DNA of 64,000 nucleotides, from contig OX328097.1 of NCBI GenBank assembly GCA_946811185.2, positions 60,913,063-60,977,062 on the forward strand. Reading direction: 5' to 3'. The translations under genes were made by a program, and so were the position numbers. Numbering within the stretch: position 1 is the first letter of the stretch; each line of letters opens with the position of its first letter. Shown here one piece after another: positions 1 to 64,000 of the stretch. Under the pieces are notes generated by a model. That model saw only the letters and a list, made by a program, of their open reading frames with translations. It ran no database searches and had not been told where the DNA came from. The stretch is from Hippopus hippopus (lineage: Eukaryota; Mollusca; Bivalvia; Cardiida; Cardiidae).

Positions 1-674
1 GTGGCACAAAAGTGACATGGAAGATATATTTTATACTACGTGCGCACGCAGTAGCTAATACGTGCGCACGTAATAAGTAATACGTGCGCACGCAGTAGTA
101 TTACGTGCGCACGCAGTAGCTAATACGTGCGCACGTAATAACTAATACGTGCGCACGTAATACTATTGCGTGCGCACGTATTAGCTAATACGTGCGCACG
201 TAATAGTTATTACGTGCACACGCAGTAGTATTACGTGCGCACGTATTAGTTATTACGTGCGCACGTATTAGCTAATACGTGGGCACGTATTAGCTAATAC
301 GTGCGCACGTAATAATCGACCAATCAGTTTATAAGGATCAATAAATGTCTATCTTCCACTTCCATCTTGAAACAATGGCTTCCGTTCATGATTCTGATTG
401 GTGGATTATTACGTGCGCACGTATTAGCTAATACGTGCGTACGTATTAGCTACTGCGTGCGCACATATTAGCTAATACGTGCGCACGTATTAGCTAATAC
501 GTGCGCACGTAATAACTAGTACGTGCGCACGTAATACTACTGGGTGCGCACGTATTATTACGTGCGCACGTATTAGCTACTGCGTGCGCACGTAATAACT
601 AATACGTGCGCACGTATTAGCTACTGCGTGCGCACGTAGTATAAAATATATCTTCCATGTCACTTTTGTGCCAC
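1..674. mobile_element. Foldback element made of GTGCGCAC palindromes
   Basis: The first ~58 bases (GTGGCACAAAAGTGACATGG onwards) reappear as the reverse complement at about 617-674, so the unit has long terminal inverted repeats. Between them are many alternating copies of a ~22-bp motif, TACGTGCGCACGTA followed by an RTTAGCTAAT-type spacer; each copy is itself a palindrome. A short non-repetitive centre (about 313-405) is bounded by inverted CCAATCAG/CTGATTGG sequences. There is no ORF. It looks like a non-autonomous foldback DNA transposon sitting in an intron of the kinase gene. The left end coincides with base 1, so a target duplication cannot be read there. Confidence 0.8.
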
Positions 675-1640
675 CGTATAACTGTCTACCCGAATTGTAA
701 TAATGTTGTCACAACCTGTTTTGTAATAAATTATTACAAAACGGGGTTTTGTTACAAAATGGGTTGTAACTGTCTACCCGAATTGTAATGATGTTCTCGC
801 AACCGGTTTTGTAATAAATTGTTACAAAACGGGGTTTTGTTACAAAACAGGTTGTAACTGTCTACCCGAATTGCAATCATGTTTTTGTAACCCATTTTGT
901 AATAAAACGGTTACAAAAGGGGGTTTGTTACAAAATGGAGTTTTGTTACAAAACGGGTTGTAACTGTCTACCCGAATTGTAATAATGTTCTCCCAACCCG
1001 TTTTGTAATAATTGTATCAACACCATGCTAGTCATTTTGTTGGAATACAATAATTTGATAAATTCTGTTCAAAAAGAAATATACTCCATTCTACAGTGTC
1101 TTGAAGCCTGTTGTGTTTAGATCAATTTCATAACCATAAAATAAGCTGCACAAGTGTATAACTTGACCAATTCTATTGAGAATGATAATTTTTCTCTTTC
1201 CATTACGAACTGTTTTATTACAATTCATGTTTTTGTTACAAAACGGGTCGTTATTTTCTACCTTAATTGTAAAAATGTTCTCCCAACCCATTTTGTAATA
1301 ATTGTATCACCATTATGTCTGTAATTTTGTAGCATTATATTAATTTGATTCTGATGAAAACAAAAATACACTCCGATCAAAAATGTCTTGAAAACTGTTG
1401 TGTTTAGATCAATTTCATAATGGTAAAATACAATGTAAAAGTTTATAACTTGCCCAATTCTATTTAGAATAATAGATTTTCTCTTTTCATTGCAAACTTA
1501 ATGTTTTATTACAATTCGGGGTTTTATTACAAAACGGGTTGTAACTGTCTACCCGAATAGTAATAATGTTCTCCCAACCCGTTTTGTAATAAATTGTTAC
1601 AAAACGGGTTTTTATTACAAAACGGGTTGTAACAGTGCCT
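675..1640. repeat. Degenerate tandem repeats, ~95-bp motif
   Basis: Repeated phrase: GTAACTGTCTACCCGAATTG, then an AATGTTCTCCCAACC segment, then TTTTGTAATAAATTGTTACA with inverted ACAAAACGGG halves. Each unit is therefore partly palindromic (TTTTGTAA/TTACAAAA). At least five units are recognisable, interrupted at about 1020-1200 and 1310-1510 by two diverged copies of a different sequence (GTGTTTAGATCAATTTCATA in both). No coding signal. It lies in the intron upstream of the first kinase exon in the window. Confidence 0.65.
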
Positions 1641-1828
1641 ACTAGCCCAAACAGATGTATTGCTAGAAAATGTCATTCGGACATGCCTTAATGTTGAACT
1701 CTATTTACCGGTATGTCAATTTATTCCCAGCTCTTTCCATAGAAAATGCTTAAATGGTTACTGAAAACAATGTTAAAAATTATAGCATGAAACATTTTGT
1801 CAATCTTTTTGACTAACTATTCTTACAG

Positions 1829-1990
1829 GGCTTCAAATGGAATGAACTAGCAGCTAAAATTATGCCAGCACCTTTTGTGCCTAAGATAAAACATGAACTG
1901 GATGTGAGTAACTTTGCTGATGAATTCACACTGATGCAGGCCACAGACTCCCCAGCTGTTGTACCAGTGAATGGAGAAAAGCTGTTTAAG
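1829..1990 (+). CDS. RPS6KA5: MSK1/RPS6KA5-like kinase, exon (AGC-kinase tail to linker)
   Basis: Internal coding exon, phase 0 at both ends, preceded by TTCTTACAG and followed by GTAATG. The 54 codons (GFKWNELAAKIMPAPFVPKI, then ELDVSNFADEFT and EKLFK) match the end of the N-terminal AGC kinase domain and its C-terminal extension in mitogen- and stress-activated kinases, including the PAPFxPxI and LDVSNFAxEFT signatures. MSKs are nuclear kinases activated by ERK and p38 that phosphorylate histone H3, CREB and related targets. The ATP-binding part of the N-terminal domain must lie upstream of the window. Assignment to MSK1 rather than MSK2 or an invertebrate ancestor of both is not resolved, because invertebrates usually have a single MSK. 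The following exons join in frame. Confidence 0.9.
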
Positions 1991-2072
1991 GTAATGATAG
2001 ATTCTGGTTATAGAGCAGAGCCCTGGGGCTGTATTTACCAAATGTCTAGATTGAGCCACACTCAAAAGGAGT

Positions 2073-2301
2073 TGAACTCTTTACCACAGAATCCCAGGTT
2101 TTAAAGACCTTGAGGAAAAAGGCTTTTGAAAACATTATGGGAAAAGGAAAAAATGCTGTTAACCAGCATTTTCTCCTTTTCCCACAATGTTTTCTACCCT
2201 TTCAGAGAAAGATTCCATAATTCTAACCACATTTGATATGTTGTCTGCAAATGGTTTGGATTTGTTCAAGTCAAAAATTATGTTGTTTGGTAAAGAGTTA
2301 A
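2073..2301. mobile_element. Hairpin MITE (family M1), reference copy in kinase intron
   Basis: Family M1 consensus as read across the window: ~225 bp, ends TTAACYCTTTACCAAAC and GTTTGGTAAAGGGTTAA (inverted repeats), an inner tract AAATTGAAAGCATTTGCAGA, and a central near-perfect hairpin GGGAAAAGGAGAAAATGCTG / CAGCATTTTCTCCTTTTCCC. The TTAA outer bases followed by CCYTTTACC are compatible with a piggyBac-type TTAA target, which is inference. This copy is nearly full length, in the orientation ending TGGTAAAGAGTTAA, and abuts a family M2 copy. Confidence 0.75.
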
Positions 2302-2528
2302 TGCACCTCGTTGATGCATTATACCAAGCAAGTCTTTACATGATGATGAATCCATAATATACATTTTGTCAAAAAAGACTGAGTCATGACATAGAATGGT
2401 CTTTTGATGTTCAGAAAATAGACCAATAGCAAATTGTTTTGACACAGGTCAGCCTTTGTGCACTGCCGACCTGAGTCAATAATTTTTGTAGATGCATTAA
2501 ACCCCCTTTTTACAGTGCATGCCTGAGT
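2302..2528. mobile_element. MITE family M2, diverged copy
   Basis: Family M2: ends GAGCCATGCTTTGGCAAAA / TTTTCACAGAGCATGGCTC, an internal ATGCATCTCCG...GATGCAT region and a GC-rich hairpin GGTCAGCCTGCGCAG / CTGCGCAGGCTGACC. Here the left end is merged with the M1 end, and the right part reads AGATGCATTAAACCCCC then GTGCATGCCTGAG. Confidence 0.6.
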
Positions 2529-2681
2529 TGCATTCTTATTCTTTATCTAAATTGTAACACAATTCCTTACTTGCTAAACAATTTGCATTGTCATCTGCAA
2601 ACAATATCAATATGAATGAATGCTAAATTATGTTATCTGGTAAACAATTAAGATGTAGTTACTGCCTTTTATGTATTGCAG

Positions 2682-2804
2682 GGCTATTCCTATGTGGCGC
2701 CATCTGTTTTATTTAGTGATAACACTATCAGCAGTGATTTATTACGACAGAACAAAGATCTTCAACCAGATAATAGACAATTGTTGTATGCTAGTCATTT
2801 TAAG
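2682..2804 (+). CDS. RPS6KA5: MSK1/RPS6KA5-like kinase, exon (hydrophobic motif and linker)
   Basis: 41 codons, phase 0 to phase 0, acceptor GTATTGCAG and donor GTAGGC. It begins GYSYVAPSVLF, matching the hydrophobic-motif region (GYSFVAPSILF in vertebrate MSK1) whose serine is phosphorylated by the C-terminal kinase domain to activate the N-terminal one. The rest (SDNTISSDLLRQNKDL onwards) is a poorly conserved linker. The exon is flanked on both sides by hairpin MITE copies (2073-2301 and 2820-3033); the second begins only ~15 bp after the donor site. Confidence 0.9.
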
Positions 2805-2819
2805 GTAGGCTGAATCAAT

Positions 2820-3033
2820 CCTTAATCAAACAATCCTGTTTTTAGTGACTCTGAAGAGGAAGGTTTTTGAAAACATTGTGGGAAATGGAGAAAATGCTGG
2901 TGACCAGCATTTTCTCCATTTCCCACAATTGTTTTCTACCCTTTCTAAAAAAAATTTTTTTTGAGTCATGCTTAGTTTCTTGTTAGCAAATACTTTTGAT
3001 TTGTGCTAGTCTAAAATTTTGGGTAAAGAGTTA
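2820..3033. mobile_element. MITE M1 copy
   Basis: Hairpin GGGAAATGGAGAAAATGCTG / CAGCATTTTCTCCATTTCCC with compensating changes on both arms (ATGG against CCAT). It ends GGGTAAAGAGTTA and starts just after the 2804 splice donor. Confidence 0.7.
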
Positions 3034-3054
3034 GTACTTATTTCCATGTTTCTC

Positions 3055-5415
3055 TTTTTAGCTCACTTGAGCACGAAGTGCTCAAGGTGAGCTTTTGTGA
3101 TCGCCCAATGTCCGTCGTCAGTGGTGCGTCGTCCATCGTCCACAATTTCTTTAAACTTCGTCTTCTCCTAAACCGCTGGGCCAATCTTGATGAAATTTGG
3201 CAGGGATGTTCCTTGGGTGAAGCTCTACCAAAGTCGTTCAAGGGATTGAATTCCACCCATAACTCTGGTTGCCATGGCAACAAAAAGGAAAAAAAAAAGC
3301 AAAATCTTTGAAAATCTTCTCCTCTGAAACTAGAAGGCATAATGCTTTGATATTTGGTATGTAGCATCTCCTAGTGGACTTCTACCAAGTTTGTTCAAGT
3401 GATGCCCCTGGGGTCAAAACTGGCCCCGCCGCAGGGATCACAAGTTAGAACATAGGAACAAAGAAGGAAAACTTTAAAATTCTTCTTCTCTGAAACTGGA
3501 AGGCGTGGAGCTTTGATATTTGGCATCTAGCATCTCCTAATGGACCTCTACCAAGTTTGTTCAAATGATGCCCCTGAGGTCAAAACTGTCCCTGCCCTGG
3601 GGGTCACAAGTTCGAACATAGGAACAAAGAAGGAAAACTTTAAAATTCTTCTTCTCTGAAACTGGAAGGCATGGAGCTTTGATATTTGGCATCTAGCATC
3701 TGCTAGTGGACCTCTACCAAGTTTGTTCAAATGATGCCCCTGGGGTCAAAACTGGCCCTGTCCTGGGGGTCACAAGTTTGAACATAGGAACAAAGAAGGT
3801 AAACTTTAAAATTCTTCTTGTCTGAAACTGGAAGGTGTAGAGCTTTGATATTTGGTATGTAGCATCTCCTAGTGGACCTCTACCAAGTTTGTTCATACCA
3901 TGCCCCTGGGGTCAAAACTGGGCCAGCCACGGGGGTCACAAGTTCTTAAATAGGAACAAAGAAGGAAAACTTTGAAATTCTTCTTTTCTAAAACTGGAAG
4001 GGGTAGAGCTTGGATATTTGGTATGTAGCATCTCCTAGTGGACCTCTACCAAGTTTGTTCAAATGATGCTGCTGGGGTCAAAACTGGGCCAGCCAGGGGG
4101 TCACAAGTTCGAACATAGGAACGAAGAAGGAAAACTTTAAAGGTTTTCTTTTCTGAAACTGGAAGGCGTAGAACTTTGATATTTGGTATGTATTGAACCT
4201 GTTCTCAGTTTGTTGGCCCACCTGAGCACAACATGTTAGTGAGTTCGAAATTGGGTCACCTGGGGTCATAAACTAGGTCACTAGGTCAAATTAAAGAAAT
4301 ACCTTGTGGGCACTCTAGAGGCCACATTTATTGCTCAAATGACCTGAAATTTGGTCAGAATGTTAGTCTTGATGAAATCTCAGATGAGTTTGGATTTGGG
4401 TCACCAGGGATCATAAACTAGGTCACCAGGTCAAATTAATGAAATACCTTGTTGGCACTCTGGAGGCAACATTTTTTGCTCAATTGACTTGAAAATTATT
4501 CAGAATGTTTGTCTTGGTGAAATCTTATGTGAGTCTGAATTTGGGTCAACTGGGGTCATAAACTAGGTCACTAGGTCAAATTAAAGAAATACCTTGCGGG
4601 CACACTAGAGGCCACATTTCTTGCTCAGTTGACTTGAAAGTTGGTCAGAATGTTTGTCTTGACAAAATATCGGATGAGTATGAAATTGGGTCACCTGTGG
4701 TCATAAACTAGGTCACTTGGTCAAATTAAAGAAATACCTTGTGGGCACTCTAGAGGCCACATTTATTGCTCAAATAACTTGAAAATTATTCAGAATGTTT
4801 GTCTTGATAAATTTTCAGATGAGTTCTAAATTGGGTCATAAACTAGGTCACTAGGTCAAATTAAAGAATTACCTTGTGGGCACTCTAGAGGCCACATTTA
4901 TTGTTCAATTGATTTGAAAATTGCCTAAAATGTTTGTGAGTTCAAAATTGGGTCACCTGGGGTCATAATCTAGGTCACTAGGTCAAATTAAAGAAATACC
5001 TTGTGGGCACTCTAGAGGCCACATTTCTTGCTCACTTGACTTGAAAATTGGTCAGAATGTTTGTCTTGATGAAATATCGGATGAGTTTAAAATTGGGCCA
5101 CCTGTGGTCATAAACTAGGTCACTTGGTCAAATTAAAGAAATACCTTGGCACTCTAGAGGCCACATTTATTGCTCAATTAACTTGAAAACTGTTCAGAAT
5201 GTTTGTCTTGATAAATATTTTGATGAGTTCTGAATTGGGTCACGTTGGGTGATAAACTAGATCACTAGATCAACTTACGGAAATTCCTTGTGGATGCTCT
5301 AGAGGCCACATTTTAAGCTCAACTGACCTGACAATTGGTCAATTATGCACGTGGAGTGAAATTTTGCCTATTGACTCAGGTGAGCAATCCAGGGCCGTCA
5401 TGGCCCTCTTGTTTT
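3055..5415 (+). mobile_element. Tandem-core repeat element, copy 1 (two cores)
   Basis: It starts with a palindromic AGCTCACTTGAGCACGAAGT / GCTCAAGGTGAGCTTTTGTG segment, passes through a GTCCGTCGTCAGTGGTGCG-type spacer, and ends with a CTCAGGTGAGC box and a small hairpin GGGCCGTCATGGCCC followed by TCTTGTTTT. Inside are two different arrays. One is a ~166-bp unit (about 3330-4190, five copies) around CTTTGATATTTGGCATCTAG. The other is a ~137-bp unit (about 4220-5340) around CTAGGTCACTAGGTCAAATT and CTAGAGGCCACATTT. No credible ORF. The architecture (terminal palindromes, internal tandem core, T-rich insertion site) recalls HINE/pearl-type non-autonomous Helentrons of bivalves, but the class is not proven. 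Confidence 0.65.
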
Positions 5416-5571
5416 TTTTTTTGTACCCTCACGAAAGGTTCAAGATAAATAGGCCTGAACCCTACAGCTCATTTGATAATGTAATCATCTAATAAATCAG
5501 GGGCTGTAAGTTGGAATCCTAGCTTGATTAAAGTGTTTTCAATGATATATGATTGTCATTCCTCCAGAGCT

Positions 5572-5755
5572 CCAGCTAGAGGGAGTGACTTGGATTTCAA
5601 AATTGAAAATATTAATTATTCTCCACTAAACCCTATGTTGTGGGTTATCATTAGAATCGTCTCACCGAGATGATTCTAATGAGTACCCACAACATAGGGT
5701 TTCAAAGAGAAACAATGACTTTAGAATACCATCACTCCCTCTTATCTGGAGCTCT
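5572..5755. mobile_element. Small inverted-repeat element in kinase intron
   Basis: The left arm AGAGCTCCAGCTAGAGGGAG pairs with the right arm CTCCCTCTTATCTGGAGCTC. The inner arms AACCCTATGTTGTGGGT and ACCCACAACATAGGGTT are perfect, and a further TCATTAGAATCGTCTC / GAGATGATTCTAATGA stem closes the centre. It is about 184 bp, has no ORF and is MITE-like. Confidence 0.7.
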
Positions 5756-6429
5756 GTTCCTGTCCCACAAATATGCATTTCTTCTACAATGTCTATGTGG
5801 AGTCAACCAGTAGCATGGAAAAACTTAGAATGATGAAAGGTCTTTGCTATAATTGGTCATAAATTACCATCAACAGTTTTAATGTACTTATCTATGTTCA
5901 TGTTTCGTTCCACAAAGATAATGTTTCAACACCATGGAGTGAAATACGTTCCCAAACCATTATTTTAATGCACGACTTTGGATCTTGAGCAAGTTAACCA
6001 AGACACTTTGGTCCTCATTCGATTCTGGTTCATTCATCTGGCTGAATATTTATCATCATTTCATCCAAAAACAACACATTTTTCCATTGCCTTTCTACAG
6101 TGAATTTCTGTTCTCATCCATAACACAGAGCACCTTCCTGACAGATTGTGTCTTGTACCCAGAATCATGTAATCTGTGCTGAAAAGTATTGTGAGACTCT
6201 TTCACAGGTGTAACTTTATTCAGTACTGTTAATATTCTGATATTTTCTTTAAACTAAGGTGTCTATTAGATTTAACAATTCTTCCTAGGACACTTTCACT
6301 TCTATCAGTCGAAATGTTTGGTCTCCCGGTACTAGCCTTGTTTTCAAAATCACCCTCAAACGCAAACACTTCAAAATTCTTAACACAGTGCATTTTTACT
6401 TGAAATGAAAAATTCCTTTTTTTTTTCAG

Positions 6430-6506
6430 AATTCTGGGTTTTTCCAAAATTATGAGATAGACTTTACAACAAAACCACTAGGTGATGGGAGTTTTTCTGT
6501 TTGCAG
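6430..6506 (+). CDS. RPS6KA5: MSK1/RPS6KA5-like kinase, exon (start of C-terminal kinase domain)
   Basis: 77 nt, phase 0 to phase 2, after a T-rich tract ending TTTTTTCAG and before GTAAGA. It encodes NSGFFQNYEIDF, then KPLGDGSFSVCR, the glycine-rich ATP-binding loop (GxGSFSVCR) that opens the CaMK-type C-terminal kinase domain of MSK/RSK proteins. The split arginine codon (AG|A) completes with the exon at 6999. The intron before it is 3.6 kb and holds a 2.35-kb tandem-core repeat. Confidence 0.9.
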
Positions 6507-6669
6507 GTAAGATTGTAGTCTTTTTAATGCTATTATTTGTTAGGCTCAGTGGTTGAGGTGTTCAAGTTGCAATTCAGAAGTCAAGGTTTGATCCTCACAA
6601 AGGTGGCATTGCACTGCATAACGAAGCTTAGTACTGTACTAGTTAATGAGCTCAGTCAGTTTGGCAGAG

Positions 6670-6935
6670 AAGCAGTATTTTCTCCTTTTCCCACAATGTT
6701 TTCAAAAGCTTTCTCTTTCAGGGTTGTTAACAGTTGTGATTTTGTGGTAAAGGGTTAAACCCTGGTGACTCAGTTGGAAATGTACATAGGTTGTAATCCA
6801 GGGGTAAGAAGTTGGATCACTAGCAGGGCCAATAATTATGCCCCCTGATGGGCTTAAAGGATAGTTCCTTCTCCCATGATGTTTTCAAATGCTGTCAAAA
6901 TAAGGGGAAAAACCTGTTATTTATGAGATAAAGGG
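6670..6935. mobile_element. Two MITE M1 half copies
   Basis: 6670-6757 keeps the right half (TTTTCTCCTTTTCCCACAAT, then GTGGTAAAGGGTTAA). About 6838-6935 is a more decayed half ending GATAAAGGGCTA. Both sit within 250 bp upstream of the exon at 6999. Confidence 0.5.
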
Positions 6936-6998
6936 CTATGAATACTGTATGGTTATGTCGATGATTTATATAAAGTTTAATTTTTTTTACCATTATAG

Positions 6999-7143
6999 AA
7001 AGTGCCTGAATAAGAAAACACATCTACCTTTTGCTGTTAAAATTGTGAGCAGACGTATAGATGTTTCAAGGGAGATAACCCTCCTCAAATTGTGTCAAGG
7101 TCACAGAAATATAGTCAGGCTTATAGATGTTTTCCATGATGAG
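6999..7143 (+). CDS. RPS6KA5: MSK1/RPS6KA5-like kinase, exon (ATP lysine, helix C)
   Basis: 145 nt, phase 2 to phase 0, acceptor CATTATAG, donor GTAAGT. It encodes KCLNKKTHLPFAVKIVSRR, with the catalytic lysine in AVKI, then REITLLKLCQGHRNIVRLID, carrying the helix-C glutamate, and VFHDE. This corresponds to beta3, helix C and beta4 of the C-terminal kinase domain, very close to vertebrate MSK1 (AVKI, EITALKLCEGHPNIVKL). A MITE copy starts ~17 bp beyond the donor. Confidence 0.92.
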
Positions 7144-7159
7144 GTAAGTGAAGCAAAGT

Positions 7160-7361
7160 GCTCAACCCTTTACTACAAATCCTGAGTTTAAAAAATATTG
7201 TGGGAAAAGGAGAAAATGCTGGTAACCAGCATTTTTTCCTTTTCTAACAATGTTTTCTACTCAATCAAAGCAAGTTCCTTCATTTATGCTACCTTTAGTT
7301 TGTCGTCTGCAAATGCTTTGAATTTTGAAAAGTCTAAAAATATGTTGCATGGTAAAGAGTT
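7160..7361. mobile_element. MITE M1 copy
   Basis: It begins CAACCCTTTACTACAAATCC, carries the hairpin GGGAAAAGGAGAAAATGCTG / CAGCATTTTTTCCTTTTCTA and ends ATGGTAAAGAGTT. Confidence 0.7.
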
Positions 7362-7744
7362 TGAAAAAGAAAAAGACATTCTTTATCTGTACAAACTATG
7401 CAGACTGATATTTTTGGGTTGTTTTTGTCAGAATGTCTGGCAAAAAAAGATGTTTGTCAGGTTGCACGTTTTGTGCAGAGCCATTTTCAACAACCATTCT
7501 AAACTGCATTCTTAGTCGTACTCTAGATTTAGGAAGTAACATGTTTTCTGATTGGCTAAACCAGGTTGACTACACCCAGTGGTATAGCTAATAAGAACTT
7601 GTGTTACTTTCAAATTTAGAAACTTTTTGAGAATTAGACTAAGTATTTTATGAAGAACGGCTGGGAAATAGGGACCATATCTTGATCTGTATGTCAGCTT
7701 TAAGGACTGTATTCAGGTTCAGTGCCATGGGAGTAAATCTCATA

Positions 7745-8044
7745 ACTTTTAGCTGGGCTGTTTTCGGAGAAAACAACAAGTTATCATCATAGCCCTAGCG
7801 ACGTTGTCATCTTCTATGTCATTGTTGTCTGCATTGTGCAAAAACTATGACATTCTGCAATTAATCTGTTACTACTGACGATATTCAGACTTAGACAACT
7901 TGTTAACTATCAAAAGGGGAACCTATACAACAAGAGCAGATAACTGTCAAAGTATTTTTGACACAGATACAACCCTTTTTTGACCCAATTTTCCCTCAAA
8001 ATGAAGCCAAGTGTTGGCACCTGCACATGGTGCTCTTGTTCTAA
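7745..8044 (+). mobile_element. Short repeat family H4, copy 1
   Basis: AGCTGGGCTGTTTTCGGAGA at the left and GGTGCTCTTGTT at the right, with a shared middle (TCAAAAGGGGAACCTATACA). The same sequence order recurs at about 8905-9181 in direct orientation. The CTCTTGTT end resembles the ends of the other tandem-core families here. Non-coding. Confidence 0.5.
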
Positions 8045-8236
8045 ATTTCAAAGAAACACAATTTCTGATTGGCTGAGCACAAATTCTGATTGGGTGAGCC
8101 AAATGGTTTGGCCTATTACTTGCTGTATTTAGAATGAGACTAGAAAAGCTATAAAAGATGGTTGGGAAATGATGGCCTAGGTTTTGATTTTTTTTTAGGA
8201 GTTGCTTGGCCAATTTTTTGTCAGACTACTGACCCT

Positions 8237-8312
8237 TACCAAACAGTCCCTTGTTTTTACAACTCAAGAAAAAAGGCTTTTAAAACAATGTGGGAGAATG
8301 AGAGCAAGCATA
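8237..8312. mobile_element. MITE M1 fragment
   Basis: Left-end fragment: ACCAAACAGTCCCTTGTTTT, then AAAAGGCTTTTAAAACAATG, stopping before the hairpin. Confidence 0.45.
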
Positions 8313-8355
8313 CATTAAGTTTTCGGAGAAAAATACCTAGAAAATGTGCATGTAT

Positions 8356-8581
8356 TAACCCTATACCACACAATTCTGCATTTGAAGGACCCTGAGAAAA
8401 AAAGCCTCAGAAAATACTGTGAGAAAAGGAGGAAATGTTGGTACCCAGCATTTACTCCTTTCCCCACAGTGTTTTCTACCCTTTGAAAGACAATTTGATC
8501 GCTTAAGCTACATTTACTCTGTAGTCTGCAAATGCTTTTAATATTGATAAGTCTGAATTTTTTCATCTGGTAAAGGATTAA
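8356..8581. mobile_element. MITE M1 copy
   Basis: Full length, TTAACCCTATACCACACAAT to CATCTGGTAAAGGATTAA. The hairpin arms have diverged (GAGAAAAGGAGGAAATGTTG / CAGCATTTACTCCTTTCCCC). It ends ~80 bp before the exon at 8664. Confidence 0.7.
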
Positions 8582-8600
8582 AGCAGAAATATGTCATTGA

Positions 8601-8837
<237 letters not shown>

Positions 8838-8904
8838 TGAAGTTCGATTTTTGCACAACTGATGTGTTTGAATTTGTATTGTTTTCAAAGGATTACTATT
8901 CATT

Positions 8905-9181
8905 TTTAGCCCAGCTGTTTTCTAAGAAAATATCAAGGTATTGTCATCGTCATCTGCGTCTGCGAAAACTTTTACATTTTGTAATATCTCTGTTATTACT
9001 GAAGATATTTACTTTAAACTTGGGAAAATTGTTTACTTTCAAAGGGGGAACCTGTACAACATGGGCAGGTAACTTTTGAAGTATTTTCATCACCTATGCC
9101 CTTTTTTGGACTTGGAATTTTCACTGAAAATTAAGCAATCATAGCCGAGCATTGACACTTGTATGTGGTGCTCTTGTTTTC
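8905..9181 (+). mobile_element. Short repeat family H4, copy 2
   Basis: Diverged direct copy of 7745-8044: TAGCCCAGCTGTTTTCTAAG, later TTCAAAGGGGGAACCTGTAC, ending TGTGGTGCTCTTGTTTT. No ORF. Confidence 0.5.
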
Positions 9182-9437
9182 AACTCTTTTCACTTATGTG
9201 CAACCATTAAATTTACAACCAGATTTTTGCCTCTCTGCTCTGCAGGATTTATTGCGTGCTCCCATTAGTGTGTTTTGTAAAAAAGCTAGAAAAACCAAAA
9301 GAACTATAATTGAATGATAACACTTTTGTCCATATTTTCAAACTCAGTATGCCACAGTCAACTCAAGCTGCCTGTACCAGCAGATGTTTGATGCGTTTCA
9401 TCAGTTTCCTCCTTAGTTATCAATAGTTGAAACTTAT

Positions 9438-9698
9438 GAGCCATGCTTTGGCAAAAGAGGATTTAATGCATCTCCGTTATTCACAATACCAAGCATCACA
9501 GAATTATGGATCCATAATAGCTACCTATTTAAACAATCAACTTAATCTTTGAGGTATATTGGTCCGTGGACAAATACAAAATTGTCCAATAGCGAAAAGT
9601 TTTGGCCCAGGTCAGCCTGCGCAGTCAGCCTGTGCAGGCTGACCTGGGTCAATACTTTTCACAGACAAATTAAGCCACCTTTTCACAGAGCATGGCTC
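9438..9698. mobile_element. MITE family M2, full copy
   Basis: Ends GAGCCATGCTTTGGCAAAAG and TTTTCACAGAGCATGGCTC are inverted. The middle carries the hairpin GGTCAGCCTGCGCAG...CTGTGCAGGCTGACC. It lies in the intron between the exons at 8664 and 10345. Confidence 0.7.
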
Positions 9699-9803
9699 AT
9701 ATTTATTTTACAGTGATTATGAACAAGTTCATACAACTTCTATTAATCACTCTCAATGATCGCTTCCTGGAAATTTTAACCAGTACTTAAGAAAGTGGCA
9801 AAT

Positions 9804-10305
9804 TAACCCATAACCACATGACAAAATTTTAAACTTGTCCAAGCTGAAAGCGTTTGCAGACGATAATTTCATTTTGGCTCAAATGGTGCAAATTTTCTTT
9901 GATAGGATAGAAAACATCGTGGGAAAAAAAGAAAATGGTTACCAGCATTTTCTCCTATTCCCACATTGTTTTTGAAAAGCTTCCTTCCCATGGTCATTAA
10001 AAGTCGGCATTGTGCAGTAAAGAGTTGACCAGTAGAGTTCTAAGATCAACTTTTGGTGTTAATGTAGACAGCATAGATCAAAAACTGTGTGTTTTTGTCT
10101 TTATAGCATTTTACCAAATGATAAAGTTTTAAACTGGTCCAAGTTGAAAGCATTTACAGACAATGGATGAAATCTTGGCTCAAATGATGGGATTTGACTT
10201 TGAAAGAGTACAAAAGCATTGTGGGAAGATAGGAAAATATGCTTGTTACCGAATGCCGTACTCATCAGGTTCGTTAAAACTTGGGATTATGTTGTAAAGG
10301 GTTAA
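9804..10305. mobile_element. Two tandem MITE M1 copies
   Basis: Copy a, about 9804-10028, has hairpin arms GAAAATGGTTACCAGCATTT and right end TGCAGTAAAGAGTTGACC. Copy b, about 10108-10305, runs from TTTTACCAAATGATAAAGTT to GTTGTAAAGGGTTAAA and has lost much of its hairpin. Copy b ends ~40 bp from the exon at 10345. Confidence 0.65.
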
Positions 10306-10320
10306 ATAAAATAATGATAG

Positions 10321-10569
<249 letters not shown>

Positions 10570-10876
10570 TAACTCTTTACCAAACAGTTTTAGACTTGTC
10601 CAAGTTGAAACCATTATGTAGAAAAATAATGTGACTCTAAAATTGAAATTTGTTCTTGAAACATTAGAAAATGCTGGTTACTAGCATTTTCATCTTTTCC
10701 CACAATCTTTTCAAAAGCCTATTTCATAAGGGTTGCTAAAACGTAGGAAATTTTTGACATGCCCATATTGAAAACTTTTGCAGACGACAAAAAAATTGTG
10801 ACTAAGAAATAGAAACACACCTTTGGAAGGGTAGAAAACAGTGGGAAAAGGAGAACATGCTAGTTACCAGCATCTC
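10570..10876. mobile_element. MITE M1 copies, the second split by an insertion
   Basis: Copy a is 10570-10749 (TTAACTCTTTACCAAACAGT start). Copy b starts about 10755 (GACATGCCCATATTGAAAAC), runs through its hairpin to about 10876 and resumes at about 11608-11647 (GATTGTGTGGTAAAGGGTTA). The gap is filled by the tandem repeat element described next. Confidence 0.6.
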
Positions 10877-11607
10877 CTTTTAATACGGGATGTATTATGG
10901 GATCACCCATGGCATACGGGCGGGCTGGCGTGTGGTGTCCAGTTTTTTGTCTGGAGCATAACTTTGTCATCTCCAGTCCGATTGACTTGAAACTTGGCAT
11001 ATGTGTTTGTTGCAACAATACGGAGTGCAGTGCAAAAGAACCATTACTCTACCTCGTGCTGTCTGAGTTATTTCCCTTTGATCGTCATTTTTACAGCATT
11101 TTCTGCTTGTCCGGAGCATAACTTTGTCATCTCCAATCCGATTGACTTGAAACTTGGCATGTGTGTTTGTTGCAATAATACGGAGTGCAGTGCGGAAGAA
11201 CCATAACTCTACCTTGTGCTGTCTTTGAGTTATTTCCCTTTGATTGTCATTTTTACAGCATTTTCTGCTTGTCCGGAATATAACTTTGTCATCTCAAGTC
11301 AGAGTGACTTCAAACTTGGTATGCATGTTTGTTGCAATATTACGGAGTACAGTGCGCAAGAACAATAACTCTACCTAGTGCAGATTTCGAGTAATTCCAC
11401 TTTGATCTTCATTTTTACAGTATTTCTTGCTTGTCTGATACGGAACTTTGTCACCTCAAGTCAAATTGACTTGAGACTTGGTAAACATGTTTGTTGCATT
11501 ACCTGCCCTTTACGATTATTATACCCCCTCGACAACTGGCGGTGGGACGGGCGTATCTTGCGACAATTTGCCGCTCTTGTTCCAGGTAGTTATCAATATG
11601 CTTGTTC
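10877..11607 (+). mobile_element. Tandem-core repeat inserted in a MITE
   Basis: It opens with GGGATGTATTATGGGATCAC, a GGGATsomethingATCCC-type palindrome, then carries ~3.5 copies of a ~175-bp unit (GCATAACTTTGTCATCTCCA, GATTGACTTGAAACTTGGCA, GTTATTTCCCTTTGAT). It ends in TATTATACCCCCTCGACAAC. The reading frames across the repeat are open for 70-87 codons but differ between units and have no known domain. Treated as a non-autonomous mobile repeat. Confidence 0.55.
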
Positions 11608-11760
11608 CTTAGGACTTCGAAAAATTCGGATTGTGTGGTAAAGGGTTAAAAAACACCATCTGATCCTAGTTCTTTATCTAGACAATCTTTGACACTTGAA
11701 TTAGAAGATTTGAAAATTTTCTGCCCATGGAGTGTTAATTAGTCCATCTCTTATGCTGTT

Positions 11761-12295
11761 TTAACTCTTTACCAAACGACTTGTCCAAATTGAAAGCATT
11801 TGCAGACAACAAAATAAACGTGACTCAAAAATTGAAACTTGACTTTAGAAGAGTAGAAAACATTGTGGGAAAAGGAGAAAATGCTGGTTACCAGCCTTTT
11901 CTCCTTTTCCCACAATGTTTTCAGAAGGCTTCTTCCTCTGGGTCGTAAAAACCAGGGATTGTTTAATGTAATTGTTTCTTCTGGTGGGCTAACTGTTCAC
12001 CAAACTACAAAATTTTGGACTTGACCAAATTGAAAGTATTTGCAGAGGACAAAAAATAAATGTAGCTTAAATGATGACTTTTGTCTTTGATAGAGTAGAA
12101 AACATTGTGAGAAAAAGAGAAAATGCTGCTTATCAGCACTGTGATAAATGGGCTAAAGTTCTCTGATAAAACAGAAAACACCGTGTGAAATGGAGAAAAT
12201 GCTTGTTACCAGCTTTTTCTCCTTTTCCCACAATGTTTTCAAAGGCCTTCTTACTCAAGGTCATTCCAACTTTGGATTTTGGTGTAAAGCATTAA
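11761..12295. mobile_element. MITE M1 copies next to a splice acceptor
   Basis: 11761-11970 is near full length with perfect hairpin arms apart from one base (ACCAGCCTTTTCTCC). 11986-12295 has a duplicated hairpin region (two GAGAAAATGCT segments, ~90 bp apart) and ends GGTGTAAAGCATTAAA, ~27 bp before the exon at 12322. Confidence 0.65.
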
Positions 12296-12321
12296 ATGTG
12301 AGAACTGGTTATTTTCTAAAG

Positions 12322-12472
12322 TACACCATGCTGTCGGGAAGAATCCCTTTTCAAGTGAGCAGTTCAGAAGACCAGGCCAGTGCCATTATGCAGGAGATCA
12401 AAATGGGCCACTTTGACTTCCGCGGTGCTGAGTGGAAAGATGTATCAGATGCTGCAAAATCATTAATACAAG
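12322..12472 (+). CDS. RPS6KA5: MSK1/RPS6KA5-like kinase, exon (C-lobe)
   Basis: 151 nt, phase 0 to phase 1, acceptor TTTTCTAAAG and donor GTAGCA. It encodes YTMLSGRIPFQVSSSEDQ, then AIMQEIKMGHFDFRGAEWKD and VSDAAKSLIQ, the C-lobe helices of the C-terminal kinase domain (YTMLSGQVPFQ and EAKDLIQG in vertebrate MSK1). The last base G completes a glycine codon with GT at 13116. The acceptor is non-standard in that a MITE copy ends only ~27 bp upstream, so the polypyrimidine tract is partly MITE-derived. Confidence 0.9.
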
Positions 12473-12510
12473 GTAGCAGGTCTACTTAGCATTATTTTCT
12501 GAAACAGACA

Positions 12511-12735
12511 TTAACTCTTGACCATAGGAAAAAGTGGTAGGCTTGTCCAAATGCAGACGACAAATCAAATATGACTCAAATTGTGAAATTTGCCTTCAGT
12601 AGTGTAGAAAAGATTTAGGGAAAAGAAGAAAATGCTGGTTACCAGCATCTTCTTGTTTTCCCACAGTATTTTCAGAAGCCTTATTCCCAGGGATATTTGT
12701 AACTTGGGAGTGTGTAGGACAGGGTAGCGGCAAGA
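12511..12735. mobile_element. MITE M1 copy
   Basis: Starts ATTAACTCTTGACCATAGG; hairpin GGGAAAAGAAGAAAATGCTG / CAGCATCTTCTTGTTTTCCC, where the AAG/CTT change appears on both arms. Confidence 0.6.
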
Positions 12736-12949
12736 GTCAACCTAAGATCTATGGTCATCAGAGCTCCCAAGCACTTTTACTGTTGCTTTTGCAGATAATA
12801 TATTCTGTTTATTTGGTACTCTTAGAATAAACATCTCACGGCAGCTTGTAAGCCTGTCTATGCACTCCTGGTGTTCCTCTACCAGTGAACTTCTTTGCAC
12901 AACATCCATTTTAGACCACTTGCTGCTTTCTTACCTCAACAAAGTTAAA

Positions 12950-13050
12950 ACAGTGTTTAGTTTTAGTTTCCTTCTTTTCCCATTTTGTTTTCCAGAGCCT
13001 TCTACATCAGGGTCATAATACATTGGATATTTTGGCAAAGAAGTGAATGG
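12950..13050. mobile_element. MITE M1 fragment before the last kinase exon
   Basis: Only the right half remains (TTCCTTCTTTTCCCATTTTG, then GAGCCTTCTACATCAGGGTC). It ends ~65 bp upstream of the terminal exon. Confidence 0.45.
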
Positions 13051-13115
13051 TCCCTTCAAAATTTTATGAGAAGCAAGAAGCCAATTTGAAATCAACACAT
13101 ATGTTTCTTTTGCAG

Positions 13116-14005
13116 GTCTTCTAACAGTGGACCCTAAAAAACGTTTAACAATGTTTGACCTCAAGAAAAATGAATGGTTACTACGAAATAATAATAGTGT
13201 GTTTTCCGAGAAAACCCTACAAACTCCTGGAATTTTGAATAACAAGAGCAATACATTACAAGTTCAGTTATCAGCCACTATGGATGCTTTCCATAAAGCC
13301 ACAAGAGAAGGTTTTCTCCTTCAAGATGTAAATAAAGCTCCCCTTGCTCAGCGTAGAAAACGGAAGAAAGATTCTGATGAACGAAGTGGATCATCTGATA
13401 GTAATAATTCTGGACAGACTAACTTGAGTAATTCTCAATCGTTGACTGGAGCAGCCTCTCAAAGCCCTTTACGGGACTCGCCTGTTAGAAATTTTTCAAA
13501 CAATTCAAATCACTCCAATACTTCCTCTGCATCTTACAGTTCTACTCATAGTCTTGGATTTGTGCCTCAAAAATCTGCAACATCTGACCTCATTTCTAGT
13601 CAAAAGAGTGCTTCAGAACTTTCACATCAAGATTTGTTTTTGTATAGTAAAGATGAGGACAGAACACTTTCATTAAGTTCCCAGGGTGCACCTGTACAGG
13701 AAGTGAGATCTTCATCATCAGTGGAGTCTAATTCAGTGTCAGACTGTCAACCATTCCAAAGTTCTAGAGGTGTGAAACGAAAGCACAGTCTAGAATTTGA
13801 AAGCTGTGATAATGATGAGAATGAAAGTGAATCTGAAAGTGAGAAAAGTGATAGTTATGATGAAGAATATGATGATTTTGGTGGTGGTGACAATGATGAT
13901 GGTGAATGCATAGTTATTGAAGATTCAGAGGACAGTCAGGACAAAACATTGACTTCCTATTCCAATAACAGAAAGAAGAAACGGGATACAATTGTCATTG
14001 ACTAG
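13116..14005 (+). CDS. RPS6KA5: MSK1/RPS6KA5-like kinase, terminal exon and stop
   Basis: Last coding exon, acceptor TTCTTTTGCAG, TAG stop at 14003-14005. The first ~40 residues (LLTVDPKKRLTMFDLKKNEW) finish the kinase fold. Then comes GFLLQDVNKAPLAQRRKRKK, matching the conserved MSK tail that serves as MAPK docking site and nuclear localisation signal. The remaining ~190 residues are low complexity: Ser/Asn-rich (SSDSNNSGQTNLSNSQS), a second basic patch GVKRKHSLEF, a long acidic Glu/Ser/Asp run and a basic NNRKKKRDT end. This tail is longer and more acidic than in vertebrate MSK1, consistent with a chromatin-associated nuclear kinase. The window holds about 642 residues of the protein in total. 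Confidence 0.92.
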
Positions 14006-14939
14006 GCAGTTTAATACTAATAAGGTTAGATTGTAGATATGGTTCCCTTGTTGAACTTGTTGGTTACCGGCATTTTCTCTTTTTATCCCATCAAGTTTCC
14101 AGAAGTCGTGTTTTTCCAAAGATCATAAAAAACAGATCATTTTGAAATGATACAGTCATCAACAAGTAACTTTTACTGGCACATCGGTGAAAGTAATCCG
14201 TATCATTGTATCATTACGGAATTCTATATTATCAGGGTCCAACAAGGTCCAAATCATTTAAGTCTGAAGAGAGTAAACCCCCCCCCCCCCCATCTTCATA
14301 TCTCTGAAATATTACAAGACAACTCTCCAGGCTCCAGGTGCGGTATCAAAAGTTTATTGCCTCTCTGCATTTCCTGGTCATTTATAGCTCTTATCAAACA
14401 TCTGGTAACAGATTCTGATACAGAATCAGCTGATTTTTGTGGCTAAGTATCCTTAGAATATTATAGGAGCATTTCTGGTTGCCTATTTGAAAAATGTTTT
14501 TTGATTGGATCAAAATATATTGGTCAACCAATAGATACTTATGTAACAGGGAAAGATAAAAAGATTTAAAAACAAAGTTTTTACACCCCTGTCATGGTTT
14601 TAATTCAAAAGAAATCGAAAAGGATGTGAAAATAAGTCAAGGTGGGAATGGTGAAATGAAAGTGATTAACTGCGAAAAAGGTACAATGCCCAGTATAACT
14701 GGATTTTGTGAAGTATGCATGAAAATAATCAGATCAAATAGAAAGAAAGCCTTATGCTTGCATGCCTGTAAAGTCTAGACATAGAAGTTTTTGTGTATAA
14801 ATGAATGTAAGTTCAAAGGGTCTATTAAGACCCACATGCTTGCTTAAGTTGGTATGGCACTAGTTTTTAAACAAAAACTTAAGTTTTATGTTGACTGAAA
14901 TGAAAATTGAGAATGAAAATACTTAAGCCTTTTTGAAAT

Positions 14940-15160
14940 GAGGGTGTCAGGAAAAGGGTTTTATCAGGAATAAAAAAGCTATGTTTAAACCATGTTGAAG
15001 AATAGAGCTTCTGAAAATATTTTGAAAAAAAGGAGAAAAGCATTTTCTTCTATTCCCACAATGTTTTGTGGTTTTTCTGATACAAATCCCATCATTTATG
15101 CCATATTTTGCTGTCGTCTTGGACAGGTCCAACATGTTGTTTGGTGAAGAGTGAAGCATA
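14940..15160. mobile_element. MITE M1 copy, decayed
   Basis: Weak hairpin (AAGGAGAAAAGCATTTTCTT), then TGTTTGGTGAAGAGTGAA as the right end. Confidence 0.45.
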
Positions 15161-16094
15161 TTTCTTTCTGTTAGGATCAGGGCTTGTTTTCAGTTATCCT
15201 TATTTATAACCTTCTTTGTCCTATAGTTGAGAATTTCCTGAATTATAAAGTAACACTGTTTATGATTTGCTTAACTATTTGTTTGGCCAATTAGAGATCA
15301 TGTTACTTTCTAAATCTCATACTTAAAAAGCAATTTAGAATGGTGGCTTAATTCAGGCCCTGATCTTTGATCTGTTTTGTCAGATAGTTTGCAATTATCT
15401 TAATCTTTAGAGTGTCAAATAAACCCAACATTCATATTGAGTGTAGAAATAAGACCCAAATAATCACAATTTCATGGTTGCTTATGTCTAGGGTGTTTCA
15501 GTAGAGCGGACAGTATAGATCAAAGATCAGGTTGCACATTTTGCGCAGCCTGATCTTAATCCATAATGGCCACATAAGCAACTATAGTCGTGAAAGGTGC
15601 TTTAAGGGTTAACAGAATTCTTGAACTTCACAACATTTGATTGGTTTTTTGTAATGTTTGAAAATGTCTATTTCGTTTATTTGGAAACCAAGGTTTACCT
15701 CTTAATCAAACAATTTCACGCTTTTTTGAAACAGAAAGAAGACTTATGGAAATATTTTGGAAAGATGAAAATATAGGGTACCATGATTTTCTCCTTTCCC
15801 CATTTTTTTTAACCAATTCAAAGGAAAATTCAGTGATTTGAGTCTTGTTTTATTTCTGCTGGTTGGAAATTTAACATATTCATTTTTAACTTTATCTATA
15901 TTTAAATTCTAATGTTGAGTGTTTCTATTTGTTCTATTTTATTTTTCATTTGTTTTTGATTTAGAAAAATTTTACTTTAAAAGTGGATTCATTTATAAAA
16001 CCTTTTTAAATTGGAGTTAAAGATAAACTTGCCATTTGAAATGAACTCTCCTATTCAAGATAGGATGCAGTAGTGAGCATCCTCCTTTACCAAA

Positions 16095-16420
16095 TAGTGA
16101 TGCATTTACCCAATCCTGAGGAAAAAGGCTTTTGAAAACATAAAGGAAAAGAAAATGATGGTAAACAACAATATCTCCTTTTCCCACAAGATTTCCTTCC
16201 TTTTCAATTTCAAATAAAACCATTTGACCCATTTAGAAAGAAGACATTGAAAAGCATTGTAGGGAAAATAGTAAATACCGGTTAGCAGCATTTTCTCTTT
16301 TTTTCTATAATGTTTTTTTCCCCATTTCAGTTACGAATGATACCAATTTAGCAACATTCTCCTGCCAATGCTACCAAAATGGACAAGTCTAAAATTTTTT
16401 TGTCTTGCACAGAGTTATAT
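16095..16420. mobile_element. Two decayed MITE M1 copies
   Basis: About 16110-16220 has ATCTCCTTTTCCCACAAGAT. About 16235-16420 has hairpin arms GGGAAAATAGTAAATACCGG / GCAGCATTTTCTCTTTTTTT and an end-like CAAGTCTAAAATTTTTTTGT. Confidence 0.4.
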
Positions 16421-17831
16421 CCCTTGGTATTTAGTGTACTGTATATGCTCTCTAGTTGCTGTCCTATAAACATAGAAAGTGATCAAGGTTTTGTTAGACA
16501 ACTACATCTATTGAGTGTGTTTACAATCCAGAAGATGAGGGTAGATGAAAATATTGTGAGAAAAGAAGAATATACATGTACCATCATTTTAGCCTTACTT
16601 GTGCATGTGATTTAAGTATTGACTGCTATCTTATTTTCAGGTAAAATACATAGTTCCAAGTTTTAATGACTGAGGAAAACGACTTTTGAATGTATTTTTG
16701 GATAAAAGAAAAGTCCTTGTCTTTCAAAATACTGAATAACCAATCCAAATTGCTGGTAACCAGCATTGTGGAAATACAATTCCTATCATTTGGGCCAAAG
16801 TTATTTTGTCATTTGATAGGGATTTAACATAACACACCATGTTTGTTGAACCTCAACAAAATGTTCTTTCTGATTGATGACTGGTCAAATGATAGTAATG
16901 TTAGCCAATGAAATTGGTTGTCTTAAATAAGTTGGAATATTTAAGTTGCTCACAATTTATACATGTATTTTGATTTTTAACCTATTTAGAATGTTTGAAG
17001 CATTTAAGAGTTTTTATTGATTATTGTTTTAGAAAAAAAATGCATGCTGTTGTTTTGTTTCTTGTTGTTTTGTTGATAATTAGTTGTCCTTTAAGGAAGT
17101 TTTTTTTTTTAAATTTCACATTGTTGTCACGATTAGTAGAAAATATGTAAGATGGTGACACATACTTTTGAAGTAAATACAGACTGGTCAGAATAAACAA
17201 TAACAGATCTAGCTTTGTCTTTTAGGCAGAAAATGTCAGACAGCTGGAAAAAGAAAAACAATACCTTGACATGAATCAACATCCATGAGACATTTTGAAA
17301 CTTGGTAATGTGATCTCTGATATATTTTTAAGAAACTAATTTGTAAGTGTATAGTGTTGGTGCCAATTTTATTATAGTATGAGTAAAAAAACTTTTATGT
17401 GATCTAGCTGATGATCTGGATTTGTCATCTTGTTAGTTTGTTATCAAAATTGTAGCTACTGAGGGATTTTATAGGGGTTGGAAAAGTTACAAGTAATGGG
17501 ATTTAAGTCTTTACCACACAATCCAGTGTTTTCACAACCATAAAGAAGAAGGCTTTTGAAAACATTGGAATAAATATGGAACAGATAGACAGTTTTGCCA
17601 CAGATCTGTACAGACCATGGAAGGAGACCATGACAAGGAGAAATTAAAAGATTATTATTACCTAAACCCATGCTTTGTCAGTTGGTGAGGCATTGCAAAG
17701 CCCCAGTCAAGTAATGCACATTAATAAGGGATCTGTGGGTCTCATGGACTGAAATACTGTCAAAAACACCATTTACAAGAGGTTCACAGACTTAAAAAAA
17801 AAGTACTTGAAAACAAAGGGCTTTCCTGAAA

Positions 17832-18068
17832 ACTTCTTGACTCTTTACCAAACAACAAAAATTTGGAGTCATTCAAATGCAAAGCATTTTGCTGACATCT
17901 TTTTGAATGTGGCGTGGCTGGAATTCTGCTTTTTGGCTGTGAAAGGATAAAAATGTGGGAAACATAGAAAATGCTGGTTAACAGCATTTTCATCTTTTCT
18001 CACAATGTTTTCAAAACCTTTCTGTCTGAGGGATGTCAAAACGCGGGATTGTGTAGTAACGGGTTGAA
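17832..18068. mobile_element. MITE M1 copy
   Basis: From TTGACTCTTTACCAAACAAC to GATTGTGTAGTAACGGGTTG; hairpin GAAAATGCTGGTTAACAGCA with TTTTCATC on the other arm. Confidence 0.6.
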
Positions 18069-18484
18069 ACAGGGTTTTGTCTTGAAAAGTGCTGAAGAGT
18101 ATATGTCAAGCCTTAGAAAAGCTATTTATTTTCAATGTTTTTACCTTTCAGTGAAAAAGACTAAGTAAGACCAGTTGACCGATGATGAAAAATAAAATAT
18201 ATAAAATAATGAGGTGCAATACTGCTCTATGTCTTTTCTGGAGGTCAATTTACACGACCTGCTTTTTCATATCTATTGCGACTGTAAGTGCTAGATCACA
18301 TCATATAAACCCTGTTATAGTGGGAGGGTTAATTGCAAATCTGTAAAGCAGAGCAAATAGAACATGCTCTATTTTCTCTGTTTTACAGATGGAATGGACC
18401 AGTCAATGTTCAGTGAGCTAGATGTTTGCCCTTTATCTTGATAGTAACTATACCTTTAAGGGTCTGTTTGTCGTCTGGTAAAGA

Positions 18485-18713
18485 GTTACCATTCATCAAA
18501 CAATCTTGACCTTTATACGACTCTGAGAAAAAAAAGGATTCTGAAAACATTGAAGGAAGAAGGGAAAATGCTGGCTACAAGCATTTCTCATTTTCCCATT
18601 TTTTTTTTTAAGTTTCAGAGACAAACTGCATAATTATAGCCACATTTATTATTTCGTCAGCAATAATATTTTCATCTCGGCATGTGTAAATAATTATCAT
18701 CTTGTGAAAGGTT
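18485..18713. mobile_element. MITE M1 copy
   Basis: Opposite orientation to the 17832 copy (GACCTTTATACGACTCTGAG first, GTGAAAGGTTAAAC last). Hairpin GGGAAAATGCTGGCTACAAG / AGCATTTCTCATTTTCCC is imperfect. Confidence 0.55.
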
Positions 18714-19226
18714 AAACATCAAATTCCATGTGGTTATTAACCTTAAGAGGTAAACTAGATAATATGGACAGATATAGTGAACATACCTTGTAAATGTGAA
18801 AAACACAAATGTTTGAAATAAGACCTGCCATATCATTCTGAAAAAAAAGCGTGTAATTTAGCCTTGAGAAAAGATAGAGTGTTGTGGACAAACCATCCGT
18901 ACAGTAATCCTTTTACTGGAGTAAGCATAATTGGCACAAAATTCTCGTATAGTAGATAGTATTATCTCCCTTTGCATGTTTCATCAGTAACCAGAAAAAA
19001 AAATCATTGTTTCTAAGTTTCATCGAATGAATGTCAGTGATATTAAAAAAATTTAGTTAGGAACCATTCACTAGGATGAGAAAGTGTTTGAACTTTCAAG
19101 ATTGGACATCAAAATAATCTTTAGTGAAGGAAACAAACGAAAGAATTTTACTGCATATTGTTTATTTTGCAGAAAATAAAATGTTTGAAGCTGATAAAAT
19201 AAGTAATAGAAAGTTTAGCTTGGGCT

Positions 19227-20245
19227 TTTTTACCGCTCTACCACACAATCCACAGTTTTAACGACCCTGAGGTAGAAGGCTTTTGAAAACATTTTCGGAA
19301 AAGGAGAAAATGCTGATAACCAACATTTTCTCCTTTTCCCACAATGTTTTCTACTATTCTAAATACAAATTTCAGTACAAGGTTTTTAGTCAAGTTTAAT
19401 ATGCTGTCTGCAAATGCTTTCAATTTTTACCAGTCTTAAATTTTGTCATTTGGTTGAAAGTCAGAACAATTTCAGAAGAGATGTAAATGCAGGTATTGAA
19501 CATATTCCCTTTTTTCCTCACAATTTTATGTATCCTTTCAACAGCAAATTCCATCATTTGAGGCATATTGATTTGAGACATGAGGCTGTTAATTATAGTG
19601 TATTGTTTGGTAAAGGGTTGACCCTTTACAACGTGATCCCATGTTTTTGCAAACTTGAGGCAGAAGGCTTTAACTCTAAATTACCAAATGACAAAATTTT
19701 AGACTGGTCCAAATTGAAGACATTTGCAGAAGACAAAATTAACGTGACTTAAAAATTGAAATTTGTTATGGGAAGGTAAAAAACATTGTGGGAAAAGGAG
19801 AAAATGCTGGTTACCAGCATTTTCTCCTTTTCCCACGATGTTTTCAAAGACTTCTTTTTCAGGGTCGTGAAAACCAGGGATTGTTTGGGAAAGGGTTAAG
19901 AAATATTGTAGGATAAGGAGAAATGCTTGTAAGTAGCAAATTCACCATTTCCCACAATATTTCCTACCCTTCTAGAGACAAATCACGTTATTAGATCCAT
20001 ATGTTTCGAATTTCACCATCTGGTAGATAGTCACTGTAACTGAAAATATTAAGGTCTTAATTCTTTACCATACAAAGAAATTCTGGACTCGTCTGCATTG
20101 AAAGCACATGCAAATGACAAGTCAAATGTGGCTGAAATTACGGAAATGTCTGATGCGGTAGAAAACATTATAAGCATTTTATTATTTTCCCACAATGTTT
20201 TCAGAAAGCTGCTTTATCAGGGTCGTTTATACTCGGAATGGTAAT
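19227..20245. mobile_element. Cluster of five MITE M1 copies
   Basis: 19227-19455 is full length; 19460-19618 is a right half ending TTTGGTAAAGGGTTGACC; 19672-19898 is full length with a perfect 23-bp hairpin arm, making it one of the youngest-looking copies; 19898-20030 is a half; 20055-20245 is decayed. They are head-to-tail and in mixed orientation, which suggests repeated targeting of the TTAA-type ends of earlier copies. Confidence 0.6.
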
Positions 20246-20482
20246 GAAGCAATTATTATATGGTAACCCCACTTGTTTTATTATATATGTAATAGAACAA
20301 CTAACTCGTATCAGGTTGTTAGTTGATTGATTGCTCAAGGACAAAATATCATTAATAACGTTTTGTAGGCTTTTTCCCCCTCTGGTCTGCAATTTTTTCT
20401 TACATTTCATATTTAACTCTACCAGATAACTCAGAGTGTTAACAATGAGGAAGGAGCTTTTGAAAAATATTGTGGGAAAAGA

Positions 20483-20746
20483 TGGATTGATTGATTGATT
20501 GTATGATGTCTAACGCCGTTTTCAACATTATTTCAATTACATTGCGGAGGCCAGTGCACCTATCCGTGTTTTCCAGGAGTTTCTTTTTCCAGTAGTCTGC
20601 ATAATGTTCTACTGGCTGCTTTCCCACATAGCCATCGTAGAAACAATGGTAAGCAGTGAGAGAGAAATGAATCCTGATGCAATGACTATCATCAATCCTT
20701 GGAAAGAAATTTGCTGAGCTTGGGATCGAACCATCAACCCCCTGTA
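20483..20746 (-). mobile_element. tRNA-derived SINE, nested in MITE
   Basis: On the minus strand it starts with a B-box-like GATGGTTCGATCCCAAGC (A box truncated), continues with TTCTCTCTCACTGCTTACCA and GGATAGGTGCACTGGCC, and ends in a TTGAAAACGGCGTTAGACAT tail with a CAAT-type simple repeat. Flanking 12-bp direct repeats TGTGGGAAAAGA (20471-20482 and 20747-20758) are a clear target-site duplication. The same family is present in both Polinton inverted repeats. Confidence 0.8.
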
Positions 20747-20792
20747 TGTGGGAAAAGAAGAAAGTACTGGTAATTAGTATTTTTTTTTTTTT

Positions 20793-22092
20793 TAGCTCAC
20801 CTGAGCACGAAGTGCTCAAGGTGAGCTTTTGTGATCGTGCTGTGTCCGTCGTGCGACGTGCGTCGTCAACTTTTACCTTGTGTACGCTCTAGAGGCCACA
20901 TTTTCAGTCCGATACTCATGAAATTTGGTCAGAATGTTTGTCTCAATAAAATCTCGGACGAGTTCGAAAATGGGTCATGTCGAGTCAAAAACTAGGTCAC
21001 TAGGTCAAATCTTAGAAAAATCTTGTGTATGCTCTAGAGTCCACATTGTCTGTCCAATATTCCTGAAAATTAGTCAGAATGTTTGCCTTGATGATATCTC
21101 AGACGAGTTTGAAAATGGGTCATGTCGGGTCAAAAACTAGGTCACCAGGTCAAATCTTAGAAAAACCTTGTGTACGCTCTAGAGGCCACATTTTCAGTCC
21201 AACACACTTGAAAGTTGGTCAGAATGTTTGTCTTGATGATATCTCGAACGGGTTTGAAAATGGGTCATGTGGGTCAAAAACTAGGTCACCAGTTCAAATC
21301 TTAGAAAAACCTTGTGTATGCTCTAGAGGCCACATTTTCAGTCCAACACTCTTGCAAGATAATCAGAATGTTTATCCTGATGATGTCTCGAACGAGTTCG
21401 AAAATGGGCCATGTGGGTCAAAAACTAGGTCACTAGGTCAAATCTTAGGAAAATCTTGTGTACGCTCTCGAGGCCACATTTTCTGTCCAAAACTCTTGAA
21501 AGTTAATCAGAATGTTTATCTGGATGATATCTTGGATGAGTTCAAAAATAGATCATGTAGGGTCAAAAACTAGGTCACTAGGTCAAATCTTAGAAAAACC
21601 TTTTGTACGCTCTAAAGGCATTTTCAGTCCAATACTCATGAAACGTGGTCAGAATGTTTGTCTTAGTGATATCTCAAAAGTGTTTGATAATGGTTAATGT
21701 CTGATCAAAAACTAGGTCACTGGGTCAAATCTTAGAAAAACCTTGTGTATGCTCTAGTGGCCACATTTTTAGTCCAAAACTCTTGAAAGCTGGTCAGAAT
21801 GTTTGTCTTGATAATATCTTGAAAGAGTTTGAAAATTGGTAATGTCAGATCAAAAACTAGGTCACTAGGTCAACTCTTCGAAAACCTTGTTTACTTTCTA
21901 GAGGTCTCATTTTAAATGCAATTCTCGTGAAACTTGGTCAGAATGTTGGTCTTGCACCAGTTTGCAAGTGGGTCATTTCGGGTCAATCTTGGTAGAATGT
22001 TTGTCATAATATCTCAAAAGAGATTGAAAATGGGTCATGTTTGGTCAAAAGACTCAGGTGAGCGATTTCAGGGCCATCATGGCCCTCTTGTT
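20793..22092 (+). mobile_element. Tandem-core repeat element, copy 2
   Basis: Left palindrome AGCTCACCTGAGCACGAAGT, GTCCGTCGTGCGACGTGCGT spacer, about eight copies of the ~137-bp unit (ACTAGGTCACTAGGTCAAAT, CTCTAGAGGCCACATTTTCA), the right box GACTCAGGTGAGCG and hairpin GGGCCATCATGGCCC then TCTTGTTT. It lacks the 166-bp core seen in copy 1. Long open frames are produced by the near multiple-of-3 repeat and are not considered genes. Confidence 0.7.
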
Positions 22093-22497
22093 TCTTACAA
22101 TGTATGCTACCCTTTGAAAGACAAATTTTACATCTTGAGTATCATTTAAAGTGTTGTCTGCAGATGCTTTTAATTTTGACCTGGCTTAAATTTTGTTGTG
22201 TGGTAGAGTTAAATTATTGTATACCTACATGTGATCTTCACTATGCAGGTATTTGCTGGGATAATTTGCTTATGAATCTGGGGTACCTTTCACTAAACTG
22301 CATACATTTACACAAATATTTTGTGATGAATTTACACACAATGCCTGCTTTACCAAAAGATATGAACTGGTGTAAAGTTTGGCAAATATTTACTCTATTC
22401 GTAAAGTTATGCAGTTTAGAGAAACTTGTTTTCGGGCTTAATGCTTGCTTACAACAACAGTGTCTGCAAATTTCATGCTCACGACCCTTTTTGTTAT

Positions 22498-22731
22498 TTA
22501 ACCCTTTCCCAATTGACAAATTTTAGATTCATCCAAATTGAGAGTACCTATATGTGGGCAACAAATCTGGAAGTGGTACAAATGAAATGAGGTTCTTCGA
22601 CAGGGCAGAAATCTTTGTGGGGGAAAGGAGAAAATGCTGGTTCCCAGCATTTCCTCCTTTTCCCACAGTGTTTTCAGAAGTCCTCTTGGTCAGGGTCATT
22701 AAGACAAGGAATGGTTTGGGAAAGGGTTAAC
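22498..22731. mobile_element. MITE M1 copy
   Basis: TTTAACCCTTTCCCAATTGA to GGTTTGGGAAAGGGTTAA; hairpin arms GGGAAAGGAGAAAATGCTGG and CCCAGCATTTCCTCCTTTTC. Confidence 0.7.
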
Positions 22732-22802
22732 ACTTGCCAAGCCTAGTGGCTGAGTCAGTCATGTACAGGGCTTAAAACCGTGGAGTTGCTGGTTCAAGCT
22801 CA

Positions 22803-23035
22803 ATTAACTCCTTACCACACAGTCCCGACTTTTAACAACCCTGAAGAAAAAGCCTTTTGAAAACATTGCGAGAAAAGGAGAAAATGCTGGTAACCAGCAT
22901 TTTCTCTTTTTCCCACAATGTTTTCTGCTCTATCAAGGAAAAATTGTGTCATTTTTGCCACCTTTAATTTGTTGTCTGCAATTGCTTTCAGTTTGGACAA
23001 GTCCAAAATTTTGTCCTTTGGTAACGAGTTAAATA
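22803..23035. mobile_element. MITE M1 copy
   Basis: Reverse orientation: TTAACTCCTTACCACACAGT to CTTTGGTAACGAGTTAA. The hairpin (GAGAAAAGGAGAAAATGCTG) is almost perfect. Confidence 0.7.
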
Positions 23036-23059
23036 CTTTCCCAGGATTAATTGTCACTG

Positions 23060-23240
23060 GAACAGGACCCATTTCTCTCTCGCTGCTGAACATTGTTTCA
23101 TTGATGTTTATATGGGAAAGCAGCCAGTGGCTTTGAAAGAACATTGTGCAAGGAACTGGTAATATAGAAACTCCAGGAAAGTATGTATATGATCACTGGC
23201 CATCATGTGAACATAACGGTGTTGAAAACGATCCCCATGA
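23060..23240 (+). mobile_element. SINE fragment
   Basis: Matches the body of the 20483 SINE: CATTTCTCTCTCGCTGCTGA, ATATGGGAAAGCAGCCAGTG, GATCACTGGCC and GTGTTGAAAACGATCCCC. No tRNA head is left. Confidence 0.55.
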
Positions 23241-24344
23241 AAAATTCTATTGAAGACATCAGTGAAAAGGAGATGCTGATAACTAGCATTTTCTCCTTTT
23301 TTCCACAGTGTTTTCTTCCCTTTCAAGGCGAAATCCCCCTCTTTGAACATCTGTTAAATTGTATTCAAAATATAATACTTACTAGGAATTTAAGTAGCAA
23401 CATTGCCTCTTCAGGCAAAGGTATTTATACCTGAAGCTAGAGCTTGTATCAAAAAATTTTGGACATGTAGTCTGCCTAGATTGTCTAAACCCCTTGCCAC
23501 ACAATCTTGAGTTTCAATGAAAATGAAGAAAAGCCTTTTGAAAATATTATGGGAAAAGGAGAAAATGCTGGTAACCAGCATTTTCTCCTTTTCCCACAAT
23601 GTTTTCTGACCTTTGAAAGACAAGTTGCATAATTTGAGCCATGTTTAATTTGTCATCTGTTTACAAGTACTTTCAATATTGACAAGTCTCTATTTTGGTC
23701 ATCTGGTATCTTTGCCCACAACAAACCATTGGACTCATTCATATAAATGTAACTCGATAAACCTTTCATTAACACTTTATCTAAATTGTTTGTTTTTTGG
23801 AATACAGGTTTAAAACCTAGAACCATGATGAGATAATATAAACATTATTGCGTTGGGTTTTTAAATGATCTTGTCACAGTACGTGATTGTAAACTTGTTA
23901 TCCCAACCACAAACAATAATATAAACTGATAGCGAAAGGTTTTTCGAGTGAGAGTAATACGGTATGCATTTGCATGCAACAAATCAAATGAAGCTTAAAT
24001 AATGGGAGATGTCTTGAAAGGGTAGAAAACACTGTGGGAAGAGGAGAAAATGCTGGCAACAAGTTTTTGCTCCTTTTTCAACAAGGTTTTCAAAACCTTT
24101 TACCTAAAGGTCATTAACTCTTTACCAGATGACAAAATTTTGGACTGGATCGAATTGAAAGCATTTGCAGATGACAAAATAGTTGTAGATCAAATGATGA
24201 TTTCTGTCCTTGATAAGGTAGAAAACATTGTGGAAATAGGAGAAAATGCTGGTTACCAGCATTTTCTCCTATTTCCACAATGTTTTCAAAAGCCTTGTAT
24301 TTTCAGGGTTGTTAAAACTTGGAATTGTTTGGTTAAGGGTTAAA
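23240..24344. mobile_element. Four MITE M1 copies, variably preserved
   Basis: About 23255-23350: right half of a hairpin copy. 23490-23712: full length with a perfect hairpin (GGGAAAAGGAGAAAATGCTG). About 23960-24112: left-truncated. 24113-24344: full length, TTAACTCTTTACCAGATGAC to TTTGGTTAAGGGTTAA, hairpin stem ATAGGAGAAAATGCTGGTTA paired with its exact complement (TATTTCC changed to match GGAAATA). Confidence 0.65.
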
Positions 24345-24349
24345 ACTCA

Positions 24350-25360
24350 GGATTGTTTGGTGAAGGGCTAAAATCAAGACATACTCATCAAAAAAGCCGT
24401 GAAAATTAAATTCTTAGCGTCTTGTTCTTACTGAAAATGTCATGATTTCATTTGTGTATCTTTTTAGAGCTATAAGTTTAAAATCTTTACAAGGAAAACA
24501 TTTTATTATTTTAAAAGACATTATTGTATGGCACCTCTTGTTATCCAATCCATTGTTATAACTTGTATCAGCATACTGTATTTCTGCCTGTTACTATTGA
24601 AAAAAGAAGACCATTGAGTGTAAGTTGTCGTCTTTGAGAAGAAAAGCACGACCTGTGCATGCCTGAAACCAAGAGGACCTTTACTGGTGCACCACATATA
24701 GCTGCCCAAAAATAGATGCAGAAATGGCTAACAGGCAGAGACCACTAACTTGTTGAAAATAAAGCACAAGAAGTTGCTCCGGAAGAGCTACCTTTGCTGT
24801 TTGTTAGTATGCATTCATGATCAATTTCTCATTGTCATTTGAACAAGGATGTTTCCAAGTTGTCCGCTGGAAAATTTTCTCAAGAAGTGATGAATGAAAA
24901 ATCAGCATTTGAAATAGGGCCGCTCACATTCCATAAAACATGTAGCACTTATAGTCTAATTCTTTCTTAGGATGTTGCACGATCCCTGCACGATCCCTGA
25001 CTGGCTAAACCAAATGGTTTAACCAATCAGAAATCATGTTTCTCTTGAATTGGAGAATTTTCTTGAGAGTTACAAACGGGATGTAAAATATTTGGTGAAT
25101 AAGCCCTATGACCTCAGGTCTGAATTTTCGACATCTTTTTATGTGACGCGACAATTTAAATTTACTGCGGAAAGTTGATATGCCTAGATATGGTCGATTT
25201 TAGTCATAACTTTGTTGTTAGGTAATATGCTATATTTTATTTATATATCATTGACGAATAAAATTGTGTATTGTTTCTATATCATGTAATTTCAATTTCA
25301 TTTTTGCCATGGGGGACCACACAAATTGCATTTTCTGCTCCCGAAAATGAAAACGCCTTA
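24350..25360. other. No recognisable gene
   Basis: AT-rich sequence without a convincing ORF, RNA gene or repeat that I could match elsewhere in the window. One CTGCACGATCCCTGACTGGC-like phrase is doubled (GCACGATCCCTGCACGATCC). Confidence 0.4.
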
Positions 25361-25805
25361 ACTCTTTACCAAACAATCCCTGGTTTTCACGACTCTGTGA
25401 AAGAAGCTTTTTGAAAACATTGTGGGAAAAGGAGAAAATGCTGGTGTCCGTGGTTGTGAGGTAGAGCGTCGGCCTCGTAACCTTAAGGTCCCGAGTTCTA
25501 TACCCGGGAGCGGGTGTCAACTTTGGGATTTTTCATTGGCCCACACATTCGGCGCGAGTACTGGTGTAGTTCCCAGGAAGCAGAATCGAGAGAGATTAGT
25601 ATAAGTTGTAAGAACTTGTTTCTCAATCGATGTAAAATAAATATGTTTAAACTAAACTAAAATGCTGGTAGCATTTTCTCCTTTTCCCACAATGTTTTCT
25701 AGCCTTCCCAAAACAAATTTCAATTTTTGAGTCACTTTAATTTTGTTTTCTCCTAATGCTTTCAATTTGGAACAGTCTAAAATTTTGTCGTCTGGTAAAG
25801 TGTTA
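25361..25805. mobile_element. MITE M1 copy split by a SINE
   Basis: The left half runs from TTAACTCTTTACCAAACAAT to the first hairpin arm, is cut at 25444 by the SINE, and resumes at 25659 with AAAATGCTGGTAGCATTTTC to TCTGGTAAAGTGTTAA. The SINE is therefore younger than the MITE. Confidence 0.75.
25445..25658 (+). mobile_element. tRNA-derived SINE with intact A and B boxes
   Basis: The tRNA-like head has an A box (TGAGGTAGAGCGTC) and B box (GGTCCCGAGTTCTATACCC) at roughly tRNA spacing. It is followed by a body (CCACACATTCGGCGCGAGTA, GTTCCCAGGAAGCAGAATCG) and a conserved 3' tail (GATTAGTATAAGTTGTAAGA to ATGTTTAAACTAAACTA). The flanking 10-bp AAAATGCTGG repeats (25435-25444 and 25659-25668) are the target duplication. 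The same tail occurs at 28254-28378 and 39994-40067. Confidence 0.85.
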
Positions 25806-25885
25806 ATATGCACGTACATCTTCAACACTATTTTTAAAGTTTGTCTTAAAAGGAAATCAGATTGCACGTGTATGAGTGTGTATAC

Positions 25886-25922
25886 ACACACACACACACA
25901 CACATACACACGCGCGCGCGCG
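25886..25922. repeat. CA/CG microsatellite
   Basis: An uninterrupted ACACAC run passes directly into CGCGCGCGCG, an alternating purine-pyrimidine tract of about 35 bp with Z-DNA potential. Confidence 0.85.
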
Positions 25923-26258
25923 ATCCCTGATGGAGGAGAGGAAGAGAGGGGGCAATTCAGACAATCTTTTAACGTTGTTGATGAAAGAAGCAAATGAAAT
26001 TGTGAAAACAACAAAGTGGAAAATAAATGAAGATCTAGTGAAAAAGATGGATTTTAAGTTTAAGGGCAAGTTAAAGGGCAAATCAACAAGTTTCAGATAT
26101 GGTTAATTTTCAGATCTACACTTATCAAATGGTAACCTGGTAATGTTGTAATTAGAAAAAAAAATTAGTAAAAGTACTTTTTTTCAATTCATATTTCTGC
26201 TTATTAATTTTTATTGCATCGCTTATCTCCCTTACTTATTGTTGCGTCCCTTGATTTG

Positions 26259-26266
26259 TGACGTCA
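26259..26266. promoter_or_regulatory. CRE site TGACGTCA
   Basis: A full palindromic cyclic-AMP response element 20 bp upstream of the ATG at 26286, in a position suitable for a promoter of that small ORF. Confidence 0.45.
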
Positions 26267-26285
26267 TAGGAGAGCTTGTTTCAAT

Positions 26286-26480
26286 ATGGACGTTGTTTAC
26301 GATAGTGAACTGAGCGATATTGAAGACGAAGAAATAGACGATTCTGGGCCGGTAAGGCCGTACATGTACGAGCCAATTTTTACAGAAACTTATTAAGTTT
26401 CTGATGATGAGGATAAAAGTAACTTTTCGCCCACTGATGACGAAAATGACGATGTTGTGCCGGACTTTTCAACGTGTTGA
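26286..26480 (+). pseudogene. Acidic N-terminal gene fragment with in-frame TAA
   Basis: ATG at 26286 opens an acidic peptide (SELSDIEDEEIDDSG) followed by RPYMYEP, a motif resembling the start of the P2X7-like/nuclear proteins abundant in invertebrate genomes. The frame is closed by TAA at 26394-26396, but the same frame continues as another acidic, Ser/Asp-rich stretch to TGA at 26478. An alternative is that GGCCG|GTAAGG at 26351/26352 is a splice donor, so that this is only a first exon. Family assignment is weak. Confidence 0.35.
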
Positions 26481-27392
26481 GTATTGCGCGCTATTGAAAT
26501 ACGTCTATTACGGGGCGAACATCGCTTACAGAAATATTATTCTATACATGATAAAATTAAGTGTATGGCATAAACTTTGTTTCACGTGAAGCATTTTCAG
26601 TAGATTAACGGGCGGAATTAAACAACAACAACAACCAAAAAAAAAAAATGGTTTCAAGACAGTTCCCCGACACTTTTGAAGACATTTCCCCGACACTTTA
26701 GTTTCATGTCAAATAACCCTTTTCTTGACTTTTACGATTGATAATCGTGAGATGTCAGTTCTAACTATTTGTTGATGGGTCCTTGTTGATATTTGTACCT
26801 TGTAAAGAATTCTGTAAACATTGACGGGTATAAATTTATTCTCTCGTTGGTGAAGGGTTACACAATAAATCAATAAATCACGATTTTCATGAGAATAAGA
26901 ATATTTTGAAATGCTGTTAACCAGCTTGAAATTTGATAAAAGAATATGTTCCGAGATTATTAAGACTTAATTCTCAAAATTATTTTGAAAATTATTTTAG
27001 TTGTTTTTCTTACCATACAGAAATACATGAACATAAGAGAGAGGGAGAGGGGATCTACCTGTGTGAAATACTTTTTTGCTGTTTACCTTGTCCACATGAT
27101 CCATTCAATGCAAAAATTTATCATACATGTATAGCTATTGTATGTTCCATATAGAGCTTCTCTGTGAAAGTCTTAAACTCTGAATTGTAATTTGTTCAGT
27201 TCTTGTTTGTCTTATGCAAATTGTTTCAATTTGGGTAAGTCTCAAATTGGTCTACCGTCTACCAGGGACTGAGCGGTTAATACTGACATTCCGGTCAAAT
27301 TGCAGTATAGACGACTTCAGATTCATTGTAAAAACATAGAAAGAGCTGGTAACTATCAATTGGTTCTTTATCCACAATATTTTCTATTTTTA
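26481..27392. other. No recognisable gene
   Basis: AT-rich. A (GTT)-complement run ACAACAACAACAACC sits near 26620, followed by A-rich sequence. I see no MITE and no ORF with a domain. Confidence 0.4.
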
Positions 27393-28255
27393 ACTCTTTA
27401 CCAAACGACAAAATATTAAACAGGTCCAAATTGAAATCACTTGCAGATGACAAAATAAAGTTAAATGTTTCAAAAATTGAAATTTGTTTCCAGCAGAGTA
27501 GAAAACATTGTGGTTAACGGAGAAAATGCTGGCTACCAGCATTATCTCCTTTTCCTACAATGTTTTTAAAAGGCTTCTGTCTCAGGGTCGTAAAAACTAG
27601 AGGCGCTTGAGCGCCTGTATCGCTCGACAGGCCTGATATTTCTATAATGGCGAAAGGAAGTTTTTAACAATTATCATTCAATCCTGCATTTTAGCTCACT
27701 GAAGAAACAATTTGGTAGACAACCACCATAGGAACTTACCTGCAAAACAACAATGAAATCCAATGAATAGTTTTAGAGAAGAAATTTTTCAAAGATTTTA
27801 CTTTATACCATAAAAGGAAAATGAGTCTCCCATAAAAGCCATGTTTTTTGACAGATCTTTTTTTTTTTTTAAGGAATTCTGTAAACCTGTATCTAAGGAA
27901 CATTCCTGCAAAATAATAATGCTATCCAAATAGCGGTTTGGGAGGAGAAGATTTTTAAAGGTTTTTTACTTTGGTTGCCATGGCAACCAGAATTCTTCAT
28001 GGAACACAATTATTTGAAGGAATTTGAAAGAGGACCACCAAAGGAACATTCCTGTGAAATTTGGTAAAAATCCAGTCAATAGTTTCTGAGGAGAAGTTTT
28101 TTAAAGAAAAAGTTTACGGACGCACGCACGGACGAATGGACGAACGGACGGACGGACGGACGAACGGACGGACGGACGCACGACGGACACAACGCCATGA
28201 CAATAGCTCTCTGGCCTTCGGCCAGTGGAGCTAACTAGGGATTGATTGGTAAAGG
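27393..28255. mobile_element. MITE M1 copy split by a hairpin-ended element
   Basis: The MITE runs from TTAACTCTTTACCAAACGAC to GGGTCGTAAAAACTAG and resumes as AACTAGGGATTGATTGGTAA to GGGTTAA. The insertion is 27601-28232. Confidence 0.7.
27601..28232 (-). mobile_element. Hairpin-ended element with (GGAC)n spacer
   Basis: Read on the minus strand it opens with a hairpin, CTGGCCGAAGGCCAG flanked by AGCTCCA/AGAGCT, then a GTCCGTCCGTCCGTTCGTCC simple-repeat spacer, an AAACTTCTCCTCAGAAACTA-type core (repeated with variation), and a closing hairpin AGGCGCTCAAGCGCCT. Direct repeats AACTAG (27595-27600 and 28233-28238) flank it, which looks like a 6-bp target duplication. Confidence 0.6.
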
Positions 28256-28378
28256 GTTAAATATAAATCCCACACATTGGGCACGAGTTTTGTTTTGGTT
28301 CCCAGGAAGCAGTATCCGAAGCGATTAGTATGAGTTGTATGAACTTGTTTCTCAAGAGGTGTAAAATACATCTTTAAA
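28254..28378 (+). mobile_element. SINE, 5'-truncated
   Basis: Body and tail of the 25445 SINE family: CCCACACATTGGGCACGAGT, TTCCCAGGAAGCAGTATCCG, ATTAGTATGAGTTGTATGAA. The tRNA head is missing. Confidence 0.65.
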
Positions 28379-28943
28379 TTGTTACCAAACATCAAATTTA
28401 TTGACTCAACCGAATTGAAAGCATTTGGAGTCAACAAATTAAATTTTACTCACATGTTTGGACTTGTCTTTGATGAGGTAGAAAACATTGTAGAAAAAGG
28501 AGAAAATACTGGTTACCATAATTTTCTCCTTTACCTACAATGTTTTCAAAAGGTTTTTCTTTCTTCACAATGGTCGTTAAAACAAAGGATTGTTTGGTAA
28601 AAGGTTAAACTAAGTTAAACTAAATTCCAATAAACAATCACATTTTATCGGTCATATTTAAATGCTGTGGATTTAAAATATTCTATTTTTTTATCATTTG
28701 GGTAAGGGTTAGGCTAAACCCTTACACAGATGGCAAAACTTTAGATTTGTTCACTCCACACCGAAAGTATTTGCAGATCACAGATCAAATGTGGCATTGA
28801 CAATAGGTTTGAGGGTAGAAAATATTGTAGGAAAAGAAGATAACTCTGGGAATCAGGACTTCTTCCCTTTTTCATCCTGTCCTCAAAAGCCTTCTCCATC
28901 AGGGTGGTTGAAGATCAGAATTTTGAGGTAAAAGGTAAAAGAA
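28379..28943. mobile_element. Two MITE M1 copies
   Basis: 28379-28605 (TTACCAAACATCAAATTTAT to TTTGGTAAAAGGTTAAAC; hairpin arms GTAGAAAAAGGAGAAAATAC). 28712-28943 is decayed, with only remnants of the hairpin. Confidence 0.55.
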
Positions 28944-29417
28944 TTGGTGTGTGAGCCTGGTCAAACACATTCTGTTTCTTAATTTAAAAAAAAAAAATGT
29001 GTTATTTTAATTTTCTCACTTTTGTCTGATTATCAGAGAAAATGACTTGTGTCAAATTATATGCATTTTCAAAAGTTTCATACTGACATGTTCAAAACAT
29101 TTTTCTCAGTAGCCTGTCTAGAAGACATAATATGGATAGGAAAAGGAAATATCCACAAATCAAAATTGTATAGATATAATTAAAAATTTGTTCAAAATGC
29201 ATGTAAGTTGTCAAATCATTTTTAAGAGTCAAATGTCAAAGAGAAGTAGTGTATGGGATAAAAGCTGTAACATGGGTTTACTGTCACCAACAAACATTAC
29301 AGTGTAAAGGGGTGAGATATGCAAATGTTATGTAACCATTTCCTGTATTGTTTTAACTGGTCGGTGATGGATTTACATTTATGACCATGATTAGGGGTAG
29401 CCAGATACTGATTTCAC

Positions 29418-29695
29418 CCTTTACCATACAAACCCCAGATCTAGTTTCCAATACCCAAAGAAAGAGTGTTTGAAAAACAGTGTGGGAAGAAAATGATGTT
29501 TGCTGTTCAAAGAATGATTATTATCCCTTGAAAGTTTACATCATTTGAACAATGTCGACTATGTTATTTGCAAAATTTATGTTATGAATTTGGATGAATC
29601 TATAATTTTGTTAAATGTTGAAATCATTTGGAAAAGGGAGAAAACGGCAGCATTTTCTCTTTGTTCAGAATGAAGCGGTAATGTAGAAAAGGGTA
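29418..29695. mobile_element. MITE M1 copy, strongly decayed
   Basis: Left end CACCCTTTACCATACAAACC, remnants GTGTGGGAAGAAAATGATGT, right end AGAAAAGGGTAAAT. Confidence 0.4.
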
Positions 29696-29748
29696 AATTA
29701 GTAAGAATGACAATTCATGTATTCCAATTTCAAGAAAAAAGAAATGAC

Positions 29749-30126
29749 CTACTTCATGTTGGGTTTTCTTTTTGGAAATTGCCGTTGCGGAATGTCTGTC
29801 TTTCGGAGTTTCGGTTTAAGGCTTATCTCCTTTCGACTCGGAGTTTCGAATAATGTCGGCACAGCGTCAGGTTTTAACCGCAGGCTAAAATTCCTATAAC
29901 CAACTTCTTTTGCGAGTTTTGGACTTATTAAGAACTGACTGTCATCGAAGTATTTCAGACACAATTTCGAATGAACCGATGGCAAAAAATCCGTCGCTAC
30001 TGTCCGGCCCCGGTTTAAACGTTGAATCCATAGTTTCCTCCTTTTTAATTCCTTCGGAAATTTGAAAATACTACTTCTATGAGTTCCCGAATCGACGTTG
30101 CAGCCATAGGCTGCACAATTTACCAT
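29749..30126 (-). CDS. THAP-domain protein, degenerate or partial
   Basis: A 125-codon ORF starting MVNCAAYGCNVDSGTHRSSI with the first two zinc cysteines (C4, C9), then FKFPKELKRRKLWI and the LKPDAVPTLF box that closes many THAP domains. THAP domains are C2CH zinc fingers that bind DNA in transposase-derived regulators. The second zinc pair should be C-x2-H, but here it reads KLCLKYFDD, with Tyr where His is expected, so zinc binding may be lost. The tail is short and basic (KRKPNMK). It may be the first exon of a longer gene or a domesticated/decayed P-element-like fragment. A CRE lies ~100 bp upstream at 30227. Confidence 0.6.
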   Translation of the reverse strand: MVNCAAYGCNVDSGTHRSSIFKFPKELKRRKLWIQRLNRGRTVATDFLPSVHSKLCLKYFDDSQFLISPKLAKEVGYRNFSLRLKPDAVPTLFETPSRKEISLKPKLRKTDIPQRQFPKRKPNMK

Positions 30127-30226
30127 TTTTTCGGCTCAATTCTCAGTTAATACTTAGATATCTGCATACAATCATCCGCGTTCCTACTGTATGTCTACTG
30201 ACGGTATACACAGAGTGACTCGACAA

Positions 30227-30234
30227 TGACGTCA
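30227..30234. promoter_or_regulatory. CRE site TGACGTCA upstream of the THAP ORF
   Basis: Palindromic CRE 101 bp upstream of the THAP ATG (30126, minus strand). It is followed on the plus strand by GGGAGATAAGCG, a phrase also present (inverted) next to the CRE at 26259. Confidence 0.45.
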
Positions 30235-30299
30235 CACATGCACGGGAGATAAGCGAATCAGGGGAAGTAAGCCATGTACCATTTTTAGGGCCGTATATC

Positions 30300-32550
30300 A
30301 GCGTGACAATTCGGCCGTGGTTTATGGCATGTTACAGGGTGGTATTTATGAAAAATGACAGACACATGTTTAACTGACATCATTTGCAGCTGATTAAAAG
30401 TAAAAAACAGTCTGGTCAAAATATTTTAGGATTTGCCCTTTAAGGACGTGTGTTGGATTTAATGTTGTTTTTGTGGTATTTGTCGAAGACAATACCACTG
30501 TGAGTTCAATACTGAATTTTGAAGACCATGTATCGTATTTTGTGCAAAGCCGAAGGAAATAAACCCAATTAAACTCAATTTTTCTCAGAAAAATGAGTTT
30601 TTCGGTAGCACTCAGATATGTAATTGGAAATGGCATGTTAAAATACACTGGGTGAGGCCATCGATCGTGGAAATACTAATTTTTGATTGAAAATAGCTTC
30701 ACTCGCTCATAGCCTTCTATTGGCGCAATGATATATACAAAATTCGTCTACCGATCGCTTAGTCCTGGGCTTTTTCGTTCCAAAACCAGTTCTTCCAATG
30801 GCTTTTTCGTCCCATGATTGCGCGCTACTCCATTTGATTGGGCATGAATATTTATAGATCGAAATGATTGATAGTAATGTTGGGAATTAAATGTTAACAG
30901 CAAAATATATTTCAAAATCATAGTTTTCAGGTACAAACTTAATTTTATTCGGTTTTATTCACATGGTTTCTCTCTCTATCCATCATGCATCCTACTGTCA
31001 AGGGACGTTACTCCTGAATCTCCTAATGATCAAAGGGAGACCACCTATACAGTAATCATCCTAACTTTGTCACGAGTATTCTCCCTTCACCCAAAAAGGT
31101 ATTCATTTGCTTAGTAGGTTGACTTTCAAGCCAAAATATTTGAATAATATTTATCTTTTTCTTTCAAATTATTAATTCCACACAATGGCTTCCTTGACAA
31201 ATACCACTTCAGCGTTCTCAACGCTTTGATTATCAACGTTATAGAGTTGTGAATGTTAAAGAGAGGATACGATTTCAAAGGTAGATCGAGGCTTTTAATT
31301 CTTCCTAAGCTGAAGGAGACGTAAAATTCTGACGTTGAAGGTTTAAACAAGATCAGGATTGTAGTCCGTTTATTAATCGACGGTGTCCCATATTTGGTAG
31401 AAACAGCCTTAAAACTGTACTCGAATGATTTCCTTTACACATTGCAACCTTCCTTCTACCCATTAGCAGAAGAAACTTTTGGCATGCCTCAACCATCTTG
31501 AGTTATTGATTATTCTCTCTTTTTTTATATCTATTTATTAAAATTCATTATTGAGGCAGTGTTATAATTGAAATAACTTCCAGGAAAAAAAATTCAAGAT
31601 AACTTTGTTTCCCACCAGAAGAATAACTTTTCTTTTTAAAAGTACTAACTCCATTAGGCTAATTCATCCAAAATTTATTTTCTATCATTGTACTAAGATG
31701 TAAGGGAGATAGAGTTTAAAATTCTGCAGTACACAAGTGATTGAAATGTGTTATTTAAAGCGATTTATGTCTATACAAATTTCATGCAACTTTCTTAGTC
31801 TTCTACGCTTGTTCGACCATATCTTTTCACACTTGCGACGTCATGACTACCGGAAGTCACGATTTTTTCAATTATCGACTTTCAGACAGGTGAAAATCCA
31901 AAGTTTAAACCACTCTTTCTTGCGAAGGAAGCATCACAGAACACTTAAGATTTTTTTTTCTTTTGGTCATCATACTCTAGTATAGTACTGTCCGATTTTG
32001 ATAGAAAAAAATTGGGCTGAAGTTGCCCTTTAAAATTGCACTAAACTTCACGTTTTACCAGGGTTTCAGTGACGTCAGATTTTAGTGACGTCAGTTTTCA
32101 GTGTGTTTGGGGACTCGGAGGGGATATTCGATTTCGTCATCGTGCACAGTTCGTGAGACTAAAGCAGGGAAATTTCGCTGAATACACGTTGGAATGGTAA
32201 AACTTCCCAGTATGATAAATTCGTTGTACGGTCAAGTGGCAGGGGACGTGGAAACTTGTTCAAGACTGTGGCGAATCATGTCGCCCGGAGCCTGGACCCC
32301 TGACCGTACAACTAATATTGTCGCTGTCATCTAGCCCCTCAAGCCAACAAAAAGTGAAAGTGAAATTTTGATTACATTTAGATTCTTTTTAGGCATGCAC
32401 TTTCTCGAAAAGTCAAGCTTATGCGCTGATCATACACCTCTTCAGACAGAAAAAAAATAAACTTTGTGATATTTGTTTGAAGACTAAACAACCATTTTGT
32501 TTGAAGGCTAAACAATAATTAGCACGAATACAAGCTTGAACTCTGGGTAA
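30300..32550. other. No convincing gene; CRE-rich sequence
   Basis: Contains two further TGACGTCA sites 16 bp apart (32070-32077 and 32086-32093) and an inverted repeat GTTGTACGGTCA / TGACCGTACAAC around about 32231-32325. ORFs up to 91 codons show no domain. Confidence 0.4.
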
Positions 32551-32556
32551 TTTGAG

Positions 32557-32811
32557 TGGCCAGCAAAATCTCCAGATCTCAATCCCATTAAGCATGCGTG
32601 GGACATTCTGGGTAGACGTGCCAACGATGGAAATTAGAGACCTCAGAACCTCGAACACCTTGAGCAACTTATGAGGCAGGATATTCCACAACAACAGCTG
32701 GACGGCTTGATCTGGTCAATGTCTAGAAGAGTTCAAGCTTGTATTCGTGCTAATGGTGGCCGTGTACTGACTGTGTTCCGGTTGCAGATTGAACGGATTT
32801 TGGGGTTTTAA
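32557..32811 (+). pseudogene. Tc1/mariner transposase 3' fragment
   Basis: In frame from TGG at 32557: WPAKSPDLNPIKHAWDILGR, an in-frame TAG after NDGN, then PQNLEHLEQLM, DIPQQQLDGLI and SRRVQACIRANGGRVLT. This is the C-terminal end of a Tc1-type DDE transposase, including the PDLNPI motif with the third catalytic acid. Everything upstream is missing and the fragment carries a nonsense codon, so it is dead. The RVQACIRAN-coding stretch also occurs inverted at 32517-32541. Confidence 0.8.
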
Positions 32812-33039
32812 ACATCTGGGTAGTGGAACCACTTTTTTGCTTGTGAATTTAAACAGTACCTTACTTCAAATGCCTGGAAGTGAGAAACATTATCTGATAG
32901 AAGTACAGAATTGCTTGGACTGATTTGTATCTCAATACTCGTTATATTTATACAATGAAATTGTCTATATGTGTAATAATAAAATTCTGGTGCTGCGGTA
33001 ATTCATAGTTGCTTAAATTTTTGTGAGGAGTATATTTTA

Positions 33040-33830
33040 TCGATGTATATAGACGATTTTTGTCTCCTAATACTTTATCCATGTATATGGATTTACGTCT
33101 CCAAGTATTTTATCCATATGGACGATTTACGTCTCAAGTATTTTATCCATGTTTATGGATGATTTTTGTCTCCAAATATTCTATCCGTGTATATGGATTT
33201 ACGTCTCCAAGTATTTTATCCATGTATATGGACGATTTTTGTCTCCAAATATTTTATCCATGTATATGGACGATTTACGTCTCCAAGGATAATACATGGA
33301 CGATTTACGTCTCCAAGTATTTTATCCATGTATATGGACGATTTTTGTCTCCAAATATTTTATCCATGTATATAGACGATTTACGTCTCCAAGTATTTTA
33401 TCCATGTATATAGACGATTTTTGTCTCCAAATATTTTATCCATGTATATGGATTTACGTCTCCAAGTATTTTATCCATGTATATGGACGATTTTTGTCTC
33501 CAAATATTTTATCCATGTATATAGACGATTTACGTCTCCAAGTATTTTATCCATGTATATAGACGATTTTTGTCTCCAAATATTTCATCCATGTATATGG
33601 ATTTACGTCTCCAAGTATTTTATCCATGTATATGGACGATTTTTGTCTCCAAATATTTTATCCATGTATATAGACGATTTACGTCTCCAAGTATTTTATC
33701 CATGTATATAGACGATTTTTGTCTCCAAATATTTTATCCATGTATATGGATTTAGGTCTCCAAGTATTTTATCCATGTATATGGACGATTTTCGTCTCCG
33801 AGTATTTTATCCATGTTAACATTATGGACG
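33040..33830. repeat. Minisatellite, ~37-bp monomer, 149-bp higher-order unit
   Basis: The monomer alternates between TTTTTGTCTCCAAATATTTT and TTTACGTCTCCAAGTATTTT, each followed by ATCCATGTATATGGACGA or a variant. Four monomers form a 149-bp unit that repeats exactly in register at 33421, 33570 and 33719, so recent expansion worked on the 4-mer. Long open frames in all three forward registers are an artefact of the repeat. Confidence 0.85.
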
Positions 33831-33854
33831 AATCAAACACTACTTTTAACGATG

Positions 33855-34019
33855 TCTCTGTGGGTGAAGCCAGTGGTACAGAGAGAATGTTGTGCGAGTA
33901 CTGGTAAAAGAAACTCTTGGAAATCATGGATATGTGCACTAGCTGTTGCAATATAATTTAAATGACGCCATGAAAGGCGGTAAGCACAGATAAAACAAAC
34001 AAACAAACAAACAAACAAA
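33855..34019 (+). mobile_element. SINE fragment with (AAAC)n tail
   Basis: GTGAAGCCAGTGGTACAGAG, CTCTTGGAAATCATGGATAT, GTGCACTAGCTG and GACGCCATGAAAGGCGGTAA match the SINE body seen at 20483. It ends in ACAAACAAACAAACAAACAA. Confidence 0.55.
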
Positions 34020-34399
34020 ATCTTCAAAACCACTTATGTTTTGGCCATGCTCTGGAAAAAAGGGGGTTAAAAGCATCTGCAAAAGTACCCACCCGTGGCA
34101 GTCCGGGCAGGCAGATATAAGTAGAAACTTTTTGCTTTTGATCAAGTTTTAACACGTCAAAGGACCATTCTACCTCGTGATTCCGTCAGTTGTTAGACAA
34201 AACGGCTTTTATGGGTCCATTATTATGTGAAGACTTGCTTTTTATAACGCATCATAGAGATGCATTAAGATCCCCTTTTTCTAGAGTATCGCTCATTTGG
34301 CATTAACTCTTATCGTGCTCAATAAGTTAAATGAAACTTTCCAAGCCGAGAGTAAAAACCCAAATAGTGCCAAATGCATTTTTTGACGAAAAAATCTCC

Positions 34400-34480
34400 T
34401 TATCGGACAGTGTAGATCCAAGATCAGACTGCACGTTCTGTGCAGTCTGATCTTGATCTTTGCTGTCCGAGTCGCGATTA
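34400..34480. repeat. Palindromic repeat
   Basis: TCGGACAGTGTAGATCCAAG...TTGATCTTTGCTGTCCGA with inner arms AGATCAGACTGCAC / GTGCAGTCTGATCT. Related sequence at about 15510-15560 and 34610-34660. Confidence 0.6.
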
Positions 34481-34867
34481 GCAGCTTAAGGGTTAAGTCT
34501 GTCGGTTCTAATTAGATTTACCTCACTTTGATGTTTTCGAGATCCTTAAATTACAGTACCTCTGCAAGTGGAAAGAATTTTGGCCATACTTTCGTTCAGG
34601 TGACGGGCGATGTAGAGCCAAAATCAGACTGCACAGAACGTGGTCAGATCTTGGACTGACGCCTTCCGCAAATAAATAAAATGAAGCCAATGGCAAGGGA
34701 GAAAAAAAAAATAAGACTCGAATACATGAAACGAATACAGTCTAGATCTATTCAAGCTTAAAACAAGAAGACCAAGGCACATGTTATGTATTTTATTGAT
34801 TACTTCTGTACCATAGCGAAAAACAGAAAAGAACAGATATTGTATTACAAGAGTAGGGGCTACTTGT

Positions 34868-35128
34868 GTTATCTATATGAGCCTTGCTGTGTGAAAAGGA
34901 GGCTTAATGCATCTGCGAAAAGTATCGACCCAGGTCAGCCTGCGCAGTCCGCGCAGGCTGACCTGGGTCGAAACTTTTCGCTATTGATCAATTTTCTGTA
35001 TTTCCAAGGACCAGTCTACCTTATGATTCAGTCGGTTGTTAAAAAATGGCTAGTATGGATCCAAAATTATGCATCATGTATCACGGAGATGCATAAAGAC
35101 CCCTTTTGCCAGAACGTGGCTTTTATGG
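34868..35128. mobile_element. MITE family M2, full copy
   Basis: GAGCCTTGCTGTGTGAAAAG at the left; a perfect GCGCAGGCTGACCTGGGTCG hairpin arm (GACCCAGGTCAGCCTGCGCA on the other side); GATGCATAAAGACCCCTTTT at the right. Confidence 0.7.
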
Positions 35129-35167
35129 TTAAATCCGAATGATATATACAACAAAGCATTTGTCAGT

Positions 35168-35196
35168 ATCTCTCTCTCTCTCTCTCTCTCTCTCTT
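35168..35196. repeat. (TC)n microsatellite
   Basis: About 28 bp of uninterrupted TC. Confidence 0.9.
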
Positions 35197-35686
35197 ATAT
35201 ACAAGTGAAGCATTCCTTTCTGATACTACACACGTGGCATGGCGACCGAAAACGATTTTCTAATCAAGCTCGAACATCTTATGCCCGCAAACGTCGAAGC
35301 AATTTTGGCAATGTGTTACAGGCTCACAGTAAAAATTATTTCAGACAGCCAATTTAGGAGAAGATGGTAACGAGGGTAAATTAATGTTCAGGTTTTACAC
35401 TAGACGTAGGTGGCCGAATGACATTTGAAAGATGCCCTGGGGTCCGGTTCGAGCGAGACTATTTCTACAACTCAAGAAAAGATCCAACTAGTAGCTATTT
35501 ATAATTATGATACATATCTATGAGATGCCACTTAGCGGTTTTGTTTCATGCCAGTGGATAAAAACAAGCTAGTAACATCTGACGGTTTGATTTGATTGTG
35601 TAAGAAGTGTGTTGGTTGTATAGGCCTTCTTGTGTTAATTCATAGAGCTACGATACTACTTTTTTTCGGGATTTTAGAGGTTTCAA
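35197..35686. other. No recognisable gene
   Basis: Short ORFs without domains. No repeat family that occurs elsewhere in the window was recognised. Confidence 0.4.
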
Positions 35687-38600
35687 GGCCCGGTGTCACG
35701 AAAAAACTTAAGTCTCTGATTTTACTCAAACCCTGCTAATGGACTTATTTCCAACTGAAGTTCAGACTTGAGATGCATTTTATTAACATTAACAGACTTA
35801 AGTAACATTTTCAGATCCTCAGTTAACACATCTAAGACTCATCTCGGCAAAATAATTGACTGAAGTCTGTTAACTGAGTTTTAAAGTCTTTCTATTTTGC
35901 GCAGTTGAGTCTGAAATATAGTGCTAGCTTGGGATTTGAGAACCGACGTTACTACAGTCTCTGGATGTTGTTTAAATGCATCTCAAAAAATCGAACTCGA
36001 CTTATGTTAGTCCTATTTATAAGACCCTACGTACGTTATTTCACATCTTGACATTCATCGTGTACGTGGGGTCTTATCGGTTCCTTCTTAGGTTTCTTTA
36101 GCAAACTCCGACATCGAATTTTGTCGCTGTTTGAGCAACAAATTCGGACACTTAAAATACAAAATGCCCAATAAAACTTATATCGGTAACAAGATAAATC
36201 AATATTGAACCGATTTAAAAGACTTGGTTGTAAAAAACTTACGTTTTATGAGTTAAATCCGCTTCTATTTCACACTACCCTATTTTTGAAGTGAAACCGG
36301 TGTGTAGGAGTGTAGTTAACGCAACTAAAAGAATTTTTTCAAACGAAATTCCTATACCTCCATTAAAGTGTTGTAGAAAAGGGCAACCCTCATTCACAAA
36401 CATAACTTTGCCTAGAAAGAAGTACTGAATCGTCTAATGGTCCATAACAGACGGTTATAGAGTTTTAAGACTATTTATAAAGAAAAGAAACGCCGAGAGA
36501 ATGTCCTAGTAATTTGTCCCAAATCTAGTTCGTTCCCACGTATTCCGAATCGATTGCCCCGGATTCCTCGTCCAACATGAGTTTCTGATACTTTCTGGAG
36601 TTGGTATGTTAAATAGAGTGATGACTTTCCTGAATGATTGGTTAAGTGTTACATATCGGATTTTAAGATGGTTTATGTGCATGGCTTTATTTTACGTAGA
36701 TAAAGACATGGATATAAATGAACGTACGGCTGTAAGGCTGCAAGTATTTATGTAAACTATAACTTTGGCAAATATTGAAAGCTTCATTTCATGAAAGAGG
36801 AATTAGATCTATCGTCGATCGACGTGTTTTCGAGGGGTGCATGAACCCGAAATGCATCCCAGTTTTCTTGCGTACTATGAAGTGAAAGACGTCACCTTTT
36901 TGTATGAACCCCTTATTTGAATGCAAACAATAGTTTCACTGCTGTTAATTTAGGAACTGCAACCAAAACAAGACCGTATGCATGTTTCTAAAGGAAAGAT
37001 CGGTTTTAGTGGCATTTTTATGACCTTTTTTGGATCAGATTTTTTTTTGTTTGGTCTCCTACGACGGAAAAAAAATTTCCAGACCACTCGCTGTTATTGC
37101 TGAGAGTTAATATTTTCAACCCTTTTATTACGACACTGAATATTTTCAGGTGATTTATGATAAAGTAGTTTTGAAGAAAATTCCTAGTCCTTCTTCACAG
37201 CTGCTAATAAATTTGATAGAAGGAACCAAAATCGGTATTTCCGCCTAGGGTACACTTACTCCCTTAGCGGTAAATCTGTGGTTAGGATTTCATATTAGAG
37301 GGTTGGACAATAATGGTTCTCAACTACAGCTTAAGCAACCCATATTTATAATTTGCAGCAAAAAAGGTCTGTTAGCTCAAGATAATTGTGAAAATTTTCT
37401 GTTTAAAGTAATTAAAAAGCTGAAAAGACGGTCTGAAGTCTCTTATCGGGCTAAGTCTAACGGAACATTCTGTTGTGTCATGGGTTTCTGCGTTTTTTTG
37501 CACCGATCAATTTTTCGTGTCTGATAATTTATGGATAGGTATTTCCGTATGATCTGACAAAGAAAATGTCAATAAGGGTGTCAATTTACTGCAAAACTGT
37601 CATTTTACACAAGATAACGGAAAAATGGTTCTTTTTTTTTTTCTTGCGTGAGGTTTCGCGTGTAGCCAAAATTTATTACGTGAATTTCAATTCCACAACT
37701 TGATTTTCGCATTAATTTGCTTGAGCAGAAATACTGCAAAATGCGTTATTTTTTATTTTCTGGAATTCTAGTGCTGCAAGAGGCCAAGGGACGCTAAATT
37801 TTACACTCGTCCGTCCCGTTCATCGCGCTGCAAAAACTGAAGCTAATTAACTTAGAACTGTTCATTTATATTAACCAAAACAGTTACTTCTAGTGATAGG
37901 AAGCATTTTAGTTGAGTTTTGGTATACATTATGTTTTTTCATGAACTGTTCAATGGATATTTAAAGCCACGCAATGAGGTCGGGGTTTCCCATGTCTAAA
38001 TTCAGCTTCTGGCACAAGACCGAAGGCTGAATATGTTGTTATCGTTGAATATACATGATTCAAGTAGGGACTATGGTTATATAGGCATTTCACATTAAAT
38101 TATGTGGGGATTATGAAAATAATTTTGGTAAACAGAACTTTATTTAAATATTCGTGAAATAAAACCGTCAATTAAGCCCTTCGAATCGTTGGTCCACCGT
38201 GTCACTTATTCGTATTCTGAAATGCATGTTGGCCACAGGAAATTGTGCAAAAACACCGATCTTTATGCAATTGACAGAGCCAGTGAATTCATAATCGTTA
38301 CTAAATGCAGTTCAAAATATCTAAAAGGTTAAAAAAATTGGTTGCCAAAACCATTGTTACAATCCGGTCGGGGGGGGGGGCGTAACCCGATTTCGTTAAA
38401 AAACCGTTCGGAATGTCGGTTTTTTATTTAACCCGAAATATGCTTGTAAATATGGCGGCATTCGTGTTGAAAAAGTTACACGATTGAATTCTAGATGAAT
38501 ATATCATGAATGTGGCCCTTTTTCAGAGAGAAAAAAGTAAATTTGTATCCAGTTAAGTCATCTTTCATGTTAAGTTCAGTGCTTTTTCAACATTATCTCG

Positions 38601-38812
38601 GATTTTAGGAAATCGAATTTGCTACATAGAACTAAGTGGGGCCCGTTTAGACGTAACATGCAAAAGAAAAGTAAAATGTGAAATGTCCGATAGATAAATG
38701 TTGAACGGCAAACAAGCATGTGTACGTCTAAATATTTGGACTAAACTTAAGTCAGAACCTGCGAATTCGAGTGAAATAAGAGACTTAATTTTTTTCGTGA
38801 AACTTGGCCCGG
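35687..38812. mobile_element. 3.1-kb element with terminal inverted repeats, non-coding
   Basis: The left end GGCCCGGTGTCACGAAAAAA followed by CTTAAGTCTCTGATTTTACT is mirrored at the right end (plus strand AGTGAAATAAGAGACTTAAT, then TTTTTCGTGAAACTTGGCCC), giving inverted repeats of at least ~45 bp. Both ends continue into further loosely inverted AGTCTGTTAACTGAGT-type sequence. The interior has no ORF above 75 codons and includes a 10-base G run at about 38370. It reads as a non-autonomous DNA transposon; superfamily and target duplication were not determined. Confidence 0.6.
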
Positions 38813-39040
38813 GTGTTGATTAATTTGCATTAATTATAATGACATCATTTTTTCGGGGTGGAAGATTACTTTATTTATCTTCGTAATCTACATGTATATG
38901 AAAAAGCAGAACTGCCCAAAACCTACTCAGGAAACAGAACTTATTTCAAAAGGCATTCGTGAAACTTGAGCGAATGGTATGCTAAAACGCTCTTTCGATT
39001 TATCAAAGTTGATGGATTGAAAAAGACATGTTTTTATTTG

Positions 39041-39303
39041 AGCCATGCTTTGGCAAAATCGGGTTTAATACATCTCCGTGATGCATCACACGAAACAAGT
39101 TGTGACATAATTATGGATCCATAAAATTCATTTTATCTAACAACAGACTGAAACATGTAGTAGAATAGTCCTTTATCATACAGAAAATTTACCAAAGGCA
39201 AAAAGTTTCGATCTAGGTCAGCCTGCGCGAAATGCGCAGGCTGTCCTGAATCGATACTTTTTGCAGATGCATTAGACCCCCTTTTCACAGGGCAAGGCTC
39301 ATT
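39041..39303. mobile_element. MITE family M2, full copy
   Basis: GAGCCATGCTTTGGCAAAAT to TTTTCACAGGGCAAGGCTC, with hairpin GGTCAGCCTGCGCGAAATGC / GCGCAGGCTGTCC. Confidence 0.75.
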
Positions 39304-39452
39304 CGGTAAGCATTTTCGTTCAAAAAGTTTGAAGACTTACTAGCTCTGTTATAACGTTACAGGCCCTTGCTCTGGAGAATCTTTACTTTGAAGGCTAAGT
39401 GAGGTACATGTATTTGGCAGAAGTAATATCGATATTCATTCACTTCATGCTG

Positions 39453-39690
39453 CCCAGCCGGGTAACTCAGTGGTTAGCGTATCTGACTCGTGTCCTGGTG
39501 GTTGTGAGTTCGATACCAAGTTGAGGCAAATTTTCTTTCCGGCGATTTCCGCCGCTCACCTTTGATGCATGTGAGAAAAGTAGTCAGTGACTTGGACAGA
39601 AAGTTGTGTCAGTACTGGTCTGAGAAAACTATCGTGAACGTTGTTGGAAGAGACATCCATGGCGCTGGCAGGAGAAATACATTTACAAAG
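39453..39690 (+). mobile_element. tRNA-derived SINE, second type
   Basis: The tRNA-like head GCCGGGTAACTCAGTGGTTA (A box) and GGTTGTGAGTTCGATACC (B box) is followed by AGTCAGTGACTTGGACAGAA, which matches the start of the SINE body in the Polinton inverted repeats. The tail and target duplication are not clear. Confidence 0.6.
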
Positions 39691-39751
39691 ATGATTGTGT
39701 GGTCAATTCCTTGGAGAGCAGATTGGTAATTTCTAGATCAGCTGCTCTTTT

Positions 39752-39977
39752 TACTCTTTAGCAAACGACAAAATTTCAGACTTGTCCAAATTGAAAGCAT
39801 TTGCAGACGACAAAATAAACGTAACTCAAAAATTGAAATTTGTTTTCAGCAGGGTAAAAGACATTGTGGGAAAAGGAGAAAATGCTGGTTACCAGCATTT
39901 TCTCCTTTTCCCATAATGGCTTCAAAAGGCTTCTATCTCACGGTCGTAAAAACCAGGGACTGTTCGGAAAGGGTTAA
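39752..39977. mobile_element. MITE M1 copy
   Basis: TTTACTCTTTAGCAAACGAC to GACTGTTCGGAAAGGGTTAA; hairpin GGGAAAAGGAGAAAATGCTG perfect on both arms. Confidence 0.75.
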
Positions 39978-39993
39978 AACTTAATACTTCTGG

Positions 39994-40067
39994 TTTCGAT
40001 TCGAGAGAGATTAGTATAAGTTGTAAGAATTTGTGTCTCAATCGATGTAAAATAAATATGTTTAAAC
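39994..40067 (+). mobile_element. SINE tail insertion with target duplication
   Basis: A 74-bp 5'-truncated copy of the 25445 SINE tail (ATTAGTATAAGTTGTAAGAA to ATGTTTAAAC), flanked by 12-bp repeats TAATACTTCTGG at 39982-39993 and 40068-40079. Truncation with an intact duplication is the mark of LINE-driven target-primed insertion. Confidence 0.8.
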
Positions 40068-40254
40068 TAATACTTCTGGCTGAATGATTTTCAAAGATTG
40101 TCGTTTACTTAGGCTATATTTCCGTATAATTCTCCCAATTGTTTCTTTTTGAATTATTATATAGCGACTGTCTGTATTGCAATATAGGGTGTGTGTTTTC
40201 TTTGGAGTAAAGTTTGGTATAGGATGGTTTGTTTGTACAGACACTACCTTTGAT

Positions 40255-42672
40255 CTATATTGCCTCCCTTTCCCAGTATTGAACGATCGTTTGTTCCAGG
40301 TGTCTCAGGTCGATTTCACGTTTGATAGAGTCATTAGCCATTGTCACGGCAACCTTAAGAACTTTGGGTAGGGCTCCAATTACAACAATGAATATCACGT
40401 GCATTACGTCAGATATCTCGCTAGTTGGCCCCGTAGCAAATCCAGATGTAATCCGCATTGTTATAGCTAAAAGCAACGTTATTAGAAAGAGCTGAAAAAG
40501 GATTTTTAACAGTTGTATATTGACCGGCTTGTGTTTATCCATCAGAACAAAGAATAGTTTCTTAGGAATTCCGTACAAGTTATTCCTAAGCTTAATCTTA
40601 GGCCTATTCGCACCTTCAGTGGCAATTGACTGGAAAAAGTTACGTGGTGAAAAGGACAACTGCCTACCTTCTATCAGAATACGGCTAATATCATGCCCTC
40701 TGATATTGGAAACTTCCAAAGTGTTATTAAAGGTTGTCGTGTAATTTATTACCCCGTCTAAATTTTTGCAGATCTCAACCGCCTCCGAAAGCAATACTAG
40801 ATAGACATCCCCGAAGCCTCGTATCATATGGGAAATATAGTAGAGCAACACGAAGGAGTAGAACAGGCCGCCAAAGGATATGGCTGGATATACAATGACG
40901 GCTACAAAGCAGAAAACGAGAACCTGAGAAAAGAAGGTAAAGCTTTGGATGAATATAAGATAGTATGTGTAGGTGAAAAAAGAACAAAGCATAAACAATG
41001 TGATAGATATTAAACCAAATACTACAGGGCTTCTAATAAATAGTTTGAATTTGTTGGGTGCGCCGTCTGAGTTGTATGACATTTTCCGTAACGACGACAA
41101 AAAGCCCTTCGGTAGCAAAAACATGAAACGAATGAATGGAATGCCGTACCAAATCAAACAAAGACAAACCTCAATAAAACAAAACAAAATATAAAGCGGA
41201 ATAATAATCAAGTTGAAAACATTCAGGATCATCCTCTCAAAGCAAAAGGCGTCAAGAAAAGAGCGCAGTCTGTTGTATTGTATACGGAACACCCGGGACC
41301 AAAATCGGGGGCTGAAAAGTAGAATGATACCACTGATACAAATTTCTGAACATCTCTTATAGCCCGGATTGGAGCTTGTCTGAATCATAGCGAGATCACG
41401 CATCTCCCTAATTCCAAGAAACAATGGTGAGCTGACGACATTGGTGTTCGTGGGAACGCTATCTTCAAGGATTTGTTTTAAGTTCGATGGCATAACTATG
41501 ATCAAAAGACCCAAAATACCGTACGCAAGCAGAATGTTAAAACCTCCACCAAACTTGGGTACGAAGTAACTGTCCCTTGCTGGATTGTCTGCTAACAAAG
41601 AAAGAAATCCCATTGGGCAACCATGCCGAACCAATTTATCGACCAAACCATTTTGCCAGTGACTATAAAGTAAAATCTGGAAAACCACAGGAGTTGTAGA
41701 CAAGATCAGAAACAGGAAACGTTTGATCCTTGATATTGCAACCGGGTGTGACTTATCTAACCCACACCACAGCAATTGAGAAACCCAATCTAAGACAGTA
41801 TACGGACTAGACCCGTTCAAATAAATCCATCCATCGTCTGTTGTGTTGATGCTCAGACGGTTTTCATCCTCAGCATCGATCATTTCGTACATCTGCGGAA
41901 TGATCTTTATGCTTCCGGACAAATAGTCTCCAATTTTAAGTATAATTACAGGGGAGTACAACAGAAAAATCAGTCCTAATATAAATGGTAAAATTGTACA
42001 TTCGGGCCATTTTCTTATCTGTTCAGGGGAACACTTGGTTTTATAGGCACTTATTGTATAGTAATAAAAAGTGACGCAGCAGTTGTAGTTTATGAATTCC
42101 AACGGGTACAAAAAATACATGGCAGCGATATATCCAATTGAGTTTCGAAGTCCAGGCTTCTCTGCAAGAAAACAGTAATAACTGTCCTGGTACTTTGGCG
42201 ATTTTATCTTTGTTAATTCCTCTAAAGCACAAGCGATGGCTTTAGTTGTGTCTCTTGTTCCAAATGTCACGACACAATTACTACTATTGCTGGTTTCTTC
42301 CATTTGAACAAATGGTTGTTCTCGCAACGTTTTGACTTCTAGTAGGCCAAAAGATAAGACCCCAAAATCTAGGTTCCAGTATAGGTATGGGTACATTCCT
42401 CGCGAGGAGTTGTAAGTCCAATACCAATGTTTTGGCTGGAAGGTGTCGCTCGTAGCATTAAAATGTTGCTTTTCATCGAACTTGATCCGAAACTTGATAA
42501 ACTTGGGATCTTCTTCAAGTAAACGACTGTGAAAGTAATTAATGCTACGGTTTGTTATCTTGAATTTACATTCCGTAGCTTTGCAACTTGGCCACTCCTT
42601 TGTCACGATCCCTGTAGCTAAGCACGACATAAACAGCAGTATCGTTCCTGGAAGAAAAGGTCCGTCAAGCAT
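40255..42672 (-). CDS. Multipass membrane protein, intronless, unknown
   Basis: An uninterrupted 805-codon ORF. The N-terminus (MLDGPFLPGTILLFMSCLAT) looks like a signal peptide. An ectodomain-like stretch of ~160 residues follows with several Cys and N-glycosylation sequons (for example NATS and NSSN). Then there are about nine or ten hydrophobic segments, near residues 187-208, 226-248, 318-338, 382-402, 445-460, 488-520, 553-577, 583-612, 728-748 and 762-778. A soluble-looking loop of about 110 residues (613-725) sits before the last two. I do not recognise the family. Similar uncharacterised multipass proteins exist in bivalves, but I cannot place this one. Its single-exon structure in a genome with intron-rich genes suggests a retrocopy or a lineage-expanded intronless family. 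Confidence 0.75.
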   Translation of the reverse strand: MLDGPFLPGTILLFMSCLATGIVTKEWPSCKATECKFKITNRSINYFHSRLLEEDPKFIKFRIKFDEKQHFNATSDTFQPKHWYWTYNSSRGMYPYLYWNLDFGVLSFGLLEVKTLREQPFVQMEETSNSSNCVVTFGTRDTTKAIACALEELTKIKSPKYQDSYYCFLAEKPGLRNSIGYIAAMYFLYPLEFINYNCCVTFYYYTISAYKTKCSPEQIRKWPECTILPFILGLIFLLYSPVIILKIGDYLSGSIKIIPQMYEMIDAEDENRLSINTTDDGWIYLNGSSPYTVLDWVSQLLWCGLDKSHPVAISRIKRFLFLILSTTPVVFQILLYSHWQNGLVDKLVRHGCPMGFLSLLADNPARDSYFVPKFGGGFNILLAYGILGLLIIVMPSNLKQILEDSVPTNTNVVSSPLFLGIREMRDLAMIQTSSNPGYKRCSEICISGIILLFSPRFWSRVFRIQYNRLRSFLDAFCFERMILNVFNLIIIPLYILFCFIEVCLCLIWYGIPFIRFMFLLPKGFLSSLRKMSYNSDGAPNKFKLFIRSPVVFGLISITLFMLCSFFTYTYYLIFIQSFTFFSQVLVFCFVAVIVYPAISFGGLFYSFVLLYYISHMIRGFGDVYLVLLSEAVEICKNLDGVINYTTTFNNTLEVSNIRGHDISRILIEGRQLSFSPRNFFQSIATEGANRPKIKLRNNLYGIPKKLFFVLMDKHKPVNIQLLKILFQLFLITLLLAITMRITSGFATGPTSEISDVMHVIFIVVIGALPKVLKVAVTMANDSIKREIDLRHLEQTIVQYWEREAI

Positions 42673-42957
42673 AATTTCACCGTAATTCCTTGTAGAGTAA
42701 CACTGAAAAGTTCAGTTCAAGTATGGTATATCGATAATGTTTTGAAGATTTTAAGCTTTCGTTTTTGAGCTTCAGACGTTATTTTCTTTTACTGTTAATT
42801 TTTTGTTTACAATTATAGGCAAGTTTTTTTTTTTGTCTTGCATTTAACGTTATCAGTCCGTATTGCACCCCTGAGCAGACTAGTAAGGGAAATCTGGAAA
42901 ATACATGAATGGGTGATGGAATGGAGGTAAGCATAAAACAGTAGCTAGAGAAATAAA

Positions 42958-44735
42958 CAAGAGGGCCATGATAGCCCTGAATTCGCTCATCTGAGTCTTA
43001 TGACCAAACATGACCCATTTTCAATCTCTTTTGAGATATAATGACAAACATTCTACCAAGATTTTCATGAGTATTTGACTGAAAATGTGGCCTCTGGAGT
43101 GTACAAAAGGTTTTTCAAAGATTTGACTCATTGACCTAGTTATTGACCGGAATGACCAATTTGTAAACTGATCCAAGAAATCATCAAGACAAACATTCTG
43201 ACCAAGTTTCATGAGTATTGCACTAAAAATGTAGCCTCTAGAAAGTGCACAAGGTTTTTCAAAGATTTGACCTAGTGACCTAGTTTTTAACCCGACATGA
43301 CCCATTTTTGGACTCGTTTGAGATATTATTTGACCAACTTGCAAGAGTTTTTGACTGAAAATGTGGCCTCTAGAGCGTACATAAGGTTTTTCTAAGAAAT
43401 GACCTAGTGACCTAGCTTTTGATTTAATGACCCATTTTTGAACTTGTCTGAGATATCATCAAGGCAAACATTCTAAACAACTTTCAAGAGTTTTGGACAG
43501 AAAATGTGGCCTCTAGAGCGTACACAAGGTTTTTCTAAGAATTGACCTAGTGACCTAGTTAATAAACAGACATGACCCATTTTTTAACTCATGCAAGGTA
43601 TTATCAAAACAAACATTCTGACCATTTGTTCAAGATTTTTGGACCGAAAATGTGGCCTCTAGAGCGTGTACAAGGTTTTTCTAATACCCCCGTCACACCA
43701 AACTCGTTCCCATTCCGTTCCGAAAATTTTTGCCAAACGGACTTAACTGTGTTCAGACGGAATGGACGTATTAGTAACCATTTACGAACTGTTTACGAAC
43801 TCAGTGGACGGGTTAGGACGGGAAGGGTACTCCAAAACTTTGAGCCTGCTCAAAATATTTCGCCGTCCATACCGTCCTGTAAATAGACGGGTTGATAACG
43901 TATTTAAAACGAAATGGACGCACTACAAACTGCCGTACTTCGATCTTATTAGAGACGCAGTGCAGTCGGGCATCAATTGGCAGTGCATTTGCATTTTACC
44001 GACCGAAATTACACGTCCTATCCCGACCGCAGCCCGTTTACGATTTTGTTGACCGGGGTAAGACTTTCTAAAAACAGGTTTGGGGAGACAGGGGCTTCAG
44101 GCATTATTAAACCATAATTACACGTTCTGTCACGACTGCAACTCGTTTTCCGATCATGTCAGGACGGGGTAAGACGTTTTAAGATCTAGTTTGATGTGAC
44201 GGGGGCTTTAGATTTGAACTGGTGACCTAGTTTTTGGCCCGACATGGCCCATTTTCGAACTCGTCTGAGATATTATCAAGACAAATATTCTGACCACATT
44301 TCAAGAGTATTGGAATGAAAATGTGGCCTCTAGAGCGTACACGATGTTTTTTCTAAGACTTGACCTAGTGACCTAGTTTTTGACCGGACATGACCCATTT
44401 TCAAATTCATCTGAGATATCATCAAGACAAACATTCTGACTAACTTTCAAGAGTTTCGGACTGAAAATGTGGCCTCTAGAGCGTACACAATGTTTTTCTA
44501 AGATTTGACCTATTGACCTGGTTTTTGACCTGACATGACCCATTATCGAACTCGTCCGAGATGTCATCAAGACAGTTATTCTGACCAAGTTTCACGAGTA
44601 TCGAACTGAAAATGTGGCCTCTAGAGCGTACACAACGTAAAGGTTAACGACGGACGACGGACGACGCACGACAGAGGCCGGACACAGCACGATCACAAAA
44701 GCTCACCTTGAGCACCTCGTGCTCAGAAGAGCTAT
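42958..44735 (-). mobile_element. Tandem-core repeat element, copy 3, inverted
   Basis: Starts at the plus-strand left with CAAGAGGGCCATGATAGCCC (the 3' hairpin inverted) and ends with GCTCACCTTGAGCACCTCGT. It contains about nine ~137-bp units (GACCTAGTGACCTAGTTTTT, AAAATGTGGCCTCTAGAGCG) and the GACGGACGACGGACGACGCA spacer. It is interrupted at 43685-44207 by another element. Its right end is only ~45 bp from the Polinton. Confidence 0.7.
43685..44207. mobile_element. 523-bp TIR element inside the tandem-core repeat
   Basis: Ends TACCCCCGTCACACCAAACT and AGTTTGATGTGACGGGGGCT are inverted. It lies between CTAA on the left and TTAG on the right, compatible with a 3-bp TWA target as used by PIF/Harbinger elements (inference, with one mismatch). 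The interior has partial internal duplications (two GTAAGACKTT...GGGGGCTT-like ends, at about 44055 and 44170). Confidence 0.6.
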
Positions 44736-44778
44736 TAATAAAAAAATAAACGAATTACTGGTTAGTTATAAATTAAAC

Positions 44779-44784
44779 AGCATG
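44779..44784. repeat. Polinton target-site duplication, left (AGCATG)
   Basis: AGCATG directly precedes the AGTAGT terminus, and the identical hexamer follows the right terminus at 62319-62324. Six base pairs is the known Polinton/Maverick duplication length. Confidence 0.92.
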
Positions 44785-45169
44785 AGTAGTAATTATGGCA
44801 CTATGCAGGTCAAATTGCCTGCGGCACTATAGGGGCCAGGCCTTTGTCTTTGACAGTTCAGACTATTGTTAGAGGCCTTTGTCTGTTGGAGGTCAGACTG
44901 TCTGTGGCAATATGACGTAATCTTGCATACCTTTTGTCTGGCTTTCGTTGCCTCCAACCTGCCGAGGCTAGATGACAATTCCAAGCGTGTTTTGGCGCGT
45001 TTTGACCGATCAGGCCGGCGCCCGATTGTATAGAACCGAAAATTCAGCCAAAGCATTCGCCATTGAAAATGCATGAGAACTTTCTCTCAAAGAGGTTGCT
45101 CTACTAAAAATGCTTTTGTCTGTGAACGCTTTTACCCCCCTTACCATTCAAAGTCTAGGTTTTGTATTG

Positions 45170-45470
45170 ACTTTAATGAATAAAATCGTATGGTGTTTAA
45201 CGCCGTTTTCAACATTTTTGTTGCACTTAAGTCGCTGCGGCCAGTGCACCTATACATGCTTTCCAGCAGTATCTTTTACCAGGGCATCATTTTCTTTCCA
45301 AGTCACTGACTGCTGTCTCACATAACCATTATTACGGTCAGCTGTGGTAGAGAAATAAATGGTTTCACAATTTTCAGTCCTCGACCTAGCCAGGGATCGA
45401 AGCCACGACCCATCTCAAGTCCTGCACGCTAGCTATTTAAGAGCTCAGCTTTTAGGTCCTCGCTTCTACA
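45170..45470 (-). mobile_element. SINE inside the Polinton left TIR
   Basis: Minus-strand order: tRNA-like A-box region (TAGCTAGCGTGCAGGACT), B-box region (GTGGCTTCGATCCCTGGC), body (TATTTCTCTACCACAGCTGA, AGTCAGTGACTTGG, GTATAGGTGCACTGGCC) and tail GTTGAAAACGGCGTTAAACA. Same family as 20483-20746. Confidence 0.7.
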
Positions 45471-45668
45471 TGGAAAAGTTTGCGAAAAACTTACTACGAT
45501 CCCCAAATAGCGGTGGCATAATATAAAATTCCCTGTTGGTTTGATCATTAGCTTTCTTAGAAATTCTGATTTTTTTTTTATAATTCATGAGACCTTTCGA
45601 TACTCTCCTGACAGAGTCGCATATCAAAATGATTTAATGTTTGAGAAATGTCGACACTCTTCCACGTG

Positions 45669-45844
45669 ATGTCTGGCGCGATTGTATAATATCGTCTGCA
45701 AAAATTCAGACAAAGCATTCGCCTCTCATTAAAAATGCATGAGAAAATGTCGATATTCTTACAAAATAGGTCGCTTTCCGCTGATTAAAATGCGTTATGT
45801 CTGGCGCGATTGTATAATATCGTCTGCAAAAATTCAGACAAAGC
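45669..45844. repeat. 128-bp subterminal repeats, left (~1.4 copies)
   Basis: The unit contains TGTCTGGCGCGATTGTATAA and ATGCATGAGAAAATGTCGAT. The right TIR side has about 2.6 copies of the same unit at 61103-61436. Confidence 0.8.
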
Positions 45845-45879
45845 GAATAATCAATTGGTCAGATGGAAAAAACAAACTG

Positions 45880-45910
45880 ACCAATCAGAAGAGACTTTGT
45901 GACTATATTA
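45880..45910 (+). promoter_or_regulatory. CCAAT and TATA-like promoter before the PC4-like gene
   Basis: CTGACCAATCAG (inverted copy ATTGGTCAG at about 45855) is followed ~20 bp later by GACTATATTAG, ~60 bp before the first ATG of the plus-strand gene block. It is the natural place for a promoter, just inside the TIR. Confidence 0.45.
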
Positions 45911-45965
45911 GAAAGCTGAATTTCGTGTTTGGAGTCATAAGAGTTTTGACACTCGAATCAGCAAC

Positions 45966-46451
45966 ATGGTTAGATGTAAATTTAGTCTCGGTAACGAACG
46001 CTACGTACAGGTCAGTGAATGGAGGGGTGAACTGAGAGTCGATATCAGGGAATGGCAGGAAGACATACCTACTAAGAAAGGCATTAGTCTTACGCTTATG
46101 AGATGGAAGAATTTGGTAGATGCCTCTGAGTTTGTTGATCAAGCATTACACGGTAAAAAAGCATACAGCGCTCACCTAGGAGGAAACGTTTATTGCAGTA
46201 TCGGTGAAAACAGCGTTTGTGTAGATATAAGACAGTATTGGAAACCAGACAATGAAGTGGTACCGACCAAAAAGGGTATCTGCTTAAGACCCGCTGAATA
46301 TAACTCTCTTAAAAAACACGTGTCAGGGATTGGTAGGAATCTACCCGAGTTGGACGCTGTCATTCCCTGTTACCTTCAAAGTGATCATATGAACCAGTTA
46401 GGGGCGTTGCGGTGTTCTGAATGTAACCCTAACGATAACGGAAACTGGTAA
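45966..46451 (+). CDS. Tandem PC4/p15-like transcription coactivator
   Basis: 161 residues with two PC4-like (positive cofactor 4, Sub1) repeats. Repeat 1 (about 6-55): FSLGNERYVQVSEWRGELRV, DIREW, then PTKKGISLTLMRWKNL. Repeat 2 (about 69-118): GGNVYCSIGENSVCVDIRQY, then PTKKGICLRPAEYNSLKKH. The DIREY/W and KKGISL signatures are those of the PC4 single-stranded-DNA-binding beta-sheet and following helix. A C-terminal CSEC pair follows. Known PC4 proteins dimerise, bind melted DNA and help RNA polymerase II start; a two-repeat chain could form the dimer within one molecule (inference). First gene of the plus-strand block, 120 bp inside the TIR. Confidence 0.8.
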   Translation: MVRCKFSLGNERYVQVSEWRGELRVDIREWQEDIPTKKGISLTLMRWKNLVDASEFVDQALHGKKAYSAHLGGNVYCSIGENSVCVDIRQYWKPDNEVVPTKKGICLRPAEYNSLKKHVSGIGRNLPELDAVIPCYLQSDHMNQLGALRCSECNPNDNGNW

Positions 46452-46493
46452 ATAGGCGCGATTGACAGAATTAACATCGCATTAATAAGCACC

Positions 46494-46883
46494 ATGTTCA
46501 AAGATTCTACAAAAGTGACTGCATATTCGAAGCCAGCCTTGATGTTATGTGAAGATAGACTACAAACGTATGAGCACTGGTCGAAGCAAATAAAGCCTGA
46601 GAAATGGTCATTAGCAAAAGCGGGCTTCTTTTACACCGGTACTGCGGATAAAGTGACGTGTTTTGCCTGTGGTGTCAACATAATGTCATGGGAGGAAAAG
46701 GACGATCCTTGGGAAGAGCACGAAAAATGGTCTCCGTCCTGTATATATTTGAAAATGACGGGATACACGAGTCAAATCACTTCAAGGTGTGATACACAAC
46801 GAAACGCGTCTGTTACCAATGGAAGATTGTCCCGTGACGGTTCTACATATAACTGGAGTGCTTTGAATTCAGCCTTTTTTTAA
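46494..46883 (+). CDS. BIR-domain (IAP-like) protein
   Basis: 129 residues with one BIR zinc-binding domain: RLQTYEHW near 22-29, GFFYTGTADKVTCFACG, then DDPWEEHEKWSPSC. The ligands fit C56, C59, H76 and C83, the CxxC...H(x6)C pattern of inhibitor-of-apoptosis proteins. No RING or second BIR follows, and the C-terminal 40 residues look disordered. DNA viruses of arthropods use BIR proteins to block caspases. BIR genes are reported in adintovirus-like elements, so a role in delaying host-cell death is a reasonable inference. It lies 43 bp downstream of the PC4-like gene. Confidence 0.88.
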   Translation: MFKDSTKVTAYSKPALMLCEDRLQTYEHWSKQIKPEKWSLAKAGFFYTGTADKVTCFACGVNIMSWEEKDDPWEEHEKWSPSCIYLKMTGYTSQITSRCDTQRNASVTNGRLSRDGSTYNWSALNSAFF

Positions 46884-46896
46884 AACCGATGTGAAC

Positions 46897-47061
46897 ATGT
46901 TCGGACTCATTCTTATATTTGTGACAACAATGAATGACTTCGAATTGTGGTTGAAATACAGACAATTGCGAAGAGACGCCGCGGAGGGTGTTGAAAGGCT
47001 CGTTGGCTTGTATATAGAAAACGAAAGAAACCTCTCTATTTACTATTTCTATTTGATGTAG
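46897..47061 (+). CDS. Small ORF, 54 codons, unknown
   Basis: MFGLILIFVTTMNDFELWLK, then a charged helix-like segment (YRQLRRDAAEGVERL) to TAG at 47059-47061. The hydrophobic start could be a membrane anchor. It fits the gap between the BIR and integrase genes and keeps the same strand, but no family is recognised; it may be chance. Confidence 0.35.
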   Translation: MFGLILIFVTTMNDFELWLKYRQLRRDAAEGVERLVGLYIENERNLSIYYFYLM

Positions 47062-47095
47062 TAAGAATGTATGGATGTCTATGTAATAAATAAAC

Positions 47096-48208
47096 ATGTC
47101 TGACTGGCAACAATATTTGTCTTCTTTGTATTTTGACTTAAAATCTCCCGCTAGCTATGGTGGTCCTGAAAAACTCTATCAACATGTTAAAGACGAGGGT
47201 AAATACAAAATTGGCAGGCACAGAATACGCCAATGGTTGCAGAATCAAGAAGCGTATTCTCTGACCAGGGGTGCTAGACGCCGCTTTAAACGTTCCAGGG
47301 TGATTGTAAATGGCATCGACAGTCAATGGGACATGGATCTTATGGACATGGCCAATTTACAGAAGCATAACGAAGGTGTGAAATACATTTTGATTGTTAT
47401 CGATGTATTTTCTCGTTTTCTTTATGCTCAACCTGTTAAGAGTAAGCGAGGCGCTGATGTAGTCATGGCATTGAAACGTATACTGACAGGCCCCAAAAAG
47501 CCAAACACAATTCGTACGGACAGAGGAATGGAATTTAGAAGTAAAGAAGTAAATAAATATTTAAATAGTCAAAGTATACATCATATGTACGCATATAATA
47601 CGGAAACAAAAGCAAATTACGCGGAAAGAGTTATTAAAACGCTAAAACACAAGATTTTTCGATACCTGCTCAAAAACAGAACTAGTAGATACATTGACAT
47701 TTTACAGGATTTTGTACATAGTTACAATCACACTCACCACAGGAGTCTTGGAGAAAACCCAGCAGCAATTTCCGTGAAAAATGAAGGGGAAAGTCGTCTT
47801 CAACAGTATCTCATTAGAACCAAAGGAAGCAAAGGGGAAAAGCCCGTTATAAAAAAATTCAAATATAAAATCGGCCAGACTGTACGATTGTCACACATCA
47901 GGTCCGTATTTGACAGAGAATACTCGCAAAAATGGACAGGGGAGATTTTCAAAATCAGATCACGTTTCAAAAGACAAGGACTTCCAATTTACACGTTAGT
48001 AGACTGGGACAACGATGAAATTGATGGTACATTTTACGAACAAGAATTACAAGCCATAAACGTTGACGACGGTACCGACTTTAGCATCGAAAAAATTTTG
48101 AAAAGAAGGACACGCAATAAGAAACAGGAAGTCCTGGTGCGCTGGTTACACTGGCCAAAAAAGTATGACAGCTGGATACCGGAAACTGATATTAAGCAAT
48201 ACTCGTAA
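47096..48208 (+). CDS. Polinton integrase (rve) with C-terminal chromodomain
   Basis: 370 residues. An HTH-like, basic N-terminal region (about 20-70) is followed by an RNase-H-fold integrase core (about 75-225): WDMDLMDM with D81, TDRGMEF with D142 and NYAERVIKTLK with E177, giving D-x60-D-x34-E. GQTVRLSHIRSVFDREYSQK at about 260-280 resembles the SH3-like segment. A chromodomain ends the protein (FSIEKILKRR, QEVLVRWLHWPKKYDSWIPE). It catalyses joining of the excised or replicated element ends to target DNA with 6-bp staggered cuts; the chromodomain may steer insertion to modified histones. The frame is intact and all three acids are present. Confidence 0.95.
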   Translation: MSDWQQYLSSLYFDLKSPASYGGPEKLYQHVKDEGKYKIGRHRIRQWLQNQEAYSLTRGARRRFKRSRVIVNGIDSQWDMDLMDMANLQKHNEGVKYILIVIDVFSRFLYAQPVKSKRGADVVMALKRILTGPKKPNTIRTDRGMEFRSKEVNKYLNSQSIHHMYAYNTETKANYAERVIKTLKHKIFRYLLKNRTSRYIDILQDFVHSYNHTHHRSLGENPAAISVKNEGESRLQQYLIRTKGSKGEKPVIKKFKYKIGQTVRLSHIRSVFDREYSQKWTGEIFKIRSRFKRQGLPIYTLVDWDNDEIDGTFYEQELQAINVDDGTDFSIEKILKRRTRNKKQEVLVRWLHWPKKYDSWIPETDIKQYS

Positions 48209-48218
48209 ACAACCGAGA

Positions 48219-48229
48219 ATATAAAAAGA
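48219..48229 (+). promoter_or_regulatory. TATA-like box before the TBP-like gene
   Basis: AATATAAAAAG lies 15 bp upstream of the first ATG (48245) and ~60 bp upstream of the second in-frame ATG (48281). A start site 25-30 bp downstream of the box would fall near 48250 and favour the second ATG. Confidence 0.4.
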
Positions 48230-48244
48230 GGCTGAAAACTAGCA

Positions 48245-48808
48245 ATGTTCTATCATTTATGTCTAGACAGTCAAACGATCATGATCATCACAAACGTGCT
48301 TTACAGCGCTCAACTCAACTGTCCTATTGATTTAAGACAACTCTGCTCCAAAATAACGAATGTACGGTATGATCCAGCACGATTTCCCGGACTGATATGG
48401 CAACACAGAAAAGCTGGAGGAAACTGTTTAGTGTTTTCTAACGGTATTATCAACTGTAACGGCAAAGTTTCGAGTAAAAGAGAGGGGTACGAACGAATAC
48501 GGAAATATGCGAGACTGATACAGAATTGTGGATATCCAGTGAATTTATCGGACGTGAAACTTTTAACCATGTCTATGAGCCATACCCTCAGTTCGGATTT
48601 GGATTTGAAGCGTTTGTCTGTCGATAAAGATGTCGTATACGAATCCCAGTTATTTCCTTCTCTTAACTTTAAAAGGGAAGGGGTGCATTTTTGTTGTTTT
48701 CATACAGGGAAAGTGGTCATAACGGGTGTAACCTCTTCACAAAAAGAGGACGAGATTGTTTGTCCCACACTAATTGAACTCGAACTCTATACGCGTAAGA
48801 AGGAATGA
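48245..48808 (+). CDS. TATA-box-binding protein (TBP) homologue
   Basis: 187 residues from the first ATG, 175 from the ATG at 48281, which would begin exactly at the TBP core. Two direct TBP repeats are visible. Repeat 1: IITNVLYSAQLNCPIDLRQL, RYDPARFPGLIW, CLVFSNGIINCNGK, RKYARLIQNCGYP. Repeat 2: VKLLTMSMS, YESQLFPSLNF, FCCFHTGKVVITG, ELELY. The four phenylalanines that kink the TATA minor groove correspond to F47, F64, F137 and F152. There is no long N-terminal tail. Known TBPs nucleate RNA polymerase I/II/III initiation. In this element it probably directs transcription of element genes (inference). The stop overlaps the next ATG as ATGA (48805-48808). It is diverged from animal TBP, so it is not a recent host pseudogene. 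Confidence 0.87.
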   Translation: MFYHLCLDSQTIMIITNVLYSAQLNCPIDLRQLCSKITNVRYDPARFPGLIWQHRKAGGNCLVFSNGIINCNGKVSSKREGYERIRKYARLIQNCGYPVNLSDVKLLTMSMSHTLSSDLDLKRLSVDKDVVYESQLFPSLNFKREGVHFCCFHTGKVVITGVTSSQKEDEIVCPTLIELELYTRKKE

Positions 48809-49176
48809 GTATTTTAACCGATTCAATCATGGAACACTCTACAGTCTATTTACAAATCGCTTATTTACTTCACCTACAAGAGACCGAAACAACGGTAAGG
48901 AAGAATTTACTGCAGAATTTAACGAATCGTCAACTAAAGGCTATCATCGAGGTGGCAAAACGTATACTTAATGGAGTCATTAATCCAATGAGAAGAGATG
49001 TTCAAGTTTTTGAAAGAAGGAGACTATTGTTACGCACACTATGCTCAAATAACGTTTCATCAACCCGTAAGAAGACTTTACTTCGACGATTTCATTCATT
49101 TATACCCATTTTATTACGCCCAGTTTATCTCATTCCTACTATACTAGACCAATTGAGAACAAGGAGAGAAGAATGA
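48805..49176 (+). CDS. Conserved small Polinton protein, paralogue A
   Basis: 123 residues, helical and Arg/Leu-rich: NLLQNLTNRQLKAIIEVAKR, then a basic stretch RRDVQVFERRRLLLRTLCSN, STRKKTLLRRFHSFIPILLR and PVYLIPTIL. Its layout matches the 107-residue protein at 51512-51835 (LLKTITRQQLRALSQIAYNI, LKRQRRFIYLL, LQPVL), so the two are paralogues on opposite strands. Small proteins with a QLxALxEIA...LxPVL pattern recur in animal Polintons beside capsid genes; their role is unknown, and a DNA-condensing core protein is a guess. The ATG overlaps the TBP stop, and the stop overlaps the next ATG (ATGA both times). Confidence 0.65.
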   Translation: MSILTDSIMEHSTVYLQIAYLLHLQETETTVRKNLLQNLTNRQLKAIIEVAKRILNGVINPMRRDVQVFERRRLLLRTLCSNNVSSTRKKTLLRRFHSFIPILLRPVYLIPTILDQLRTRREE

Positions 49177-49598
49177 CAGAGTTTTACTTGTATTTAAATT
49201 CCGCAGAATCTATCGATATACGTAAGAATAACGCAGATTTCTTGTTCCAGTTTTCTAAGGACTATATTTTAGAAGGAAGTTGGTTATGTGCTCTGGTAGA
49301 ATCGTCATTGACCTGCGACTTTACACCTCAAAGTAAGCGGTTGTATTTGAATTGTGACATTATAGAGGAAACGTTTGTCAGGAATAAGTTACAACCCGTT
49401 CTCACCAATATAGAAATCGAAACAAGATACAAGAAATTTAAATTTACGGAATGTCTTCATCGACGTTATAGACCCGTGAGTGTCAAGAAATTTAACACTA
49501 TTAGGCTGTCGTTAAAAGGCGAAGATTTAAAACCGATTGATTTGAATTCGAACGATTTTCACTGTGTCCTTCATTTCAAGAAATCATGGGTTCCATAG
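49173..49598 (+). CDS. Penton-like minor capsid candidate, compact
   Basis: 141 residues. The start (FYLYLNSAES, ADFLFQFSKDYILEGSWLCA, LVESSL) resembles the opening strands of Polinton/adintovirus penton-type minor capsid proteins, where a FYVxLPSN...F...LxxPIxLxGxWEVAL pattern is usual. The end (YRPVSVKKFNTIRLSLKG, then FHCVLHFKK) resembles their closing strands. A standard Polinton penton is several times longer, so this is either a minimal single jelly roll or a shortened version. It lies directly before the capsid candidate, as in other Polintons. It overlaps the next gene by 13 bp. Confidence 0.55.
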   Translation: MTEFYLYLNSAESIDIRKNNADFLFQFSKDYILEGSWLCALVESSLTCDFTPQSKRLYLNCDIIEETFVRNKLQPVLTNIEIETRYKKFKFTECLHRRYRPVSVKKFNTIRLSLKGEDLKPIDLNSNDFHCVLHFKKSWVP

Positions 49599-49930
49599 AC
49601 GTCTTTGATTCAAAACTACAGAAGTGGGTTCCGTACAAAGAAGATGTGGAGTATTGGATTGATTATTTTAAACCGAAAGACCACATCCCAGATCAAATAA
49701 GGAATTTGGAGAAAATACTAGAAGAAAAGAATAAACTGCTGCGAGATATGGAAGAAAAACTTGAAAAAGTCAAAACTCCTCAGGTAAAAATGGTGAGCCC
49801 ACTAGCCGAAGTAGTTGATAGGGCAAAATCTCAAATAAAACGTAAGAACGGTGTTGACGAAGATCGTAAGAATATCAAGCGTAAGAAGACTCACAAAACG
49901 TATCGCAAAGATCCCGACTGGGCATTTTGA
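49586..49930 (+). CDS. Coiled-coil, basic small protein
   Basis: 114 residues. N-terminal segment IDVFDSKLQKWVPYKEDVEY, a clear coiled coil at about 40-65 (LEKILEEKNKLLRDMEEKLE), then VSPLAEVVDRAKSQIKRKNG and a very basic end (KNIKRKKTHKTYRKDPDW). It could be a virion core or cement protein by position and charge, but no domain is recognised. Three of the CGTAAGAA octamers discussed in the findings lie in its 3' half, each coding Arg-Lys. The following ATG is 9 bp after the stop. Confidence 0.6.
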   Translation: MGSIDVFDSKLQKWVPYKEDVEYWIDYFKPKDHIPDQIRNLEKILEEKNKLLRDMEEKLEKVKTPQVKMVSPLAEVVDRAKSQIKRKNGVDEDRKNIKRKKTHKTYRKDPDWAF

Positions 49931-49939
49931 AAAATTAGC

Positions 49940-51202
49940 ATGAATAGTAAAATTCAGCACAGTGAAGAATTATCGTTATTTAATCCGATCCCGAAAGATT
50001 CGTCATTGTTATCGAAAGATTGGATCGAATTCCGACCCATTAATCCGGTAACCGATTCTTCATCGAGCTTGGAATTTAATATACCGCCACAGGCCAGCGC
50101 CTACATCAACTTGAAGGAATGTAAATTGAGGGTGAAATTGAGACTCGCTTTACAAGACGGTACACCCGTGTCAGAAGATGATACGCTGGGACTTATCAAT
50201 TTACCTTTGCACACCATTTTCAGACAGCTGGACATTCATTTACAACAAAAACCACTCCCGAATAGCGGAACCACGCATCCGTATAAGACCTACATTGACA
50301 CCTTATTAAATACCAATCAATCTATACAGGAAGCTTTTCTGACCAGTCAATTATTCTACAAGGATTATCGGAATCTGGACGATAGCGACCCCAAAACTGG
50401 ATCAAATACCGGTTTATTCCAAAGATATGAAAAGACCAAGGGTGGTAAAATTATAGATCTGGAAGGAAGTATCCCGGTGGACTTGTTTCAACAACCCAAG
50501 TTGCTTATTAACGGAGTGCAAATGGGGCTTAAATTTTGGCAAGCATCCGATGCCTTTCGAATCATTACAGATGCGTTTACTCCGAATTACAAGGTGCAAA
50601 TCGTTGACGCCCGTTTCAAGCTCTGTATTCAGCGGTTACAGAACGATTTGCTTCTGGCTCACGACAAAATGATTCAGGACACTCCCGCTATGTACCCATA
50701 TTTCCGCTCAGAGATAAAAACAACCTCGATAGCGCAAGGACAATATAGTTTTCACGCAGACGATATATTTCAAGGTAGGGTGCCAAACAAAATCATCATA
50801 GGGACGGTTGCGAGCGTTTCATATAACGGAGACTACAAAACAAACCCATTCAACCTGAAACATTACGACTGCAGTTACCTCGGTTTCTTCGTTGATGGCC
50901 AATCCGTACCATCGCAACCTTTGCAACCTAATTTTGAAGGAAATCATTTCACCGACTGTTATCAGACCCTCACTTCCTGTAGAAATGATATCAACATCAC
51001 ATACAAAGAGTACAAGCAAGGATACTGCCTATATGTGCTGGATATCGATCCCTACTATTCTTTCAACACAAAAAGAAGAGGTCTTTGCCGTTTGGAAATC
51101 GAATTTGCTAAACCTTTACCAGAGAGTGTGACATTGTTGCTGTACGCTACCTTTCCAGAAATACTTACAATCGATAAAGCGAGAAATGTGTATATACAAT
51201 AA
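49940..51202 (+). CDS. Major capsid protein candidate (F54H12.2-like family)
   Basis: 420 residues, intact. Beta-rich, with signatures seen in the capsid-type protein of many animal Polintons (database name uncharacterized protein F54H12.2-like): SLFNPIPKDSSLLSKDWIEF, INLPLHTIFRQLDIHL, YKTYIDTLLNT, LLINGVQMGLKFW, APNYKVQIVDAR-type region, FNTKRRGLCRLEIEF and LLLYATFPEIL. In this lineage it occupies the place of the double-jelly-roll capsid, between the penton-like gene and the packaging ATPase. The double-jelly-roll fold is inferred from family and context, not visible directly. It ends at 51202 with AATAAA overlapping the stop; converging genes lie beyond. Confidence 0.78.
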   Translation: MNSKIQHSEELSLFNPIPKDSSLLSKDWIEFRPINPVTDSSSSLEFNIPPQASAYINLKECKLRVKLRLALQDGTPVSEDDTLGLINLPLHTIFRQLDIHLQQKPLPNSGTTHPYKTYIDTLLNTNQSIQEAFLTSQLFYKDYRNLDDSDPKTGSNTGLFQRYEKTKGGKIIDLEGSIPVDLFQQPKLLINGVQMGLKFWQASDAFRIITDAFTPNYKVQIVDARFKLCIQRLQNDLLLAHDKMIQDTPAMYPYFRSEIKTTSIAQGQYSFHADDIFQGRVPNKIIIGTVASVSYNGDYKTNPFNLKHYDCSYLGFFVDGQSVPSQPLQPNFEGNHFTDCYQTLTSCRNDINITYKEYKQGYCLYVLDIDPYYSFNTKRRGLCRLEIEFAKPLPESVTLLLYATFPEILTIDKARNVYIQ

Positions 51203-51323
51203 ATACGGAGGGAAATAATAAAAAAAACCCCACACACACACAATGACTCATGCCTTCTTTTATACTTTTATTGTATTATTCTGTTAATAAAAATATAAAA
51301 TCATGAAATTGTCGAGTCGTTAT
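51203..51323. terminator. Convergent 3' ends with poly(A) signals on both strands
   Basis: AATAAA at 51200-51205 and AATAAAAAAA at about 51218 serve the plus strand. TTTATT at about 51267 (AATAAA on the minus strand) serves the minus block. An ACACACAC run lies between them. Confidence 0.5.
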
Positions 51324-51512
51324 TCAATAAGAAATCCAGTCTATATCTTTCTTTCGTTTCTTCTCTCTAAGTCCCGGAGGAAATAGTGTTAATTTCTTAT
51401 TCTTCTTTTTCGAGGTATCTTCCCTTTCCTCTCTCTGCTGATCATCTTGTCTCCCAGATAGTTTTTTCAATCGCTCAAACTTTTCGAAAGGCACTAATAC
51501 ATATTTCTCCAT
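51324..51512 (-). CDS. Small conserved Polinton ORF, 62 codons
   Basis: Starts MEKYVLVPFEKFERLKKLSG, continues with a charged QREEREDTSKKKNKK stretch, and ends PPGLREKKRKKDIDWISY. A VLVPxEKxxRL opening and a PPG...W tail are seen in small proteins next to capsid genes of other Polintons; function unknown. Its ATG overlaps the upstream stop by one base (TAATG). Confidence 0.55.
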   Translation of the reverse strand: MEKYVLVPFEKFERLKKLSGRQDDQQREEREDTSKKKNKKLTLFPPGLREKKRKKDIDWISY

Positions 51513-51835
51513 TACTGTAATACGGGTTGTAAGTAGGCTGAAGCAATCTTCACCAATGTATGGATAATACGTTGTTTATGTTGGATAGCTTCCTTCTTTT
51601 TAACAAACCCCGTGTTACGATCTCCAAGCAAGTAAATAAAGCGTCTCTGCCTCTTTAAGGTGGCTTTTTCCGTAAGTGTCAATCTACCTTTGAACCGGAT
51701 AATGTTGTACGCAATTTGACTAAGCGCCCTTAGCTGTTGACGGGTAATAGTTTTTAAAAGCGCTTTTCTCTGGTCGGCTGTAGTGTTGGCCACTAAATAT
51801 AAAAAGTGACGTTGCTGTTTAATTAGTTTTACCAT
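51512..51835 (-). CDS. Conserved small Polinton protein, paralogue B
   Basis: 107 residues: MVKLIKQQRHFLYLVANTTA, RKALLKTITRQQLRALSQIA, LTEKATLKRQRRFIYLLGD, KKKEAIQHKQRIIHTL, YLQPVL. Clearly the same family as 48805-49176, and closer to what I know of the family elsewhere. Predicted mostly helical and strongly basic. It sits 32 bp downstream of the ATPase stop in the minus-strand block. Confidence 0.65.
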   Translation of the reverse strand: MVKLIKQQRHFLYLVANTTADQRKALLKTITRQQLRALSQIAYNIIRFKGRLTLTEKATLKRQRRFIYLLGDRNTGFVKKKEAIQHKQRIIHTLVKIASAYLQPVLQ

Positions 51836-51867
51836 ATTGTATTCTTATAAGCTATTTATTTCCATTC

Positions 51868-52521
51868 TTACGTCAAACGGTACACAATAGGATCTTCGTT
51901 GGGAAATATACGAGTCCTTAAACGGTACTTGTCGTCGGAGTAAGGGGACATGTCCACTATGAAATAACCGTGTCTCGTATTAAGGGCATCTTCGTAAGCC
52001 TTCATAAACACTCCGGATTTACCGGGATAAAGCTGCCGTCCTAGCACTCCTACTTGAGATATGTCACGAATATTTTTCATAAGCACCAGATACCATGTAT
52101 TCAAAGCTATAGTTCTGGCATGTTTACCCCCAGGGTATAAGTTTTGTGTGATCATAATCACCGATACTTTTCTGTGATGGCAGCCTTGGGTGAACAGTAA
52201 CTCCATTTCTTTACTCCGCATGACCTCGTGCATTAGGTCGTCTAAAATGATTAACTTGTGTTTTTTGTCTCTTGTGAAGTCATCCAATTCTTCTGCAGTA
52301 GGTAGTCCTTGCTTACTGTCAAAGTTTGGAATGGAACTCTCCATGACATCAAACAAGTCTTGGTGGATACCGTAGCAATAGAGAATATGAGAAGGGGGGT
52401 CCCGTCCGTACATGAGGTTTACTTGTTTCAAAAAGCGGTACACCCATTGGGTTTTACCACTACCAGTTTGTCCGCTAATACACATACTAGAACATGGTTC
52501 GAATGGAAGAGGGTCGGCCAT
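51868..52521 (-). CDS. FtsK/HerA-type genome-packaging ATPase
   Basis: 217 residues. Walker A GQTGSGKT at 17-24, Walker B LIILDD at 90-95, and a sensor-like MITQNLYPGG at 123-131, followed by a conserved NTWYLVLMKN and VGVLGRQLYPGKS. This is the A32-like packaging ATPase shared by Polintons, adintoviruses and virophages. It pumps element DNA into preformed capsids. Its ATG overlaps the stop of the upstream membrane-protein gene by one base (TAATG), and its TAA stop is embedded in ACGTAAGAATGG. Confidence 0.93.
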   Translation of the reverse strand: MADPLPFEPCSSMCISGQTGSGKTQWVYRFLKQVNLMYGRDPPSHILYCYGIHQDLFDVMESSIPNFDSKQGLPTAEELDDFTRDKKHKLIILDDLMHEVMRSKEMELLFTQGCHHRKVSVIMITQNLYPGGKHARTIALNTWYLVLMKNIRDISQVGVLGRQLYPGKSGVFMKAYEDALNTRHGYFIVDMSPYSDDKYRLRTRIFPNEDPIVYRLT

Positions 52522-52781
52522 TATTTTTTAAGTCTAGGGTTAGGCAAAGCGTACCCGATACTGCTACTCAAGAGTGATACCCAAAGCTCGGTCGACCCGT
52601 TTTGCACTGATAGGTTAATGATGGACGTAATAATAATGATGTACACTATGATCATCTGACAAAAGTAGACAATCTCTGCTTGGGGGACACGGGTGCCCAG
52701 TAAATGCCACTTGTCACTATGGCTTTCTTCGTCAGGTTTAGGGAAACGTAAAAACGTTTCTTTTTCGGGAGTTTCTGTCAT
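52521..52781 (-). CDS. Conserved single-span membrane protein of Polintons
   Basis: 86 residues: acidic start (MTETPEKETFLRFPKPDEES), DKWHLLGTRVPQAEIVYFCQ leading into one transmembrane helix (MIIVYIIIITSIINLSV, about 63-79 of the reading), then LWVSLLSSSIGYALPNPRLK. The W(H)LLGTRVPxAEIVYFCQ and LLSSxIGYxLPNP blocks recur in animal Polintons just upstream of the ATPase. A virion or entry/membrane role is possible but unproven. The upstream leader reads AACGTAAGAAT immediately before the ATG. Confidence 0.7.
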   Translation of the reverse strand: MTETPEKETFLRFPKPDEESHSDKWHLLGTRVPQAEIVYFCQMIIVYIIIITSIINLSVQNGSTELWVSLLSSSIGYALPNPRLKK

Positions 52782-52884
52782 ATTCTTACGTTAGATTAAC
52801 TCAAAACACAAAAAGAAACTCATTCTTACAATTTTTTATTTATAAGCAATACAATTATCACGTTAACAAATAAAATAAACAACA

Positions 52885-53105
52885 GTTGGTATCTAGAAAA
52901 ATAAGCGACACTTTTAAGAAAATGAGTGACACTTTTTTGAAAATGAGTGACACTTTTAGGAAAATGAGTGACACTTTTTGAAACAGACCCTATGGGAATT
53001 TACCTGTAAAAGTATAAAAACGTAAAAACGAGTGACACTTTTTGAAAAATGAGTGACACTTTTTGAAAAATGACTAACACCTTTTTTTGAAAAATGATTG
53101 ACATT
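52885..53105. repeat. ~22-bp direct repeats upstream of the packaging block
   Basis: About eight copies of GAAAATGAGTGACACTTTTT with small changes, in two groups separated by ~50 bp (about 52905-52985 and 53028-53100). They lie between the polymerase stop and the membrane-protein start, so they could be promoter elements for the minus-strand packaging genes or iteron-like sites. Confidence 0.7.
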
Positions 53106-53139
53106 GAACAACCCACGAACAAAAAAAAAAAAGATTACA

Positions 53140-55284
53140 TCAGTCATATCCATATGGTACAGTGTCATAATTGTCTAGTTTCCTTCGCTTTGTATACACC
53201 ATTTGATAACTTTTCTTTTCTTCTCTATTATACAATTTCCTCTTTCTTTTGTCTCTACATATTTTACATGGGTTGGTTACAACAATATTTGAACTACTTT
53301 TTGAATCTGTTACTATAGCTTTCACGGCTTCAAAATTGATTAGTTTGCTATTAGTGTAGTTCAAAGTAAACCCTCTGACCTTACATGTTTCCTCGTTGGT
53401 ACTGGTCTTATATGCGTAATTCTTTGGACCTCCTGACACAAATTCTACAATATGCTCTCCTTGCTCCAGTTCATCCGTCAACTCACCCAAGTAGTCCCCT
53501 AAGGGAGGATCAAACTCTCCGGGTCTACTCACGTAAATGACAGAGTCCGTGTCGTAGTACAACACTCTTTTATTCAACTTTTCGAGCACACTGTACAATT
53601 TTAATCGGGCCCAACATGTTGTAAAGGTCGCCAAGTAAATGTTTGTTTCGTTGTCTTCGGGGTGAAAGTCATGTTTATAAATCCACTCTATTTGTATCAT
53701 ATCATTTGAGAGTATATGAAAGTTCAGAGGCTCTTTTGTAGGATCAGAAAATACTTGAAAAAATAAGTTTGCTTGACTCTCGTGATATATTTTGGTTTGA
53801 CGCATATTGAGTCTCTGTCCAAACTTACCCCAAAAGCTATTGAGACAAAGTTTGGCCAGAGCTCTTTTGCCAGGGTTTTTTACAATGCTGTTTTGATCCA
53901 GCAATACACCCTCTTTTTTATGATAATCTTCCATGTATTTTGTCATGTCTTGTTTCGTTTTGACCCAATCAGGAGGGCCACTCGCCTCTTGCTTAAATTT
54001 CAAAAACGTGTTGATATACTTGGCGAATAATCCCCCATCACCCGTCTCAGGATTATACTGTGTTGTTTCCTCCCAGTGGTATACTTCATATATTTTTTCT
54101 AGTGTGTAACCCAGTCTTAGAGCCGTTTTTATCTCGGGGATGCACCACGTGCCAATTAAAACCCTGTCTTCAGAAGAACATGTACATGAATCTTGATTCT
54201 CGGTATCCGCACAGGTACGACATAGAGGAAATTTCAGTTTGCCATTTGATCTATAGGGGAGGACTGGATGATACAGCCCTCTCGGGGGTAATGTCTTTAT
54301 TTTGGCAATACCAAAATACTCCTCAAGCTTCCCGAAGTCTTTGGTCAAGATTTTGGGGTGACCTACGGGATACCGACAATACTTGTTCACCCAAGGGTAC
54401 AAACTTGTAAAGTCTACGTATTTGACCTGTTCATGTTCTTTGGTTTTGTAATAGAGTTGACTGGCATTAGTGCGCCCTCCGAAGAAACTCTCTCTTGGAT
54501 CTAATCGGTCAGCTACATCTAATTGTGCAATGCATTCTTTGAGTTCTTCATTTTCGTCCTTTAATTTTTTGAAGTCATGGTCCCAAATACACACATACTT
54601 CATGCCTAATTGCTCGAGGTATGCTTTCTTTTTTAGAGTCAGAGCATACAATTCATTCAGTGATTGATTGGTGAGGGGGTGATACGTGTCCTCTCGTTTG
54701 TCTGGGAAACACACAGGGCATCCGTGAAACACACATCCGTGGTACTCGTATGCTGTGTGTGTTTCTTCACAATATCCATCTAATTTGTATCGTGTTCCTG
54801 GTATCTTTTTTTCACCTTCATTCAGTGCATGCTGAATGTGTACATGGTCTGTAAGCGCTCGCCACTCTAACCACTGAATTGACACCTTACTGTATTGTTC
54901 TTTGTATCCACTGGGAGGAATCTTTGCTATCGGGGTGCTTACAAATTCTTTACCCTTGACTTTCAATTTTGCTGCACTCACCCATTCATCTTTCACCAGT
55001 ACATACAATACTCCCTCACATAGTTTGGCTGGGATCCATTCATCAGTGTCATACAATTGTACCTTCCACTTTTCTTCTAGAAATTTACTTCTAAACACAT
55101 TCATGCATACTGATGCAATCGTAACACTGTCGAAAGGATCTACGGCCCCAAACCACCTTTTTTCAGTCTTTCCCTTTCCATTTATGACCTCTTTTTCTTC
55201 TCCCGTTGCATTCATTAACAAATATCTAAATTTCAAACATGCTTGTCTTAATATATCAACATCACTTCTACAATATTCTAACAT
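53140..55284 (-). CDS. Protein-primed DNA polymerase B, C-terminal part (after nonsense codon)
   Basis: 714 codons counted from the first ATG after the TAG at 55312-55314; the frame itself is open from directly after that TAG. It carries Exo III (YCRSDVDILR at the start), a zinc-containing VFHGCPVCFP segment, polymerase motif A with D291 (DFTSLYP), motif B (KLCLNSFWGKFG, about 478-489) and motif C with D578 and D580 (YDTDS). The TPR-type insertions typical of protein-primed enzymes are expected between motifs A and B, where ~150 residues are found. It would replicate the element DNA from a protein primer. All polymerase acids are intact; the break upstream separates it from Exo I and Exo II. 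Confidence 0.92.
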   Translation of the reverse strand: MLEYCRSDVDILRQACLKFRYLLMNATGEEKEVINGKGKTEKRWFGAVDPFDSVTIASVCMNVFRSKFLEEKWKVQLYDTDEWIPAKLCEGVLYVLVKDEWVSAAKLKVKGKEFVSTPIAKIPPSGYKEQYSKVSIQWLEWRALTDHVHIQHALNEGEKKIPGTRYKLDGYCEETHTAYEYHGCVFHGCPVCFPDKREDTYHPLTNQSLNELYALTLKKKAYLEQLGMKYVCIWDHDFKKLKDENEELKECIAQLDVADRLDPRESFFGGRTNASQLYYKTKEHEQVKYVDFTSLYPWVNKYCRYPVGHPKILTKDFGKLEEYFGIAKIKTLPPRGLYHPVLPYRSNGKLKFPLCRTCADTENQDSCTCSSEDRVLIGTWCIPEIKTALRLGYTLEKIYEVYHWEETTQYNPETGDGGLFAKYINTFLKFKQEASGPPDWVKTKQDMTKYMEDYHKKEGVLLDQNSIVKNPGKRALAKLCLNSFWGKFGQRLNMRQTKIYHESQANLFFQVFSDPTKEPLNFHILSNDMIQIEWIYKHDFHPEDNETNIYLATFTTCWARLKLYSVLEKLNKRVLYYDTDSVIYVSRPGEFDPPLGDYLGELTDELEQGEHIVEFVSGGPKNYAYKTSTNEETCKVRGFTLNYTNSKLINFEAVKAIVTDSKSSSNIVVTNPCKICRDKRKRKLYNREEKKSYQMVYTKRRKLDNYDTVPYGYD

Positions 55285-55311
55285 CTCTTTTCTAAAATCA
55301 AAAACTTCACA

Positions 55312-57915
55312 CTATCTCTGTTTCAACCACTCTACTAACTCGCTTCTTTCTTTCTCACCCATGAAATTGTAACCATAATCTTTAGCATCAGGGTAGGGCC
55401 CAACATAATTTTGATTCTCTCTGGTATTAAAATAATGTGGGAACCACCCTTTTTTCAATTCATGTAAACCAAATGCTTTGGGTAATGCTGACAGTTTCAT
55501 GGGTAAGAAGTTAAGACTGTCTATTACCTTGATATGTAAGTCTCGCTCTACTGTCATGTACATTATCTTGGACCCGTTGTAAATAATTTTGTCTGGCCGT
55601 AATGACTGATCAACGAGGTACTCTAGCAGAAAGTAACCGTCATAACCTTTCATGTTATGAGCAACCACCTTGCAGTACTCGTGTTGTTCCGTAAATAACC
55701 ATTGCCCAAACTGTTCAGCAGTATCATGTCCCTGGAAAGTGACTTCTCTAAAGCCACATGTCCCTGGACAAGGTCCCAAATCTTTCTCATCCAGATTTTT
55801 TTGACATTTTTTACAACGGCTACCGCATCTCTTACATACTGATTTGGCAGTCAATTCATTGTCAATACATTTTGGGCATACCGAATGAGCTAAGACAAAG
55901 TTGGGACGATGCGTAGTTTTACCGCACCATGACGTGTTGCAGTTTTTACACTTAGAACAAGACTTACATACCTGTGATGGTTGACAATCTGCGCATTCTA
56001 TTTTCTTTTGCGGTATGTATCCATTCTCGCACTCACTCATATCATCCTGACTACACTCAAAATCAAAAAATATATATTTAGGTATAAACTTGTCCTTACA
56101 TTCTTTCGCTCTTAAATAACACTGATGATCGTCCAACACATACTTTTTACAAGTCTTACAAAAGTATTCCCCACACACATGGTCCTCCTTCTTCCTTATG
56201 TCCGTCCTTAGTACCTTGTAACACCTGAAACACCTCCACCACTTTTCACACTGGGAAGGCCCACTGGGTTGACCTTTTCTCCTTCCATTTTTGTGTAAGG
56301 GTACTTTCTTGTGTTGTTTGTAACAATCATCTGACCTACAGTCCATGTTACAATCTGTGCACCTCAGAGTCTTGTTCGTTTTAGGGCAGTGGTCCCTCTT
56401 GCACACTATACATTTTTCTGCACACTGGTGATATTCCCTATTACTATAGTGTTTGAGACATTTTTCACAAAAATAGGAGTCGCTAAAAAACCCAGTGATG
56501 TTTGTTATGGCATGAAAGTGGTCGTCGTCCACCAAGTACACGTAGATACAGGGACGCCCGTCACTGCTAGGACCAGTAATAAATTTATTGCCTAGGCGAG
56601 CGCTGATGACCATCACGCGTACTCCTAGGATTTCCTCAAATGCCTCCACATCGTTGAGACTAGCTGTTCGGTCTATGGGTACGCCTGCCATCTTACACAG
56701 AGCCCTTGCCAGCTGTCCTTGGTGTTTCTTCTTCTTTTTGACAAGGTCGTTATAGTAAGACAAGGGGACTTTTTGATATTCTAAAACCAACTCCAAGCTA
56801 CTTTTTCCCTGTCTGTTTTTCGTTACCTCCTCCCATTCTTCCTTGGTACACCTCTTTAATTTTGCCCAGCTGACTCCAATGGCCCTTGCCATACACATTT
56901 TATCTTCATTCTCAATAGTCACTACCGAGCGTTTTAAATCCAATGAAGTGTTTTCACCTTTAATACGTATGATATGTTTTCGCTTGCCTCCTTTAGGTAG
57001 GTCAATGGTTCCTATTATTATATCAAAGGTCTCATCGATCGAAAGTTCCTGGTTACTATTGAGTACCTTTTCGAGGATCTCCATAACTCTATTAGCGTCA
57101 AGGGTATCCCACTTCTGTAAAGGGACGACAACAGGGTTGTGCAAAGCATCGTGATATATCACGACACGACCTAGATCATTCCCCTGTAGGTGTCCTCGGG
57201 CCTCGTTAAGGGCTGCCTGGATCATGTCATGAAGTCCCTGCCTCACGTCTATTAACCGCTGACCATTGTACCGCTCATCCAATTTTACTTGATATGTTGT
57301 ATCTATTGCTGCATTTTTGGCATATGTGCGGGTGTCCTTCTTTCTCATTGTGTATTTCAGTTTGTTGTCGTTCTGTAGACCGGAGGGTCCCGCCCGTGGC
57401 TCTTCCCCTTCCCCTGTCTGAACAAATGGATCGTCCCAATCACCATCTTCCAAACACAACCTTGCTGTCTCGTTCATATCGTCATCAAAAAGATCGTTCT
57501 GTAGACCGGAGGGTCCCGCCCGTGGCTCTTCCCCTCCCCCTGTCTGAACAAATGGATCGTCCCAATCACCATCTTCCAAACACAACCTTGCTGTCTCGTT
57601 CATATCGTCATCAAAAAGAAGGGCTTTGACAGCTCCATCAATTTCCTCCTGTATTTGTACATACTCTAGCGATACGACCATGTCCTCCTCGTTAAAAGTA
57701 ACCGGAGTCTGGATACGTCCACCTAGGGTTTGCAGCACCAAGTCCATTTGTTCTTCGATAAACTCATTATCATATTCCTGTTGTCTCAGCTGGAAAAGTC
57801 TAAGTCTTACAGACACGGAATCCTGGATCCCCATGGTCGTTGCAAAGTCCATAAGCTCATCCGGATCCGTATAAGAGTTTATCATAACGTCCATTATTTC
57901 AGCCACAGCGTCCAT
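55312..57915 (-). CDS. Protein-primed DNA polymerase B, N-terminal part, ends at in-frame TAG
   Basis: 867 codons. An acidic N-terminus includes a near-perfect 42-residue tandem duplication (about 101-142 and 143-184; LCLEDGDWDDPFVQTG in both). Then come a conserved N-terminal domain (about 205-470), a Cys/His-rich zinc region (about 480-600), Exo I (IFFDFEC, D618/E620), a large CxxC-rich insertion (about 640-720) and Exo II (AHNMKGYDGYF, about 752-762). It stops after VEWLKQR at TAG 55312-55314; the downstream part stays in the same frame, so a single point mutation explains the break. A TATATAAG box lies 53-60 bp upstream of the ATG. Confidence 0.92.
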   Translation of the reverse strand: MDAVAEIMDVMINSYTDPDELMDFATTMGIQDSVSVRLRLFQLRQQEYDNEFIEEQMDLVLQTLGGRIQTPVTFNEEDMVVSLEYVQIQEEIDGAVKALLFDDDMNETARLCLEDGDWDDPFVQTGGGEEPRAGPSGLQNDLFDDDMNETARLCLEDGDWDDPFVQTGEGEEPRAGPSGLQNDNKLKYTMRKKDTRTYAKNAAIDTTYQVKLDERYNGQRLIDVRQGLHDMIQAALNEARGHLQGNDLGRVVIYHDALHNPVVVPLQKWDTLDANRVMEILEKVLNSNQELSIDETFDIIIGTIDLPKGGKRKHIIRIKGENTSLDLKRSVVTIENEDKMCMARAIGVSWAKLKRCTKEEWEEVTKNRQGKSSLELVLEYQKVPLSYYNDLVKKKKKHQGQLARALCKMAGVPIDRTASLNDVEAFEEILGVRVMVISARLGNKFITGPSSDGRPCIYVYLVDDDHFHAITNITGFFSDSYFCEKCLKHYSNREYHQCAEKCIVCKRDHCPKTNKTLRCTDCNMDCRSDDCYKQHKKVPLHKNGRRKGQPSGPSQCEKWWRCFRCYKVLRTDIRKKEDHVCGEYFCKTCKKYVLDDHQCYLRAKECKDKFIPKYIFFDFECSQDDMSECENGYIPQKKIECADCQPSQVCKSCSKCKNCNTSWCGKTTHRPNFVLAHSVCPKCIDNELTAKSVCKRCGSRCKKCQKNLDEKDLGPCPGTCGFREVTFQGHDTAEQFGQWLFTEQHEYCKVVAHNMKGYDGYFLLEYLVDQSLRPDKIIYNGSKIMYMTVERDLHIKVIDSLNFLPMKLSALPKAFGLHELKKGWFPHYFNTRENQNYVGPYPDAKDYGYNFMGEKERSELVEWLKQR
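57372..57623. repeat. 126-bp in-frame tandem duplication in the polymerase gene
   Basis: GTTCTGTAGACCGGAGGGTC starts at 57370 and again at 57496, and the two units differ at about one position (a GGG/GAG Gly-to-Glu change). It adds 42 residues without a frameshift. The near-identity says the duplication is recent. Confidence 0.85.
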
Positions 57916-57966
57916 GTTGCTCGATTGAAATCTGAAAACAGAATAGGTATGTTACCGAGTGTGTCT

Positions 57967-57975
57967 TCTTATATA
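57967..57975 (-). promoter_or_regulatory. TATA box of the polymerase gene
   Basis: The minus strand reads GAGTATATAAGAAG, with the box ~55 bp upstream of the polymerase ATG at 57915, a good core-promoter geometry. Confidence 0.55.
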
Positions 57976-58024
57976 CTCTCCATTAGCCTCGTTTTGAGAA
58001 AGAGCTATTTTTAGATATACTAAT

Positions 58025-59330
58025 TTAATACAGGCATACAATATATGAAATCGGGGTAAAAGGCACCCGCTGAAGTCATTTCTTTAGTCAGAAAATGGAT
58101 TTTATCGTGTTTTAAGTGAAATTTACTTTCGAATTTGATCATAGATGATAAGAACAGCCTCAATGACATTTTATCTAACAAGTTATCTCCAATACCTTCA
58201 TACCTAATTTGAAAATTTTTATTTCTTGATTTAAAATGAAATATAGCGACAGTAGTATGTAATGTAATATATGAAATCGGGGTAAAAGACATCCGCTGAA
58301 GTCATTTCTGTAGTCAGAAAATGGATTTTGTCGTGTTTTAAACGAAATTTACTTTCGAATTTGATCATAGATGATAAGAACAGGCTCAATGACATTTTAT
58401 CTAACAAGTGATCTCCAATACCTTTATACCTAATTTGAAAATTTTTATTTCTTGATTTAAAATGAAATATAGCGACAGCAGTATGTAATGTAATATATGG
58501 AATCGGGGTAAAAGGCACCCGCTGAAGTCATTTCTGTAGTCAGAAAATGGATTTTGTCGTGTTTTAAACGAAATTCACTGTCGAATTTGATCATAGATGA
58601 TAAGAACAGGCTCAATGACATTTTATCTGACAAGTGATCTCCAATACCTTTATACTTAATTTGAAAATTTTTATTTCTTGATTTAAAATGAAATATAGCG
58701 ACAGCAGTATGTAATGTAATATATGGAATCGGGGTAAAAGAAATCAGCTGAAGTCATTTCTGTAGTCAGAAAATGGATTTTGTCGTGTTTTAAACGAAAT
58801 TTACTTTCGAATTTGATCATAGATGATAAGAACAGGCTCAATGACATTTTATCTGACAAGTGATCTCCAATACCTTTATACCTAATTTGAATTTTTTTAT
58901 TTCTTGATTTAAAATGAAATATAGCGACAGCTGTATGTAATGTAATATATGAAATCGGGGTAAAAGACACCCGCTGAAGTCATTTCTGTAGTCAGAAAAT
59001 GGATTTTGTCGTGTTTTAAACGAAATTCACTTTCGAATTTGATCATAGATGATAAGAACAGGCTCAATGACATTTTATCTGACAAGTGATCTCTAATACC
59101 TTTATACCTAATTTTTTTTTTTCTTAATTTAAAATGACATACAGCAACACTTGTATGGAATGCAATATATGAAATCGGGGTAAAAGGCATCCGCTAAAGT
59201 CATTTCTTTGGTCAAAAAATGGATGTTTTTCTCGCTTTTTAAACGAAATTCATGTTAGAATTTGATCATAGATGATAAGAACATGCTCAATGACATTTTA
59301 TCTGACAAATTATCTCATATAGAGATAAAA
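58025..59330. repeat. ~226-bp tandem array between divergent genes
   Basis: Six units, each with ATGAAATCGGGGTAAAAGGC (starting about 58043, 58267, 58495, 58722, 58948 and 59167), GATCATAGATGATAAGAACA and TAATTTGAAAATTTTTATTT. The middle units are ~97% alike; the outer ones are more diverged. On the minus strand each unit is open for ~95 codons, but frames do not connect and there is no domain, so I treat it as non-coding. It fills the space between the divergent polymerase and metalloprotease genes. Confidence 0.8.
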
Positions 59331-59654
59331 GTTGAAAATCGACGTTCGGCGTAAATTCAAAAAGATTTTATCACTCAAAACTTGATTGCAATTTGTAACA
59401 TTAGGTAAACAATTGTTACAAATTAGACTTACACGTTCATATATATGCAAAAATTAAAAGCCAGGTGTTTTTCTGCAGATGTTTTAAATTTTTCAAAACG
59501 GAAAAGTCACTTTAGATTTAATATCAAACAGTGTCTGGTTGCACAAAAGTAGCACATTGTTAAATCGAGGATTTCGAAAAGAAAAATTGACGAAGTTTGT
59601 TTCAGCATATTTATTTCAATTTTGGGCACCTCTTCTTTTTACTGAAACTGAAGG

Positions 59655-60293
59655 ATGGATATTCTAAATTTACTGGAAATTATAGTTATGTTTCATGCGA
59701 TAGACATTAACCTTATAGAAGCTTTACGTTTTCTTTTAACAACAGGGATAGGACCATTCAAGTGCAAAGAGATGCGAGTCTCTTTATTTCACTTTTCAGG
59801 GTCACAATGGGTGAAAGAAGACATCACCTACCAACCACCCAAGTTCACTGATAAACGATGCCAAGTAATGATCTGTAGGGTTAATTCTTTTTTCGATGCT
59901 TTAATTGAACAGAACTCCTATGATGCGTTTGTAGAATATAGCAAAGAACTTATAGCTCAATTAATGTTCTGTCTACATACAAGAAGTACAGATAAAAAAC
60001 AATTACACATTTATTTACACCCTGAAAAAGATTCGAATGATAATGGCTTCACAAAGTATGCTGGTCCTGAATTTAATGAAATACACATTTTTTGTGGCAA
60101 TATGAACTCAAAAAGACAGTGTGCCGGAACAATTATACACGAGATGGGACATGCAATATTGCCAATTGGGAATGGACATAACAATTTTTGGTTCACAACA
60201 ACCGCATGTCTCATGGCTGCTGCAAACTTATTTGTCACAAATAGATCAAAAGAAATGCCCGTGGTTTCAATCACGGGATCAAATATACAATAA
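59655..60293 (+). CDS. Zinc metalloprotease-like protein (HExxH)
   Basis: 212 residues. The motif TIIHEMGHAILPIGNGHNNF gives H162, E163 and H166, with H175 as a possible third ligand, followed by FW and a hydrophobic helix (TTACLMAAANLFV). HExxH with a downstream GHxxFW resembles SprT/WLM-type DNA-protein-crosslink proteases more than metzincins, which have HExxHxxGxxH. The N-terminal 150 residues are not recognised. The gene is alone on the right side of the element. Polintons normally carry an adenain-like cysteine protease to mature capsids; I see none here, so this enzyme could stand in for it or could process the polymerase terminal protein (both inference). Confidence 0.7.
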   Translation: MDILNLLEIIVMFHAIDINLIEALRFLLTTGIGPFKCKEMRVSLFHFSGSQWVKEDITYQPPKFTDKRCQVMICRVNSFFDALIEQNSYDAFVEYSKELIAQLMFCLHTRSTDKKQLHIYLHPEKDSNDNGFTKYAGPEFNEIHIFCGNMNSKRQCAGTIIHEMGHAILPIGNGHNNFWFTTTACLMAAANLFVTNRSKEMPVVSITGSNIQ

Positions 60294-61102
60294 TTCAAGT
60301 GTAGGTCAAAATGTGAAATTGTGTTAATACATGTATGTATGTAAAAAGAAAATCCTGTAATTCGCTAAAATAGTGTTTATGTGTGTTTGTGTGGGTGTGT
60401 GTCGGGAAAACTGTGTATATGTTTTTATATTGTAAAAAGGAATAGATTACAACGCTTTAAAGGTAGGTCGATTCATATTTTACTATCATATTTACTGCAG
60501 ATTTTCATTGTGCACATTGAGAACCTTTCTTCTTTTCCCCCTGTACGCTTTCATTTTCTCACCGTTCCGGTTAAATTTTCAGTCTTTTACCTCACTACCG
60601 TAAAAACCAGGGTTTGTATGGTAACGAGTTATAAGCGTTTACAAACAAGTGAAGTAAAACGGACTTACCTTTCTATAATCGAGGTTCCAACATCAATGAT
60701 CTGGAAACGCTGTTACAACAATAAACTTTGTGCCATTTCTAACGCACACAACTTTTACTTTATTACTTAATTGTTTATTGATACCTAGAACCCCTATGTA
60801 AAAACTAAATTGCTTTAGAAAATATACTCTTCTTCCAACAGTATATTGCCTGTCAGGAGAATCCAAACACAGCTGAACTGCATTAAGCAAGACAGTTTTA
60901 CTGAAAAAAAAAGAAACTCCTGTATAGGATATGTTATACAAATGCTTTTCATAAGTATGATCTGATATTAAAATGTTCATTTTGAAAATAACTATCACAT
61001 AACAGACTCTCACATTCCTCCGAAAATGTACATTCATCTACAAAACGTTTGCCTTTTATATAGTTAACAGACAAAAGCGTTTGATAAAGTGTTTATAAAT
61101 TC
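60294..61102. other. Polinton right flank, no convincing gene
   Basis: Minus-strand 114-codon and plus-strand 129-codon frames overlap here without domains or good starts. About 60530-60630 resembles the right half of MITE M1 (CATTTTCTC, then GTAAAAACCAGGGTTTGTAT and GGTAACGAGTT), so an old MITE insertion is likely. Confidence 0.45.
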
Positions 61103-61436
61103 CATGCATTTTTAATGAGAGGCGAATGCTTTGTCTGAATTTCTGCAGACGATTCTATACAATCGCGCCAGACATCACGCATTTTAATCAGCGGAAAGCG
61201 ACCTATTTTGTAAGAATATCGACATTTTCTCATGCATTTTTAATGAGAGGCGAATGCTTTGTCTGAATTTTTGCAGACGATATTATACAATCGCGCCAGA
61301 CATCACGCATTTTAATCAGCGGAAAGCGACCTATTTTGTAAGAATATCGACATTTTCTCATGCATTTTTAATGAGAGGCGAATGCTTTGTCTGAATTTTT
61401 GCAGACGATATTATACAATCGCGCCAGACATCACGT
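61103..61436. repeat. 128-bp subterminal repeats, right (~2.6 copies)
   Basis: Units begin CATGCATTTTTAATGAGAGG at 61103, 61231 and 61359. The first differs from the others at a few positions (TTTCTGCAGACGATTCTATA), and the second and third are almost identical. The left TIR has one copy fewer. Confidence 0.9.
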
Positions 61437-62318
61437 GGAAGAGTGTCGACATTTCTCAAACATTAAATCATTTTGATATGCGACTCTGTCAGGAGAGTAT
61501 CGAAAGGTCTCATGAATTATAAAAAAAAAAAAATCAGAATTTCTAAGAAAGCTAATGATCAAACCAACAGGGAATTTTATATTATGCCACCGCTATTTGG
61601 GGATCGTAGTAAGTTTTTCGCAAACTTTTCCATGTAGAAGCGAGGACCTAAAAGCTGAGCTCTTAAATAGCTAGCGTGCAGGACTTGAGATGGGTCGTGG
61701 CTTCGATCCCTGGCTAGGTCGAGGACTGAAAATTGTGAAACCATTTATTTCTCTACCACAGCTGACCGTAATAATGGTTATGTGAGACAGCAGTCAGTGA
61801 CTTGGAAAGAAAATGATGCCCTGGTAAAAGATACTGCTGGAAAGCATGTATAGGTGCACTGGCCGCAGCGACTTAAGTGCAACAAAAATGTTGAAAACGG
61901 CGTTAAACACCATACGATTTTATTCATTAAAGTCAATACAAAACCTAGACTTTGAATGGTAAGGGGGGTAAAAGCGTTCACAGACAAAAGCATTTTTAGT
62001 AGAGCAACCTCTTTGAGAGAAAGTTCTCATGCATTTTCAATGGCGAATGCTTTGGCTGAATTTTCGGTTCTATACAATCGGGCGCCGGCCTGATCGGTCA
62101 AAACGCGCCAAAACACGCTTGGAATTGTCATCTAGCCTCGGCAGGTGGGAGGCAACGAAAGCCAGACAAAAGGTATGCAAGATTACGTCATATTGCCACA
62201 GACAGTCTGACCTCCAACAGACAAAGGCCTCTAACAATAGTCTGAACTGTCAAAGACAAAGGCCTGGCCCCTATAGTGCCGCAGGCAATTTGACCTGCAT
62301 AGTGCCATAATTACTACT
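61256..62318. repeat. Polinton right terminal inverted repeat
   Basis: 1063 bp, the reverse complement of 44785-45844 with very few differences (for example GGTGGGAGG here against the complement of CCTGCCGAGG-side text, a Trp/Leu difference in the mirrored frame). It ends CCATAATTACTACT. Confidence 0.9.
61630..61935 (+). mobile_element. SINE inside the Polinton right TIR
   Basis: Mirror copy of 45170-45470, here on the plus strand: TAGCTAGCGTGCAGGACT, GTGGCTTCGATCCCTGGC, GTATAGGTGCACTGGCC, GTTGAAAACGGCGTTAAACA. Confidence 0.7.
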
Positions 62319-62324
62319 AGCATG
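62319..62324. repeat. Polinton target-site duplication, right (AGCATG)
   Basis: Identical to 44779-44784 and directly follows the terminal TACTACT. Confidence 0.92.
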
Positions 62325-62364
62325 TGAAAATAATTAGATAAATGAACTAGAAGTGAAGGAAAAA

Positions 62365-62523
62365 GAAAAGATAAATAAATAAATAAATAAATAAATAAGA
62401 ATCAAAAGTCAAAATAAAATGTGCCGATAAAAATCATCCAGTCAGATAAATAAATAAATAAATAAATAAATAAGAATCAAAAGTCAAAATAAAATGTGCC
62501 GATAAAAATCATCCAGTCAGAAA
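62365..62523. repeat. (AAAT)n plus ~79-bp direct duplication
   Basis: ATAAATAAATAAATAAATAA, then GAATCAAAAGTCAAAATAAA and CGATAAAAATCATCCAGTCA, occurs twice in a row. Confidence 0.85.
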
Positions 62524-62767
62524 TACCATGCAGCAAAACACGAATGTTGAAAATACTTACAAGGATAATAACTCAGTGATACGAAAATCCAGTTTAGTTT
62601 TGAAATTGTAAATAAGGTTACAAGTTGACAAGTAATCTGTCACAGGTTAAAAAGAACTCACTTCTAGCTCACTCAGCGGTTTTCTGCGCGTTTTACTGTA
62701 TCAGTTTTGAACAGTGACATGACTCAAATCTGATCTTTGTACTGGGTGAAAAAAATACATATATATT

Positions 62768-62985
62768 TACAAAACAACAAGATTTTAGACTTGTCCAAAT
62801 TGAAAGCATTTGCAGACGACAAAATAAACATAACTCAAAAATTGAAATTGTTTCCAACAGGGTAGAAAACATTGTGGGAAAAGGAGAAAATGCTGGTTAC
62901 CAGCATTTTCTCCTTTTCCAACAATGTTTTCAAAAGGCTTCTATCTCAGGGTCGTAAAAACCAGGGATTGTTTGGTAAAGGGTTA
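62768..62985. mobile_element. MITE M1 copy
   Basis: Left end eroded (TTTACAAAACAACAAGATTT), a perfect hairpin GGAAAAGGAGAAAATGCTGG, and an intact right end GATTGTTTGGTAAAGGGTTA. Confidence 0.75.
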
Positions 62986-63137
62986 ATTTGAAAAGCTATA
63001 TTGGCATTATAATCTCCTAGGAAAATTTTGGAATGTTGTCGTCTGGTCCCCAGCGTACGTGACACAACTGAGACTTGTTGAAAAATGGAAATTGTCTTTT
63101 AAGTGATATGAAAACATGGACGGAAAAGGAACAGTTA

Positions 63138-63369
63138 CTTTTTATACGCCCAAAGGATCGTGTTATGTTATGGCCCCGGTCGTCTGTCCGTTTGTCCGAC
63201 CGTTAGCAATTTCTTGTGCGCGTAACTCCTCCTACAGTTTTCATCGGAATATGCTCAAACTTACCACAATCAATCCCTATGATTTGCAGTTCTGCATGTG
63301 ACTTTTTAAAATTTGCACGCGTTCTAGATTTTAAGCCATTTCATTGACAAGCCCCTTCGGCTCTTGTTT
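63138..63369 (+). mobile_element. Short hairpin-ended repeat (tandem-core relative)
   Basis: CGCCCAAAGGATCGTGTTAT, a GTCGTCTGTCCGTTTGTCCG spacer, GTAACTCCTCCTACAGTTTT, and an end hairpin AAGCCCCTTCGGCTCTTGTT. Same plan as the 3055, 20793 and 27601 elements but with no tandem core. Confidence 0.5.
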
Positions 63370-63384
63370 ACAATGATTTGCTAT

Positions 63385-64000
63385 TATAAGACTTAAATAG
63401 TAGGCAGATCTACATGTATGAATGCGCAAAGTTTGGTATGAAAAAAAATGTGAGCGACCTTGAATATGTGACCAAAATATCGGCATATATACAGTACTTC
63501 ATTTTATTTTACAGATTTTGTTCTCCAAAACTAACGTTATATATGATAAGACTTAAAAGTCTTATAAGTCTTATATGGAAGGTTTTAGAGGACACGCGGC
63601 AGCGGTACTGATTATACAAATAAAATATCGGCGTACAATACGGCATTTTTACAAAGTTGTAACTCCATACCCTAATATACGAAAACTTTGGTTAAAAAAA
63701 AACAAGTTTTTACTATATGACCAAAATATCGGCGTAAACACCGTCATTATGTTTTACAAACTTAACTCTGTTCTCCAAAACCACATCTGATGAGACTTCG
63801 AAGTCTTATAACGTTATAAGGTTTTAGAAGGCAAATTTTAGTCGAAGACCAAGTCCCAGTGGTCTTGAATATATAACGTTTCAACCAAAATATCTGCTGA
63901 CACCAGTAAGGTGGTAACTGATAAATAGCTATAAATCGATAACGTTTTCTGTTTCTGTTGGATGGATATTACAAAGAGTAACAAAGGTCCAATCTTTAAG
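63385..64000. repeat. Diverged ~250-bp tandem repeat, runs off the window
   Basis: GACCAAAATATCGGCATATA, then TTGTTCTCCAAAACTAACGT, GATAAGACTTAAAAGTCTTA and GGAAGGTTTTAGAGG recur as GACCAAAATATCGGCGTAAA, TGTTCTCCAAAACCACATCT, GATGAGACTTCGAAGTCTTA and AAGGTTTTAGAAGG. A third unit starts near 63880. Each unit holds an AAGACTTxxAAGTCTT palindrome. Confidence 0.6.

Follow-up and report, generated by a model that had tools for sequence, protein, structure and literature searches.

The stretch of DNA analysed here (the window) comprises 64,000 nucleotides of a contig of the bivalve Hippopus hippopus and contains a Polinton with both of its ends, spanning positions 44785 to 62318 (17,534 bp). The left terminal inverted repeat (44785–45844, forward strand), which begins AGTAGTAATT, and the right terminal inverted repeat (61256–62318, reverse strand) are 99.5% identical over 1,063 alignment columns, and the element is flanked at both ends by a 6-bp target-site duplication, AGCATG (left copy 44779–44784, right copy 62319–62324). 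These repeats and the duplication, together with genes for an integrase, an A32-type packaging ATPase, and a family-B DNA polymerase, identify the element as a Polinton. A 128-bp repeat forms arrays of unequal length in the two inverted repeats, its copies being more numerous at the inner end of the right one (61103–61435) than at that of the left (45665–45844).

Counting inward from the left repeat, the first gene (45966–46451, forward strand) encodes a protein with two PC4 (p15 coactivator) stretches in tandem (PF02229, E = 2.7e-27) and a C-terminal Cys/His tail that is conserved in an alignment of 11 sequences. It is followed on the same strand by a gene for a BIR-domain protein of the inhibitor-of-apoptosis type (46494–46883; PF00653, E = 8.7e-25) and by one for a retroviral-type integrase with a C-terminal chromodomain (47096–48208; PF00665, 5.6e-14, and PF00385, 3.2e-9). 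Next, still on the forward strand, lies a gene for a homologue of the TATA-box-binding protein (TBP; 48245–48808), whose stop codon overlaps, as ATGA, the start of a further ORF (48805–49176). An earlier note on this DNA had described the overlap and had called the neighbouring gene structural in type; the overlap is present, but the label found no counterpart, as this ORF matches no Pfam family at the cut-off.

Three more ORFs occupy the forward strand beyond this point, at 49173–49598, 49586–49930 (no Pfam family at the cut-off), and 49940–51202. The first of them is a candidate penton-like or minor capsid protein and the last a candidate major capsid protein, in both cases only by resemblance; neither matched a Pfam or PHROGs family, and a single-sequence AlphaFold2 (AF2) model of 49940–51202, made without an alignment, was uninformative (pLDDT 31.5). 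The reverse strand carries an ORF at 51512–51835, the A32-type packaging ATPase gene (51868–52521; PF04665, E = 1.5e-6, 28.3 bits against a cut-off of 22.8), and the family-B DNA polymerase gene (53140–57915), which is divided by an in-frame stop codon into two ORFs (53140–55284 and 55312–57915), both matched by PF03175 (2.1e-28 and 7.1e-12). The protein of 51512–51835 is weakly similar to that of 48805–49176 on the opposite strand (24% over 96 residues, E = 6e-5, in a single comparison), and the two ORFs perhaps reflect an old duplication. No adenovirus-type cysteine protease, TFIIB, or RNA polymerase subunit was found among the 16 ORFs of the element that were scanned with Pfam.

Near the right repeat lies an ORF (59655–60293, forward strand) with an HEMGH motif, which is metallopeptidase-like by eye and matches no Pfam family. 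Tandem arrays are present just upstream of the polymerase gene (58040–59316; 5.7 copies of a 226-bp unit, 93% matches) and in the polymerase ORF, within its N-terminal part (57368–57619; 2.0 copies of a 126-bp unit, 99%).

TATA-box-like sites that are candidate promoters were located 61 nt before the conserved start of the TBP gene (TATAAAAA, 48220–48227, forward strand) and 60 nt before the polymerase ATG (TATATAAG, 57968–57975, reverse strand). The motif TATAWAWR occurs at 15 sites in the element and falls within 150 nt before 2 of 12 gene starts, a list that we drew up ourselves and in which the capsid names are guesses; about 0.8 gene starts with such a site are expected from its density, as calculated by hand. 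With 15 sites and 12 starts, TATA-like sites are thus not enriched above chance before the genes of the element. A TBP with altered groove residues, such as the one described below, need not read TATA.

The TBP gene and its predicted fold

The TBP ORF (48245–48808) is intact over its 187 codons. PF00352 matches two stretches of it (E = 2.4e-25; 88.6 bits, cut-off 22.9), and a phmmer search against PDB chains returned 35 distinct sequences at E ≤ 1 (best 1.1e-18), human TBP matching at 1e-18. The matched sequences are named TBP or TBP fusions, with the exception of one called merely ECU04_1440. A profile of the family built around the window protein improved the best match among PDB sequences to 3.8e-30; no PHROGs family was found for the window protein. 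An AF2 model based on a 32-sequence alignment predicts the TBP saddle (mean pLDDT 91.7, pTM 0.81). Foldseek matched this model to 44 PDB chains at E ≤ 0.001 (best E = 9.7e-17; 1qn3 and 1cdw at about 1e-16), and its TBP matches, which include the TBPs of Arabidopsis, human, and yeast as well as archaeal ones, have query-normalised TM scores of 0.74–0.84. A TBP homologue had been proposed in the earlier note from the letters of the sequence. The proposal is confirmed by the presence of PF00352 in both repeats, by the PDB sequence matches, and by a predicted fold that corresponds to solved TBPs. The same Pfam, PDB, fold, and Foldseek results leave virtually no room for a chance ORF that happens to resemble TBP. 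We conclude that the ORF encodes a TBP homologue, its fold being predicted.

The conserved start of the protein is probably Met13 (48281), because this column holds Met in 57 of the 69 full-length sequences of the family described below (window included) and because the first 10 residues of the ORF are modelled with a pLDDT of about 43.

Relatives, gene order, and origin

In a phmmer search over 5.8 billion proteins (E ≤ 0.001), 111 relatives were found besides the window ORF. All but one (P0002–P0111) are of the window type and are 41–99% identical to it over the matched part; the exception, P0112, is a TBP of the cellular kind from Caenorhabditis (33%). The window ORF and the 110 relatives were screened for full length, and 69 of these 111 rows passed; identity between pairs of full-length members falls as low as 38%. 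Clusters of relatives with 198 and 288 members suggest a high TBP copy number in some genomes. Two relatives come from Mercenaria mercenaria. One of them, P0040, is annotated at NCBI as TATA-box-binding protein-like 1 and groups with the Polinton family in our tree, so such genes may mislead counts of host genes.

Searches of viral contigs (IMG/VR) gave no match to the TBP query, to the capsid candidate, ATPase, integrase, or C-terminal polymerase piece, or to a mixed TBP alignment and a PC4 alignment. No match was found in a phage collection, nor in genome contigs searched with the mixed TBP alignment. Alignment A1 retrieved from IMG/VR one TBP of haloarchaeal type, on a 76.8-kb contig (L001, 9647–10261), which shares 63% identity with a TBP of a Halobacteriaceae genome. 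When this halovirus TBP was used as a query against genome contigs, the best 80 of 420 relatives were considered, and 12 were used in the tree. TBP genes also appear in three genome bins titled bacteria (L015, L032, and L070), where they are probably archaeal contamination of the bins.

Some of the window-type relatives are fused to neighbouring sequence and reveal gene order, since decaying copies of mobile elements join their neighbours. In P0105 and P0110, integrase sequence precedes TBP (E = 5e-15 and 2e-21 to window positions 47852–48097), and in P0111 and P0055 a relative of ORF 48805–49176 follows it (E = 3e-35 and 1e-3); P0046 continues out of frame into the region downstream of TBP. 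The integrase and TBP matches of P0105 and P0110 overlap by about 15–21 residues, and both lack the beginning of TBP, which marks them as rearranged copies, although their gene order still agrees. Further relatives are truncated. Apart from the four joined to the integrase or to the next ORF, the relatives gave no clear match to the neighbouring genes, as is to be expected of single proteins without flanks. Integrase, TBP, and next ORF seem to have been inherited in this order, parts of which are recovered in 4 of the 110 relatives. That the TBP gene is part of the element, as the earlier note had argued from its neighbours, is borne out by the inverted repeats, by the 6-bp duplication, and by the four relatives joined to the integrase or to the next ORF. 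The gene belongs to a lineage of animal Polintons (adintovirus-like elements) and evolves along with it; the lineage is apparently a bivalve one, as the named relatives of the TBP (Mercenaria) and of the PC4 protein (Ruditapes, Mactra, and Mytilus) suggest.

The position of the TBP gene directly after the integrase, both here and in two relatives, could also speak for a role outside transcription. The TBP fold bends DNA, and the protein might bend or mark the DNA of the element for replication of its linear ends, for integration, or for packaging. We consider this improbable, since the conserved TFIIB-type stirrup described below and the presence of a PC4 coactivator gene in the element point instead to transcription, which is the role that we favour.

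Phylogenetic analysis was based on a 98-row tree comprising 69 full-length family rows, 16 cellular TBPs, 12 archaeal TBPs, and the halovirus-type TBP L001. The cellular rows were obtained by choosing 20 of 120 listed and dropping P0204, P0185, P0220, and P0112, in which no core was detected. They include animals and a plant and no named mollusc; the sampling of the trees likewise excludes TBPL1/TRF2, giant-virus, and mirusvirus TBPs. The 69 Polinton-type TBPs, including that of the window, form a single clade (100/100) whose stem measures 1.72 changes per column. A second clade (100/98) holds the 16 cellular TBPs, and a third (95/93) the 12 archaeal TBPs together with the halovirus-type TBP, which groups with haloarchaeal sequences and apart from the Polinton family. 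The same three groups were recovered in the 48-row set used for the AU test (25 of the 69 family rows, 16 cellular rows, 13 of which were counted as animal, P0210 and P0221 among them, and 7 archaeal rows). The window TBP is 26–30% identical to the 16 cellular TBPs, which are about 71% or more identical among themselves.

This level of identity and the clade placement exclude a recent copy of any of the sampled cellular TBPs. Nesting among recent host copies, which the earlier note had named as a finding that would count against its proposal, is not what was obtained with the 16 cellular TBPs sampled: in comparison with cellular and archaeal sequences the Polinton-type TBPs form a separate clade of their own. 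The AU test did not reject a forced grouping of the family with the 13 animal-type TBPs (p = 0.201), and both trees have long branches that meet; an old capture of TBP from an animal host, followed by fast change, is therefore possible. A deep origin of the Polinton TBP family is possible as well.

An old capture could have left a mere passenger, that is, a host copy of TBP or TBP-like 1 (TRF2) carried without function, and the NCBI name of P0040 and the AU result both lend themselves to that explanation. We judge it very improbable in view of the low identity to cellular TBPs that are themselves so alike, the well-separated clade with its long stem, and a pattern of residues that appears constrained, which is set out in the following section.

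Residue pattern and proposed function

The assignment of TBP residues to contacts with TFIIB, TFIIA, and the DNA groove follows what is generally described for TBP and is assumed to hold here. Phenylalanine occupies all four intercalating positions in the window copy, in agreement with the earlier note. In the family it is found at both repeat-1 positions in 69 of 69 sequences each, and at the two repeat-2 positions in 60 and 66 of 69. Among the groove residues of repeat 1, Asn is kept in 67 of 69 sequences and Val in 65 (Leu in the window copy), and Thr is replaced by Asn in 54 and present in 2. In repeat 2, Asn has been replaced by Thr (68/69) and Val by Ser (65/69), and Thr is kept (68/69). 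A pair of groove Asn residues, one per repeat, is a contact-residue feature of canonical TBP and does not define the Pfam family; in the Polinton family repeat 1 keeps its Asn and repeat 2 has Thr.

On the protein-facing surfaces, the E/P/E of the TFIIB-facing stirrup is found in 59, 64, and 62 of the 69 sequences, followed by Leu or Ile in 63, whereas the TFIIA side has Arg in place of Glu in 61 and Gly in place of the loop Arg in 66. Strand ends of the type GK(V)VxTG, which the earlier note had seen in the protein, occur in repeat 2 (GKVVITG) but not in repeat 1 (GIINCNG). The median net charge of the family is +9, compared with +15 for cellular TBPs, and that of the window protein is +7.

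Replacements so uniform across a deep family suggest directed change and not the scatter of decay, and the pattern supports the view that the TBP family is under constraint. The window copy itself departs from it in the stirrup, which reads YESQLF as against YEPELF in the family and YEPQLF in its near-twin P0002; this may be an early lesion. Because of this stirrup, the Leu in place of Val in repeat 1, and the in-frame stop codon in the polymerase gene, this copy of the Polinton may be defective.

A family that is less basic than cellular TBPs, and that keeps the TFIIB-facing stirrup with its groove and TFIIA side changed, might also provide a decoy, binding host TFIIB or factors that regulate TBP and so lowering host transcription (shut-off) without driving promoters of the element. 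The BIR protein encoded in the same element suggests host manipulation and would suit such a role. A protein acting purely as a decoy, however, would have no need of the intercalating phenylalanines (69, 69, 60, and 66 of 69) or of the repeat-1 Asn (67/69), and we regard the decoy as unlikely.

PC4 is a coactivator that binds single-stranded DNA. The PC4 protein of the element has 276 homologues at E ≤ 0.001; the best 120 of these include sequences from Ruditapes, Mactra, and Mytilus, and also a cluster (P0267) of 796 member sequences, whose size suggests a very high PC4 copy number. Contigs with lengths of 9,321 and 2,449,102 were noticed by eye to recur among the TBP relatives (P0053 and P0005) and the PC4 relatives (P0275 and P0240). 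This suggests that TBP and PC4 sit together in other elements too, equal lengths being circumstantial.

We lean towards a role in transcription initiation, in which the TBP of the element would replace host TBP at the element's promoters and recruit host TFIIB and RNA polymerase II (Pol II), with PC4 assisting. The protein would be made when the element is active, would bind the minor groove of promoter DNA by inserting its phenylalanines, and would present the face that is gripped by TFIIB, thereby bringing host TFIIB and Pol II to promoters of the element; the PC4-type protein would work in the same initiation process. Because the TFIIA-facing residues and several groove residues (in both repeats, mostly in repeat 2) are changed, we further propose that promoters of the element would be preferred over those of the host and that the protein would escape from some host regulators of TBP. 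A more specific version is offered tentatively: the element-encoded TBP and the tandem PC4 protein might constitute an initiation module that reprograms host Pol II onto a non-canonical element promoter, with altered DNA specificity, the TFIIB face kept, and the TFIIA face dropped. Possession of its own TBP and of a second transcription-factor gene suggests, as far as gene content can indicate, that the Polinton steers its own expression and does so not only via the promoter-recognition protein of its host; the earlier note had likewise proposed that the gene would let the element choose its promoters.

A transposon-sized element in whose 16 scanned ORFs neither TFIIB nor RNA polymerase was found carries a constrained TBP together with PC4, and if the proposal is true, an element of about 17 kb would achieve a two-factor take-over of Pol II. 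If the protein works, it would constitute a natural test of what is needed of TBP for Pol II recruitment, with the phenylalanines and TFIIB face kept and the TFIIA face changed. The gene also offers a handle on Polinton expression, about which, to our knowledge, little is known, and a marker for this branch of elements in shellfish genomes.

Comparison with known systems

The element shares with animal Polintons/Mavericks and adintoviruses its inverted repeats, 6-bp duplication, integrase, DNA polymerase B, and A32 ATPase. With cellular TBP, the Polinton TBP shares the two-repeat saddle fold, the intercalating phenylalanines, the repeat-1 Asn, the Arg and Tyr of helix H2, and the TFIIB-facing stirrup. 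It differs from cellular TBP in its low identity (26–30%), in being less basic, and in having no N-terminal domain; Asn and Val of repeat 2 have given way to Thr and Ser, Thr of repeat 1 is mostly Asn, Glu and Arg on the TFIIA side are Arg and Gly, and repeat 2 has short gaps. TBPL1/TRF2 has lost the intercalating phenylalanines, and in this respect the Polinton family, which keeps them, is unlike it.

A virus-encoded TBP fold is shared with the giant-virus TBPs of Heterosigma akashiwo virus 01, Ectocarpus siliculosus virus, CpV-BQ1, and megavirus. The best structural match to a virus TBP (1e-11, TM 0.74, 22% identity) compares with 1e-16, TM 0.82, and 25% for cellular TBPs, the E-values being only roughly comparable because the structure libraries differ.

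TBPs have been described in mirusviruses or mirusvirus-like elements and in giant and algal viruses (PMC11464507, PMC10132985, PMC12085832, PMC4602308; accessible portions), and in mirusviruses they are found in 59% of genomes (PMC10132985, accessible portion). No TBP or PC4 is described in an animal Polinton in the accessible portions of the open-licence literature (PMC10675990, PMC12220804, PMC11464507, PMC7786948, PMC10132985, PMC12085832, PMC4602308, PMC11640650), in keeping with the earlier note, which knew of no TBP in an animal Polinton or adintovirus. Within the same portions of that literature, what is new is a TBP in an animal Polinton; viral TBPs as such were already known.

Several large viruses that have TBP also encode TFIIB (PMC11464507, PMC12085832, PMC4602308), and some carry RNA polymerase as well (PMC11464507), according to the portions of these papers available. 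The Polinton, with no TFIIB or RNA polymerase found among its 16 scanned ORFs, is unlike such giant viruses. The closest parallel in mechanism is offered by the giant virus CpV-BQ1, which encodes TBP and TFIIB and whose authors, in the available portion of their paper, propose a redirection of host RNA polymerase (PMC12085832), the same mechanism as is proposed here for the Polinton TBP.
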